In this document: positions 1-64,000 of the stretch, piece after piece | Numbering within the stretch: the stretch's first letter is position 1 | How the letters are laid out: each line of letters begins with the position of its first letter | DNA from: Escallonia rubra | Lineage: Eukaryota > Streptophyta > Magnoliopsida > Escalloniales > Escalloniaceae | Direction of reading: 5' to 3' | NCBI GenBank assembly: GCA_033065855.1 | Contig: JAVXUO010000974.1 | Span: forward strand, 1 to 64,000 | DNA: 64,000 nucleotides | Notes under the pieces: generated by a model | The model's database searches: none | The model's input: only the letters and a program-made list of their open reading frames with translations | What the model was told of the DNA's origin: nothing | Translations under genes and position numbers: made by a program

Positions 1-1426
1 AAAGATACTTAGGAACCCTATTTGTAAACAACAACGCCCTAGTAACTTCCAAAATATGTTTGTTCTTTCGCTCAACAATGCAATTTTGTTGGGATGTGTC
101 GTTAGAGGAGCTTTGATGTACTATACCCTTTTTCAAGAAGAAATCTCCTAAAACCTTGTTAAAAAATTCTCTACCATTATCACTTCTAAACACCTTAATG
201 TTTTCTTGAAATCGTGTCTCCACCATTGCGTAGAAAATCTTGAACACCTTTTCCACTTCAGATTTATCCCTTAACAAGTACGGCCAACTTACATGTGTAT
301 GATCATCAATAAAGCTAACAAACCATTTTTTTTTCCAAAATTTGTTGAAACCCTAGATGGTCCCCAAACGTCACTATGGATTAGCATAAACGGTTTTGAA
401 GCTTGTTATGGCCTTGAAGGAAAAATTGAACGATGATGCTTAGCTGATTCACAACTTTCACACTGAAACGAAGATGGACTTTTATTTTTAAATAAATAGA
501 ATAGGAAACAAGTGTTTTAGATTATAGAAACTTGGATGTCCTAATCTATAGTGCCAAAGCATAACATCATTGGAATCAGAAACAGATTTAAGACAGGTAC
601 TCTGAACATGTTTTCCGGTGTTAGTCCCATCTTTAAATAAATAGAGGCCGCCACTTGCTCTAGCACTGCCAATTATCCTCCCCGAGACCATTTCTTGAAA
701 CACACATCGAGAAGAATAGAAATTAGCTTGACATTTGAGATCATTAGTTAATTTACTAATGGACAAAAGAATACAAGAGAGTTTAGGAACATGAAGAACA
801 TTATGCAGAGTTATAGATGGAGATAACACAATGGATCCGGTCCCAGCAATTGCTGAGAGAGACCCATCGACAATCTTGATCTTTTTGTTCCCTGCACAAG
901 GAGTATACGTAGAGAAAAGATGGTAGCAACTTTTCATATGATCTGTTGCTCCCGAATCTATGATCCAAGAGTTATTTTGACTAGGAATGATGCTAAGAAG
1001 AGCAGAGAGAAAGTTACCTTTTTGAGCCAAAGAACAAGAGGGGTTTACTTGAAAATGTGGAGATTGAAAGAGTGTGTACAAGTGCTCTAGCTGTTCCTTT
1101 GTAAATGGGGACACTTCTTGAGTACTTTGCTGCCCCTGATTTCCTTCATTAGACACTTGAAAGCCACGGTTATCAAAACCATGTTTCTTCTTCCACTTTG
1201 GGGGCTTCCCATGAATCTTCCAACAAGTCTCCCTTGTATGCCAAGATTTTTTGCAATGATCACACCAAGGACTTTTTTTCTTGTCATTATCATATTCATT
1301 CCCCCTTACAACTAGAGCAGAATTCTCTACATCTACTGCAGGTTTTGGGTTCGGGGTGGTTAACATAACCTTCCGTCTAGTTTCCTCCCTCCTAATTTCA
1401 GAAAAGACTCCACGAAGGGAGGGCAA
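1..1426 (-). pseudogene. Copia zinc knuckle, protease and integrase region (fossil)
   Basis: The minus strand shows a CCHC knuckle (WCDHCKKSWHTRETCW), an aspartic protease start (SWIIDSGATDHM), a GAG-pre-integrase motif (WHYRLGHPS), and then the integrase zinc-binding and core region, which continues past the left edge. These are the standard Ty1/copia Pol parts. The region is broken in a few places. Confidence 0.9.
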
Positions 1427-1512
1427 ATGTTTTTTTTTTCAAGAATCCGAGATCTAACCTCATCAAAATCACGATTGAGACCCGCTAAAAATAGATAACA
1501 CTCGGTCACACT

Positions 1513-2091
1513 CTACTTTTTCATGACTTTTACACGGTCACTTGGACAATCCCACTCATCATTGTAACATTGATCTAATTCCTGCCATAGAGAAACTATT
1601 TCATTGTAATAAACAGTAACCTCACGCTCTCCCTGTTTAGACTTCCACAATTTAGTTTTCAAATCAAAAGTTTGTGAAGAGTTTTCAACATTAGAGTAAG
1701 TCTCACGCACGGCTTCCCAAACATCTTTTGCGGTAGGAAGGAAGAGATATGGTTTACCTATTGTTGGCTCCATGTAGTTGATCAGCCACGCAATGATTAA
1801 GGAGTTTCCGGATCGCCACGCGCTTAGGGAAGGATCGCCTGCTGCTGGTTGTCTCACGTGTCCGGTAAGATGTCCACGCTTGCCCCTGCTGTCAATCGCC
1901 AACTTCACGGACTGGGCCCATTCGAGGTAGTTCTTCTCGGTCAGTTTATGGGAGGTAAGTTGGAAGGAAAGCTGTGAGAGGTGGTCTCCTCCGTGAGCCA
2001 TGGTTGGTCTGAGTGTCCCACCAAGTGTTGAACTTGTTGCCTCAGAGGAATCCAAGGATCTCCATGCTCCAGTCATGGCCGTTTTGACCAT
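1513..2091 (-). pseudogene. Copia gag region (fossil)
   Basis: About 190 residues match the plant copia Gag pattern: an N-terminal segment with KLTEKNYLEWAQSVKLAI, then a helical region with the WKSKQGE and YYNEIVSLWQELD motifs (UBN2/Retrotran_gag family). It begins shortly after the primer-binding site. It belongs to the element at 1-2431 and is a fossil. Confidence 0.88.
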
Positions 2092-2121
2092 AGGAAAAAA
2101 CTTAAGACTGCTCTGATACCA

Positions 2122-2431
2122 TGTAGTTTTTCAGAGAAGAAAGAGATGGAAGAAACTGAATTAATTCTCCATTGCAATATGCTGAATAAGTTACACAGCC
2201 TTTATAGGAAACCATACCACCAAATAAGGTATGAAAATCCCTCTAAACTAGGCCTAATCGAATCCCTTATATCAAGGGGATCTCCTTTATTGAATTAGAC
2301 AATAATAACAGATCTATTTTCCTATAAAACCAAACTGAATCATTGACTTGACATGATTTGCAAATCATCTGGCTTGACATGATTTTGCAAATCATACGGG
2401 TCAATGGCCTAATCTTCCTCATATTTCTACA
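2122..2431 (-). repeat. Copia LTR (310 bp)
   Basis: The repeat is bounded by TGTAG (2122-2126) and CTACA (2427-2431), a perfect 5-bp inverted pair, and lies directly beside the primer-binding site. On the minus strand it is the 5' LTR. The flanking CATGA at 2432-2436 would be one copy of the target-site duplication; the partner is outside the window. Confidence 0.85.
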
Positions 2432-3284
2432 CATGACAAGCAAGTAACTATGGTTATAAGTTGATGATACAAAGTTTCCGTGGTTTGATCAGACGAGAAC
2501 GATCTAATTCTCTTATTGAATTTTTAATTGTTACTACCTTTGGTATTGACCAACTGCTGTTTAAGCCTCCTATGACAGCTTGTTTTATTCATACTAAAAG
2601 GGTGATTTGTTATGCATGATGGTTACTGGTTCGTCAGTCTCCAAAAGGAGGAAACGAAGGAAAATAAGGTTGGAGGAGGCACTTGTGGAACAGTAGATCT
2701 TGATCAACCAAAAAAAGTGTTAGAATTATGCTTAAACTTGAGCTCTTACTTCTTTGCCATCTTTTTGTTGTCTATGCGCATGCATAAAATACTTATAGAT
2801 AAACCTACACAAATTTGCGAGGGTATACTAGAAATGATACCAAATGTAATCTTTTCTACAGAAATCACCACAAAAAGGTAGAAGCTTTAGCTAAGGAATG
2901 GAAAGGAGATGCACATGAAAATCCAAAACAGTTAGATTCTTGGATTTGATCATTAGTTCTGTTACCTTTGGGTATTAGAAATAGAAAATGTATCAATTGG
3001 ATATATCTCTTTTTTTGGATATTAGTGGTGGCAGTTGCTCTGAGATAGCAATGGATTCAGTGGAGGCTGGACGAACAGATAGTGAAAAGGATGATAATCG
3101 AAGAAAGGAAATGCGAAGCAAGAAGCGAGCTGATCGTGTTGAGTAAGAAACTTCAACTATAAAGTATACCTTGGTGAATTTCTTATGTGTGCCTCGAGAT
3201 CTTGTAACATCCATTCTAATGTTTCCTTGGTGTATTTTCTGAAACATTTCTTGCTAAGTTGTCATCAGTATTGTATTTCTAGTA

Positions 3285-3483
3285 CTCCCTGGTATGAAAT
3301 TCAAACATCCTGTGGACAATTTTATCTTATCAATTTTTCCCCTACAACTATATAACGGATGGCTGTGATGACTCCGTATATATAGCGAGTGTGTATGTTT
3401 GTAATCTTAATATTAGAATTGGTACTGAGACTTTGAAACATCTCAAAAAGGAAAGTAGTACCGAAACTATGAAATTGAGGGAG
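3285..3483. mobile_element. Stowaway-like MITE
   Basis: A 199-bp segment starts CTCCCT and ends AGGGAG and is flanked on both sides by TA (3283-3284 and 3484-3485). That is the terminus and target preference of Tc1/mariner Stowaway MITEs. Similarity between the ends fades after 6 bp, so it is an old or atypical copy. It lies in an intron of the Lys/Arg-rich gene. Confidence 0.5.
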
Positions 3484-3980
3484 TAATGTGTTTTCGTCTC
3501 TAGTCGTTGGATAGGGAGGTTTTACTCAGTTGCAGTTATCAATTGGTACATGCTTCACTTCTCATCTTCATACTTATTTATCCTCGGCCTTTTCTGTTAG
3601 GATTCTGCTTATCTTTTGTCCTCCATTTTTTTTATACCTTTTCGTCTTTCTACTATTTATTCTCATGCTCACAAAAATTATGCAAGCAGATAACTAACTG
3701 GTTTATCAATCTCCCAGAGGAAACTGAAATAGAAAGTAAATGTCGAAAAAGGCACCCTTGCAGAAGAGGAACTAGGTTCACCTGATGTTGTTTCTCAGTT
3801 ATATTTCAAATTACAAACTATGCGAGAGTTAAACTGTCTAATCTCCTTTCTATCCCCTTACCCTTTTTGCTTAAGGAATAATTTATTTCATATCCTTCAA
3901 TTCTTTTAGGGACAGCTCTGACTCTGCATATACACATATATCTTTTATTGTGCTAGATAAGCCCACTTTAATCTACTGAT

Positions 3981-4676
3981 CTAGGCCGTCCATTTCAACT
4001 TGTGAACAACCACGAGATCAGTTATTTTATATGGACTTCCCCCAACTGCCTGTAACAGGGGCGGTCCCTCCATTTGACCAAAATGCCCCGCATTTTCTTT
4101 ACTACTTTTTTTTACCTTTCTGTCCTTGCAACACCTTTGTAATCATTCTCCAATTCCACCACCACCAACCTCCATAAGCGACCATCACCACGACCTAAGT
4201 CCACCACAGATCTCAATGAGCCAGTCATGGTCAAACCACCACAGATCGCGCACCCACCTGATTGCCACAGCCACAAAACCCACCCACTAGCAATCCCACA
4301 GCCACAACCACCTCCAATCTCCAACCCACCTCCAGTCCCACACCACCTCACCACTAACTGCTCACAGAGCCCCACAACAAACTGATCGCCACAGCCACAA
4401 CCACAACCCCACTTGCCCCAACCACCAGGATCAATCCCCCATCACCTTACCTGCCTCCCTCCTCTCTCCACCTCCACCTCCGTCTTCAGAACGCAATTTA
4501 CAAGGGGGAGAAAGTGGGAGTATTTTTGTTCTACCAACTGCCCAAATCATGGACTGTTGGCGCTTAATTTTTTTTTTCGCCATTTTTTAAGAGAAGGCTA
4601 TTTCAGTAGTTTTGCGCCAACTGCCAACAAAAATTTGTTGATATGGACCATCTGTGTTGTGTTGTGGACGGCCCTA
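3981..4676. mobile_element. Non-autonomous TIR element with CCA-rich interior
   Basis: The left end CTAGGCCGTCCA and the right end TGGACGGCCCTAG are inverted copies with one inserted base. The interior (about 4140-4490) is rich in CCA/CAC and encodes nothing recognisable. The design, TIRs around a GC-rich core, resembles the Mutator-like element at 39882-41089. I could not find a clean target-site duplication, so the superfamily is uncertain. Confidence 0.45.
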
Positions 4677-5150
4677 GATTAGCTAGATAAAAGGGAGCTT
4701 TTGCGGCGCTATATTTGGATCAGCCCCATTTATACATCTTGTGATTCTTTTACATGCTCATTTTTCTCTCTATTTTCATAGGAGGCTTCATGCGGATGCT
4801 GGAAATGTGCAGAGTAGTCTGGAAAAGTTAACGAAAGAGAGGAATAAGAAGAGTAAGGACTTGGACCTTCATAGTAAAAGGCTAGAGAGAATGTAATCTC
4901 CATTACCATGCTTTCAACGAAATATATCGAATTTATGTCCTGCAGTGCTACCAGTTGGATTGACCCAGTTACTGTTATTAACATCCTTTGGTGAAGAACA
5001 AATTCTGAGTTTGATCTTCTTCTTGTGTCTTTTTTGGAAAGTAAATAACCTGCAAACCCTTTTCGCCTAGGGTTTTATTTTAGTTATGCATTCTCACTTC
5101 ATTTTCCAACGTTTTTCTAGAAATGATGTCAAGAATATCTTGCTGCACGG

Positions 5151-8100
5151 TCCCTATATCCGTAGATAATTTTCTTCTTGAAGTATGATAATTTCAAGAA
5201 GTGAAACTTTCTGAATCAGGTCATACTTTTGATGACGACAAGCAACCTGCCAAGAAAAGGATAAACGAGGAAAGTAAAGTTGTTAGAGATGAAGCGGTTG
5301 TTGGAAGTGCCAAAAAGAAACATAAAAAGGTGGATGTTGAAAATGTTGAAGGAGATGCAGACGATAGAAGTGAAAAAGGGTGAGATTGTGCTCATGTTGC
5401 ATTTTATTGCTCTTGATTAATGACGTGAAGAATGTTTACAAGTGGATTAATTTCTCTCGTCTTCTTGTTGTCTATTTAGAGGCGCTGAGGTCTATGATAT
5501 GACAGTAAAAGAGCTAATAGAAGATATTAAATCAATTAGCAATGCTGGAAAGCACAGGCACATAGAGTTCGTTGCTGATAATATTGAATAAGCAGTCATC
5601 ACCTTAGTCCTTTTGGCTATCTTCATCTATAAACCCTGTAATTCTTTGTTCCTCCATTTACATAGGTGAAGCAAAAATGGTCAACCTTCTTCCTGTTTAA
5701 TTGTCATTTATTGGCAATAATGTGTTTATTGATGTCTCGAAATCTGAACCCGTTCCTGTTATGTTTTTGCACACATTATTTGTTGCTGAAAAGAGCATTA
5801 GGGACACACTGTAACTTTTTAGCCATTAATGAGGGTTTGAAAAAGCATATAGTTTGTTGTTGCAAATCACATATGATTTCATTTTATCAATCTGTATATC
5901 GCAATAAGCTATGGTTGGTGAGGCCCTTTTACAAATTATTTTTCTGCTTTTGTGCCTAAGCTCAAGGGTAGATACAAGTCCAAAGAGTCCATCCCAAGGT
6001 TAAGCTCCATTCCTAAGAGGCAAAGCTCGAGGTTAGGAATGTTAAGTCGAACAATTGTTACAGGATCCCATGGGCTTGTATTTTGGAGGCTGGAAATTAC
6101 ATTGAGGAAGACGCACTACCGCAACGTTTATCAAGAGAAACACAAACTCTTCAGTACAGCCTCAAACTATACAGACCAGTATACTCTGGGCACGTTGCAA
6201 ATCTAATCAGGTTAACGCACCTTGAAGCTCATATGCTCCTTGAGAATTAGGTATCCTATACAATTGCTAGTATAGATACTAATCCCCTCTCATTTCTTAG
6301 AAGAGAGAGATAGATATCCCTAAAAAACTCTGCCAGTTTGGGAGCTGGAACCCTCCTTAACCAGATTGCCGAGCTTGTCTTAGAATTATCCTGCCATCTT
6401 TCTCAGCGCCAACTAATTTCTCACCCCTCGCCTCACACCTTACCTGGTACATAATTTTGTGGTACATCACGTCCTCCAGCGACAATATAATCCTCCATGT
6501 GGCATCCTTTGCTACCTTAAAGATGGCCTCCTACACAGTCCACAAAAGCCCAATGCATGCACTTGTATGTCAAACATTAAATGGAGTGATGAGGCTTTTC
6601 TTTGTTGAAAATAACAATTTCCTCTACAAGGTACCTCAGCATTAAAGCTACTTAACGGGACTAATTAACTCTACATTGGGTGCAAATATCAATTTTCCAG
6701 CGATGCTGATGTTTCAAGTAAGGGTGCCAAATACATTGACATAGCATAGCTACAGGCACGCTGCACATATACTTCTCAGCATCGTGCAACCTACATGGAG
6801 CTCGAGTGTGGCACAAAACTTTACATATATACTTGAAAAATTCAGAAGAAGATTCTGCGAATGAGTTCTGCATAATTATGCTGTTTACTGGGCTACTAAT
6901 TTTGAAAGAAACTAGCAACATTGTAAGAATGGGTTCCTAATTTTAAAATAAACTTTCAAGATACTAAAATTGATATGCTTGTCCACGTGATCTTATTTTT
7001 TTTTAGATCGATTTCATCCTACAACCAATCACATGATGTCTTGCTATCGTCTACTGTGCTTGAAAAACCGCACGTTAAGGTTGTGAAGAAGAGAAAGAAA
7101 AAGGTCAAAACGAAAGTTGAGGAGTCTCAAAAAGTTTCTTACAGCACCAAAGACAAGCAGCATCAAGCCATGTGTGATAGGTACTGCGTCCACTCGGGAA
7201 GTCGATGTAGTTCTTTGACTATAGAATTGAATTTTTAGTGGACATTTTTCTTTTGTTGCAGGAATACTGGTGACAACGATGATGTTAGACATGAACTAGG
7301 AGAAAGTCAAGATTTTGATCATCAGTGAGAAATCTAACAACTAATACTCATTTGTCAAATATTTTACAGACTTGTGCTTTGTGATGGGTTGTCTCCATCA
7401 CGTTCTTGTGCTTGAGCATTAATTTTATATTGAGCAGGCAAGCTACTGATATTTAGTGCTTAACAGGGCAGTGACATCGAAGAAAGAATTGCAGGCAAGT
7501 GGCACACTTAGGAAGCGTAAGGTCCACACGGGAAGTCCTCGAGAAATTGTATGTTGCCTCCCTGCTGCTTCAAGACCTATGTCAAAATTGCTAACTGGTA
7601 AGATAGTGCTCCATATAAAAAATCTCATCGAATTTTCTGTTTACATTTTATTTTTTATATGAACTGCTACTAGATACACATCTCTCTCTGTCTCCCTGTT
7701 TCATTTGGTTGGTAACCGAGTAATTAAAATGATAAAAGTACCCTTGTTTTGGGATTTGTAGATGTTATGTTTAAAAGAAGTGGCGAGGCCACCCAACATG
7801 CGGCTGCAACCAAACATGAACCAATCTTAGCAAGAAAATAAGTCATAAGAAGAATGGAGAAAGAAACAGTGAAAAGGAAAAGAAGTATTCACATAGTTTA
7901 AGAACCTAATAAGGAGAATAAAATAGAGGTGCAAAAAGCAAGTCTCATTTACCCAAACTTCTTTATCTTTGTGGTAATGTCAAAAAAAAAAATGTAGAGA
8001 ATCCCAAAAAATATGTTGGCTGTGGCCTAAGTCTTCCAATGTAAGCTGTAAGTGACTAATATTGGGGCCGAGGATGAGAATGCTGTTGCAAGAAAAAACA

Positions 8101-8490
8101 AAAACAAAAAAGCAAAAAAAAAAAAAAAAGAAGAAATGTATTCTCCCTTTTTAGCAATTCTTTAACTTGTACAAATTTCAAAAGACTTGGCTCCATTTCA
8201 TTTGATGTCAACATTAATATTGGCGGCTGGGCGAGATTGTTGCCAATAAGAAGGTAAGGTCGAAGATGAGGGAAGCTGGAGAATGGAACAATTTTCTTCT
8301 GGAAAAGACATTAATCTGATGAAGGTGGATCAGGGACACAAAATATCTATCTCAAAATGAAAAGTTGGTACATATTTTTTCTGTATCTTTACTGATTCTC
8401 AAATACTAGATGTTTGCTGCTACTTGTATGTTATGCTGTTGAGTAAACAGCTGATAAGGTCAAGCTTTTCTCTTCTGACTTATAGGGCGG
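5151..8490 (+). repeat. Tandem segmental duplication, unit A (about 3.34 kb)
   Basis: Unit A and unit B (8491-11810) align base by base through exons and introns at an offset near 3340, at roughly 90% identity by eye. Both start at the sequence CCTATATCCGTAG and end just after a splice-acceptor-like TGACT(T/G)ATAG. Matched introns argue for DNA-level unequal exchange, not retroposition. Confidence 0.9.
5202..7597 (+). pseudogene. Lys-rich gene, copy A exons
   Basis: Exon-like segments lie at 5202-5379 (SGHTFDDDKQPAKKRINEES, AKKKHKKVDVENVEGD), 5480-5587 (DMTVKELIEDIK, AGKHRHIEFVADNIE), 7007-7180 (KKRKKKVKTKVEESQKV), 7262-7324 (NTGDNDDVRHELGESQDFDHQ without its last residue certain) and 7438-7597 (SGTLRKRKVHTGSPREIVCC). 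GT/AG borders and phase agree for 5379/5480 and 7180/7262. The donor after 5587 reads AT instead of GT; copy B keeps GTAAG. The last segment is closed in all three frames near 7450-7465, and one base fewer than an open frame gives a stop in both copies. The family is unrecognised; the basic composition suggests a nuclear protein. It is probably a decayed gene. Confidence 0.6.
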
Positions 8491-11400
8491 TTCCTATATC
8501 CGTAGATTGTTTTCTTGTTGATGTATGATAATTTTAAGCAGTGACACTTCCTGAATCAGGCCATACTTTTGATGATGACGAGCAACCTGCCAAGAAAAGG
8601 ATTAACGAGGAAAGTAAAGTTGTTAGAGAGGAAGCGGTTGTTGGAAGTGCCAAAAAGAAACATAAAAAGGTGGATGTTGAAAATGTTAAAGGAGGGTGAG
8701 ATTGTGCTCATGTTGCATTTTATTGCTCTCGATTAATGATGTGAAGAATGTTTACAAGTGGATAAATTTCTCTCGTCTTCTTGTTTATTTATTTAGAGGC
8801 GCTGAGGTCTCTGATATGACAGTAAAAGAGCTAATAGAAGATACTAAATCTCGAGTTGGAGGTAGCAATGCTGGAAAGCATAGGCATAGAGAGTTCGTTG
8901 CTGAGAAAATTGAGTAAGCAGTCATCACCTTCTTCTGGTCCTTTTGGCTATCTTCATCTATATACCCTGTAATTCTTTGTTCCTCCATTACATAGGTGAA
9001 GCAAAAATGATCAACCTTCTTCCGTTTTAATTGTCATTTATTGGCAAGTAAAAGAATGTGTTTATTGATGTCTAGAAATCTGAACCCATTCCTGTGATAT
9101 TTTTTCTCACATTATTTGTTGCTGAAAAGAGCATAAGGGACAAATTGTAACTTATTAGCCATTAATGAGGGTTTGAAAAAGCATATAGTTTGTTGTTGCA
9201 AATCACATACGAAACTAGTCTTGTTTTTTTTCAGTTTATCAATCTGTCTATCCCAATATGCTACGGTTGGTGAGGCCCTGTTACAATTTACTTTTTTACT
9301 GCTTTTGCGCCTAAGCTCAAGGTAGATGGAGTCCATGCCAAGGTTAAGCTCCATTCCTAAAAAAGGCAAAGCTCGAGGTTAGGAAAGTTTCGACTGGAAC
9401 AACTGTTACAGGATCTCATGGACTTGTATATTGGAGGCTGAAAATTAGATCCAGGAAGACGCACTACCGCAACCTTTGTCGAGAGAAACACAAACTCTTC
9501 AGTACAACCTCAAACTATACGGCCCAGTATACTCTGGGCACGCGCAAATCTAGCCAGGTTAAGGCATGTAGAAGCTCATCTGCTCCTTGAGAATTAGGAT
9601 TTATACAATTGCTAGTATACATACTAGTCCCCTGAAGAGAGAGAAATCTCTAAGCAACTCTGCCAATTTGGTAGCTCGAACCCTCCTCGACCAGATTGCC
9701 AAGCTTGTCTTAGCATTTTCGTGCCATCTTTCTCAGTGCCAACTTATTTCTCACTCCTCGCCTCACACCTCACCTGGGCCATAATTTTGTGGTACATCAC
9801 GTCCTCCAGCGACAATAGAATCCTCCATGTGGCATCCTTTGCCACCTTGAAGATGGCCTCCTGCACAGTCCACAAAAGTCATGTGCATGCGTGTATGTCA
9901 TTCATTAAATGGAGTGATGAGGCTTTTCTTTGTTGAAAATAACAATTTCCTCTACAAGGTCAGTTACCTCAGCATTAAAGCTACTTAACGAGACCATTTA
10001 ACTCTGCATTGGGTGCAAATATCATTTTTCTGACGATGCTGATGCTGATGAATCAAGTAAGGGTGCCAAATACATTGACATAGCATAGCTACAGGCACGC
10101 TGCACATATACTTCTCAGCATCATGCAACCTACATGGACCTTGATTGTGGCAGAAAACTTTAGGTTTATACTTCGAAAATTTTAGAAGAAGATTCTGCAA
10201 ATGAGTTCTGCACAATTATGCTGCTTACTGGGATACTAATTCCGAAAGAAACTAGCAACATTATCATGGATGGGTTCCTAATTTGAAGATGAACTTTCAA
10301 GATACTAACGTTGATATTGCTTGTCTACGTGATCTTATTTTTTAGATTGATTTCATCCTACAACCAATCAGATGATGTCTTGCTACCGTCTACTGTGCTC
10401 AAAAAACCGCACGGTAAGGACCGGAAGAAGAAAAAGAAAATGGTCAAGACGAAAGTTGAGGAGTCTCAAAAAGTTGCTTGCAGCACCAAAGACAAGCAGC
10501 ATCAGGCCATGTGTGATAGGTACGGCGTCCATTCGGGAAATAAATGTAGTTCTTTGACTAATAGAATTGAATTTTAAGTGGACATGTTTCTTTTAGTGCA
10601 GGAATACTGGTGACAACGATGTTAGACATGAACTAGGAGAAAGTCAAGATTTTGATCATCAGTGAGAAACCTAACAACTAATACTCATTTGGGAAATAAC
10701 TTACAGACTTGTGCTTTGTGATGGGTTGTCTCCATCACGTTTTTGTGCTTGAGCATTAATTTTATATTGAGCAGGCAAGTTACTGATATTTAGTGCCTAA
10801 CAGGGCAGTGACTTTGAAGAAAGAGTTGCAGGCAAGCGACATACTTGGGAAGCATAAGGTCCACACGGGAAGTTCTCGAGAAATTGTATGTTGCCTCCCT
10901 GCTGCATCAAGTCCTATGTCAAAATTGCTAACTGGTAAGTGAGGCTCCATGTGAAAATTCTCATTGAATTCTGTTTTCTTTTTATTTTTTATATGAACTG
11001 CTAGTAGATACACGCAGAGGCCAAAATAAGTATCTCTCTCTCTCTGTGCCTATTTCATTTGGTTGGTAACCGAGTAATTAAAATGATAAACGTTCTCTTG
11101 TTTTGATATTTATACACGTTATGTATAAAAGACAAGTGCAGAGGCCACCCAAAATGCGGCTGCGACCAAAAATGAACGAATCTTAGGAAGGAAATAAGTC
11201 ATAAGAAGAATGGACAAAGGAACAGAAAAAGAAGTAATCACATAATTTAAGAACTGAAAAGGGGGAATGAAACAGGGGAGCAAATAGACCTTTAGTGAAA
11301 TGGCATAAATCAAAGCAAGTCTCATTCACCCAAACTGCTTTCTCTCGTGGGAATGTGAAAAGAAGAATGAAGAGAATCCCAAAAAATATGTTGGCTGTGG

Positions 11401-11810
11401 CCTAAGTCTTCCAATGTAAGCTGTAAGTGACTAAACTGGAACTGAGGAGAATGCTGTTGCAAGAAAAAAGAAGCAAAAAAAGAAAAAAAATAAAAATGCA
11501 TTCTCCTTTTCTAGCCATTCTTTATCTTTTACAAATTTCAAAAGACTTGGCTCCATTTCATTTGATCTTGGCGGCTGGGCGAGATTGTTGCCAATAAGGT
11601 AAGTCGAAGATGAGAGAAGCTAGAAAATGGAGCAAACTGATGAAGGTCGATCAGGGACACAAAATATCTATCTCAAAGTGAAAAGTTGGTTCATATTTAT
11701 TCTGTATTTGTACTGATTCTCAAATACTAGATATTTGCTGCTTCTTCTATGTTATGCTGTTGAGTAAACAGCTGATCTGGTCAAGCTTTTCTGTTTTGAC
11801 TGATAGGGCA
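8491..11810 (+). repeat. Tandem segmental duplication, unit B
   Basis: This is the second, head-to-tail copy of 5151-8490. It differs from A by many point changes and small indels, for example about 24 bp absent from its first exon relative to A, and 12 bp (RVGG codons) present in B but absent from A. Its right edge meets unique sequence with an acceptor-like TGATAG and a possible last exon from 11808. Confidence 0.9.
8542..10934 (+). pseudogene. Lys-rich gene, copy B exons
   Basis: This copy repeats the exon set of copy A: 8542-8695, 8797-8913 (VSDMTVKELIEDTKSRVGG, then AGKHRHREFVAEKIE), 10346-10519 (KKPHGKDRKKKKKMVKTKVE), 10602-10661 and 10775-10934. The donor after 8913 is intact (GTAAGC). 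The final segment has the same frame-closing sequence, GATATTTAG, as copy A, so that lesion predates the duplication or was spread by conversion. Codon-preserving differences in the basic stretches suggest some past constraint. The family is unrecognised. A possible terminal exon follows at 11808-11850, outside the unit. Confidence 0.6.
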
Positions 11811-13786
11811 GTACAGCGGTCGAGTTAATAAAAGCCTAAAGGTGAGAGGACGGTATAGCAGTCGAGGCGAATAAAATTTCCAAGCCTAAAGAGAAGATGC
11901 AGTGCCTGTGCAAAGTAAAGCCATCTGTAATTGCCCATACATTACCAGCAAATTAGTTGCCTAAGGCTTTTTTCATGGTTTTTGTTTACCTTTTGGTAAG
12001 ATTCTTGAAGCGTTAAAACTTTCTTCACAATGTCAAAGTCTGATCCCTGGATTAGGAAGCTGCCCTAAGTCGTTTGAAGTTTTATTTCTATGGTTTGTTT
12101 TTTTTGTCTGGGGGTGCTATTGTGAAGTGTTTGCCTTCAATGAGAAAATCTAAGATACATGTAGCAACATAGTTTCAGGCCGAAACTACGTTGCTACACT
12201 TGCTTTGTTTTTCTTTTTGTTTTTTTTTGTCAGGTCTTAGCTTTTCACATTTTGCACAGACCTTGCTTGATTCGACCCGTCGTAGATTTAGTTCCTTTGT
12301 TGGCTTGATGAAACTCAAGTCTGAGCAACTGTTGCTGATTTTCCTACAGAGGGGTAGCTAACTCTTGTACCCATGAAACATCAGATTAGGTGCCTGCGCA
12401 TTTGCTTGTAAGCCATTTTCACTTTCCTCCTTTACATGCCTGCATCTTCATCAATATAAAACCCTCTTTTAGTTGAGTTCATATTGATACCTGTGACCCC
12501 ATTGGCAACCTTGATCTTTCTAGTTGAGGCCTTGCCACGGCGAGTCTCACTTTATACTGAAACATGTGCTAGGTCTCGACCAAAAATGTCCGAACTCTGG
12601 AACTTTAATTCCTGGGTTCTCAAAGAACTAGAACCAGAATACAATTCCTATTTGCATTTCCGTGTCCATTTGTTGATCGGGCCCTGCCGAATATTCCCTT
12701 TGAGAATCATATGTGAAAAAGCAGAAGAATAAGTTCAAACCCAATAAGCTTGCAAATCACACTCGCGAAAGACATGGCAAGGGCAATTTAAGTGATCAAA
12801 CTTGGTGAAAATGGAGCTCGCTATTGATCTCAGAGTGTCCGTTCTTCTAAAATTCGATCCACCATATATTCAACTAGTCGTTCCTAATGGCCAGTTACTA
12901 AAAATTTAGAGCTATGGCTCCAACGATCGCTAGCTGGGACGACCTCAGTAGTAAAAATGGAAGACCTTACTGATATTATAGTGAAACTGACTAAGAGAAG
13001 GAGAAGGCCTCTTACTTGGTTCGAAGGAAGGACCTAAGGTATGATGACCATCGGAAATCTCGGTCCATGGAATGTGTATCCTCGGCTCTGTATCATTATA
13101 AACTTCGGACATGATCCTAGGAATTTGAGCAACATGAGGTGGTTTGAATAGAATGGCCTTACTCTCATTATACCCCAAAAATAATGGTTGGAATTTGAGT
13201 TCCAACAATGCAGTCCAGTTTGGGGACCTACTGCTTTATTGCGGTCGATAGTATTGATTTCAATGCAGTTGACTATAATGTCTAGAAAAAAACAGTTTTT
13301 CCTGTTTTTCAATGTGTAGCACATTTATGCGTGTAAGGAAAACTTATGGTAAATTTTTAGGTCACAATCATCGATACAATCGAATCTCTAAGTCAGATCT
13401 TTGAAGCATTCCATCGAATATATTTATGTTGCCATGTGATTAATACTTGATCTTCTAATTAGCCGTTGCATGAGTATAAGATTTGAATCTAAAGCTTCAT
13501 GAATTTAAATGCATATTAGATAACATAGTCGTCAATGCTGGTTATCTTGTAAGCCTAGATTAACTACCGAAGAGCTAACAACAAGCATAGAGACGGCACT
13601 CAAATCGACACCAACTAAGCCTCGTTGTCGGAGCTTTTGAAGCGTGCAAGAAATTGTGTTATCTTCACTACATAGGCAAACCATCATGCCACTGCCTTGA
13701 CATCACCACCATTTCTCACCCTAAAGAGTAGGCTGGTTTTTTGTGAGGTTCTTTTAGCATGCTGGAGGAGCAATTGACTGTCTTGA
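11811..13786. other. Non-coding stretch 3' of the duplicated gene
   Basis: Part of 11811-12000 may be the 3' end of the Lys-rich gene (a second GGACGGTATAGCAGTCGAG-like repeat of its terminal exon is visible near 11858). From 12200 to 13786 I see AT-rich sequence with no open frame, domain or repeat that I recognise. Confidence 0.4.
12160..12198. repeat. Short near-perfect hairpin
   Basis: TGTAGCAACATAGTTTC (12160-12176) is followed by a 5-base spacer AGGCC and the inverted copy GAAACTACGTTGCTACA, with one mismatch. A 17-bp stem with a 5-base loop is unlikely by chance. It could be a small foldback relic or a structured RNA; no function can be assigned. Confidence 0.7.
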
Positions 13787-14616
13787 ATGAGGCTATGTCA
13801 AAATAGGCCAAAGAAAAGGCAAGAAGGAAGAACAAAGGGCCAAAGCACATGTCCTGTTAACATCAAGTGCGGCGCTTCATTCCTCAAAGAGTGTGCCCGA
13901 GCATCCATATCTGAGTTGGGTTTGGAGAGAGTTGCTCAATGCAAAAGGAAGTTTATTAGCAGCAGAGCGGATGCTCCTTCAGAAGACCACTGGTACGAGA
14001 CAACCCTGACCAGGAGGCCTTGATGAAAAGAAGGAAAGCTATGGCGGTAAGCTCTCCTGTCTCTCTTTTTCTATTACTCTACGTGTTTTTATTTCTCTAT
14101 CTGTGTCTCCTTAGACCCTGATGATACACCAGCGTTCTCATAATCCAGAAGAAAAACCTCAATCTAGTCAAAAGTAGGAAGTCTGAAGCTATCAAACCTG
14201 AGGCTGGCCTATGCCACTCGAGGAAAAATCAGAACTGTGGTAATTGTGGAGGAACATGATACTATGGACTCGGGAAGTTCGGAAAGGATGAGTCTTACAA
14301 AGACAAGATGAAGTAGAGATTCTTCAATTGCTCCAGTAACTTTTCAAAATTTATCATTTTTAACTTCTCTGAGTTGCTCTTGTTATTGACTCCCAGTTAC
14401 AACTCCTCTCCAGTTTTCTTCTACCATTTCCACTCCCGGGGTTCAGGCGTTCAGTGTGATGGCTCGTAGATGTATATTATGTTCCCTACGCTGAACACCT
14501 CTGACGCAAGTTTGCTAGACTCTCTGTTGGGAGGGTCCTCGTCACAAGTTTCATTCACGGTGTCTGGTGCCCCTCAGTCGATGACATTTTTGTCAATCCC
14601 TGCAGGAACATTACTT
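13787..14616 (+). other. Unrecognised sequence interrupted by the insertions at 14617-22989
   Basis: A 78-residue open frame at 13787-14023 and a frame at 14470-14615 (SFTVSGAPQSMTFLSIPAGT) match nothing I know. The second frame would continue into 22990-23060 (VPSIKVPPSVVFSLVSF) if the nested retroposon and Mutator-like element were absent, which marks both sides as one former locus. Whether it was a gene or an older element I cannot tell. Confidence 0.35.
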
Positions 14617-14624
14617 TTTTTTTT

Positions 14625-14737
14625 GGGAAAAGTAGGGAATGACCCCCTCTACTATACATGTTGTGCGATTTGCCCCCCTCCACTTCAAACTTAAGCACTA
14701 AACCCCCCCACAGTTTGAGAAATTGGGCACAGTTAAC
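14625..14737 (+). repeat. MULE left terminal inverted repeat
   Basis: This 113-bp repeat matches the inverted 22449-22561 at 110 positions. It contains conspicuous C-runs (CCCCCTC, GCCCCCC, CCCCCCC). In Mutator elements such TIRs bind the transposase and often act as promoters; here the GRF gene starts about 215 bp inside. Confidence 0.95.
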
Positions 14738-14953
14738 GGAAATCATCCAATTTAGCTGCGTTTTTTGGAGGGAAAGAATTGGCGCCCAGAAGGTGTTTTT
14801 TTAAGACGAAAATGCCCTTCTACTCTCTTTATAACACCAAAATTCATCCTTTACCCTCATTTCTTCCCTTACTAAACCTTCCAGCAGCCTCCTTTCTTCC
14901 TCTACCAACATCCCAACTATATTTTGGTTCTCTACCCACATCTCCATGCCATA

Positions 14954-15369
14954 ATGGATAACAGTGTCATGCAAGAGCGAGGAATCAACATGCGGCTCTG
15001 CTACTGTGGTGTTGCAGCTCCAGTGAAAACTTCATTCACAGTTCAAAACTTTGGAAGAAGGTTTTTTGGGTGTGCTATGTATGGGGTATGTAGTATAATT
15101 ATGATTTCTCTCATTTTTAAAATTTTAATTGATTTTCCTAATTTTTAAAGTTTTTGTTGTTATAGATCCAGGGAAATTGTGGGTATTTTGATTGGGTTGA
15201 TCCTCCAATGTCCAAAAAAGGGAGCGAAGTTCTTTCCAATATGTTAGCCAACATCAAACAGCTTGAAGAGGAATTGGCTACATCTCGAAAAAGGGAAAGG
15301 CTTTACAAGAAAATGTTGACTGTAACCATTATTATGCTAATCTTTGTACTCTTAGCTAAGAAGATCTAG
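14954..15369 (+). CDS. GRF zinc-finger protein with C-terminal membrane helix (second MULE gene)
   Basis: Two exons, 14954-15085 and 15166-15369, join in phase 0 at GGG|GTATG and TATAG|ATC, giving 111 residues. Residues 15-40 hold the GRF finger start (LCYCGVAAPVKTSFTVQNFG then RRFFGC), continued after the splice by GNCGYFDWVD. Residues 62-90 form a charged coiled coil (IKQLEEELATSRKRERLYKK) and the end (LTVTIIMLIFVLLAKKI) is a short hydrophobic, probably membrane-spanning, tail. GRF fingers bind single-stranded nucleic acid in several DNA-repair proteins. In plants, small GRF plus coiled coil plus tail proteins are common near repeats. The gene lies tail-to-tail with the transposase inside intact TIRs, so it probably serves the element, but its role is unknown. 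Confidence 0.88.
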
Positions 15370-15957
15370 TTGAAAAATCTGTAAAACTTTGCACCAGTGC
15401 TATTTTCTGTTTTTAATTGTACTACAAATGTGTTATGTAACGCAAATCTAACCTCTGTAATGCAAATGTGTAATGCAAATTTATCCTATGTAATGCAAAT
15501 GTGTTATGTAATGCAAATCTATCCCCTGTAAGTGTGTGTGAACCTGTTTTAAGTGCTAACGCACATAAAAAACCTGTGAAAAACTAACCACTAATACCAT
15601 AAAAACCACCAACCAAATGCAATTTCCAACCACTAATACCATAAAAACCTGTGAAAGTAACTGTTTGAAACATCACATAAAAACGTGTGAAAGAACCTGT
15701 TTGAAACATCACCATAAAAACCACCAACCAAATGCAATTTCCAACAAGTACGGTACATCCACACCAAAGTCATCAGAAATCTATACAAACATCTAACAAG
15801 TAAACCATATCAAAATCTAAAGTAAAAAGTATCCAAAGTTTCCAACAACAGTTTCCAGTTCCAACAAGTTTCCAACAACAGTTTCCAGTTCCAACAGTTC
15901 CAACAAGTAACCCATAAAAATACCTAAAGTACAGTACATGCCATCTTCATCATCCAA
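15370..15957. repeat. MULE intergenic spacer with short direct repeats
   Basis: Between the two convergent stop codons are short direct repeats: TGTAATGCAAAT-type units at about 15416-15530, and repeated CCACCAACCAAATGCAATTT at about 15605-15750, then TTTCCAACAACAGTTTCCAG twice near 15840-15895. Both genes must terminate here. No open frame is present. Confidence 0.7.
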
Positions 15958-18900
15958 TTACTTGCCAACATGACCATTCTTCCCTCCAACAGCTGTTTGC
16001 GTTGCAATTGAATCCATCTGTCTCTTTTTATCAGCAGCCTCCATCCTTTGTTGCCTTCTCAAAGCAGCTTCAAGTAAAACTTGTCCTCTTGATGTCTCAA
16101 CAGATTGCAACCTGTTACATTAATAGTAAGTCAAAGTGAAATGTTAAAGCAATTTACGAAGTGAAGGTATATTGTAACCTGTTAAGAGTGGCATCAGGTG
16201 TTGAAGCAACATCAATATCAGCATTAGAAGTTCCCTGGGCCCAACAAGGTGGCAGATTTTTGGACACAGCTGCGGCAGAAGAAAATCTAGCCCCTGCTGC
16301 GGCATCAACTAGAGGTGGTGTAGTAGCAGCATGTCCAACTGTTGGTGGTTCACTAGCAGCATCATGAGGTGCCATATGGTTTGGAGTGCCAACCATTTTT
16401 GGTGCAAATCTTCCCATCAGTTGTCCTCTATTCTTCTTGATAACACCCTTTTCATTTCTCAGTGGACTATGCTTGTTACCTGCAGTTGCAGTTGCATTTG
16501 CACTAGCACTAGCACTAGCACTAGCAGGGAGACTTGCACTAGCACTAGCACTTGCACTAGCACTAGCACTTGCACTTGCACTTGCACTTGCACTAGCACT
16601 AGCACTAGCACTTGCACTTGCACTTGCACTTGCACTTGCACTAGCCCTTGCCCTTGCCCTTGCCCTTGCATGTGCAGTATCAGTGGCACTAGCATTGGCA
16701 TTGGCATTAGATACCTAGTTATAAACAGTGATGCTGTAAGTTCTTACCCTATGAGTGGATATATAATAAGTTAAAAATCATTATTGCTTTGATGCTTACA
16801 CTTTCAAAAGTTGACTGTGTTCCACTACCTATTCCTGCCTCACTTGTATTGCCACCAGAACTCTATATAGGCAAAACGAGGGTGTTAACATAGACAGGAT
16901 TTAAATAACAATTGTAATATCTCAAAAAACTAAAATGACAAAAAATATACCTGACCACCTTGCTTTCTTGACAATGTAGATTTGGGGTGAAGTGGTCCTT
17001 TGCAGCTTCTCATATTATGGCCAACCTCCAAGCACTTGGCACATGTCATGACCCTGCCCCTCCTTGAAATGTTATTCTCACTTCTTGGCTCATCACCACT
17101 CCTTCTTCTCAACTTCTTTGGTCTGCCAGATGGTTTCCTAAAATGTGGTGGGGCAAGTGGATCAAGACCAGTCTTCACCCAATACCTCTCACTAGGTACT
17201 GGGTGAATCATGCTAGCATAAGCCCGTAGGTAGGTTTCCTTGCTGTAAAAAGGGTGAATATATGACTCTGGTTTCTCCCTGTTTAGGTAGATTGAAGCCA
17301 CAGCATGCTTGCATGGTACTCCTGTTAATTGCCACATCCCACAGCTACAAGTCATTGCTCTCAAGTCCACCAACATTGTTCTATCATAGCACTCTACCTC
17401 AAACTCTAATCTTCCACTCCACCCAGCAAAACAACACTTTGATGCCAATTTGTTCCTCTCCAGTTTCTCCAAAATCTTAGGACAAATAGATCCATGGTAG
17501 TGCTCCATCCCCCTCTTCTTAACTTGGATCCTTGTCATCAAATGTTTCCTAATCCACTCCAACATGTTCACAATAGGGAGTTCTCTAGCTTCAAGTATGT
17601 AACTGTTAAAACTCTCTGTTAAGTTATTAACCAAAATATCACACTTAGAAGTTGTTCCAAAATGTGACCTTGTCCACAACTTTGGGTCTATGTCACTCAA
17701 CCACTTCAAAATACTGCCATCTTTATCCACATTCTTGATCTTTTCAATCCGATCATTGAAATCATCCTTGTTACTTGCTCTAGCAGCACGCCACAACAAG
17801 TCCTTTAACTCTTTACCTTTGAACTTCTCCCTAAAATTAGAATACATGTGCCTCATGCAATATCTATGTTCAACATTTGGCATTAAATCATTAAAAGTCT
17901 CAACAAGTCCTTTTTGTCTGTCAGAAATGAAAACCCACCCCTTTTCCTCAACCCCACCAATGTCATCAAGCAAAGTCTTCATAAACCACATCCATGACTG
18001 CTTTGTTTCTGCCTCAACAACAGCAACAGCAATTGGAAACATATTGTCATTGCCATCTCTTCCTACAGCACTCAACAACTGTCCCCCAAAAACACCTTTC
18101 AAAAAACAGCCATCTAGACCTATAATGGGCCTACAACCCTTCAAAAATCCTGACTTCAGTGCTTCAAAACAAACATACATCCTTTGAAATACAGGTGGAT
18201 GATCAATTGATAGCCTCTCTGTACAAATAACCACACTTGTCCCTGGGTTTTTGCTCTTAAGTGTCTCCCCATAATCCCACAACCTTGAATACTGCATCCT
18301 ATGGTCCCCCTCAATCATTTCCCTAGCTGTCCTTTTTGCTCTGTATAGCTGAAACCTACTAACTTCTGCATTAAAATCCTTCTTCACATTGGTTTTCATA
18401 GACGTAATCTTCCAATTAGGGTCTTCTCTTAACCTCTCCAAATATTGCTCAGAAATGAACCTAGAGGTAACCAAATGGTTATCAAAGTCTCTGCCACAAG
18501 TATGTTTGTTGTTGAAACTCTTAATTTGAAATGTTCGTGCCCTGTTCATCGGAGAAGCATGTAATCTCCACTTACAACCACCATCATCTTTGTGCCAATA
18601 CTTACAGCACACAGTTATCCTCTTGCTCTCATTTTTTTTATAAACGAAATCGTAACCTCTCTTCACACTCCACTCCTTCAGAGCCTTCCTAAAAATTTGT
18701 GGATTTGCAAACCTCATTCCCAAAACCAGATTTGGTCCTTCATGACCACCAAACCCTGTTTCTTCATTGAACTCTGAATATTTAGGCCCCCGTTCATTTT
18801 CAGTTTCCTCACTTCCTGAACTCCTAAGTTCATCCTCATTATCACCATCACTATACCACTGCCCTTCCCCTGCATTTACATTGACTGTAGGGACATGCTC

Positions 18901-19659
18901 TTCAACACCTTCATTAAAGATGTCATCATCTTGAGGCCCTCTTTCTATCCCTTCACTCAACTCAGGTAAATCAGGTTCAGCAGCCTCATGAGCCTCAGTT
19001 TCAGCTTCAGCAGCCTCATCTGAAGTTGCAGCAGCCTCATCTGAAGTTGCAGCAGCCTCATCTGAAGTTGCAGCAGCCTCAGCAGCCTCAGTAGCCTCAG
19101 CTGCAGCCTGTTCAAACTGTCCATCAGTTGTTTCACCCATGTCATCATCAACTAAATGAACATCCCTTAAACCATCTTCTACATCATCACCCACATGTAC
19201 AAAGTTTCCACTTCCACCTTCAGTGTCATCTGCCTGTGTAACATCCCCATCCCCAACTTCCATTTCCTCTTGGTCCCCATTATTATTTTCAATCAGCAAT
19301 CTGTCCCCAACTATGACATTCCCATCACTACCAATAACTTGTAAAGGATCTACCCTCTCCACATATAAAGGAACCATATCAGTGGACTTATAATATTCAA
19401 GCATTGACATCACACCATTATCATCAGTTATCAGCCTTAAACCTGACCTAAAATCAAGCCCAGGTACTTGGTAATACATCAAACTAGAACTAGGTAAGCC
19501 CAAGTCACCTATAATGCCCACCAGCTCCCAATAAGACATAAGGTCTACATCCATGCCATCTAAAACATCTACAACACCACCCTTCCACTCCATATTAGGA
19601 ACCCCAGTGAAGTAACCTCCATGGTGAAATTTTAAACTAATTGTCTCAAACACAACCAT
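15958..19659 (-). CDS. MuDR-type transposase, four exons, about 1153 residues
   Basis: Exons on the minus strand are 16951-19659, 16800-16862, 16179-16714 and 15958-16111; all joins are GT/AG and keep frame. Residues 1-100 form a PB1-like N-terminal domain; 110-300 are acidic and include TSDEAAA repeats; 315-390 are the MuDR DNA-binding domain (FRKALKEWSVKRGYDF, HTC); 500-640 the MULE transposase core. The catalytic triad is probably D516 (IIGLDGCF), D580 (VFISDRQKG) and E682 (NNLTESFNS), with CMRHMYSNF between. A SWIM finger has C771, C773, C783 and H785, and a CCHC knuckle C873, C876, H881, C886. The C-terminus has a Ser-Ala/Arg-Ala repeat tract and a basic helical end. No stop or frameshift is seen. 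It acts in the nucleus on the element's TIRs. The start is the first ATG before the PB1-like domain. Confidence 0.93.
16492..16708 (-). repeat. Coding hexanucleotide repeat in the transposase C-terminus
   Basis: On the plus strand the tract alternates GCACTA, GCACTT and GCCCTT units. Read in the transposase frame (third exon) these are Ser-Ala and Arg-Ala dipeptides, about 30 of them, flanked by NANANASATDT and GNKHSPLRNEK. All units are multiples of six bases, so copy-number slips keep the frame. Other frames stay open by the same arithmetic and are not genes. Confidence 0.9.
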
Positions 19660-22448
19660 TTCTGCAAGTTCAAATAATTAATATTAATAATTATTTAAGC
19701 ATAAAGTTGCTTTGTCACTATATTATAATAAATGTTAATTACAGTAAATTCCTAATTAACTTTTATGTTTATTTAACTCTTGTGTTAAAGCAGCTGTAAT
19801 TTACTAATAACTGCCTAATTACTGCTGTAATTAACCTTTACTAATTAATGCCTAATTTGTTACCATAGCTACTAATTACTGCCTACTTAAGCTGAAATGA
19901 CTATTTGGGAAGTTATTGACTAATTAGGGTCTGATTTTACTGCCTTGATCATCTTTATACAATTAATAACTAATTACTGCCTAGTTATTGCCTGATTTTC
20001 CTACTAATAATAATTAATATTACTGCCTAAGATGCTAATAAAAGTGCTAACAAGTAACTAGCCTGATTTGGGCTAACCAAGATGCTAATGCTAGAACAAA
20101 TATGCCTAATTTATGCAGACAATGCAAGAAAAAGCAAGTAAACTGAAATAATGAAAAGGCCTCCATGTAGAACAACTATGTAAAATATCCAGTTTAGTCT
20201 CACATTTCAAATGTCACACTACTACAGGGAGCATTGCCTGATTTTACTACTTAGAATAATTAATATTACTTCATTGATCATCTCCATACAGTTCAGGAAA
20301 CAACTCAAATGAGATAACAAGAAACTTACAAAGTGAGTAAGTTTACTGCCTAAGAGAGAATAACATACAAGCTGTGTGCTAGTTCCAACTGTGTATCTCC
20401 ACTACAGAAAATGTAGCACAAGAGGTAGCACTAATGTCATAGCCATACAGGATTCATCCAAAAGTAGGGAAAAGTAATCTGAAATAATGAAGTCTCATGT
20501 TAAAGATTGAAACAAAATAGTTGCAGTTTGAGTAACTTACTGCCTAAGATGCTAATGAAGTGCCAACAAGTAAGTAGCCTGATTTGGGCTAACCAAGATG
20601 CTAATGAAAATGAAGTGCTAGCCAAGATGCAGGTCTTGTGTATGTTATATATGTGGCCTAAATGAGCAAGCTAACTGAAATAATGAAAAGTCCCTTGTTT
20701 GTTACAGATTGGAAAAAAAGACTTGCAGTTTGACAACAACTCAAATGAGATAGTATGAAAATTACAGAGTGAGTAACTTACTGCCTAAGATGCTAGTGAA
20801 GTGCTAACAAGAAACTTACAAAGTGAGTAAGTTACTGCCTAAGAGAGAATAACATACCAGCTGTGTGCTAGTTCCAACTGTGTCATACCACTAACCAAGA
20901 TGCAGGTCATGTTTTAGAAATGCTAATGCTAATGCTAATGAAATGCTAATGCTAATGAAGTGCCAACAAGTAAGTAGCCTGATTTGGCCTGACTTAGTCT
21001 CACATTTCAAATGTCACACTACTACAGGAAGCATTAAGGGTATGTTTTAAGCCTCACATTTGCTCAAAATAAACCAACTTACAAGGCAAAGGCCTCCATG
21101 TAGCCACTGAAATTCATTTCAATTGTAATTTAATTGATAATTAGAAAAAGCAAGCTGTCTGAAATGATGAAGTGATTTAAATAAGAGTGAGAAGTTCAGT
21201 TTTACATATTCAAACATTAAAAAACCTCCCCTTCTCAATGGTCTAGGTCACTACATATTCCACTTCTCAATGGTCTAGGTCACTACATCTGTTACAGCTG
21301 TTACATCTGGCTTCCCTATCTGAAATTTTCAGGTATATGTAGGAATTTCAGACATTCTTCTAGTTCCTTACCCATTCTTCAACAACCAATTTGTTCATCT
21401 ATGTAAACTCATCAAACTGTGCATGCCCACTGTCTCAAATCTTGTTTTGGGCGATACCATTCACCCGCATGTTCAGAAGTTTAAGAAACCTTCAAAAATA
21501 TTATCAATTACAACCTAATTGATAATTAGTAAGTAATATTTTCTACTTAATTGAAGTTCTGCCCTAATTGTTCATCATTTGCCCTAAAGTTACTTCCTAA
21601 TTTTGCCCTAATTTTACCCTTTCCTAATTTTGCCCTATTTATTCCCTAGTGTTACTATCTATATTATAATAGCTACTTTACATGAGATCGTGCATGATGG
21701 GCCCATTAATCAAACCCAGAAAATTGATCAAACCCATTGGAATCAATCGGTAATCATTAAATAATAATCAAAACCGAAAGTCAACCATTAATCAAAGTTA
21801 AAACCCATTACAAAATTGAGATCGTGCGTAGTGGTCCCAAGATTTACATTACTTTACATGCTGAGGGACCACATGACCACTGTCTTCGTGCATCAAATAC
21901 CATAAAGGAAAAAAACCCTAACTTCGTGCAAACAGAGTGCATGCATGGCAAGAATGTGGCGTAAAATATAATCATCAACCCTAAAATCTATAGATCTAAC
22001 TAAAACCCCAATTTTTGAAAGCCAAAACTTTCAGAATCGGGTAAACCAAAGACGTTGGGGGTAGAGACATATAGATCGATGATGGGTATTTAGAAAGAAC
22101 ATACCTTATGTAGAATCGCACCACAGAAGCTGAAGATTGCAACGATTTCGTCCAATACGTAGATCGTGACGATTTCCAAGTTCGTTCGTGACGATTTCCA
22201 AGTCCTCCTCTCTTCGTTCGTGACGATTTCCAAGTCTTCCTCTCTTCGTTCAGCAGATCGGCACGCGTAAGGGGTAGGAGAACAGACGCCAGAGAGGGAG
22301 ATGAACAGACGCCTATGATTTTGAGTGAGAAGATGAAACGGGAGAAGGTAGAGAGAGATTGCACGGGTTCTGGGTAGGCTTCTTGAAAAAAATTAAGGGT
22401 TATATGGGAAGGATAAAAAAGACATTTCACACAGAACTGTTACGGTGA
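19660..22448 (-). promoter_or_regulatory. MULE 5' region upstream of transposase (AT-rich, repeat-bearing)
   Basis: No gene is seen. The region holds several diverged direct repeats: ACAAAGTGAGTAAGT...GCTGTGTGCTAGTTCC occurs near 20337 and 20818, TCTCACATTTCAAATGTCAC near 20199 and 20998, and CTGCCTAAGATGCTAATGAA several times between 20030 and 20960. Near the TIR, CGATTTCCAAGT units repeat three times (22141-22250). It presumably carries the transposase promoter and 5' leader; no core promoter can be fixed by eye. Confidence 0.5.
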
Positions 22449-22561
22449 GTTAACTGTGCCCAATTTCTCAAACTGTGGGGGGGTTTAGTGATTAAGTTTG
22501 AAGTGGAGGGGGGCAAATCGCACAACGTGTATAGTAGAGGGGGTCATTCCCTACTTTACCC
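22449..22561 (-). repeat. MULE right terminal inverted repeat
   Basis: Inverted partner of 14625-14737. It lies about 2.8 kb upstream of the transposase start and is the likely promoter side of that gene by analogy with MuDR, which is an inference. Confidence 0.95.
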
Positions 22562-22989
22562 TTTTTTTTTCTAAGCAAATTTCATTAGAACACGTTACCC
22601 ATTACAACCTAAGGCGATACCCAAACGGGTATCCCTGGAACAACTAAGACAACGCATCCAAACAGATGGTCTTGAAAAATGGCCCACATGGCCTTGGAGG
22701 AGAGCACGATAAACATAAGGGCTACCCATATTTGGGGTTACCAAATTAAGGGGTAGCCAGAGACGGGAAGATGCAATTTCTTGCACCAGATCCCTAGCTC
22801 CCACCGAGACAAGGGAGAGAGTCATGGGCCGCTTTAGATGGCAGTTTACATTACTGCCGTGGTTTTCATCGGAGCTCCAACAGCTGAAAGAGGGTCCTCA
22901 CAAGGCCGGATCGAAACGATCCGCAGCTCGAAGAGAGTATGCATCCTCCAACTCTCGCAAATCTGGCATCTTTAAGCCACAAGTATGCG
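22562..22989 (-). mobile_element. Reversed non-LTR retroposon fragment (LINE 3' end or SINE)
   Basis: The minus strand ends in TTCTAATGAAATTTGCTTAG followed by an A-tail (the T-run at 22562-22570 and 14615-14624). The 12-bp sequence GGAACATTACTT occurs at 14605-14616 and again at 22990-23001, which is the target-site duplication expected for an insertion spanning 14617-22989. The body is only about 420 bp, so it is a 5'-truncated LINE or a SINE; no reverse transcriptase is seen. The MULE later inserted into its tail. Confidence 0.65.
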
Positions 22990-23051
22990 GGAACATTACT
23001 TGTTCCTTCTATTAAGGTCCCTCCCAGTGTGGTCTTCTCATTAGTCAGCTT

Positions 23052-23053
<2 letters not shown>

Positions 23054-23136
<83 letters not shown>

Positions 23137-23138
23137 GG
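23054..23138. repeat. Compound microsatellite (TA)n(TG)n(G)n
   Basis: About 24 TA units run into 10 TG units and then 18 G. The G-run may be partly an assembly or sequencing artefact. Confidence 0.97.
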
Positions 23139-24150
23139 AAGGGATCAAAAGATATTAGAACATTAAGAAAACCCCTCACAGAATATTAGCTGCCTTTGGG
23201 GATTTTTCTCTATGTTTTGGGGGCACGTGGGAGATGTTTATATAGAGGTCTCGGGATCTACGAAAAGATTGGGATGCAACTTAGCCGCCACCAAATAAAT
23301 ATTAAAAGATTTAAATATCCTTTTACCGACTGATAGGAGTTTTTTCCTTAAATAATATTATTTTAAAACTTAATTATCATAATACTCCATTTTGAAACTT
23401 ATTTACCCGCATACCACACTTTTGAAAATCGCGATTTTCAACCACGACTTTAGACTAGAAAATGCCCTTTTGAAACACGTTTTCACTTTTTTTTTCATTT
23501 TCTGCCTCATTTCTCAAAATCCAAGAAAACTTAACAAAATAAAAGAAACGGTAGAAAAAAAAGGCGCGGGTTTGGAACTCTGCATTCTGAACCCGATTTC
23601 CTCTTTCCCTCCTTCTTCCTTCCTCAGCACTTGCTCACGGCTGGGCTACACCAGTGGTGCACCAATGAGTTTTCTTCTTTATCCTTTCTTTCTTTTTTTC
23701 TTCCTTTTTACTTTTTTCTTCTGCGTCCTCCGTTAACATCATTGCTGGGTATTCCAATTTTAGGATTAGGGCAAAAGTTCAAGCTTATTGGATAATTTAC
23801 TGTTGGGATTAGGGCAAAATTTGAGAGGTCCAGTCAAGCAATATCTGTGGATCTACCCAATTTAGCAACGTGAGTCATCCTCTATGTTTTTCTTTGTGCC
23901 AATTTCACAGGTTGTTACTGTCATGGTTGTTGAAATTTGGAAATTGTATTCAACAAGTTCTTGAGCTCGGATGGTGTAGGAGAAGATGGTTTGATAAGCT
24001 CTCTTGAAACGGGATCAACCTTCATTTTGGTTCTAAGTACAAGACCATGTGTATAGGATTCCTTCAATGCTATGCCTTGTCCGTGTAAGATGACAGGCAA
24101 GCGTGCTTATATATATATATATATGGTTTTAACCCTGATTTCATTTTCAG

Positions 24151-24828
24151 GTTGCCAACCTCAACCTATATGCTGTTGCGTTGGTGGTCTTCAGTGTCTG
24201 CACAGTATAATCACCTACTGATGTTGAAAATCAGGTATTTAGTGAAATTATATGTTTCATATCCTGAAATTTCGGATTCGCCTAGTGGTGGTCTTATCTG
24301 ATACGCAAATGAACAGTACTGCTAGATAGCTTTCTCATCAATTGCTATTGGATGCTGCTTTGTCAGCATATTTCATCTTGGAACTAAAGAGCCAAGGTTT
24401 GCCACAAATTCTTACTCTTTACTTCTAGTTTATTGACGGGGTGCTAAGTTTTCTATTTTATCTTTTTGATGCACAAATTTTCTTCATGCCTTAATTTTAA
24501 GGCATGTTTCCTTTCTTTCCTTTCCTTTTGTTTACTTGTGTTTGCTTGAAGAGGAGGGGACATGAATGTGAGCATGTACTTTTGATTTTCATTAGCTGTT
24601 GGGACCATCATGAATAAATATTTTTGCCATATTTTGCTCACTTAGAAATAAGCATGCTTGGTCCATACAGTTGATCACGACGGCTCTTTTAGATTTTCTG
24701 GACTAGATTGAAGCAAGGCGTTCTTGGGAAAAGCTATGTGAGGATTTCTTGGACTTAATGGTTTAAGAAAGTTCTACCAAGTTGCTCTTGTTTATGTCTT
24801 CACCAGACTCGTAACCAATGTGTCACAG
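24151..24828 (+). pseudogene. MFS_2 (melibiose-type major facilitator) gene fragment
   Basis: Three exon-like pieces resemble plant MFS_2 transporters. 24151-24234 encodes VANLNLYAVALVVFSVCTV; 24326-24396 encodes IAFSSIAIGCCFVSIFHLGT followed by KEPR and a GT donor; about 24705-24828 encodes GKSYVRISWT, WFKKVL and then FYQVALVYVFTRLVTNVSQ ending at a GT donor. These are membrane helices and loops from the middle of the protein. In-frame stops (in the first piece, and between ISWT and WFKK) and a frame change before FYQVAL show it is dead. The rest of the gene is absent. It was probably captured by the surrounding TIR element. Confidence 0.7.
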
Positions 24829-27800
24829 GTCAGCTTGCTTTTAATATCTCCTAAATGGTTTTCTTCTACTTCCACTTCCACCATTAGCATAAAGACAGTG
24901 AGCAAGTGCCTAGCTATCTATACCTGAGGAGATATGCAGTTGCATAAACCCAGATACAGTACCAAATTATTCAATCAGTGCAATATACTAAGTCTTTAGG
25001 ATTAATCATTGCAAGGTAATACATTTATCTAATTCTTTTAACTCATGTGGACCTGAACAACATTGTGTGTGTTTGATCCTTACGGATCGGAGTTAAGACT
25101 TGGAGCAAGAAACTTTTCAATGACATGGCAACTGTTCAGCAGCTTTGTACCTAGAAAGGTAGAATCAGATTTCTGACAAGGACTCTAATCCTTAAAGAAA
25201 AAGAAAGAAATTCCCTCATAGAGGTATAACTATGTGTAGTTATACGCAAAATCTTGTTTCTGTTTACTAATAATTAGGCATGAGGATTGAATTTGTTACC
25301 TGCTTATAAAGTAGTTAACAATTTTTAAAATCTTCTTGAACATAAGATGGTTGGATCCATTTTTTCTTGAATCAGATTACTAATAACTGGTATGATGCTT
25401 TTCCAATTTGATTTTGCACAAGCAGATTGCTGATTTTTGGCCATATTCCACATTGAGATTTATTGAAAGTGGTTTGAACTGCTAGCGCTACTTCTGTTAA
25501 ATTTTTCTGACTTAAGATTTGGTGTAGTTACTTCGAAGTGGATGAGAAAAGGAATAATCAATTATGTATGCTAACAGACCCATTGTTAACCAATACCTCA
25601 CTTCACTATCTTAGCCTGTAGCTTCTTTTTAACCTGAGGTGAGTGCTGTAATTTAAAAACTATTCTTATGTCAAGTTGCCATGTCGGGATCTGAAGGGTT
25701 TTCTCCACATTTTTAGTGTTTCATGAGTCAAGGACATTAAGATTCTTTGCATTGTGTTGATCCAGAAATGTGAAGCTCTCTTCCTTGAGAGGGCAACCAA
25801 TATTCATGTGAGTCAGGGGACTTGATGCTGCATAATTTTAGTCTAGTGAAATCTATTTTTTATTTGTTTCCTGCTGGTATTTCTATCACGTTTCAAAATA
25901 GCTTCCTCCTCGTATGTCCTTTGGATGTTCTCTGTAACCAGAATACCCAGAACAGTAGACATGTTCGTAAATGTTTGTTTAGTATAAGTATATCTAAAGG
26001 CAAACGTAATTGCCAATGCAGTGATAGTTTTGGCCAAATCAATCAGTTTTGTCGCATATAAAGTACAATCATGCGAGATAGTGATTGCTTTGGAAAAAGC
26101 TGGGAATCCCTTTTGAAATATGGGTATCCATGTTGCACTGTAATTTTTGATTAGGAATGGGCCTTTAATCTTTACATACCTGATACCTCAGTTCATTGGG
26201 GCCACAATGGGCACGTCAGACATGAACATACAGACGGATAATGAGCAGGAAACTGTATGTCACGATTCTCTTTCGAAAACTTGCTTTTGCTTAGATGGGA
26301 AATGTGCCGCCTAGAAATGTCTCAAAGTGTGTACACCATGTTTAAGTGTAAGATATATTAGACAATTGGTATTACTCTTTACACATCACTTTTATTGGAT
26401 CCTTCCAGGTGCTTAAGCTTCCCCCTTCCCGCTCCCGGCTTGTGCAACTAAGGGATTGAAAGCTTAAACTTCTTTCCACTTTGCCGTTTCCTAGTTATAT
26501 AGACATCTTAGTTACAAAGTTCATCTCATGTAGACCTTAAATGCTTAGAACTTGGACTTTGCAACTCTAAATAGTACTACAATTCAGGGCAAGCCTTGCA
26601 CAAGGAAATGCCATATCCTTAAGATCCATCTTAGGGTAGTTCTACTAACTGACAATTTCCAACATATATCGAGGACGTAAATTGTATATTATGCATATCC
26701 AGGTCTAGAAAGTGATAATATAAATTATATTAAGCCATGATTTTGATTAATTTGAATATTGTTTTGGGCACAACACTGACAAAGAAAGAGTATTGTCGCT
26801 GTCTCAAGTCATTTTTGTAGTTGGATGGGGGTAGTAGAACTTATCAGTCGAAGAAAGCAGTAATTGTAGGCCTTATTCTATAGGCTGTATGTGGTTTGCC
26901 CAAAAGCCTAATAGGCCCAAGTTCTGAGATTGAATCCCAAAATGAACTGGAACCATTGGAGGATTTCCGGCTGATCTTTGTCTGAATTTACGACTCTTAT
27001 TTGATTCATAATGCTCCAGATCTGACTGCTGGTTTTCTGCAATATCAGATTTGGACTTGTTAAAGTCCTTCATTATTTTAGTTAGCCAAAATGATGCAGA
27101 AAAATCCCCTTAATACCAGCCCTAGTAGCGCTACTTCTTATCTTTGGCTAATTTATGACTAATGTTTTGAAAATGAATCAGATTTGGCTGCATGATTTTC
27201 TTCTGTATCTGATTTGTACATATTAAAATCCTTAATGATTTCAGCTGGCTGAAATCGATCCAGATAAATTCCCTTGGTTCCAGCCCTTAGTAGCTTTGTG
27301 TTTGCTCTAGTTTACCTATGTAACTCATGTACTAGCTTTGTTATAGGAGAATTAAGGATAATTAGAAATTTACAGCTTGTGCACAGTCTGACGCATCTTC
27401 TCTTGAGTCGGATCCTCAAGAATCCTTGGTGCAATGCCAAGATAATTAGACCGTCTTGAGTCAGATTTAAGGCAGATTGGCTGTGAAATCTGTAAATGTT
27501 GAGTTTTGTATACTAACCATGGACTTGAAAATCGCATGGACTTGAAAATTTACATTTTTTAAGTTTATTCTTTGTATTAAGGAGAAGTCACTCTTTGTGG
27601 GAGTAAGATGGTGGATTTCAATACCTTTAACTTCTTTCTTTGCAGAAACAAAACATGATAGTTGCTGGGAGCTACCTTAACTTGGAATTTGAGATGATAT
27701 TGACTTTAGCAATGTGCAGATCAAGTCATCAATAGTTTGACTCAGTTGCTGAGCCCTTTGTGCTCACCTTTTGAGAGCATTATAAGTTATTCACCATGCA

Positions 27801-28164
27801 GAAATTATCGGATTACTGCAGATACAGTTGATCTTTGCCACATAAAAAGTTACCGCATCAAAGATTTGGTAAGTTTGTGCTTTTTAATCTTGTTGTATAT
27901 GTAATTGTAATGTAAATTAGTTATGTATATATAATAGCTTTAGTCATTTTATGATATTAGGAGCAATAGAGAGATGGATTGATGCTATGGGCCATAATAT
28001 GTCCACTGTGTGTGTTGGTGTGCGTGTGTGTTTTGTGTTTATGGCTTGGCGTGTGTGCGCCCCAATCAAGCCTCATCCAAGTTGTGATTTACCATGCTTT
28101 GTAATGACACATAGTTTGTATAGAAAACTTAATCATATTTCTATGCAAATGCTGAAGGTTTGTC
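24829..28164. other. AT-rich stretch without recognisable genes
   Basis: No domain or long open frame is seen. Two diverged direct copies of about 190 bp (near 26930-27125 and 27140-27300) share CAGATTTGG, GATTTCAGCTGGCTGAAA-like and AATCCCCTTAATACCAGCCC-type stretches. Some of this may be intron sequence of the captured transporter. Confidence 0.4.
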
Positions 28165-28956
28165 ATGGCTCCTTCCGTAAGGCGGCTGTGTTACTGGGGA
28201 GGAAATGTAGTAGAAGATTCAGATGGTTATGCACATGATTGTGGACCAAAGAAGTTGATCAAGGTGGAGGGTAACTGGACATTTAATTGCTTGATGGATA
28301 AGTTGTATAGCTGCATAAGATTGGACAAAGAATATTTTAGGTTGAAGTTGAATTGTAGGTATCCGCGGATGGTTGGAAACAATGTTAAGACCTATTATAT
28401 CAAAGTACCGATTGAGGATGATGGAGATGTATAAGCCATGTTTGATCTCCAATCTCAATTCTTGCAGTTGAGTGGCATTGAGTTATTTATTGAAATGGAG
28501 GCTATTGTCACGGGATATGGTTCCTCTACTCGGAATCTTGTGTCAAATGGTGACAGGCTATAACGTGACTTGTCCACGCCCATAATGGATTCTACCTCGT
28601 TGGACATTGGTGATCATGCCACACAAAGTTAGATTTTATCGCTCGTAGACAACGATGTCGGAGCTAGTTATTGTGGCGGGATTTCCAATGTCACGCCTCA
28701 GGGTGTAGGTGTGACTGGTCATGTTTCCTCTTTGCTTTTACCGCTACATAACATGATTGACTTGGGGAATGAGGCATCAACCATCATTGAATCTGTTATT
28801 CTGGATAATGAACATGAGAGGACAGATTCGGAAGGCGAAGAAGATGCATTCATGGAGAGGCTAAATGAAGATGACGATGGGGAAGATTATGGTAACGGTA
28901 TAAGTACTGAGATGGAAGTTCAGACATCAAGTTCTTGGCATGTCCTAAACCACTAA
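28165..28956 (+). pseudogene. N-terminal part of a MuDR-type transposase gene
   Basis: The frame from ATG 28165 encodes RLCYWGGNVVEDSDGYAHDC, then FNCLMDKLYSCIRLDK and RYPRMVGNNVKTYYIKVPIE: the PB1-like N-terminal domain found in many plant Mutator transposases. After a stop at 28434, the sequence continues in another frame with FDLQSQFLQLSGIELFIEME, also typical, and an acidic linker (28711-28956, EHERTDSEGEEDAFMERLNE). The DNA-binding, catalytic and SWIM regions are missing. It may be the worn transposase of the 23.3-36.6 kb element. Confidence 0.6.
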
Positions 28957-29640
28957 AAAGACAAACTATACTTCTCATGCGATGAGCATGACTAATTTAT
29001 ATAACCAAGCATACACACATACACAATATATTATTGTGAGAACTAGATAAGACAAGTGAGTGACAAGACAAGTCTCTGGCCACTTACACTCTGTTTTATT
29101 GGTAGTCCAAGGCCTTTCCAGTGAAATGCTACATCAACCATGCGCTTTTGTCTAAAGTAAAAGACAAATCATTTTTCTCATTTGTACTTTAGCCATAAAG
29201 GCTCAAGGCTTTCAAAAAAAGGTTATTTGTCGGTGGGAAATTTGTGTTCAATCAGCTGATTTAATTAGGAGGCTTCTTGTTGAAACTTCACATAGTTGGA
29301 TGGTGTCTTAAATCGGCGAGAAGAAAATAGACACAAGTATGATCTATTGCCAGAATACAAGTCTCTACTAACCGATAACTTCTTTCATTGGTATTCTAAG
29401 GCTTTTTCAGCGAAGTATTACATAATTCTTGCGCTTTTGCATATAGTGAAAGACCGATTAGAAGTTTCATATGTACTTTAGCTACATAATTTTAAAACTT
29501 CACATAGAGTTATCCGGCGGTCAGAAGTTTGTTTTGCATCAACTAATTTAAAAGGATTTTTTTGCTGAAACATCACGTGCTTGGCATGTCCTAAACCACT
29601 AAAAAGACAAACTATACTTCTAAATTAGCCCGTCATATCA
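28930..29640. repeat. Diverged direct duplication of about 330-640 bp
   Basis: TTGGCATGTCCTAAACCACT with the following 20 bp occurs at about 28937 and 29585, and the block AAGGC(C/T)TTT(C/T)CAG(T/C)GAA ... TGTACTTTAGC occurs at about 29110-29190 and 29398-29480. No function is evident. Confidence 0.6.
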
Positions 29641-30099
29641 ATCTGACGAGCAACAACTACGGTTTGATTTTACTATAGCTATAGATTTTTCATGGTGAAT
29701 TGTCCTTCACTCTGGAATGACGGTTCAAGGATTGATGAAGCTCTTAATGAGCTATTATTTTTTCAACAACTAATATTTATGCAAAGGCTTTTCATTAACT
29801 ACTTTAAAGAAACTTGCTGCGACTTGTCACATCTCAAAAAATTTAACACGTAACATTTATTGAAGTGGTCCCTTATCAAGCATTATATAAGTATGTGTAG
29901 TGGATGAAGGGCAAAAGGCATAGAGTGCTATAATCCTTGTTGTGTAAGAACTTTGGAAATGTCATATACTCCACGAGACATTTTTGAAGCAATGGGTCGT
30001 TACTGGGCGGGCGAAGATGAATTTCACTATTCTTTGCGTCCAAGTTTGCGTTACTCATCACGATATGTTAATACATTACATGCATAATGGTCTTATCAG

Positions 30100-30390
30100 T
30101 TGAATGACTATGAGGTCCTCGTAGCTGATTCACGACGCATGAATATACCCGTACCTCGGAAAAAAGCAATCAACATGCCTCAGAATACACATATGGAGCT
30201 TCAAATGGCACTACATCGTATACGTGAAGAAAACAATAGAATGAGAGTTTGTCAAAGTAGGCATAACCTACTTAGTATAGCACGTGAAAGCTATGCAAAT
30301 GGCAACAACAACGAAACACGTTTATATTGGAACATGAGCTTTGAACCTGAATCTGTTTCTGATGCTCTAGTGTCTGATGAAGATGACTAA
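30100..30390 (+). CDS. Unrecognised open frame, possible C-terminal exon
   Basis: The frame encodes about 96 residues with DYEVLVADSRRMNIPVPRKK, a helical NTHMELQMALHRIREENNRM stretch and an acidic end (SDALVSDEDD). Upstream, 29940-30085 reads MSYTPRDIFEAMGRYWAGED in another frame. I do not recognise the family. Its position after the MuDR-type fragment suggests the distal exon of an element-borne gene, which is an inference. Confidence 0.3.
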   Translation: MNDYEVLVADSRRMNIPVPRKKAINMPQNTHMELQMALHRIREENNRMRVCQSRHNLLSIARESYANGNNNETRLYWNMSFEPESVSDALVSDEDD

Positions 30391-30839
30391 AAATGGTTAG
30401 TGTTGAGGCTGAGTTGGTTATCAGCGTGGTCATGTCAACAATGCTGCTTCTTTGTAATTTCCTTTTAAAATTTCTATGTTGTATTTCCTTATGTTTAGAT
30501 GAAGATGACTACAAATGATTAGTGGTCAACAATGCACGTCATTAATATGAACATGCCTGAGTACCAAGTGTTTCATGACACTAGATCATCTACATGGTCA
30601 CAACCAACAGTGAACCTATATTTTCTTCAGTGTTGAAATCCTAATTATCACTACCTTTACCAATAACTAGTTACAAGCTATTTCAGCTGTTGCAGTGCAA
30701 GACGATTAAAGCCATGTCCATTTTTACTTTCTCAAACCGTTTGGTTGTGGAAAGTTGACAAGCCTCTAAAGTTTTGCTAGCAATCATTATAATTGTGAAA
30801 AGAAAAAATGTTTATCTTGAAAACGTGTTTAAGAACCAC

Positions 30840-31375
30840 GATTTAAAATTTCAACTTAAATTGTCCTTCCTAACAATGACTTTTAATAAAACATATTTAA
30901 GAAAAATAACTTCCGTTGAAAACACCTTTCTCGAAAAGCGATTTATATTATTGGACCTTGGTTTTCATTTCAACAAACTTCAAGCGAAAACGCCTTTCAT
31001 AAACACGATTTCAGTTGAATTGTTGAAGCTTGGTTTTCACTTCAACAAAAATTGTGGTTGCAAACCACAACTTCCAAGAAAACGCGTTTCATAACAACGA
31101 TTTTATGTTGAAGCTTGGTTTTCACTTCAACAAAACTCGTGGTTGCAAACCACGGCTTCCATTGAAAATGCCTTTTGTAACAACGCTTTCTGTTGAAAAC
31201 GTGGTACGATTTCAGTTGAAGCTTGATTTTCACTTCAATAAACCTGGTTGCAAACAACGACTTCCATGGAAAACATATTTTGAAACAACGATTTCTGTTA
31301 AAAACGTGGTGCAATTTCAGTTGAAGCTTGGTTTTCCTTCAACAAAACTTGTGGTTGCAAGCCACGACTTCTATG
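30840..31375 (+). repeat. Hairpin-bearing tandem repeat array 1
   Basis: About four diverged units of 110-130 bp follow one another. Each has GAAGCTTGGTTTTCACTTCA, then a palindrome of the type TCGTGGTTGCAAACCACGA, then a TCCA(T/A)(G/T)GAAAA(T/C)GCCTTTTG segment and ACGATTTCTGTT. The palindromes would form 8-9 bp stems. Confidence 0.85.
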
Positions 31376-32668
31376 GGCAAGAGGGTGCTTGTGTGTCTCC
31401 TCAAAGATGGGCGCCTAGTGCGGAGAGCGTGTGTTTGTCTCCCATGGGAAGGTGTTCATTGTTCGAGAGTGTTTCTTTCTCTCCTTCTTAGAGTACCACT
31501 GGTTCTCCACAATGTTCTATTCTCTTTTCTCTTGATTTCATGTTTCTGTTGTTAGCCGTGTTGTTGATTTTGTTTATGGTTAGTGGGTCTCTTTTCAGAT
31601 TTCAAGAAATGTCATTTTCACCAAAATTATCTACTCCCATTCAGATTTCAAGAAGTGTCATTTTTGCCATTATGCTTTTTCTCGTTCTTTCTGTTTTTGG
31701 GTTTAAAGAATGTGAGTTCTTCGCATTGGGTGTAAGTCATGTGTTAGGTATATGCGACACAGATGTTGCATACACGAAGAAAGAATGTAGATGGTGCAGA
31801 TGGTGGGGTGATGAAATGCAGGCTACTAAGAGTTACCAATGACTTTTTCTATGGGTCTTCTCTTATGATGTTTATGCTAGAGGAGAGTAATATTTTGTTT
31901 CCTTTGTTGTAATTGATTTATAGATGTTTAGTATTCAATTCTGCAAGCGGTTAATTATTAGCAGATTTCATTTTGTGTGTATTGGTTGTAAAGCCAAATT
32001 GTAGGAGGGACAGATTGAGACATTGCAAATTTTCTGGTTCATTTACTTCCAACTTAGTTTTCAACGTGAATTTTCTTTGTTTTTTTTATTTCCCTCAGTT
32101 AAGTTAATTACTACTTATGTGTTATTTATTTATTTTGGAAACCAGATGATGCTAGCTACAAATCTCTAGTCCCACAGAATCATATTCACAACCCCTGTTC
32201 TACTCCAGAGAGAGCAACAGCTCGTGCGATTAGTCTGCACTTATTGGTCCTCAGCGAACTAGATTTCAGGAAATCCTTCTTAATACTAAGTTACATAGGG
32301 AGGTTAGTCTGTATCTTAGTCATGCTTTGTGTGCACTGGTAACAAGATGATTCTAGAAATTGAGCTGATTTTGTTCGCAGGAAGAAGCTGGAGGATGTTA
32401 TGTCGGTTGATGAAATTTTAAAGGGTCAAATACACGTAGGTACCCTGGAACTACCACAAAGTCTCAATTAAGGGTCCCAAAATTTAATTTTTACACATAA
32501 GGGCTTGTAACTCCAAATTTGCAATAAATAAGGACTTCCGTCCACTTTCTTAACGATTGAGGCTTTTCCGTCAGGGGCATTTTTGGGTTTCCATATTTGG
32601 GTGTTTTTTTTCTTCTTCTTCAAAATTTCATCTTTGCCTCCACCACTACCACTACCGCCACCCACCAC

Positions 32669-33172
32669 CGCCGCATCCTCCACCAGCCCTTCGTCCCACA
32701 AGACACCTCCCCACCGACCCAAACCCCATCTCCTTTACCTCCGCTTCCCAAGCTCCCATTCTCAACCTCCCCCTCCACCCCCACCAACGAGACCCCCTTC
32801 TTTCCTTCCTTCCCCTCCCCACCACCACCACCGGCCTCCCCTTCCTCCGCATCCTTCTCGGCCAACATTTTCTCCCTCTCCCTCCCCCAGTCCCCCAAAC
32901 CCAAACCCACCTCCTTCAAACTCATCGCAACTACCGTCGTGGCTGTACTCACCGCCATCAGCGTCGTCTCCATCATCATCTTCCTCCACATCCGCAAACG
33001 AAGAAAGGAACATACTTTCAGCGACCAGAAAACCCACGGATCCGACACCAGCAGTAGAATCTTCAGCAATGGAGCTGCTATTGCCAACGTAGCACCAAAG
33101 CCACCACGAAGGCCCTCTCAGGCCAGATCTGAATTCCTCTACCTTGGCACTCTCGTTAACTCCCACAGTGGC
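32669..33172 (+). pseudogene. Captured formin (class I FH) N-terminal fragment
   Basis: The open frame encodes HRRILHQPFVPQD, a long Pro-rich extracellular stretch (PPTQTPSPLPPLPKLPF, FPSFPSPPPPPASPS), one membrane helix (LIATTVVAVLTAISVVSIII) followed by HIRKRRK, and the class I formin motif SEFLYLGTLVNSHSG. Class I plant formins anchor actin nucleation at the plasma membrane; the FH1 and FH2 parts are missing here. No intron interrupts the piece. The frame continues to 33343 with no further formin match. Confidence 0.85.
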
Positions 33173-33299
33173 ATCGGCGGTAATAGCCAACCACACAATG
33201 GGGATAAAAGTGGGGATAATAGCCAACCCACAGATCCGGCACCGGCGAGAATTCCCATCCCACCATCACTCGTGCCGCCGATTTCTGCTCCTCCGCCTG

Positions 33300-33380
33300 C
33301 TGGATTGACGGCCGGTCAAAGGTATGGCCGGAGGAGAGAATAACTGGGTCCGTCATTATCTCTAGCGAGATTGGAATTTG
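33300..33380 (-). pseudogene. Captured U-box (plant E3 ligase) fragment
   Basis: The minus strand encodes IPISLEIMTDPVILSSGHTF followed by DRPSIQ, the start of a plant U-box (consensus CPISLEIM.DPVILSSGHTFDR.SIQ); the first Cys is replaced by Ile. Only about 27 residues are recognisable. It lies back-to-back with the formin piece inside the same Pack-MULE. Confidence 0.85.
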
Positions 33381-34555
33381 TTTTCTACCTGCGTAATAGT
33401 TTTCTTTCCCTCTGTTTCTGTGGATCTTTGGCCTGGATGAGGATGAGAGAGGTGAAATTTTGATGAAGAAGAAGAAGAAGAAGAGAAAAACACCCAAATA
33501 TGGAAACCCAAAAATGCCCCTGACGGAAAAGCCTCAATCGTTAAGAAAATGGACGGAAGTCCTTATTTATTGCAAATTTGGAGTTACAGGCCCTTATGTG
33601 TAAAAATTAAACTTTAGGACCCTTAATTGAGACTTTGTGGTAGTTTCAGGGTACCTACGTGTATTTGACCCAATTTTAAAACTAAAAAATCTAGATCTCC
33701 CTATGAAGCTTTTTGAGTCAGCACTATGGAGTGATTATGAGAATAAGCTCTGTGATGACAAAAAAGATAGGGCAAAGGTGAATACTACGCTTATTCTTGC
33801 TCTCTTCAAGTTGAGACCAACTGAACCCACAAGTGTTACCTTAGTCACAACCTCTAGGAACAAAAGTTAGTTCAGTTATGATTGAAACAAGACAATTTTT
33901 TAAAGCCTGATTGTCCTAAACTTCTAGTATGACTTAATAATAGAGATAATAACATTCTTTTTGTACTTAGTTGTCTTATATTACCTGTGTGTAGAAGGAT
34001 TGAAGTTTAGTTTGCGGACTATCTTAATCATGAGTAATGAAATTTACCTTTTCCTAATATAGCATAATATCATCATAGTGCCTTCATGTAATCTAGTGCA
34101 ACAACTGTTTTTTAAGTTATCTTTTTGTCTTGCAGTGTCTTGATTGGGATTCGGTGTAGACCCATTTTTATTATTGTCATGTATCTCTAGATGGAAGTTA
34201 CTCTGTCAAGGTTCGTGGCTTTATTCAACTTAGTGGAAAGCATAATCATGTTGTGCTTTCACATTTTCAGTGACATCTTTTTGTTTCTTTGCTTGTTGTG
34301 AGATGCTCAAATGTAATAGTTACTGAACATAACTCCATTTACTTGTACCATGTTGTTAGTATAGTGTTTTACAACAGTGCCATGATGGAAGAGCATCAGT
34401 GAAGAAATAATGTGTTATTTCTTGAAAATGAGATGACATAATGCTATTTATGGTGTGATAATTCTTGAGCTCATTGTAGAATATAACGAAGTATCAAAAT
34501 ACACATAGAAACATTGAAGTGTGCAGGTGGGAGGGGGAGATAGATGGAGGGGACT

Positions 34556-34590
34556 AGGGAGGGAGGGAGGGAGGGAGGGAGGGAGGGAGA
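34556..34590 (+). repeat. (GGGA)n microsatellite
   Basis: About eight GGGA units lie in the intron-like region of the RDR fragment. Confidence 0.95.
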
Positions 34591-35509
34591 GATTACAATA
34601 TTGCAAAGTTCTACTTTTGGGTCATAAAGGTATACGCATAAGCTTTACCTATTTGTGTCCGTATTTCCTTTTTCTCTATGGTAGTCATGGATATATAAAC
34701 GTTGGCATTTGAGGCATTATCAGTTAATTTGCATGGTGAAACAAGTGCCTGTAGCAAAACTTCAATATACTTCCATCTTTGCAAAATCTACAGCACAAGA
34801 CTAAATCCCAAATTTAAACACATGATAAGTGTGGTTCCTCTCAAGTTATAGACTGTAAGTATTAGATGCATAAGAGATACTTACCATTATGCCAAGATGC
34901 ATAGAACTGGAAGGCACATTAAAGTCAGGTCAATTATCTTTTTCGCTTACTTCCATGTTCGAGATTGCTAAGTATTATGGAGCTAAAAGTTCACAATCAA
35001 ACGTATAATATTGTGTTTTTGTAATGTTTTTCTTGAATCTACTCTCTTGTTTTATGGCTTCAATTGCTAATGGTAGTGTGAGGTTAAGAGGATATGCAAC
35101 CGCCTAATACCGTCTTCTCAATGCGTATAACTTCTCCATCTGATGATTTTGGACATAATGCCATGTTCTTATGCGACAAGATTTAAATTTCCACCTTTCA
35201 AAGCAACATAGGAAAGTTTGATGTGCTTTGGTATTCGTTTGTCAACATAATATCGTTTTTTTTTACTTACAATAAATAGCAAGTATAGTGGTCATTTTGT
35301 GTTCATTCAACAAGCTTATTGCCACATTGTCGTACCTATTTTGTTTTTGTCACTTCAGGGCCCATATCTTAACGCAACTAAAACTCACCTCCATAGAGCA
35401 TTAGGAGATGCAAATGTTTTGATTGTCAAGTTTGCAGAAGAGGCCACAGGCTGTACCAGTTCGACAACAAGTTCTTCTAACCATAATGCAACGTTCATCA
35501 AAATTGCAG

Positions 35510-36310
35510 TTGCAAACTACAATCGTTTCGCAACAACGATTTCTGTTGAACCTTGGTTTTCACTTCAACAAAACTCGTGGTTGCAAACCACGACTTCCGT
35601 TGAAAACACCATTTGTAAGATTGCTTTCTGTTGAAAATGTGGTACGATTTCAGTTGAAACTTAGTTTCCACCTCAACACAAATTGTGGTTGCAAACCACG
35701 ACTTCCACGGAAAAAGCCTTTTGTAACGACGATTTTTGTTAAAAACGTGGTGCAATTTCAATTGAAGCTTGGTTTTCACTTCAACAAAAATCGTGGTTGC
35801 AAACCACGACTTCTATGGAAAATGCCTTTTGTAACGACGATTTCTGTTAAAAACGTGGAGTGATTTCAATTGAAACTTGGTTTTCACTTCAACAAAAATC
35901 GTGGTTGCAAACCACGGCTTCCATAGCAAATGCCTTTTGTAACGACGATTGCTGTTAAAAACGTGGTGCGATTTCAATTGAAGCTTGGTTTTCACTTCAA
36001 CAAAACTGGTGGTTGCAAACCACGGCTTCCACTGAAAACGCCTTTTGTAACCATGTTTTCTGTTAAAAATATTGTGCAATTTCAGTTGAAGCTTGGTTTT
36101 CACTTCAACAAAAATCGTGGTTGCAAACAACGCCTTGAACAAAAATCGTGGTTGAGAACCACGATTTCCGTTGAAAACGTGTTTCTCGAATGCAATTTAT
36201 ATTATTGAACCTTGGTTTCATTTCATCAATAGTCGTGGTTAGCAACCACGACTTTAAGGGAAAACGCATTTAGGAACAACGATTTCTATTAAAACGTGAT
36301 TTATATTATT
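35510..36310 (+). repeat. Hairpin-bearing tandem repeat array 2
   Basis: About six to seven units of roughly 120-128 bp repeat the pattern of array 1: AAAAACGTGGTGCGATTTCA, GAAGCTTGGTTTTCACTTCA, a TCGTGGTTGCAAACCACGA-type palindrome, and a GAAAA(T/C)GCCTTTTGTAAC segment. The array adjoins the broken RDR exon on the left and the right TIR of the large element. Frames remain open over several hundred bases only because the units repeat. Confidence 0.92.
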
Positions 36311-36619
36311 CAACTTTTGTCTGTCCCAAAATGTTGTTATTTATTCTGAAGACGCTGTTTGAAAATGCGATTTTATATTTTCCAACAGAATATATATATT
36401 GTTTTCCAATTTTCTCTTTCAATTTTGTTTAAATTAGACAAATAAAATGAGAAACATATATATAGGCTGAAAACGTTGTTCCAAACCACCTTTTTCTCTT
36501 TGAAGTCGCGGTTATGAACCGCGATTTCAAAAAATATGGTATGCGGGTAAATAAGTTTGAAAATTGAGTAAATAGGTGATTAAAGTTTTAAAATAATATT
36601 ATTTAGGAAAAAAACTCGA

Positions 36620-37744
36620 CATATATAGTCTAATCGCAAGTTGTACCGACGGGTGTACTTTTCCTTATGAATTTAGTTTAATGCCCTTATTTTAGAAGGA
36701 AAAATTAACATGCCATAGAAAAACACGTGGATTAACTGTAACGGGCCTAGAAAACAATCCATGGAAAAATGAATTTTACTAGACTCTGGCCTGGGTTAAG
36801 CCCATCGCAAATAGAATGGACTTGATTAGACTAAATCGGATTGGACTGGACTAAAAGATAAATGGAAATAACGCCCATAAAAATTGACTAAGGGGATTAG
36901 ATTGGACTGGACTAAAAGATAAATGGAAATAACGCCCATAAAAATTGACTAGGGGATTAGATTGAACTGGACTGCACCGGACCAAATGATAAAATAAAGT
37001 CTAAGAAAAGGGTATGCATAAAAACCTTGACCACCACAGAGGCAGCTGCCCCTGTCTCGCTCATCCTTTTCTCGCCCACCCCTCCCGCACTCGCTTCCAA
37101 AGCGCTCTCTACAGCTTCCTTATTACCACTTTTGGGTTAGAGGTGAAAGTGGGTTATACACCACTAGAGTAAAGCTATACATAGAAACTTTAGCTACTCT
37201 CATTACATGCCCTTATTCCGGATAAATATTAGCACACATATGACCTTAATCTGGGCTGCTACTCTCATTATACCACTTCGATTCGATAGACGTTTCCACG
37301 AGTTGATGAGGTCAGTTGGATATTGATTGTAAGCTTGCGATATGCAAGCAACACAGAGAAGTTGTAACAGCCCAAGCTCGTGAAACATGGAATAACCATC
37401 ATCAATTAGCAAAACTAGTCACAAATAACAGATAAAGTCTCTCGATACAAGAATTTAGAGCATCTAACTGTAAATCACCACACAGAAGTAAATGCAAATC
37501 CAATCCAATCCAATCCAAATAAACTACACAATGTTAAGAGTACCCGGCCAGATAGTGTTTGAAAGAAAAAACTAAACAATGGAACTCCAATCTAAAAATT
37601 CACCAAAAGTGTTGAAATACCTCTAACTAAATTAGCTAGCACTAGTAACATAGCTAGCTGAAAACCAAGTTCCTAAACCGATCACATTATCTCCCTGTTT
37701 ACAACAAAAAAGTTGCTAGCCAATTCGGCCTATAATGGCTGACA
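36620..37744. other. Intergenic; one direct tandem duplicate
   Basis: A segment of about 60 bp (GGACTAAAAGATAAATGGAA ... AAAAATTGACTA) occurs twice in tandem at about 36841-36960. Otherwise I see nothing that can be named. Confidence 0.5.
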
Positions 37745-37978
37745 AGAACTAGTAAAGTGCCGCGTCACCTCAATCTCGTGAGTTCAATTCGGCTTAAACA
37801 ACAATATCTCATATACAAATATAGTTCAAAGAGGTTTGGTTATGTGCCACTCCTATCTAATTGTCTGTGGTTATATTGTGAGGGTAGCGGTAAACCATTA
37901 TTTTTTTCTTGTACTCTATCTTGTACTGCTTGTTTATTAATAAAATGGTTGATAAATATTTTTACCTACAATTAAAAA
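37745..37978 (+). mobile_element. Possible tRNA-derived SINE
   Basis: Near the start, AGTAAAGTGCCGCGTCACCT and GAGTTCAATTCGG look like worn pol III A and B boxes of plant SINEs. The segment ends with an AT-rich stretch and a short A-run at 37972-37979. Length (about 230 bp) fits. No target duplication was found, so this is tentative. Confidence 0.4.
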
Positions 37979-39881
37979 AATATATATATGGTTTAAGTCA
38001 TGGAGTGTTTGGGATTGAATCAAACAACTAGAAGAAGGAAAAGAGACATCCAAGACAATACATGTCAAACCTCCAAGGTAGAACTAATGCCGCATCTTTT
38101 TCCAAATAAAAATAAAGGGAGGTTATGGCAATTAAAGATGTCTCAGGATGGTTAGACATGTATCATCAGACCCTGGTTCTTCAAGCAAAGTTCAAAGAAA
38201 GGCAGACTGGAAAAATAAAAGCCGAGTATTTTACAAACTCGATCGATCTCTTGAGAACCATTGACAAACTAACACCGCTTATCCTTGGACATTATTTACC
38301 CTAAGTAAACACTTTGATCTTAGTCAGTTAAACCGCAGTTATCTTCATGAACAATCATCTTGTAATGCTTTGATTAAAGCATTGAAATAATTTGGTTGTG
38401 TAAGCAGTATGAAGGTAATCATCTTTATTTCAATGTTTTCCGTGTTTTTAATTAGGAGTAGGATTTAACTAAACCATAAGTGGATTTTTTACTTAACAGT
38501 ACTGAAAACTTCTAAAAGAGTGGGCAAAAACAACCTGAGAATTCTTTCCCAAGATCTCACTATTGTTTGAAAGAAGTCAATGGACACTTTAGACCAAAAT
38601 TAAACTGTTTATTTGGGAATGGCGTTAATCAAATACTTGGATCGATCACATCCTTGCACGCTCTTGCATTGCATTTTATCAACAGAGACACTCCACAGTC
38701 GGGTTTAATTACAAGCTCTAATGCATAAATAAAAAAATCAGGTTTCAAAAGTTCTAAATCAAAACTAGGGTTCTTTTGTGTCCTTCTCAAATCATTGGAA
38801 CAAACTAATGATAACCAACTAAGTTTCCTTACCTAGAGTTGACCACCAAAAATAGGGTTGTTTTCCAAAGCCTTTTCATGAAGTTTTTGAGTACCCTCCT
38901 CTCACAATGTTTTTTTTCGAATAACCGATCATACATACTACGGTTTAAGGCATAGACAATGCCTGTGCAAACACAAATTCTAATTTTTTTTGGTAGAGAT
39001 AACATTAGAGATTTACAATAGAAAATATTGCAAATTAAGGGTGGACTCCACAAAAATGGAGAGATAAAAGCATATGGTGAGAGAAAATCAGGGAAAAAAG
39101 AGTTATACGTAAATACATATGGATGGGCCGGGGGAGAGAGATGAGTAATGGCGCTAGAAAGTAGGAGAACATTAGGAGGTAGGTTTAAAATTTTATTTAC
39201 TTTTAATGATCATTGGTAATTTTTTTTTGAGAGCGGTAGAATGGTTTCAAAAAGTGAAACTAAGGATACAATCGGAAGTTCAAAAAAGACTTTCATAAGG
39301 GTGTCCTCCCTTAATAACATTATAGATACCCCTTAATTTAAAACCATAATTCTCTCTATGTTTTATGAACTCAAAATTGTAGATATCATCCCTAGAACGA
39401 TGAAGTTTAAAAAACCGCTCTGAAGGGACCCAATTCGCTTATGGGTCTCCAAGATCCATTATATTAGGGATGTTAGCCTCGTTTATCTTCTGATGGTATA
39501 TATTTTTTTATCATTCTTAAAAAAAAAAGTTTTGGTAATTGTGCAAAAACGGGCACTCCTCCAATGCCCAAGCGAGATGCTTAAATTCACAAAATGTATC
39601 TTTAAAGTATTCTAGTCATTTTCAAATAGATCAGAATCGCCTGATGGCTGAAATATAAAGTTGGTCTATCTATGTCGATATCTATAGTGGGATCATATGA
39701 GGGGTATGTTCTTATTTTAGATCAATTAATTTGATGAATTACGCCTAAAAGTTCACATCAAACTAGTGCTAGTTGATGAGAGTTACTTCGGAAATAAAAA
39801 GAGTAAAGTCAAATTCATTTGGGGGTATTCTCTCAATTCCAATAAAATGCAACCGGATCAAGTATGAGTTGTCAATTAGAA
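37979..39881. other. Intergenic AT-rich sequence
   Basis: No gene, repeat or terminus is recognised. Open frames are short and unremarkable. Confidence 0.5.
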
Positions 39882-41089
39882 TGGTTAATTTTACGCTACA
39901 CCCTATACTTAGGGGTCAGTTGCACCCAGAACCCCGTAGTTCTAATTTTGACACTCAACACCAAAATCTTTAAAATCTTGGTATTCAGCACCAAATGACG
40001 GTCAAACTGGCCTTTAACCATACGTCTGTTACTTTTTAAGGGGCAAAATGGTCTTTTTACTTGTTATATCCACCTTTCGTCCACGTCAGCTCCAAATGGC
40101 CCCAATAATTAACATCAGACCCTCCACGTCATTTCCTCACCCTTTTTCTCTCCCAAACTATTCATCTTCCCAACCAATATCGAAACGCGCGGCCACCTCC
40201 TCCGACCGAAACCACTGCCTGACGAGCCACGCCTCTGACTGAAGCCACTGCCTGGTGTGCCACCATCCCCGCCACCATTCTCCCCATCATCACGACCCAC
40301 CACATTCGGCCACCCACGACCAGCCATAACTACCCACAACCACCAATCCCGAAACCCACGGCACCCCATCCGATTGAATCGTGGCCACCAACGCCTATCG
40401 TTGATGACTGTCGCCTCTGCCACAAATCCTTCACCCACGACCACCCACAACCACCAATCGCTCCCTCACCCACGGTCACCACCTCAAATCGAATGACGAC
40501 CACCAATAACCGGCGTTCGACCAACAGTGACCATTCAATGAGCCATTATCACCTCTAATCGAACGACCATCAGACACTCCCCCTGCCTACCGTCGTAATC
40601 ACAACATACCCAATCACCCCATCACCCGATCTCCCCATCGATCTCCGGCGAGCCCAATCAGCCACTACACAACATCATCACCACATAATCAGTGGTCCAA
40701 ATCGAGGGTGAGAGTGACATGTCAGGCTAGGTGAAGAGGGCGTGGGGCAACGCTGGACGCCAAAGACCGCGGCGATGCTAGAGGCGGGTTCTTGGTGCAC
40801 GGTGGTTGGGGGCACTGAGAGAAATAGAGAAGAGAGAGAGAGGAAAGAGAGAGAAAATAGGGAAGAGAGAAATGACGTTGGGCTTAGGGGTTGGAGCTAA
40901 CTAGGATTTTATGGATAAAAAGACCATTTTGCCCTTAAACAATTAACAAACGTCTGGTCAAATGCCATTTTGACCGTCAATTGGTTTTAGATACCAAGTT
41001 TTTAAAATTTTTGGTGCTGGGTGCTAATTTTAGAACTACGGGGTTCTGAGTGCAACTGACCCCTAAGTATAGGGTGTAGCAATTAACCC
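39882..41089. mobile_element. Non-autonomous Mutator-like element, 1208 bp
   Basis: Long TIRs of about 175 bp (39882-40060 and about 40912-41089) match at roughly 83% and share CTACACCCTATACTTAGGGG and GAACCCCGTAGTTCTAA. The 9-bp duplicate CAATTAGAA flanks both ends exactly (39873-39881 and 41090-41098). The interior (40140-40720) is rich in CCA/CAC/CCG and may be a captured GC-rich fragment, but no domain is recognised. Lower TIR identity makes it older than the Pack-MULE at 32423. Confidence 0.93.
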
Positions 41090-41098
41090 CAATTAGAA

Positions 41099-44000
41099 CA
41101 TATATGGATAGAACCTATAACGGGGTCTCGAAAAACAAGTAATTTCTGCTGGGCCGTTATCCTTTTTTTAGGTTCATTAGGATTCTTATTGGTTGGAACT
41201 TCCAGTTATCTTGGTAGAAATTTGATATCTTTATTTCCGTCTCAGTAAATGGTTTTTTTTTTCACAAGGGATTGTGATTAGTCAAGATTGTGCTCGAAAT
41301 TGTGAACCTGAATTTTTTTAATTCCACAAAAAAGGTTGGCGTATTAGATAAAAAAGAAATACTTTGGGGAAAGCCATGGTAATTGATCTATGGCTTCCGC
41401 TCTGCTTTTGAACTATTGCAAGTACTGTGTATTTAAAAGCCTTATACCCCCTAATTTACACTAGTTATTGGCCAGACCTCGTCCCACTCTGGCTGAAGGA
41501 TGAGATATGAATGTCAGATTAGAGAGTTTTTGTTGTGGTCACATCTCAACTTAACGACCGACTCCGAGAACCACCATGTTTGCATTAAGTAAAAATACAA
41601 TGAATTGGCCTAGCAATGCTGATTCGTCCCAAGGCTTCAACGCGGCGTATCACCATGGAGTTAGAGATTGGCCTAAGGACAAATCTCAGTTTTAAGGTTG
41701 ATTCGTCCTAAACTTAGATGATTTTTTTATCAAACTGTCAAACTAATGGTTGACTGACACGTGGTCAATTTAGGAAGGACACATAGCTTGTAAACGAGAT
41801 GGAGTTTTACGTGTGCAACATGATCATCATGGGAAGAAATGTGAAAAATGTGGCAAATGATGGATGAAAACTTACACAATAAGGCAAAACGAGACCCTAT
41901 CCGGTCTTCACGTGGTAAAGTCAGATCAAATCAAAAAAGCTTACCATGAGGAGAAAGGTAAAATAGGCACGCTTGGATACGTTGCAGCTCCATATCTGAT
42001 CGACCTGAGACGAACAATTGAAAGCCCAACTATAAAAGTCATAAGTTTCGATCACTTAATTAACCCTCTTCACTAGAACACCAAAACTAGTCCCAGTTTA
42101 TGTTAGCATACCTCTTTTATCCTTAGCAAACAAATTTATCTTAGATGCATCAGACCACTATTTAACTCACTTAACCCAAATTATATCTTATCATTGAATT
42201 GAATCCTTTGGACTTTCAAAGTGTTATTAGTTTATGAGAATTGATCATTGCAACACGATGAATGTAAATTGCCTATGTTCAATGTATTTATGAACTTGGT
42301 TTAATTAGCAGTGCGTAAGAGTAGATTAGGTTGGAGTACCAGTAACTTAAAAAGTCCTAAAATATTAGGCCAAAAGTACTCTGAGAATATCCTTAAGTAT
42401 TTATAAGGCACGTCTCCTAAACTCTAGACCGTTTCTTTATTGAAATTGTGTTTATACGTGGTTCCCATAAAACTTGACACGCTCGCACAATCTAAATAAT
42501 ACTCCGTATAAAATTTGCCTCAGGATCCAAGAGCACGTGCCACAGGGTTTTACATGGCAAAAATACCTCTACTTCAATTCCATTACCTTGTATAAGTTGG
42601 TATGCTTTTGCCATGCATCTAATCGTCCTCTGGTTGAAAATTGCTTTACACGGTCCCAGCGGGAGTCGCTAGAGCTCACAAAGAAAGTGCATCCAAGAGA
42701 ATTTGCATTACTTTGGGAGACTCCAGGACCAGAATAATGAGGTGTTCTAGGACTGAAAAACGAATCACATTCCCTGCTCGCCTTAGAGAGGGCTCTTTCT
42801 TAGGATATTCAATATGTGATAAGCTTTGCACGGGTCCATGTACTAATCATACACCTAAAGAGCAGAGGGCGGCTTTTAGCGTACGTTCGGGCAAAGTAAA
42901 GCACCACGAATTTTTATCAAATCCATGAAAAAGAAAAGGATGAGCCTATATAAGATGCTTGGAAAGCTGGAGTGGGAGTATGTATTAGGTCAGGAGTACA
43001 AAGCGGGTTAACAAATTTTGTTCCGGGGCCATGCGCAGGCCCCCCCAAACATTGCAAAAGTTCTGAGAAACCGCTGAACAGCCTCGTGCCTACCTCAGGA
43101 ACTGGGCTCTATATCCCTCGCAAAATAATGGTTCAAAAGGATTAAGGGAGGTAAATAATGGAGGCGACACTTGACTGGATTTTTTAATGATTGCTTACAA
43201 AGTGGACGATTATCAAATGGATTGCCTGTGAATTTAACCCTGTTCTTTAATGCAAAGAAAGTAGGTTGATTTTGGTCTAAATCGGATGGTTGACCCATTT
43301 GCCTCTAGATTTGTAGGCATAGTTTGTGGTTTCTATTATAACCCCATTATAAATTGGATAAACAATCTCATTGAAATTGACATCTGAACAGTTCTCTTCC
43401 CCAGCAACATTAAGATACACGCCATGATTGACAACTGATTCTCAGAATTATTGAGCATTGAGCTTCCTACAAGATACAGACAACCACAAACTATACTCCT
43501 AGCAAGTATTGAGATTTGGGGCCAGTCACCTACTGGTTGTGTTTAGGGGGATTATGACACATCCGGTTTCCAGCAAAAATGACCACAGCAAAGAGTCTTT
43601 GTCATCCAGCAAAGCCATGTGCAGATGGGTTTCTCCCTGAAATAAAAAAACTCTAAACCCTAGTTATCTATTCAAAAGTTTCATTGGGATAGAGATGCTT
43701 TAGCTCTACTTTTGTGCAATTTTAATGACTAAGTTCGGCCAAATCTTCTCACTCCTTTTTGTATTTTGCTAAATGTCCTTTTGGCGCCGTTCATAGCCCC
43801 TCCCCCATTTTTGAAGTGCAGGCCCCTAATGTGCAGAGGTGACACAAGTCATCAGTTTCTTATTCATAAAAGGATTTTTATATTGTGCTTGACCCAATAG
43901 CTGGGGGAAATTAACTAGCAAATAGAGAATAAAAAAAGTCGTGGAGATCAAATGCTTGAGTAAATAATGGGGAAAGAACTATCAGCAGTTTATGATAGTA

Positions 44001-44340
44001 ACATTAAACACTATTCTGCATGGCTTTTCAGGTGTTGCTATCAAATTGTCATGTCAAGTTCTCTCAAAACATATCCATCCTCGCGAGCTTGAAACTATTC
44101 TCATAGGCTGTGTTTGGCGCGCAGGATAAGACCCCAGATAGGATAAAAATAATCATATTCGGCGTTTGGACACGCACTTAGTCTCCGGATAAAGTATTCT
44201 TTGGACTTGTTTAATCCCACTGGAATGAGATAAAATAATACCTGGGGGGTGGGGGTATAGAATCAGTCCAGATCAGTTTGGACTAAAATGAATAGGACCC
44301 ACCCCACTTTTCTTCATCTTTTCCCTTCAACGCCATATAT
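41099..44340. other. Intergenic stretch, no recognised genes
   Basis: Short open frames (for example 41864-42076, 42474-42737) match nothing I know. At about 44108, GTGTTTGGCGCGCAGGATAAG looks like one end of a PIF/Harbinger- or hAT-type MITE, but I find no matching second end. Confidence 0.4.
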
Positions 44341-44344
44341 ACAT

Positions 44345-44386
44345 ATACATTGTGTGTGTGTGTATATATATGTATGTATATATGTA

Positions 44387-44465
<79 letters not shown>
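44345..44465. repeat. TG/TA microsatellite block
   Basis: Alternating (TG)n, (TA)n and (AC)n runs. The MULE at 44470-46383 is inserted in this block, and similar (TA/TG)n sequence resumes at 46384-46585. Confidence 0.95.
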
Positions 44466-44469
44466 GCAT

Positions 44470-46383
44470 GGGAGCTGATCCGTTGACAGCGCTGGCAAAT
44501 GGAGTTAAGTTGCCAACGCGATCTGGTCGTCCACGCGCGATCTGTGGACGGTCCAGATCTTTTTTTTGCACTTTTTTTAAGTTCGTCCGCTACATAATGT
44601 AGCGGACGATATTTTTTACGAATATACCCTTCATTCTCCAAGTCAAGATATTATATTTTCTAAAATATTGTCCGCTACATTATGTAGCGGACGATATTTC
44701 AGAAAAGAGAAAGCCAACCCCCACATCCATTCTCATTTTCTCTCTCTTTAGAAAAAAAAACCCATTCTCTTGACAGGAACAGCACGGCCTAAAGAGATGG
44801 CGATACGACATCGGCGATGGTGGCCATGGCGCTGCGGCCAATCACGGTGGGGCGGATCTGGAGTAGATCTGGAGCGCCGGCGGCCGGCGGTTGATGGAGT
44901 CTGCGCGACGGTACGACGTGAGGCGACGGCGCCGCATATCTGGAGGTTGTGACCACTAGCATCACCGTCGCGAGGAGCTCCGTGCCGATCTGCGCCAACC
45001 ATCCAAGCTCCAGATCGCGGTGGCACAGATCGGGAGCTGGACGGTGTTTGGGCGGCGCTTAAGCATCACCTACTCGTCGTCGTTACCCATTGCCGATGGT
45101 GGAGGAAGATATGCGGCCGCGACTGTTGAAGGCCCACGGTGGTGGGTGCCTGACTTATGCGCGGCGCCGGCGCCTTGCTGGAGGACACGCCACGGTGGTG
45201 ACTGCGCTAGGATTCTGACTCACAACGTTCTTTGATTGGTACGGAGGAGACTGGAGGAATTAGAGGCGCGACGGTGGCCGATGTAGCGGATCATGGAGTA
45301 AAGGGCGGCCGGCCACCAATTCTGTGCTCCTGGTCGGGATATTGGCGGCGTCGCTGTCGGGGGCCATGACAACGAGCTCTCGTATGGTTGGCCTTTCGCG
45401 ATGGAGTTGAGTCTCGTGTACTCAGAGATGGGCTGACTGATTGTGGTGGACGGCGCGGTGTCAGGTGAAGCTGCGATGATGCGGCCCCGCCGCCTTGCCG
45501 AAGTGTTTGACACAACGGCGGCAATCAGATGCTTCTCCGGCAACTTCACGGTGATTGCGGGGGTTGTTTGGTGCCTGGGCCTGTGGCAGAGCTGCGTTGG
45601 CAGCGGGCAGTGGTTGCGCCGGTTGGCGCCGGTGTTTGTCGGTACAGCGGCGCCGTGGCTTTCCCGGAGGGCCTACCATGGTGGTAATGGCACGGTGTCA
45701 TGAGTGCGGTGAGTTCTCGACGACGGCAAAGTGTTTACTGTGACTGCGGTAGCAACGGTGGCTGCACTGGAGGTTGCTATCGCGGCGGTCTTCGGCAGGC
45801 TTCGAACAGCCCGTATTTTTTTCTCTTTGTTTTGCGTTGTTGATGACGACACCGTCGGTGGCTTGGCTACCGGCGACAGCTTTGTTCTAACCCAAAGTCA
45901 TCTTTTGTTCTTTTTTTGATTGAGACGACAATTGAATCAGTGGCGGCGATTCTGTAGCAGTTTTGATGAATAGTTGCTAACAATTCTGGGTTTATGACCT
46001 GGAGAGAGAGAGAGAGAAAGAGAGGGGAAAAGAAGTCAGAGGATTAAAATGAGAGAGAGAGAGAGAGAATGTAAGAAAACCCATCCGCTACATAATGTAG
46101 CGGATGAGAGAAAGGACAGACCAAAAAGTCAGAGCATTAATGAGAGAAAGGGAAGAGAGAGAAAAAAAATGTCAGAAAACTATCCGCTACATAATGTAGC
46201 GGATGGGCTGTTTTTAAGTTTGAGGGTATTTTTGTCAAAAAAATCATCCGCTACATTATGTAGTGGACGAACTTAAAAAAAGTGTAAAAAAAAGATCTGG
46301 ATCGTCCACAGATCGCGCGTGGACGGCCAGATCGCGTTGGCAACTTAACTCCATTTGCCAGCGCTGTCAACGGATCAGCTCCC
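44470..46383. mobile_element. Non-autonomous Mutator-like element with repeated palindrome, 1914 bp
   Basis: TIRs of about 140 bp (44470-44612 and 46240-46383) start GGGAGCTGATCCGTTGACAG and match at about 96-97%. Flanks TATATGCAT and TATATGTAT agree at 8 of 9 bases, as a 9-bp Mutator duplication would. The palindrome CGCTACATAATGTAGCG or its AT-swapped form occurs five times near the ends. The core (44780-45910) is markedly GC-rich (CGGCG, GGTGG motifs), unlike the AT-rich host, and reads like captured coding DNA, but I recognise no product. A (GA)n tract lies at 46003-46170. Confidence 0.92.
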
Positions 46384-46585
46384 TATATGTATATATATAT
46401 GTATATATATACATATATATGTATAAACATATATAGATATATATATGTGTGTGTGTATATACATATATATGTATAAACATATATAGATATATATATGTGT
46501 GTGTGTATACACATATATATATGTGTGTGTGTATACACATATATATATGTGTGTGTGTGTACACATATATATGTATATATGTATT
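46384..46585. repeat. TA/TG microsatellite block
   Basis: ATATATGT and GTGTGTGT units repeat irregularly, continuing the block interrupted by the MULE. Near 46400-46560 a unit of about 60 bp (ATAAACATATATAGATATAT followed by GTGTGTGTATA) is duplicated. Confidence 0.93.
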
Positions 46586-47931
46586 TATCATACAAAGCGG
46601 GTGACGTGTCGTGCCACTGGGATCTCTTAGCGGGCCCTGGGGTATGGTTCGAATAGGTTGTGAACACTATGCATTAACTATTCTAACATTCAGAGAATTA
46701 CATGGCATGATGCCATGTTCCTAAACACTCTCCTAATTAAGTACCACCTCTGGTTAGCGGTCCAAAAATTTTGTTCCAATGCGTTCTGGAAAAATTGCTA
46801 GAAAAAAAAATTGTATTTGTTGAAAACATGAAAGTAATATAATACGCATAATAATAGTTCAAAAGGTGCCTTGCAAAGAAGGACGTGACAATCACCAGGA
46901 TTGTAGCAAGAGATTACAACTCTGCACACACAGATATTCAGTAGTACATCAAAATATGGTAAGTAGCATTTTTGTGAACATCTAAAAACGACGCTTTTTA
47001 GAAACAATTCTTTGGCGCCTCTGAATAAATACAACTAATGGTAGCAACTGTTAGTTGAGACTAATAGGAGGTTGTAGCTCCTTTCTATGACTAGAGTTAC
47101 AGCCAAAAACTTAATTTTCCGACAAAAAACTACCTATGTAATATATATTTGAATATTGTGGTGAATACTAATGTTCCTTTTACAAATTAAAATGTTGAAA
47201 GTTCTGCTCTCATGCAGCAGTTACCAATTAAATTTCGACAATTGCACGATTTAATCACCTAACCCCTGGTCATAATTATTCGGTCAATTGTAAACCCTAA
47301 CCTATTAATTATTCAACAATTGAAGAGTGTCGCACCAATTAATTTTCTGTTGGCCTGTCAAGAAATATAGATTTTAGGGACCAAAGTGTAGAAGATGAAT
47401 GAAAACTCCAAGGTAAAATGGTGGCAACCTTTTTGCATCAACGATCATAGCACAAAAGATAAATCAGAAACAGAAATAAGAAACTGCTTACAATATTGAA
47501 GAACAACAATATTGTTAATCTTAGCACTCAACCTTATAAGAAGTATTAAGGGCCACAAATTCTTATTTACCTTTACAAAGTATTAAGGAGCCGACCTTTA
47601 AATACAAAACCATTTTGTGGTAATAAGCTACTTAAATCCTAAATCTAATCATTTAAAAAAAATCATAAATCTACTAGGTAACCTCATAAACCCCACTGAT
47701 TTAGTGGGGTTTCTTGTCAGGCAAAAATGACTTTTCTATACTCCCCCCTCAATGCTGATTCTTGGTTGATGCGAAGCTTCGTTTTTTGTCTAAAAACTTT
47801 AAAAGAAAAGAAATATAATCTTTCAATTTTTTCTCCGTGCTGATAAACTTATAAACACACCCGCGTGCGCGTATATATAGATAAATGAGAATTGTATAGC
47901 ACTAAGGAGAATACATGATACACTTAGGCCT
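46586..47931. other. Intergenic AT-rich sequence
   Basis: No gene or element is recognised. A 10-bp hairpin (AAACCCCACT/AGTGGGGTTT) lies at 47688-47712. Confidence 0.5.
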
Positions 47932-48276
47932 TGTTTGTTTCATGAAAATCATTTTCTGGATAAGGTTTTCTGCATTTTTGGGTATTTGGTGCATGCATAA
48001 AAATTTTCAACGGAAAATGATTTCCAATCACACTTATTTTGAAGAACAAAATATTGTAAAATCACTTACCAATTAAAACTCGGTAAGTCATTTTCTGGAC
48101 CACTGAATAGCCACACCCACAAACTCACCCCCCCCCCCCCTGACACGCGCGCTGGCGCACACCCACCCGCCCACGCATCCATCCACCCACTCTCTCTCTC
48201 TCTCTTTCTCTCTCCCCCTCACACACAGACACAGCCAGCACGCATGCGCGCGCACGCACACACACCCCGCACACAC
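47932..48276 (+). mobile_element. Left end of a probable hAT-like element
   Basis: The sequence TTAGGCCTTGTTTGTTTCAT with CATTTTCTGG resembles termini of plant hAT MITEs. An inverted partner lies at about 58920-59070 (TTAAGGCTCTATTTGTTTTA, read on minus), 11 kb away; both inner flanks are C/CA-rich microsatellites (48115-48270 and 58657-58870). The LTR elements between them appear to have landed in the microsatellite. A short run, GAATACATGAT, is also inverted outside both ends. Confidence 0.45.
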
Positions 48277-49209
48277 TGTATTTTGATTTTGAATTAAGTA
48301 ATGAATCTTAGAGAACTTTGTTGGAGTTCTTTTAGTGATAGTCTAAGCGGCTAATGTGATTAGATTAGATATTTTTTTTTTAAAAGAAGAGAAGAAGAGA
48401 TTTCGACTTGGATTAGGATTTTAAATCATATTGTGATTAAATTAGTAATGATAACTTTAAGTTGTATTATAATTGCACTAGCAATTAGGACTTCAAGTTA
48501 TATTAGAATTAGATTAGTAAACTATATAAGGAGGAGAGAAGACATAAAAGTCTTCATATTTTTTTAGAGTTAAAGGAGAGAAAAGAGAAAAGAGTTAGTG
48601 CATTCTTTTGGATATCCAATAAAAAAGGTGGTGATTGATCTAAGATGATATGGAGATTTTTGACGTTATATTCATTATTTTGAGGTAAGAGTTTTTATAC
48701 GTTCTTAATTTATCGATACACGCCAAAATTATTTGTGTCATTGTGAATCTATACATTGGTCCCGTTTTCATTGAGTTAAGCATCTTTTTATTGCTCGAGT
48801 ATACGGTTTGCAAAATGGTTCTCAAAGTACATGTCCTTTCATTCTTAATTCATTGTTTACTTTGTACTTACCTATTCATGGGATTGCTTCTTGAATTCCA
48901 GCACCTTGGACGCGTGGTCATGAGGCAACATATAATCAGCTAGTAACGTTAGTTACTAGCTAGTCACAGTTGTCAGCGAAATTTCATTAAAAGAGTATTG
49001 AGATGACTCAGCTTGTGGCTTTGTATAGTAATAGATTTTGATCACATAAATACTAATAAAGGATTGGGGTGATGATGAGAACAGGAGTTAGAACTCAAGA
49101 TTTGGATCTCGTAGAGTACAAGTTATATGTGGAAAATTACTTAGTACTTGGTACACCTTAAACTTGAAGTTAAGCATGTAACTATTAGGTAGACTATGCA
49201 AATGCTATG

Positions 49210-51521
49210 TGTTCCCAACCTATTCTGGTCGCACCCAAAGGCCCACTGGGGTCCCATTTTCCATGACACATCCGCACAAGCAACAATCATTTTCAACGCT
49301 CACAACCGGTCAAAGCATGCACGCTCAATTCACGTGCACTTCTCACTTTCGTTACGTTACTTCGTCACTCAGAAGCTCATTTTCGCGCAAAGCCTCATGA
49401 CACTTCGACCGTCGCACTTCGCATGTCGCCCATCGGCGCACCATGGCACTTGCCCAAGGAAGTCGGCCTTGGCCTTCCCCTTGGGGTCGGCCTCAGCCCC
49501 GGCCTTCCCCTTGGGGTCGGCCTCGGCCTCGGCCTCCCCTTGGGGGTCGGCCTCGGCCTTCCCATGGCGTTGGCCTTGGCCTCCCCCTAAGGGTTGGCCT
49601 TGGACTTCCCCTATGGGTTGGCCTTTGGTCTCCATACTTAACACCTTCACTTCAATTCAAGGGACCATGCACAACTCCACGACCCCGTCTCCCTGACACA
49701 ACTCTGCGACCCCCGTCGCCCGGACACAACTCCGCGACCCCGTCGCCAGGACACAACTCCGCGACCCTCGTCTCCGGGACACAACTCCGCGACCCCCGTC
49801 TCCGGGACACAACTCCGCGACCCCCGTCGCCCAGACAAAACTCCGCGACCCCCGTCGCCGGCGTCCAAGCGCCGCACTTCAACACTCCGCCGCGCCCGTG
49901 CGCCGCGCCGCTGATACAGCTGTGCCCCCAGGCTCTCTGTCACACTACCGTGCCCCCGGCACCATACGCACTACGTCACGCCCATGCGCCGCGCCACTAG
50001 CAAGGACGTGCCCCCAGCACCTTACTCATTTCATCGCGCCCATACGCCACAATCATGTTACATGCCCCCGGGTACCACACTCATTCACCACACCATGCGC
50101 ACCTTGCCTTGGTCGTGGAACATACTTCGACCCAGTCTCCGGAGTGTGCAACATCCTGCGGGGATAGGCGACTCCTCTGGGACATTATCTCTGCCAGGTA
50201 GAAGGCTCCTCCTGGATACTATCTCGGCCAGTCGGGTAGACGGCTCCTCAGGGATGCTACCTTGACGCGCTCCGAGTGCTCCGGCACAAGGACTCACCCG
50301 AGGGGATATGCGACTCCTCCGGGACACTATCTCCGCCAGGGAGCTCTTCAACTCCCCTTCCGCCAGGTAGACGGCTCCTCCGGGATGCTACCTTGACGCG
50401 CTCCGAGTGCTCTGGCACAAGGACTCACCCGCGGGAATATGCGACTCCTCCGGGACACTATCTCTGTCATGGAGCTCTTCAACTCCCCTTCCGTCAGGTA
50501 GACGGCTCCTCCGGGATGCTACCTCGGCCAGTCGGGTAGACGGATCCTCTGGGATGCTACCTTGACGCGCTCCGAGTGCTCCGCCACAAGGACTCACCCG
50601 CGGGGATAGGCGACTCCTCCGGGACACTATCTCTGCCAGGGAGCTCCAAGTGCTCCGGCACGAAGACTCCCCTTATGCCAGGTAGATGGCTCCTTCGGGA
50701 TACTACCTTGTCCGGCCAGGTAGACGGCTCCTCCGGGATGCTACCTTGGCCTGCGAAATAGGCAACTCCTCCGGGACACTATCTCCGTCAGGGTGCCTGC
50801 ATGAGTGGCCTACGTGCTCTGGCACTGGGCGCTTGCGTCGGCACCCTTAGGGACTATGACCCCCGGGTCACTCCGAGACGGGAGTAGGTCTTCGGAGGGC
50901 ATCGTGCCTAGTTCACCTGGCAGTTGGGCGTCGGGTCTTCCCCACCGCTGCCAGGCCTGTGGGACTCTGCAAGGGTTTGGATTGGAGGTTAGATCAAGGG
51001 GTTCTCTGGCCACACCGATGTTGTGGGAGCCAGTCTTTCTAGACAGACAGAGCGACGCTGTACGGGGCAGGCCGGGTGAATATGCGATCCGACAGTCCGT
51101 GGAGCACCGGCACCCGTGGACCCCCTGGTGACGTGTCACTCCCGGGAAACACCACGTGTCGGTTAATGACATCATCATCTCAACCTCTATAAATAGGGGT
51201 CTGGAGAATTCATTCAGGACGGGACATTGAGGTTGGAAATTTTCAGAACATATTTTCACTTTCTCACTCTAGAATCCTAGAGAGAGAAACATACAGGACC
51301 CTAACTCTGGACCTAAGCATCGAATTGTGACTGTCGTCGTGTATTCATCCTGCGCTATCACCCTCACAGCACTGCCACCCTCAAGCTCTGTCTGGGAAGC
51401 CCTTGGTCTCTGCCCTTGTTCGACGCTTGCTATGCCTCACATCAACATAGTTGGCATCTTACTCGGACTGCAGCCTTTGTGGCACCTCCACGTAGGTACG
51501 AACCCACTTTCCTTGGCATCA
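49210..51521 (+). repeat. 5' LTR (2312 bp) of the gag-only element
   Basis: The LTR starts TGTTCCCAACC and ends CTTGGCATCA. It contains a GC-rich minisatellite (49676-49868, about 7 units near 27 bp), a second block of about 190-bp repeats (50180-50790) and a TATA box (CTCTATAAATAGGGG near 51185). Confidence 0.93.
51180..51200 (+). promoter_or_regulatory. LTR TATA box
   Basis: CTATAAATAGGGG about 320 bp before the LTR end is a good plant TATA box and is conserved in the 3' LTR. It probably starts the element's transcript. Confidence 0.7.
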
Positions 51522-51711
51522 TTTTGGCGACTCCCCTGGGGAGGTGAGCATCGTATTGCAGTCTGCCTATCTTCCACACTCAGTCTCCATGCCTATACAC
51601 CAAAGATTTACGAGGGCTACCAGCCAAGGCCTCATCCGCACCGTCCAAGAGGAGCATCATCTCGACGATCAAGAAGAGACCAGCCACAACCAACTCTAGC
51701 CTCTACCCGAG

Positions 51712-53336
51712 ATGGATGCACCCGATCTGGCCGCAATCGTCAACGCATCAATCCAACACTTTACTCCTACCATCACCGAGCTCCAAGACTCTCAATCTTC
51801 TCTCATGGCTGTCATCTTAGAAATGCAAAAATCAATCCAAGTTTTGACCTCACAATCACCGACTTCCCGAAGCCTTAGAGCTCTGCACCCTGTGCCCATT
51901 ACTCACCCCATGTCATCCCAAGCTCCAGGTTTGGCCCCTCCTGCTCATATCCAACCTTTAAGGCCTGGGCTAGTTTTGGACACTGCTCAGGTCCCAGTGT
52001 CGCGACCACCACTGCCTTGGTCCTTCGGGCCCTCGACAGTAGAACTCGCGGCACCTCAGCCCCCGGCGCCACGCCTTGCCCTTGCTCGAAGCATTTCGGA
52101 GACTCACGAATCAATTGAGATGGAGCCTAACCCGAACATAACTAGTCGAAACCTAAACACAAGTCATTCCCCCGGCTTACTCCAGTCGACCTTTCCTGAC
52201 GACCGGCCTCCAGCAGCTGACACTACCCATGTGCAAACCATTCCCCAACAAGTTGCTCACCCCCACCAACCCCTCTCTACCATCGTCATCCCCTCAATGC
52301 CTCAGGTTGCACCGTCTGGGGGCTCTGGTGCTCGGATCATCACGACAGGGCACAAACCCTCACATGCGTCGTACGTCACCAAGCATGACCTTGACGCCCG
52401 CCTTCACCGTCTCAAGCAGTCATCCTTACCCCACTCCCCCTCTAAGCTGTCAGGTCATGCACCCTACTCTGGCAGCCTCACTACCAAGCCCTACCCTATC
52501 AAATACAAGCAACCATCCTTCACCTTGTTCAACAGCAAAGAGGGGAGCACCTCACCCGTTTTGCTGGCTCCCTGGAGCACTACGGGGAAGACGACACTTT
52601 GAAGCTTCGGGAATTTCATAAGTCCCTGACTGGCCTCGCCTACTCTTGGTATCATCATATTCCTGACAGTACTATCCACTCATGGTCCGACATGGTCCAG
52701 CTCTTCCTTGACAAGTTTCACTATGAGACAGAACATGTGACCATCGTTGACATTGCCGGGATCCGCCAGAATCCCGGGGAAGACCTCAACACCTATGTTA
52801 CGTGATTTCATCACAAGTGCTTGGAGTGCACTGACTTCAGCAAAGATGAAACCCTTGTACCCATTTGCATCAAGAACATGAAGGACAGCTACAGGGTCTA
52901 CCTTGAAAACCTCCAGCTTCGGTCTTGGGGACATCTCAAGGAAGCTGCACGGCGCACCTATGACTCGGTTGGTCCGTCAAAGACCCCAAAGCCCCAACCT
53001 CATATTGCCTTGGCCGCGACGATGGAAGCAACCAGTAACGACGACAACAATCGCAAGCGTCAGTCCCAAGGAAAGGACGGGCGCCCTGACAAGAGAGGGC
53101 AGCCGATGCCTGCCCCGGAATACCCGTGTGACTTGAAGATTGTTCGAACTCTCCTCGAGACATGGATCGACGACAATGCCATAACCCTGCCCAATGCCGA
53201 CACTGAACCAACCCCGGAAGACTTAGCACATCCCAACTACTGCCCCTATCATCGGAAGGTCGGTCATGGCCTCAAGTGGTGCAGGGGCCTCAAGTTTGTC
53301 TTCGCTGACAAGATTTCGTCCGGAGAGCTCAAACTC
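51712..53336 (+). pseudogene. Gag region of the gag-only element (fossil)
   Basis: The region begins MDAPDLAAIVNASIQHF, has a long Pro/Ser-rich middle, and then a Retrotrans_gag-type core (LTGLAYSWYHHIPDSTIHSW, FLDKFHYETEHVTIVDIAGI, GEDLNTYV) of the Ty3/gypsy kind, and a C-terminal part with CPYHRKVGHGLKWC. It is broken in at least one place. No Pol region follows; 53340-54504 is non-coding. Confidence 0.85.
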
Positions 53337-54504
53337 TAAGTACGGGACATTTGACCCACCCGACCAAGCCTTGGCATGCCTTAGTGCATTTTCCACACTT
53401 GTAATTTTTTTGTTCATTTTGTAAGTTTCCATGTACGTCGTACCCATGTATCAAGGCATGTTGCCTATCCTTCGTTATCAATGAAGTTACATTTTCCAGA
53501 CTTAGAAATTTTTCAAGCTACATTGCTCTTACACAAGTCTATTGACATCACCCTTCATGCCATCACCCACTCCCTTGGGGGCTTCACCTCTTCCCAATCC
53601 CTTCGACCTCACTTTGCAACGACTTGGTACGTGGTGCGCGGGGTGGCTCGGCCGCGCTACTACGGTCGCATCATCATCCTTCATTACTTCTCTTGACACT
53701 TAGAAAAAAAATTCATTTTTTTTCTCAACCGGTCATCGATGATCATCCTCAGTGGTCTCCCTCGCCATCCTTGTCTCAGCCAACACTTAGAAAAAATTTC
53801 ATTTTTTTCCCAACCGGTCATCGATGATCACCCTCAGCACCCTTGTTTGAGCTCAACACCTAAAAAAAAAAATTCTTCGTTTTTCACAGCCGGGTCACCA
53901 CCCTCAACGGCCTCCCCTTAGCATCCTTGCCCAAACTAAAAAAAAAAAATTCAACACTTAGAAAAAATTTCAAGCTTTCATCTTCTCCACATACTCCCCA
54001 CATTCATGCTCTCATCACTCTCCCTTTCACATCTTCCTCTCCTCCCTCACCATCCAACACCTCATCAACCTTTCCTCACTTCATACATATTTTTTCTCTC
54101 TTTCTTATGGAAAAAAGTTTTCATTCCCACCCTCCCATTTCTCTCACTCTCATCTTGGGCACCGTCTCCGCGACCCCATCGCCAACGCCCGTGCGTCGTC
54201 TTCGCGACGCTTGTCGCCCATCGCCCGAGTGATGTCTCCGCGACACTCGTCATCCGTCGCCCGGGCGCCGTTTACATGCTCGCGCCCCTGCGCCCTATCA
54301 TCGTGCCTTTGTCTCAACCCCCAAGAATTCCAAACTTTTGTAGGTGGTGCACGAGGTGGCTCGAGCCACCTACTCATCATCATCATCATGCATTGACGAC
54401 CTCAATACCTCGCCGGCCAAACAACATCAACATCTTGCTAAGTGTTTATGCGTGCGATGCCCACTCGGGTTGCCCCTCCGCGCAAACCACACGCAGGGGG
54501 CTTA

Positions 54505-57156
54505 TGTTCCCAACCTATTCTGGTCGCACCCAAAGGCCCACTGGGGTCCCATTTTCCATGACACATCCGCACAAGCAACAATCATTTTCAACGCTCACAA
54601 CCGGTCAAAGCATGCACGGTCAAGTCACGTGCACTTCTCACTTTCGTTACGTTACTTCGTCACTCAGAAGCTCATTTTCGCGTAAAGCCTCATGACACTT
54701 TGACCGTTGCACTTCGCATGTCGCCCATCGGCGCACCATGGCACTTGCCCAAGGAAGTTGGCTTTGGCCTTCCCCTTGGGGTCGGCCTCGGCCTTGGCCT
54801 TCCCCTTGGGGTCGGCCTCGGCCTCGGCCTCCCCTTGGGGGTCAACCTCGGCCTTCCCTTGGCGTTGGCCTTGGCCTACCCCTAAGGGTTGGCCTTGGAC
54901 TTCCCCTATGTGTTGGCCTTTGGTTTCCATACTTAACACCTTCACTTCTTTTCAAGGGACCATGCACAACTCCGCGACCCCGTCGCCCGGACACAACTCC
55001 ACGACCCCGTCGCCTGAACACAACTCAGCGACCCCGTCCCCCGGACACAACTCCGCGACCCCCGTCGCCCGGACACAACTCCGCGACCCCGTCGCCCGGA
55101 GACAACTCCGCGACCCCCGTCGCCCAGAGACAACTCCGCGACCCCGTCGCCCGGACACAACTCCACAACCCCCGTCGCCCGGACACAACTCCGCGACCCC
55201 CGTCGCCCGGACACAACTCCGCGACCCAGTAGCACGGACACAACTCCGCGATCCCCGTCGCCCGGACACAACTCCGCCACCCCGTCGCCCGGACACAACT
55301 CCGCGACCCCGTCGCCAGGACACAACTCCGCGACCCCCGTCGCCCGGACATAACTCCGTGACCCAGTAGCACGGACACAACTCCGCGATCCCTGTCGCCC
55401 GGACACAACTCCGCGACCCCCGTCGCCCGGACACAACTCCGCGACCCCCATCGCTAGCGTCTGGGTGCCACACTTCAATACTCTGCCGCGCCTGTGCACC
55501 ACGCCGCTGATACAGTTATGCCCCCAGGCTCTCTGTCACACTACCGTGCCCCCGGCACCACACGCACTACGTCACACCCATGCGCCGCGCCACTAGCAAA
55601 GATGTGCCCCCAGCACCTTACTCATTTCATCGCGCCCATGCGCCATAATCATGTTACATGCCCCCGGGCACCACACTCATTCACCACACCATGCGCACCT
55701 TGCCTTGGTCGTGGAACATACTTCGACCCACTCTCCGGAGTGTGCAACATCCTGCGGGGATAGGCGACTCCTCCGGGACACTATCTCCGCCAGGTAGACG
55801 GCTCCTCCGGGATGCTACCTCGGCCAGTCGGGTAGACGGCTCCTCCGGGATGCTACCTTGACGCACTTCGAGTGCTCCGGCACAAGGACTCACCCGCGGG
55901 GATAGGCGATTCCTCCGGGACACTATCTCCGCCATGGAGCTCTTCAACTCCCCTTCTGCCAGGTAGACGGCTCCTCCGGGATGCTACCTCGGCCAGTCGG
56001 GTAGACGGATCCTCCGGGATGCTACCTTGACGCGCTCTGAGTGCTCCGGCACAAGGACTCACCCGCGGGGATAGGCGACTCCTCCGGGACACTATCTCTG
56101 TCAGGAAGCTCTTCAACTCCCCTTTCCGCCAGGTAGACGGATCCTCCGGGATGCTACCTCGGCCAGTTGGGTAGACGGCTCCTCTGGGATGCTACTTTGA
56201 CGCGCTACGAGTGCTCCGCCACAAGGACTCACCCGCGGGGATAGGCGACTCCTCCGGGACACTATCTCTGCCAGGGAGCTCCAAGTGCTCCGGCACGAAG
56301 ACTCCCCTTCTTCCAAGTAGACGGCTCCTCCGGGATACTACCTTGGCCGGCCAGGTAGACGACTCCTCCAGGATGCTACCTCGGCCTGCGGAATAGGCGA
56401 CTCCTCCGGGACACTATCTCCGTCAGGGTGCCTGCGTGACTGGCCTACGTGCTCTGGCACTGGGGGCTTGCGTCGGCACCCCTAGGGACTATGACCCCCG
56501 GGTCACTCCGAGACGGAAGCAGGTCTTCGGAGGGCATCGCGCCTAGTTCACCTGGCAGTTGGGCGTCGGGTCTTCCCCACCGCTGCCAGGCCTGTGGGAC
56601 TCTGCAAGGGCTTGGATTGGAGGCTAGATCAAGGGGTTCTCTGGCCACACCGATGTTGTGGGAGCCAGTCTTTCCAGACAGACAGAGCGACTCTGTGCGG
56701 TGCAGGCCGGGTGAATATGCGATCCGACAGTCCGTGGAGCACCGGCACCCGTGGACCCCCCGGTGACGTGTCACTCCCGGGAAGCGTCACGTGTCGGTTG
56801 ATGACATCATCATCTCAACCTCTATAAATAAGGGTCTTGAGAATTCATTCAGGACGGGACATTGAGGTTGGACATTTTCAGAACATATTTTCACTTTCTC
56901 ACTCTAGAATCCTAGAGAGAGAAACATACAGGACCCTAACTCTGGACCTAAGCATCAGACTGTGACTGTCGTCGTGTATTCATCATGCGTTATCGCCCTC
57001 ACAGCACTGCCACCCTCAAGCTCTGTCTGGGAAGCCCTTGGTCTTTGCCCTTGTTCGACCCTTGCTGTGTCTCACATCAACATACTTGGCATCTGACTCG
57101 GACTGCAGCCTATGTGGCACCTCCATGTAGGTACGAACCCACTTTCCTTGGCATCA
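54505..57156 (+). repeat. 3' LTR (2652 bp) of the gag-only element
   Basis: Same ends as the 5' LTR. It is about 340 bp longer, largely because the minisatellite (54963-55452) has about 18 units rather than about 7. The TATA box recurs near 56820 (CTCTATAAATAAGGG). Confidence 0.93.
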
Positions 57157-57421
57157 CTATGATTTGGTGTATTATCAGAGTAGCACAGTGGAAGTGTGAT
57201 GGATTAGAGATTGATTTTATTTAATTTGTTGAATTTTGAGTAGAGTAATTTAGTTCAGTACATTTTGTATGCTAGTTAAGTCATAAATATTTCGAGATTG
57301 AAATTTTGTTCAAAGTAAGAGGGATTAATGACTCGTGTTGGAAGGCAAAAAGCTACTTTTGATGATTAAGAAACATTCAATTCTGAGGACGAAATTATTT
57401 TTTTGGGGGGTGGGGTGGAGA

Positions 57422-58656
57422 ATGTAATATCCCAAATTTTCTGGATACTTGTGTAAAGAATAATTAAAAATTATTTTGAATTTGAATTAAGTAATGGACC
57501 TTAGAAAATTTTCTTGGAGTTCTTTTAGTGACAAAATTACTATTTAATAGTCTTAGTGGCTAATGTGATTATATTAGATAGGATTTTTTTTGCATTCTTA
57601 ATTTGTTGATACACGCCAAAATTATTTGTGTCATTGTGAATCTATAAATTGGTCCCGTTTTCATTGAGTTCAGCATCTTTTTATTGCTTGAGTATACGGT
57701 TTGCAGAATGGTTCATGGGATTGCTTCTTGAATTCCAGCACCTTGGACGCGTGGTCATGACGACACATGTCACCTTCTTGTTTGCCCTTTTTCTTTTGAA
57801 AGTTACATTCTTTTTCGTGTCCTTAGTTCACCATCAAAATTTCTTTCGACGATATCTCATCCGTCCGATCTCCGATTGAGCTGATTTTTTTCCCGTTGAA
57901 TTCGTATTTTTGTTATCTTCAATTTGAGTCTACAATGACTATCTTTGGACTTCGAATGAATATTTTCTATATTTATCAAATTACTTTGTGAGTGATATTT
58001 GTATTTAAAATTCGCTTTTGATTATTGTGACTTATATGTGACGCGCAGGCTGTGATATTCGACATGGTATAACCATGATTTGTGATACTTAATAATAAGC
58101 AATTTGTATATGTGACACCCACAAGTTTTGATAAATTATGTTTGATATTCGACTCATTGATTATTTAACCATCTATTGGTCACTTTCGTTATTCGTTTGT
58201 GAAATTTGACCGAGTTATCTAAATTTCTATTTATTGGCTCTACTCGATAACTCATGTTTCGTATTAGTTTTGACCCTCTGTGTATAAAAAATTTTACTGG
58301 GCAATTCGCGCTCACCCTTTTCTTTTTCGTTTCCTTTCCCTTCCAGACCAAAAGTAGCACAAAATGCGAGATATTAGTGCAGCGGCAGGAATTGCTCTGG
58401 TTTCTAATATTGAGAATAGAGCTTATGATTTCTTTAGACAAAATATTGGTTAGTTGATTTATTTTTCTTTGGATTCAGATAATTAGTTTGAGATATTGTA
58501 ATACAATTTTGGATTATTTTTGGAGTTAAAGATTTTGAGATTCAAATAATTATGTTTGCGGTATTTTAAATACTCTGCTCTACCATTACGATTATTACAT
58601 TTTGGATTGGGTTTTGGTTAAGGACGTGTTCGGACCCTCGGATTCTGGGCGTTACA
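57422..58656 (+). repeat. Right LTR of the outer gypsy-type element
   Basis: 1235 bp with TG...CA ends. Its 5' third matches the left copy, including TTGATACACGCCAAAATTATTT and the stretch ending GGACGCGTGGTCATGA. Confidence 0.75.
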
Positions 58657-59070
58657 CACACCCCACAGGTGTCTGCCCATCCAATTACACACCCACCCCC
58701 ACCCACACTCCCCCCCCCAACCCACCCACCCCCTACACACATATACACCTCACACACACCCACCCACCCCTACATACAAGCCCCACCCACCCACACCCCA
58801 TTACCCCCACACACCACACACCCACCCACTACGTACACACACACTCACACATGCGCTCGTGCGCGAGCGCGCACACATAGCGACGCCCAAACAGCGGAAA
58901 CAACGAAAAACATTATCTTTTTTTTTGTATAGATATTTGTATCATTGTATGACACCCAAACAACTAAAAATGAAATTCATGAAAATGTTTTCAGGAACTG
59001 CTATTTCCAGGAAATCATATTCCAGAAAGCGTTTTTCGTGAAGCATTTTTTGTAAAACAAATAGAGCCTT
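58657..59070 (-). mobile_element. Right end of the probable hAT-like element
   Basis: C/CA-rich repeats (58657-58870) are followed by an inverted counterpart of the left end (ending in AAATAGAGCCTTA near 59071). See the entry at 47932. Confidence 0.4.
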
Positions 59071-59588
59071 AATCATGTATTCTACGAGCATGAAACACTG
59101 AGCCGTTTTTCAGTTGCTTTAGGAACAAATATGTACCCCATATTGGATCTCAATGTTAACATGGCTCGAGCATAGTCCATATCACAAGATCCAAGCACTT
59201 CACATATTCTCTTCTCAAAGAGAATCTCCTAAATAACCATGTCGTCCTTGTGTTTATTGAGATCAATCATTCCCAAGTTCTTTTTTTTTTCTTTTTTCTG
59301 AGTGAAATCAAGAATATATACCAGGATAAGTTTGAGACCGAATATACAGAGAGTATCCAAAAGATAGAAAACAAACTAAATGGATGACATCCCCATCCAA
59401 GTGAGCAATCAAAAGAAAACAAGAGAAAAATAAACTATTTTTGGCTTTATTACTCCCTTATGGAGAGCACTAACTACAAACAAACAAAATAAAACCTAAT
59501 TAAACAAGATAACTATGAACTAAAAACAAATAAAGACTAAATTAACAACCAAAAACAAGATAACAACTAAAAACAACAACCAATAAAA
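59071..59588. other. AT-rich sequence beside the CACTA remnant
   Basis: A T-tract at 59281-59306 and A-rich short repeats (AACTAAAAACAA) at 59510-59580. No gene; no CACTA terminus is found on this side. Confidence 0.5.
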
Positions 59589-59924
59589 TTACACCAGCGA
59601 TCTGTCAACCCCAATCCATACTCCAGAGACTTGTGCAGCTTCACTAGCAAACACAAACGGCTCGTCTGATATAAAATTTGACTTAACATTGACATCTAGA
59701 ATCTCTTGTGAGCTAACACGGATTCCTCTAATGCATGTGACATCAAATCAGGTACACTTGAACATTACCAGGCGGTTTTGGGTACCCAGATATGTTAGCT
59801 CAACAATCTCATCCAGCTTTCCGTAAAAGTCCATGCAATTCTCGTCATAACAGTTGCTATTGACCAAGACTCCACTGTTTTGGATTTGTTTTGTTTGGTT
59901 ATCATCTTTTACCAAGACGCCATT
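59589..59924 (-). pseudogene. DUF4216 region of a CACTA transposase-associated gene
   Basis: The minus strand reads NSGVLVNSNCYDENCMDFYG, KLDEIVELTYLGTQNRLVMF, then KCT and FDV with a TGA where the family has Trp, then GIRVSSQEILDVNVKSNFIS and EPFVFASEAAQVSGV. This is the DUF4216 domain found C-terminally in plant CACTA proteins. The reading frame ends at a TAA at 59589-59591. One stop and the missing upstream domains show decay. Confidence 0.85.
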
Positions 59925-60029
59925 GAGGCTATATCATCAATAGATTTAGGTTTAACGTAAAAGATTTTTTTTTGTAATAAAAAAAATCTTTTACGTTAAA
60001 CCTAAACCTATTGATGATATAGCCTCCAT
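59922..60029. repeat. Long hairpin (about 50-bp arms)
   Basis: GAGGCTATATCATCAATAG and the following 30 bases are repeated inverted after a spacer of a few bases; the arms (about 59922-59973 and 59979-60029) differ at about two positions. It starts at the edge of the DUF4216 region, which suggests a foldback made during a deletion in the CACTA element. Confidence 0.92.
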
Positions 60030-60659
60030 GACAGGATGCTTGTTTAGGAGGGCCTTGAGCTAGTAATTTCAAGCAGGAGGTACTAGTTTATTGACCAACT
60101 GAATCTATTATAGAAGACAGTGAAAATTAAGGATAAATAAGCATACTATTTGGGTTTAATTAGGGTCGATCAGTGTTAATTAGAGTTTAATTAAGAGTTA
60201 CCTAGGGTTAATTAGAGCTAATTGGAGTCTAATTAATGCTAATTAAAGTTACAACATGTAAAAATGTACAATTAGGATAAAATCACACTATACATTACAA
60301 CAAATTAACTTCAATTAACCACAATTAGGGTAAAATTAACTTTAAACTCAAACTCACATGCATAAATTCAAACTCAAAATTAAGAACATTACAATAAATT
60401 CAAACTTATATACATTAAACAACATGCATTAAACCAAAATTAGGGTAAAATATACATACAAGAGGTGGTGCGGCAGTGGTGGTAGTGGCGCGGCAGTGGA
60501 GGGCCTTAGGAGATGTGGAGGGGCACGGCGTCGTGGTGGGGGATGTTGCCTGGGGTGGGGGGTGTCGATGTAGGGGGGATCTCCATAGGGGGGAAAGAAT
60601 GCCGGTGACTGAGAGACATAGAGAGAAAAATGAGGAGAGAGAAAGAATGGAAACTGGGG

Positions 60660-61042
60660 TTTTTTTTTTATAACAGAACTTTTAGCGATAGAATTTTCCG
60701 TCGCTAAAAGTCATAATTTTAGAGACTTTTAGCGACGGAATATTCCATCTATAAAATAGTTTAAGCGACGGAATGTTTAGCAACAGACTACTTTTGTCGC
60801 TAAAAAATTTCTAAAATATTTTAAAAAGTGACAAAAATTGGAAAATTTTTAAAAACTTTTAACACTGGAAGATCCGTCGCTAAAACGCCGTTGGTAAGAA
60901 TCTGTCAGTAAAGATTTATACCTAAATTTTTTTAGTGATGGAATTTTACCAACGGTCAATTCTGTGGCTGAAAGAGCCTTTTAGGGACAAAATAGTGTCC
61001 GTCGCTAAAAGTCTGTCGCAAAATAACCTTTTTCTTGTAGTG
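60660..61042 (-). repeat. CACTA terminus with subterminal repeats
   Basis: Copies of TAGCGACGG(A/T) and its complement CCGTCGCTAAAA occur at about 60675, 60700, 60726, 60770, 60806, 60872 and 61000. The outermost bases are the CACTA sequence. Confidence 0.9.
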
Positions 61043-62040
61043 GGTGTGGCCAGAAAGCCCCTTGAGCTAGCCACCAGTCCAAAGCCTTTGGAGAATCCCA
61101 TAGGGCGTTGAGAGACGCCAAGGACCTGGCAGCGGTAGGGAAGACCCTACGCTCAACTACCAAGGAAATCAGGCCCTCTGGAGAACTGCTCCCGTCTCGG
61201 AGTAAACCCGGGGGTCATAGTCTCTAGGGTGCCAATGAAATCTCCTAGTGCCAAAGCACGTAGGGTAGTCATGCAGACACCCTTGCAGAGATAGTGTCGC
61301 GGATGAGTCGCTTATTCCACAGGTGAGTCCTTATATCGGAGCACTCGGAGCGTGTCAGGTAGTGTCCTGGAGGAGTTGCCTGCCCAACGGGCCGATGTAG
61401 CATCCCGAAGAGCCGTCTACCCGGCGGAAAGGGAGTCTTCATACTGGAGCACTTAGAGCTCCGTGGCGAAGAAATGTCCCAAAGGAGTCACCTATCCCCG
61501 CAGGATACCGCATACTCCTAGGAGTGGGTCGAAGTATGTTTCACGACCAAGGCAAGGGGTTCACACGATGTGGTGATATGATGGACCAACACTGGGGTGC
61601 GGTAGTGTGACAGGATGTCAGGGGTGCGAGGTATAAGCAGTGTGGCGCACGGGTGAGGCGGAGTGTGCGGTACCTGTGGCACATGACATGGAAATGGCAT
61701 AAGGGCGTGGGGACAGGTTTCGCAAAGTTGGACATTGTCCCGGGGCACGTGATGCAGAGACGGCGTACGGACGTGGCGACGAGTGTCTCGAAGACGAGCG
61801 TCGTGCCGGCGGCATTTGACGCGGAGTCAGTGCACGTGGACGTTGCAGAGGCGGCGCGGGCGATGGACGTTGAGGGGACGAAGCACGGGCGCAGGCCACG
61901 GGCGTCGCAGAGTCGGCGAGTGGATGCGGCAGTCCAAATGTGTGCCGCCGACCGACCGGGGTAGGCCGGCCGGGGGAGGTTGATGGTGCAATCGGCCGAT
62001 GAGGGCAGGTCGACAAAGGGCAAGCTAGTCGGGACAGTCA
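61043..62040 (-). mobile_element. Reversed LTR fragment of the gag-only element family (fossil)
   Basis: Read on minus, the segment follows the LTR of the element at 49210-57156 in order: a CACTCATTCACC-like part, CATACTTCGACCCACTC, the GGCGACTCC repeat block, GACCCCCGGGTTTACTCCGA and CTCTGGCCACACC, where it stops at the CACTA terminus. It is clearly more diverged than the two LTRs of that element, and so belongs to an older insertion. It is a partial copy. Confidence 0.8.
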
Positions 62041-62688
62041 GCCGGTGTAGCAGAAGTCCAAGTGTGCATGAGCATAATGGGATAGCAACACGACTAAGCC
62101 CAACACAAACAGACTAAATAAAACAGACATAAGTGTAGTAATATATAAGAGTCAAACAAAACAAAACAAAAGAAAAGAAACATCCAAGATGGAGTCTTTG
62201 CAATTAAAACTTCAAACGCGTTTCACATCTAACGTATTCGAAAAAAATGGTTTCCATAAGAGAAGTGACGACCCTCCAAGGAATCGTACGTCAAAACAGA
62301 ACTAAATTGCTTCTTTAAAAAACCTTTCGTACATATCCTTTGTTGTCATCCAATACAGCAAATCATTTGAGCCCATTTGTTGCACCACATCACTCATTAG
62401 CCGCTAAAATACAGAAATTCTTATAGCTAGGAATGAGGTGCTAACTTTCCCCTCTACTAGCTCAGCTAGTAAAGATGCACGAGATACTCTCATCGTGCGA
62501 AACGAAGACGACGACGGTCGACCCACTGCATATAGATATACATAAACATAGGCATTACTTTGATTTAAGCTGTATGAAATTTCCTAACCGACGACGGTCA
62601 CCATTGAAATTTTGGTGAAATGTGGGTCTTGCTAATTATACGGTAGATTGATTAGGCAATATATATAAGACTACATAATCATCCATCA
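62041..62688. other. 3' flank of the DUF4408/DUF761 gene
   Basis: AT-rich, no element recognised. It should contain the 3' untranslated region of the minus-strand gene at 62689-63690; no clear poly(A) signal was fixed. Confidence 0.5.
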
Positions 62689-63690
62689 TTAAACCCCACG
62701 CTTAATCATTTCTAGGAAACGTTGGTCGGATTCTTGTCTCTGAATCCGAATGTCGTCGTTAAATTTGTGGATGAACGCTTCCACTCGCCGGTTCAACTCG
62801 TCATGAGTCATTGACGCATCCCTCCTCATCCCTCCTCTCTTCCGCACAGACACAGCGTCGTTGAAAGTCTCCGACTTCCTCAGTTCCTTGGAAGCTGCAG
62901 CCGCCTCCTCTTTGAACTCCTCTTCCTTATTAGACTTCACATGGCGTCGCGGCACGAGCCATGTTTCACTCTTCTTCAACTGCGGCCGTCTTTCCCCTGC
63001 CTTGCCTCCTCCCTCTGTAATCGCCTTCCAAGTTCCTTCCAGCGTGTTTCCGTCTTCATCGTCGGTATCGCCCTCGTTTTCTTCCCTGTCGTCTTCACGG
63101 TTCTGCTCCGTCACAAGGAGGAGTTCGTCGGCAAGTTGGCCAGCATCAGAGTACTTAATCATTCTCGACAAGGATTCAATGGACTTTTCACTGCACAACA
63201 TCATTGCCTCCCTAACTGGAACATCGGACGACGTTATTCCATTATCAGGAAGCTGGGGATAGGTTGGGTTCGCCTGCAGTGGCGAATCTGTTAGCACAGT
63301 TGTGGTGACCATGAGGGTATCTTCCAGGAGGTCAAAATCGTTTTCTTGTAGGTGAGGGGGCGTTTTGACAGGGTCGTGGTCGTAAAAGATGGAGGAAACA
63401 GCGATGAAGATGATGATGAAATTGAGGATTAAGTAGATATAAGGCGGGGACAGCCAGCTTTTCACTTGAGCCCAGAGTCCCGGCAGGATCAAGGCTATGG
63501 CATCGAATGAGTAGGGGATGACGGATACTTTGAGAAGAAGGAACGTGGAAATGATGCCGGCCGATAGGAGTAGGAGCTGGACGGCCCATAAAGCCGTCTC
63601 CAAGGTGGTGGTAAACTGGTTTCTACGGAAATGAAATGGACCCCGTAGCAGATCAATCATCGCCATGGTTGATAAGATAAGACGAATCAC
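62689..63690 (-). CDS. DUF4408 and DUF761 domain protein, membrane-anchored
   Basis: A single exon of 333 residues. Residues 30-54 (LETALWAVQLLLLSAGIIST) and 87-103 (YLILNFIIIFIAVSSIF) are hydrophobic helices, and WLSPPYIYLILNFIIIFIAV is the DUF4408 signature. The middle is acidic (REDDREENEGDTDDEDGN). The C-terminus MTHDELNRRVEAFIHKFNDD and RIQRQESDQRFLEM is DUF761, typical of the cotton-fibre-expressed and related plant protein family. Members are small membrane-linked proteins of largely unknown role. The start is the first ATG (63690); ATGs at residues 9 and 11 would also leave both domains whole. No breaks are seen, so this is the only host gene here that looks functional. Confidence 0.92.
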   Translation of the reverse strand: MIRLILSTMAMIDLLRGPFHFRRNQFTTTLETALWAVQLLLLSAGIISTFLLLKVSVIPYSFDAIALILPGLWAQVKSWLSPPYIYLILNFIIIFIAVSSIFYDHDPVKTPPHLQENDFDLLEDTLMVTTTVLTDSPLQANPTYPQLPDNGITSSDVPVREAMMLCSEKSIESLSRMIKYSDAGQLADELLLVTEQNREDDREENEGDTDDEDGNTLEGTWKAITEGGGKAGERRPQLKKSETWLVPRRHVKSNKEEEFKEEAAAASKELRKSETFNDAVSVRKRGGMRRDASMTHDELNRRVEAFIHKFNDDIRIQRQESDQRFLEMIKRGV

Positions 63691-64000
63691 TTGCGAAGGG
63701 TGAAGAGAGAGGAGAGTGTGTGTCTCCTGTCCTGTGGCAGCAGGCAGCAGGCAGCAGGGTCTTCTGTTATTGTTGATTTTCTGTACGGCCTAAAAAGGCA
63801 CTAGAGAATACTGTATATGACAGGCCAGGCTTTATTTCAACCTAAAGAAGCACCAAGTTACCAACCCATATTTCTTTAGGCTTTTAAGCAACCACAGATT
63901 CTTTAAAGTGGTTGCAGGTTTTGCTCCACAGGACTGAGCCTCGACAAAATATTCTCGGTGGCTCCTTTTTTAAATAAGCAACATATAAGTTTACAATTAT
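63691..64000 (-). promoter_or_regulatory. Upstream region of the DUF4408/DUF761 gene
   Basis: The probable 5' leader contains three GGCAGCA units (63735-63757). CATATACAG near 63813-63820 and TTATTTAAAAAAG near 63968 (minus strand) are the only TATA-like sites; neither can be chosen with confidence. Confidence 0.4.

Follow-up and report, generated by a model that had tools for sequence, protein, structure and literature searches.

A probable non-autonomous Pack-MULE with formin-like and U-box gene pieces in an apparent exon of a gene piece of Escallonia rubra

Results

Architecture and termini of the element

Within the window (the whole stretch of DNA that was analysed: 64,000 nucleotides of Escallonia rubra, assembly GCA_033065855.1, contig JAVXUO010000974.1, positions 1 to 64,000 of the forward strand), positions 32423-33671 are occupied by a 1249 bp element that carries long terminal inverted repeats (TIRs), is enclosed by a 9-bp target site duplication and divides an apparent exon. 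The features of the locus, with exon boundaries placed by eye, are the following:

32146..32302, + strand: apparent exon upstream of the insertion, with AG before and GT after
32381..33777, + strand: apparent exon split by the element, ending at a GT donor
32414..32422, no strand: left copy of the 9-bp target site duplication, AATTTTAAA
32423..32608, + strand: left TIR, 186 nt, 97.3% identical to the right arm
32561..33343, + strand: stop-to-stop frame of 260 codons with the formin-like piece and no methionine codon
33285..33374, - strand: half U-box domain, with IPISLEIMTDPVILSSGHTFDRPSIQ, PF04564 profile positions 8-37 of 73
33486..33671, - strand: right TIR, delimited by BLAST
33672..33680, no strand: right copy of the target site duplication, AATTTTAAA
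34136..34213, + strand: approximate next exon, with an in-frame TAG at 34157-34159

The two arms (32423-32608 and 33486-33671) align by BLAST over 186 nt at 97.3% identity, in agreement with the original prediction of 187-bp TIRs at about 97%, and when one 11-nt gap is allowed their likeness continues for a further ~25-30 nt inward, via a CTT-rich stretch, and then fades. The TIR sequence starts with GGGTCAAATAC. The exact 9-bp duplicate that had been predicted is likewise present, since AATTTTAAA stands without mismatch on both sides, directly outside the element termini (under the local base composition, two matching 9-mers would arise by chance at such a fixed position with a probability of ~9e-6). 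Furthermore, the interior (32634-33449) has a GC content of 0.559, while the 1 kb of sequence on either side has 0.365 and 0.352.

These termini can be set against the definition of a Mutator-like element (MULE), for which TIRs of at least 100 bp at 80% identity or more (here 186 nt at 97.3%) and a 9-11 bp duplication directly at the TIR ends (here AATTTTAAA, exact) are expected; excerpts of PMC3310237 give TIRs >100 bp together with a 9-11-bp duplicate at the termini as working criteria for MULEs. A Pack-MULE additionally holds an identifiable host gene fragment, represented here by the U-box half (recognised by Pfam and PDB) and, through comparison with an Arabidopsis FH1 sequence only, by the formin-like piece, and it lacks a transposase of its own: a Pfam scan of two frames found no transposase family inside the element.

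Other elements and repeats in the window

No further copies of the element were found within the window (the best non-self match of the TIR, E 0.39, is at chance level), in which three other elements of MULE type were delimited:

14625-22561: transposase-bearing MULE, ~10 kb from the element, with 113-nt TIRs (14625-14737 and 22449-22561) at 97%
39882-41089: small MULE-type TIR element of 1208 bp, with the exact duplicate CAATTAGAA, TIRs at ~85% and a GC-rich interior
44470-46383: third MULE-type TIR element, with 161-nt arms at 94%, a duplicate matching at 8/9 positions in a TA repeat and a GC-rich interior

The first of these contains a 909-residue transposase frame (16930-19659, - strand) with the Pfam families MULE (PF10551), DBD_Tnp_Mut (PF03108) and SWIM; its own target duplicate would be T9 within a poly-T tract, and is thus weak. 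No Pfam match was obtained inside 39882-41089 (three frames tested) or inside 44470-46383 (five frames tested), and the latter element holds all five + strand matches that the near-palindrome CCGCTACATWATGTAGYGGA has in the window. The ends of the 32423-33671 element match those of none of the three, and the transposase-bearing MULE was rejected as an evident helper, as the two have no end sequence in common.

The missing transposase (two frames scanned) and the unlikeness of the ends to those of the only transposase-bearing MULE in the window are what one would also expect of a TIR transposon from another group or of a chance inverted repeat; we regard such an origin outside the Mutator-like elements as highly improbable, given that TIRs >100 bp and an exact 9-bp duplicate at the very ends fit the working MULE criteria (PMC3310237, excerpts).

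Elsewhere in the window a ~3.3 kb stretch occurs in tandem (5148-11812, pieces 85-93% identical), Copia-type retrotransposon gag and pol pieces are recognised by Pfam on the - strand (488-2091), and a gene-like frame of the DUF4408/DUF761 kind lies on the - strand at 62689-63690. The first 22 bases of the element had 0 matches in viral contigs and 0 in prokaryote contigs, as expected for plant DNA.

The formin-like piece

The resemblance to a formin is clear from ~32669 (RRILHQPF) to ~33170 (SEFLYLGTLVN) of the frame 32561-33343, which comprises a proline-rich stretch, a strong hydrophobic helix (~codons 121-144, mean hydropathy 2.74) and the SEFLYLGTLVN motif. At the inner end of the left TIR the same frame reads the hydrophobic codons LGVFFLLL, the TIR-encoded hydrophobic stretch having a mean hydropathy of 1.82. 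As reference we used an N-terminal sequence of Arabidopsis FH1 that was not taken from a database record, against which the frame reached an alignment score of 366 (maximum of 92 among 500 shuffles of the query), and its portion from the membrane helix onward a score of 130 (shuffle maximum 54, n=500). The five remaining frames of the element gave 35-66 in four cases and, for one + frame, 105; this last value exceeds the best shuffle (92) and indicates that proline-rich composition alone lifts FH1 scores somewhat. Pfam gave no support for the formin name (four weak rows below the cut-offs, best E 0.095), and searches of the literature for the letters of formin motifs returned no match (one motif alone; another motif together with formin). 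On the alignment to this FH1 sequence, we infer that the + strand piece is a fragment of a class I formin. An open frame of 260 codons was attained in 1/300 dinucleotide shuffles of the element, a length in keeping with captured coding DNA, though not in itself a sign of present coding.

The U-box piece

On the opposite strand, the U-box half was recognised by Pfam (PF04564, E 5.1e-8) over profile positions 8-37 of 73, and the same interval (33285-33374) matched the PDB chains 1t1h (‘armadillo repeat containing protein’, E 5.7e-5) and 7xed (‘U-box domain-containing protein 12’, E 9.7e-5), both of which we take to be plant proteins. A functional E3 ligase would need a complete U-box (~70 residues), of which only these profile positions are found; the first - strand ATG of the element (33356) falls within the U-box half. 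With a formin-like piece on the + strand and half a U-box on the - strand, the earlier reading of pieces of two unrelated genes lying in opposed orientation inside a MULE-type element is upheld. The DNA that separates the two pieces (~33170-33285) has no assigned origin.

Coding potential

The original prediction further held that the formin piece keeps a long open frame with its membrane helix, and that a transcript from the TIR could encode a secreted or membrane peptide. The frame (260 codons) and the helix are indeed there, while an in-frame ATG is not: none of the 260 codons specifies methionine, and the first + strand ATG of the element, at 33069, is in a frame other than that of the formin. 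Two ways of starting translation were tried and rejected, namely a start codon for the formin frame within the element (no ATG in frame) and read-through from the upstream exon, whose continuation into the element is closed by a stop at 32469. The lack of methionine in the formin frame, together with this stop, means that a simple TIR-driven transcript would not give a membrane peptide, and the second part of the claim is not supported.

A working membrane peptide would accordingly have to be made in another manner, in which the inner end of the TIR serves as a hydrophobic leader (LGVFFLLLQNFIFAS) replacing the lost signal peptide of the formin, and translation begins at TTG 32597 or follows splicing to an outside ATG. 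The rarity of so long a frame (1/300 shuffles) and the hydropathies of the helix (2.74) and of the TIR-encoded stretch (1.82) are in its favour, as are reports, in excerpts of PMC4858842, that ~20-40% of putative MULE-derived genes show some expression in most Oryza species and that transcription, translation and constraint have been recorded for Pack-MULE interiors. We nevertheless consider it very unlikely, as the frame is without ATG, the + strand is without ATG before 33069, the in-frame near-cognate codons among the first 40 codons are only AGG, ATT, TTG, ATC and ATC, and read-through from the upstream exon terminates at 32469. On its own, neither captured piece seems capable of yielding a protein, and the element most likely encodes none.

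Possible RNA-level effects

The opposed orientation of the two gene pieces between long TIRs has the consequence that RNA started at either TIR would be sense to one parent and antisense to the other, and could feed small RNAs. For a + strand transcript, judging from the sequence, an antisense relation to ~90 nt of recognisable U-box is possible. Under a stronger form of this idea the element would be a source of trans-acting small RNAs that damp the formin or the U-box parent; it draws on the presence of 24-nt small RNAs on MULE interiors and TIRs in rice (PMC4858842, excerpts) and on the suggestion, in PMC3310237, that Pack-MULEs might regulate their parental genes. Against it stands the short extent of the recognisable U-box piece (~90 nt only), and we deem it very unlikely. 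An extension in which the pyrimidine-rich inner end of the TIR acts as a new leader, so that a spliced or non-AUG TIR-formin membrane peptide would arise from the same RNA that is antisense to the U-box ligase gene, appears to us extremely unlikely; if true, one transposon would affect two genes in two ways.

The insertion site

When the element and one copy of the duplicate are removed, the site reads KKLEDVMSVDEILK-LKNLDLPMKLFESALWSDYENKLCDDKKDRAK to the GT donor. The joined flanks (32381-32422 and 33681-33777) form, by eye, one open frame between AG and GT, which is in phase with the upstream exon at 32146-32302 and yields with it 98 codons with no stop; from this reading of the sequence, the joined site would be an exon. 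An insertion into an apparent exon, a point absent from the original prediction, also bears on the question of an empty site, to which it lends indirect support. The in-frame TAG at 34157-34159, in the next apparent exon, indicates that the disrupted gene piece is probably a relic. Pfam supplied no family name for it (two stretches tested), and its matches in the PDB were weak and unrelated (best E 0.41); we presume, as a lead only, a resemblance to the gamma class of plant RNA-dependent RNA polymerases (RDR3/4/5).

Tandem repeats of 108 bp occur on both sides of the gene piece, at 31023-31379 and at 35430-36269. They lie inside a diverged inverted pair (72%), whose arms at 23340-23485 and at 36468-36613 are ~13 kb apart and which also encloses the gene relic and a remnant near 28160 that we take to be MULE-like and for which Pfam gave no support. 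The gene piece itself may thus have been cargo of an older, larger element (23340-36613), at the ends of which no clear target duplicate was discerned by eye.

Discussion

The element is best read as a non-autonomous Pack-MULE with at least two captured gene pieces, inserted in an exon of a gene piece and most likely encoding no protein (a reading to which we assign a probability of about 0.88). In the history that we propose, a Mutator-like element would have captured part of a class I formin gene, from the ectodomain to the juxtamembrane region but lacking the start codon, and, in the reverse orientation, a small portion of a U-box gene. The resulting Pack-MULE would then have entered the exon of the gene piece via a 9-bp staggered cut, and its mobility, if any, would presumably depend on a transposase supplied from elsewhere.

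In its long TIRs, 9-bp duplicate, GC-rich captured pieces, size of ~1.2 kb and the absence of any transposase found, the element shares what is common to Pack-MULEs (rice, maize, tomato and others), and we saw no structural difference from them. Pack-CACTAs, by contrast, are marked by CACTA ends and 3-bp duplicates; neither was seen here, where the ends are long, begin with GGGTCAAATAC and are accompanied by a 9-bp duplicate. With Pack-TYPE elements in general (Pack-CACTA and others) it shares the arrangement of coding DNA from at least one locus between TIRs (PMC8903248, excerpts). Its 1249 bp place it near the peak of 1000-1200 bp in the size distribution of tomato Pack-MULEs (PMC3310237, excerpts), and GC-rich captures by MULEs are described for Oryza (PMC4858842) and for rice and maize (PMC3310237) in the excerpts of both sources. 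Pieces from several loci are also published, in rice Pack-MULEs, Arabidopsis Pack-CACTAs and maize Pack-TYPE elements; for the rice set of the same source, a significant number of multi-locus elements is given only for Pack-Mariners (PMC8903248), so that Pack-MULEs with material from two loci may be rarer than the term implies. The element is a two-locus Pack-MULE, a kind already published, and a well formed yet ordinary example of it.

Should transcripts or small RNAs of the element exist, it would offer a natural test of whether a two-gene capture touches both parents. As it stands, the element illustrates a known process: it shows cleanly how fragments of unrelated genes are brought together by Mutator-like elements and carried to other loci, here to an apparent exon in what is probably a gene relic.
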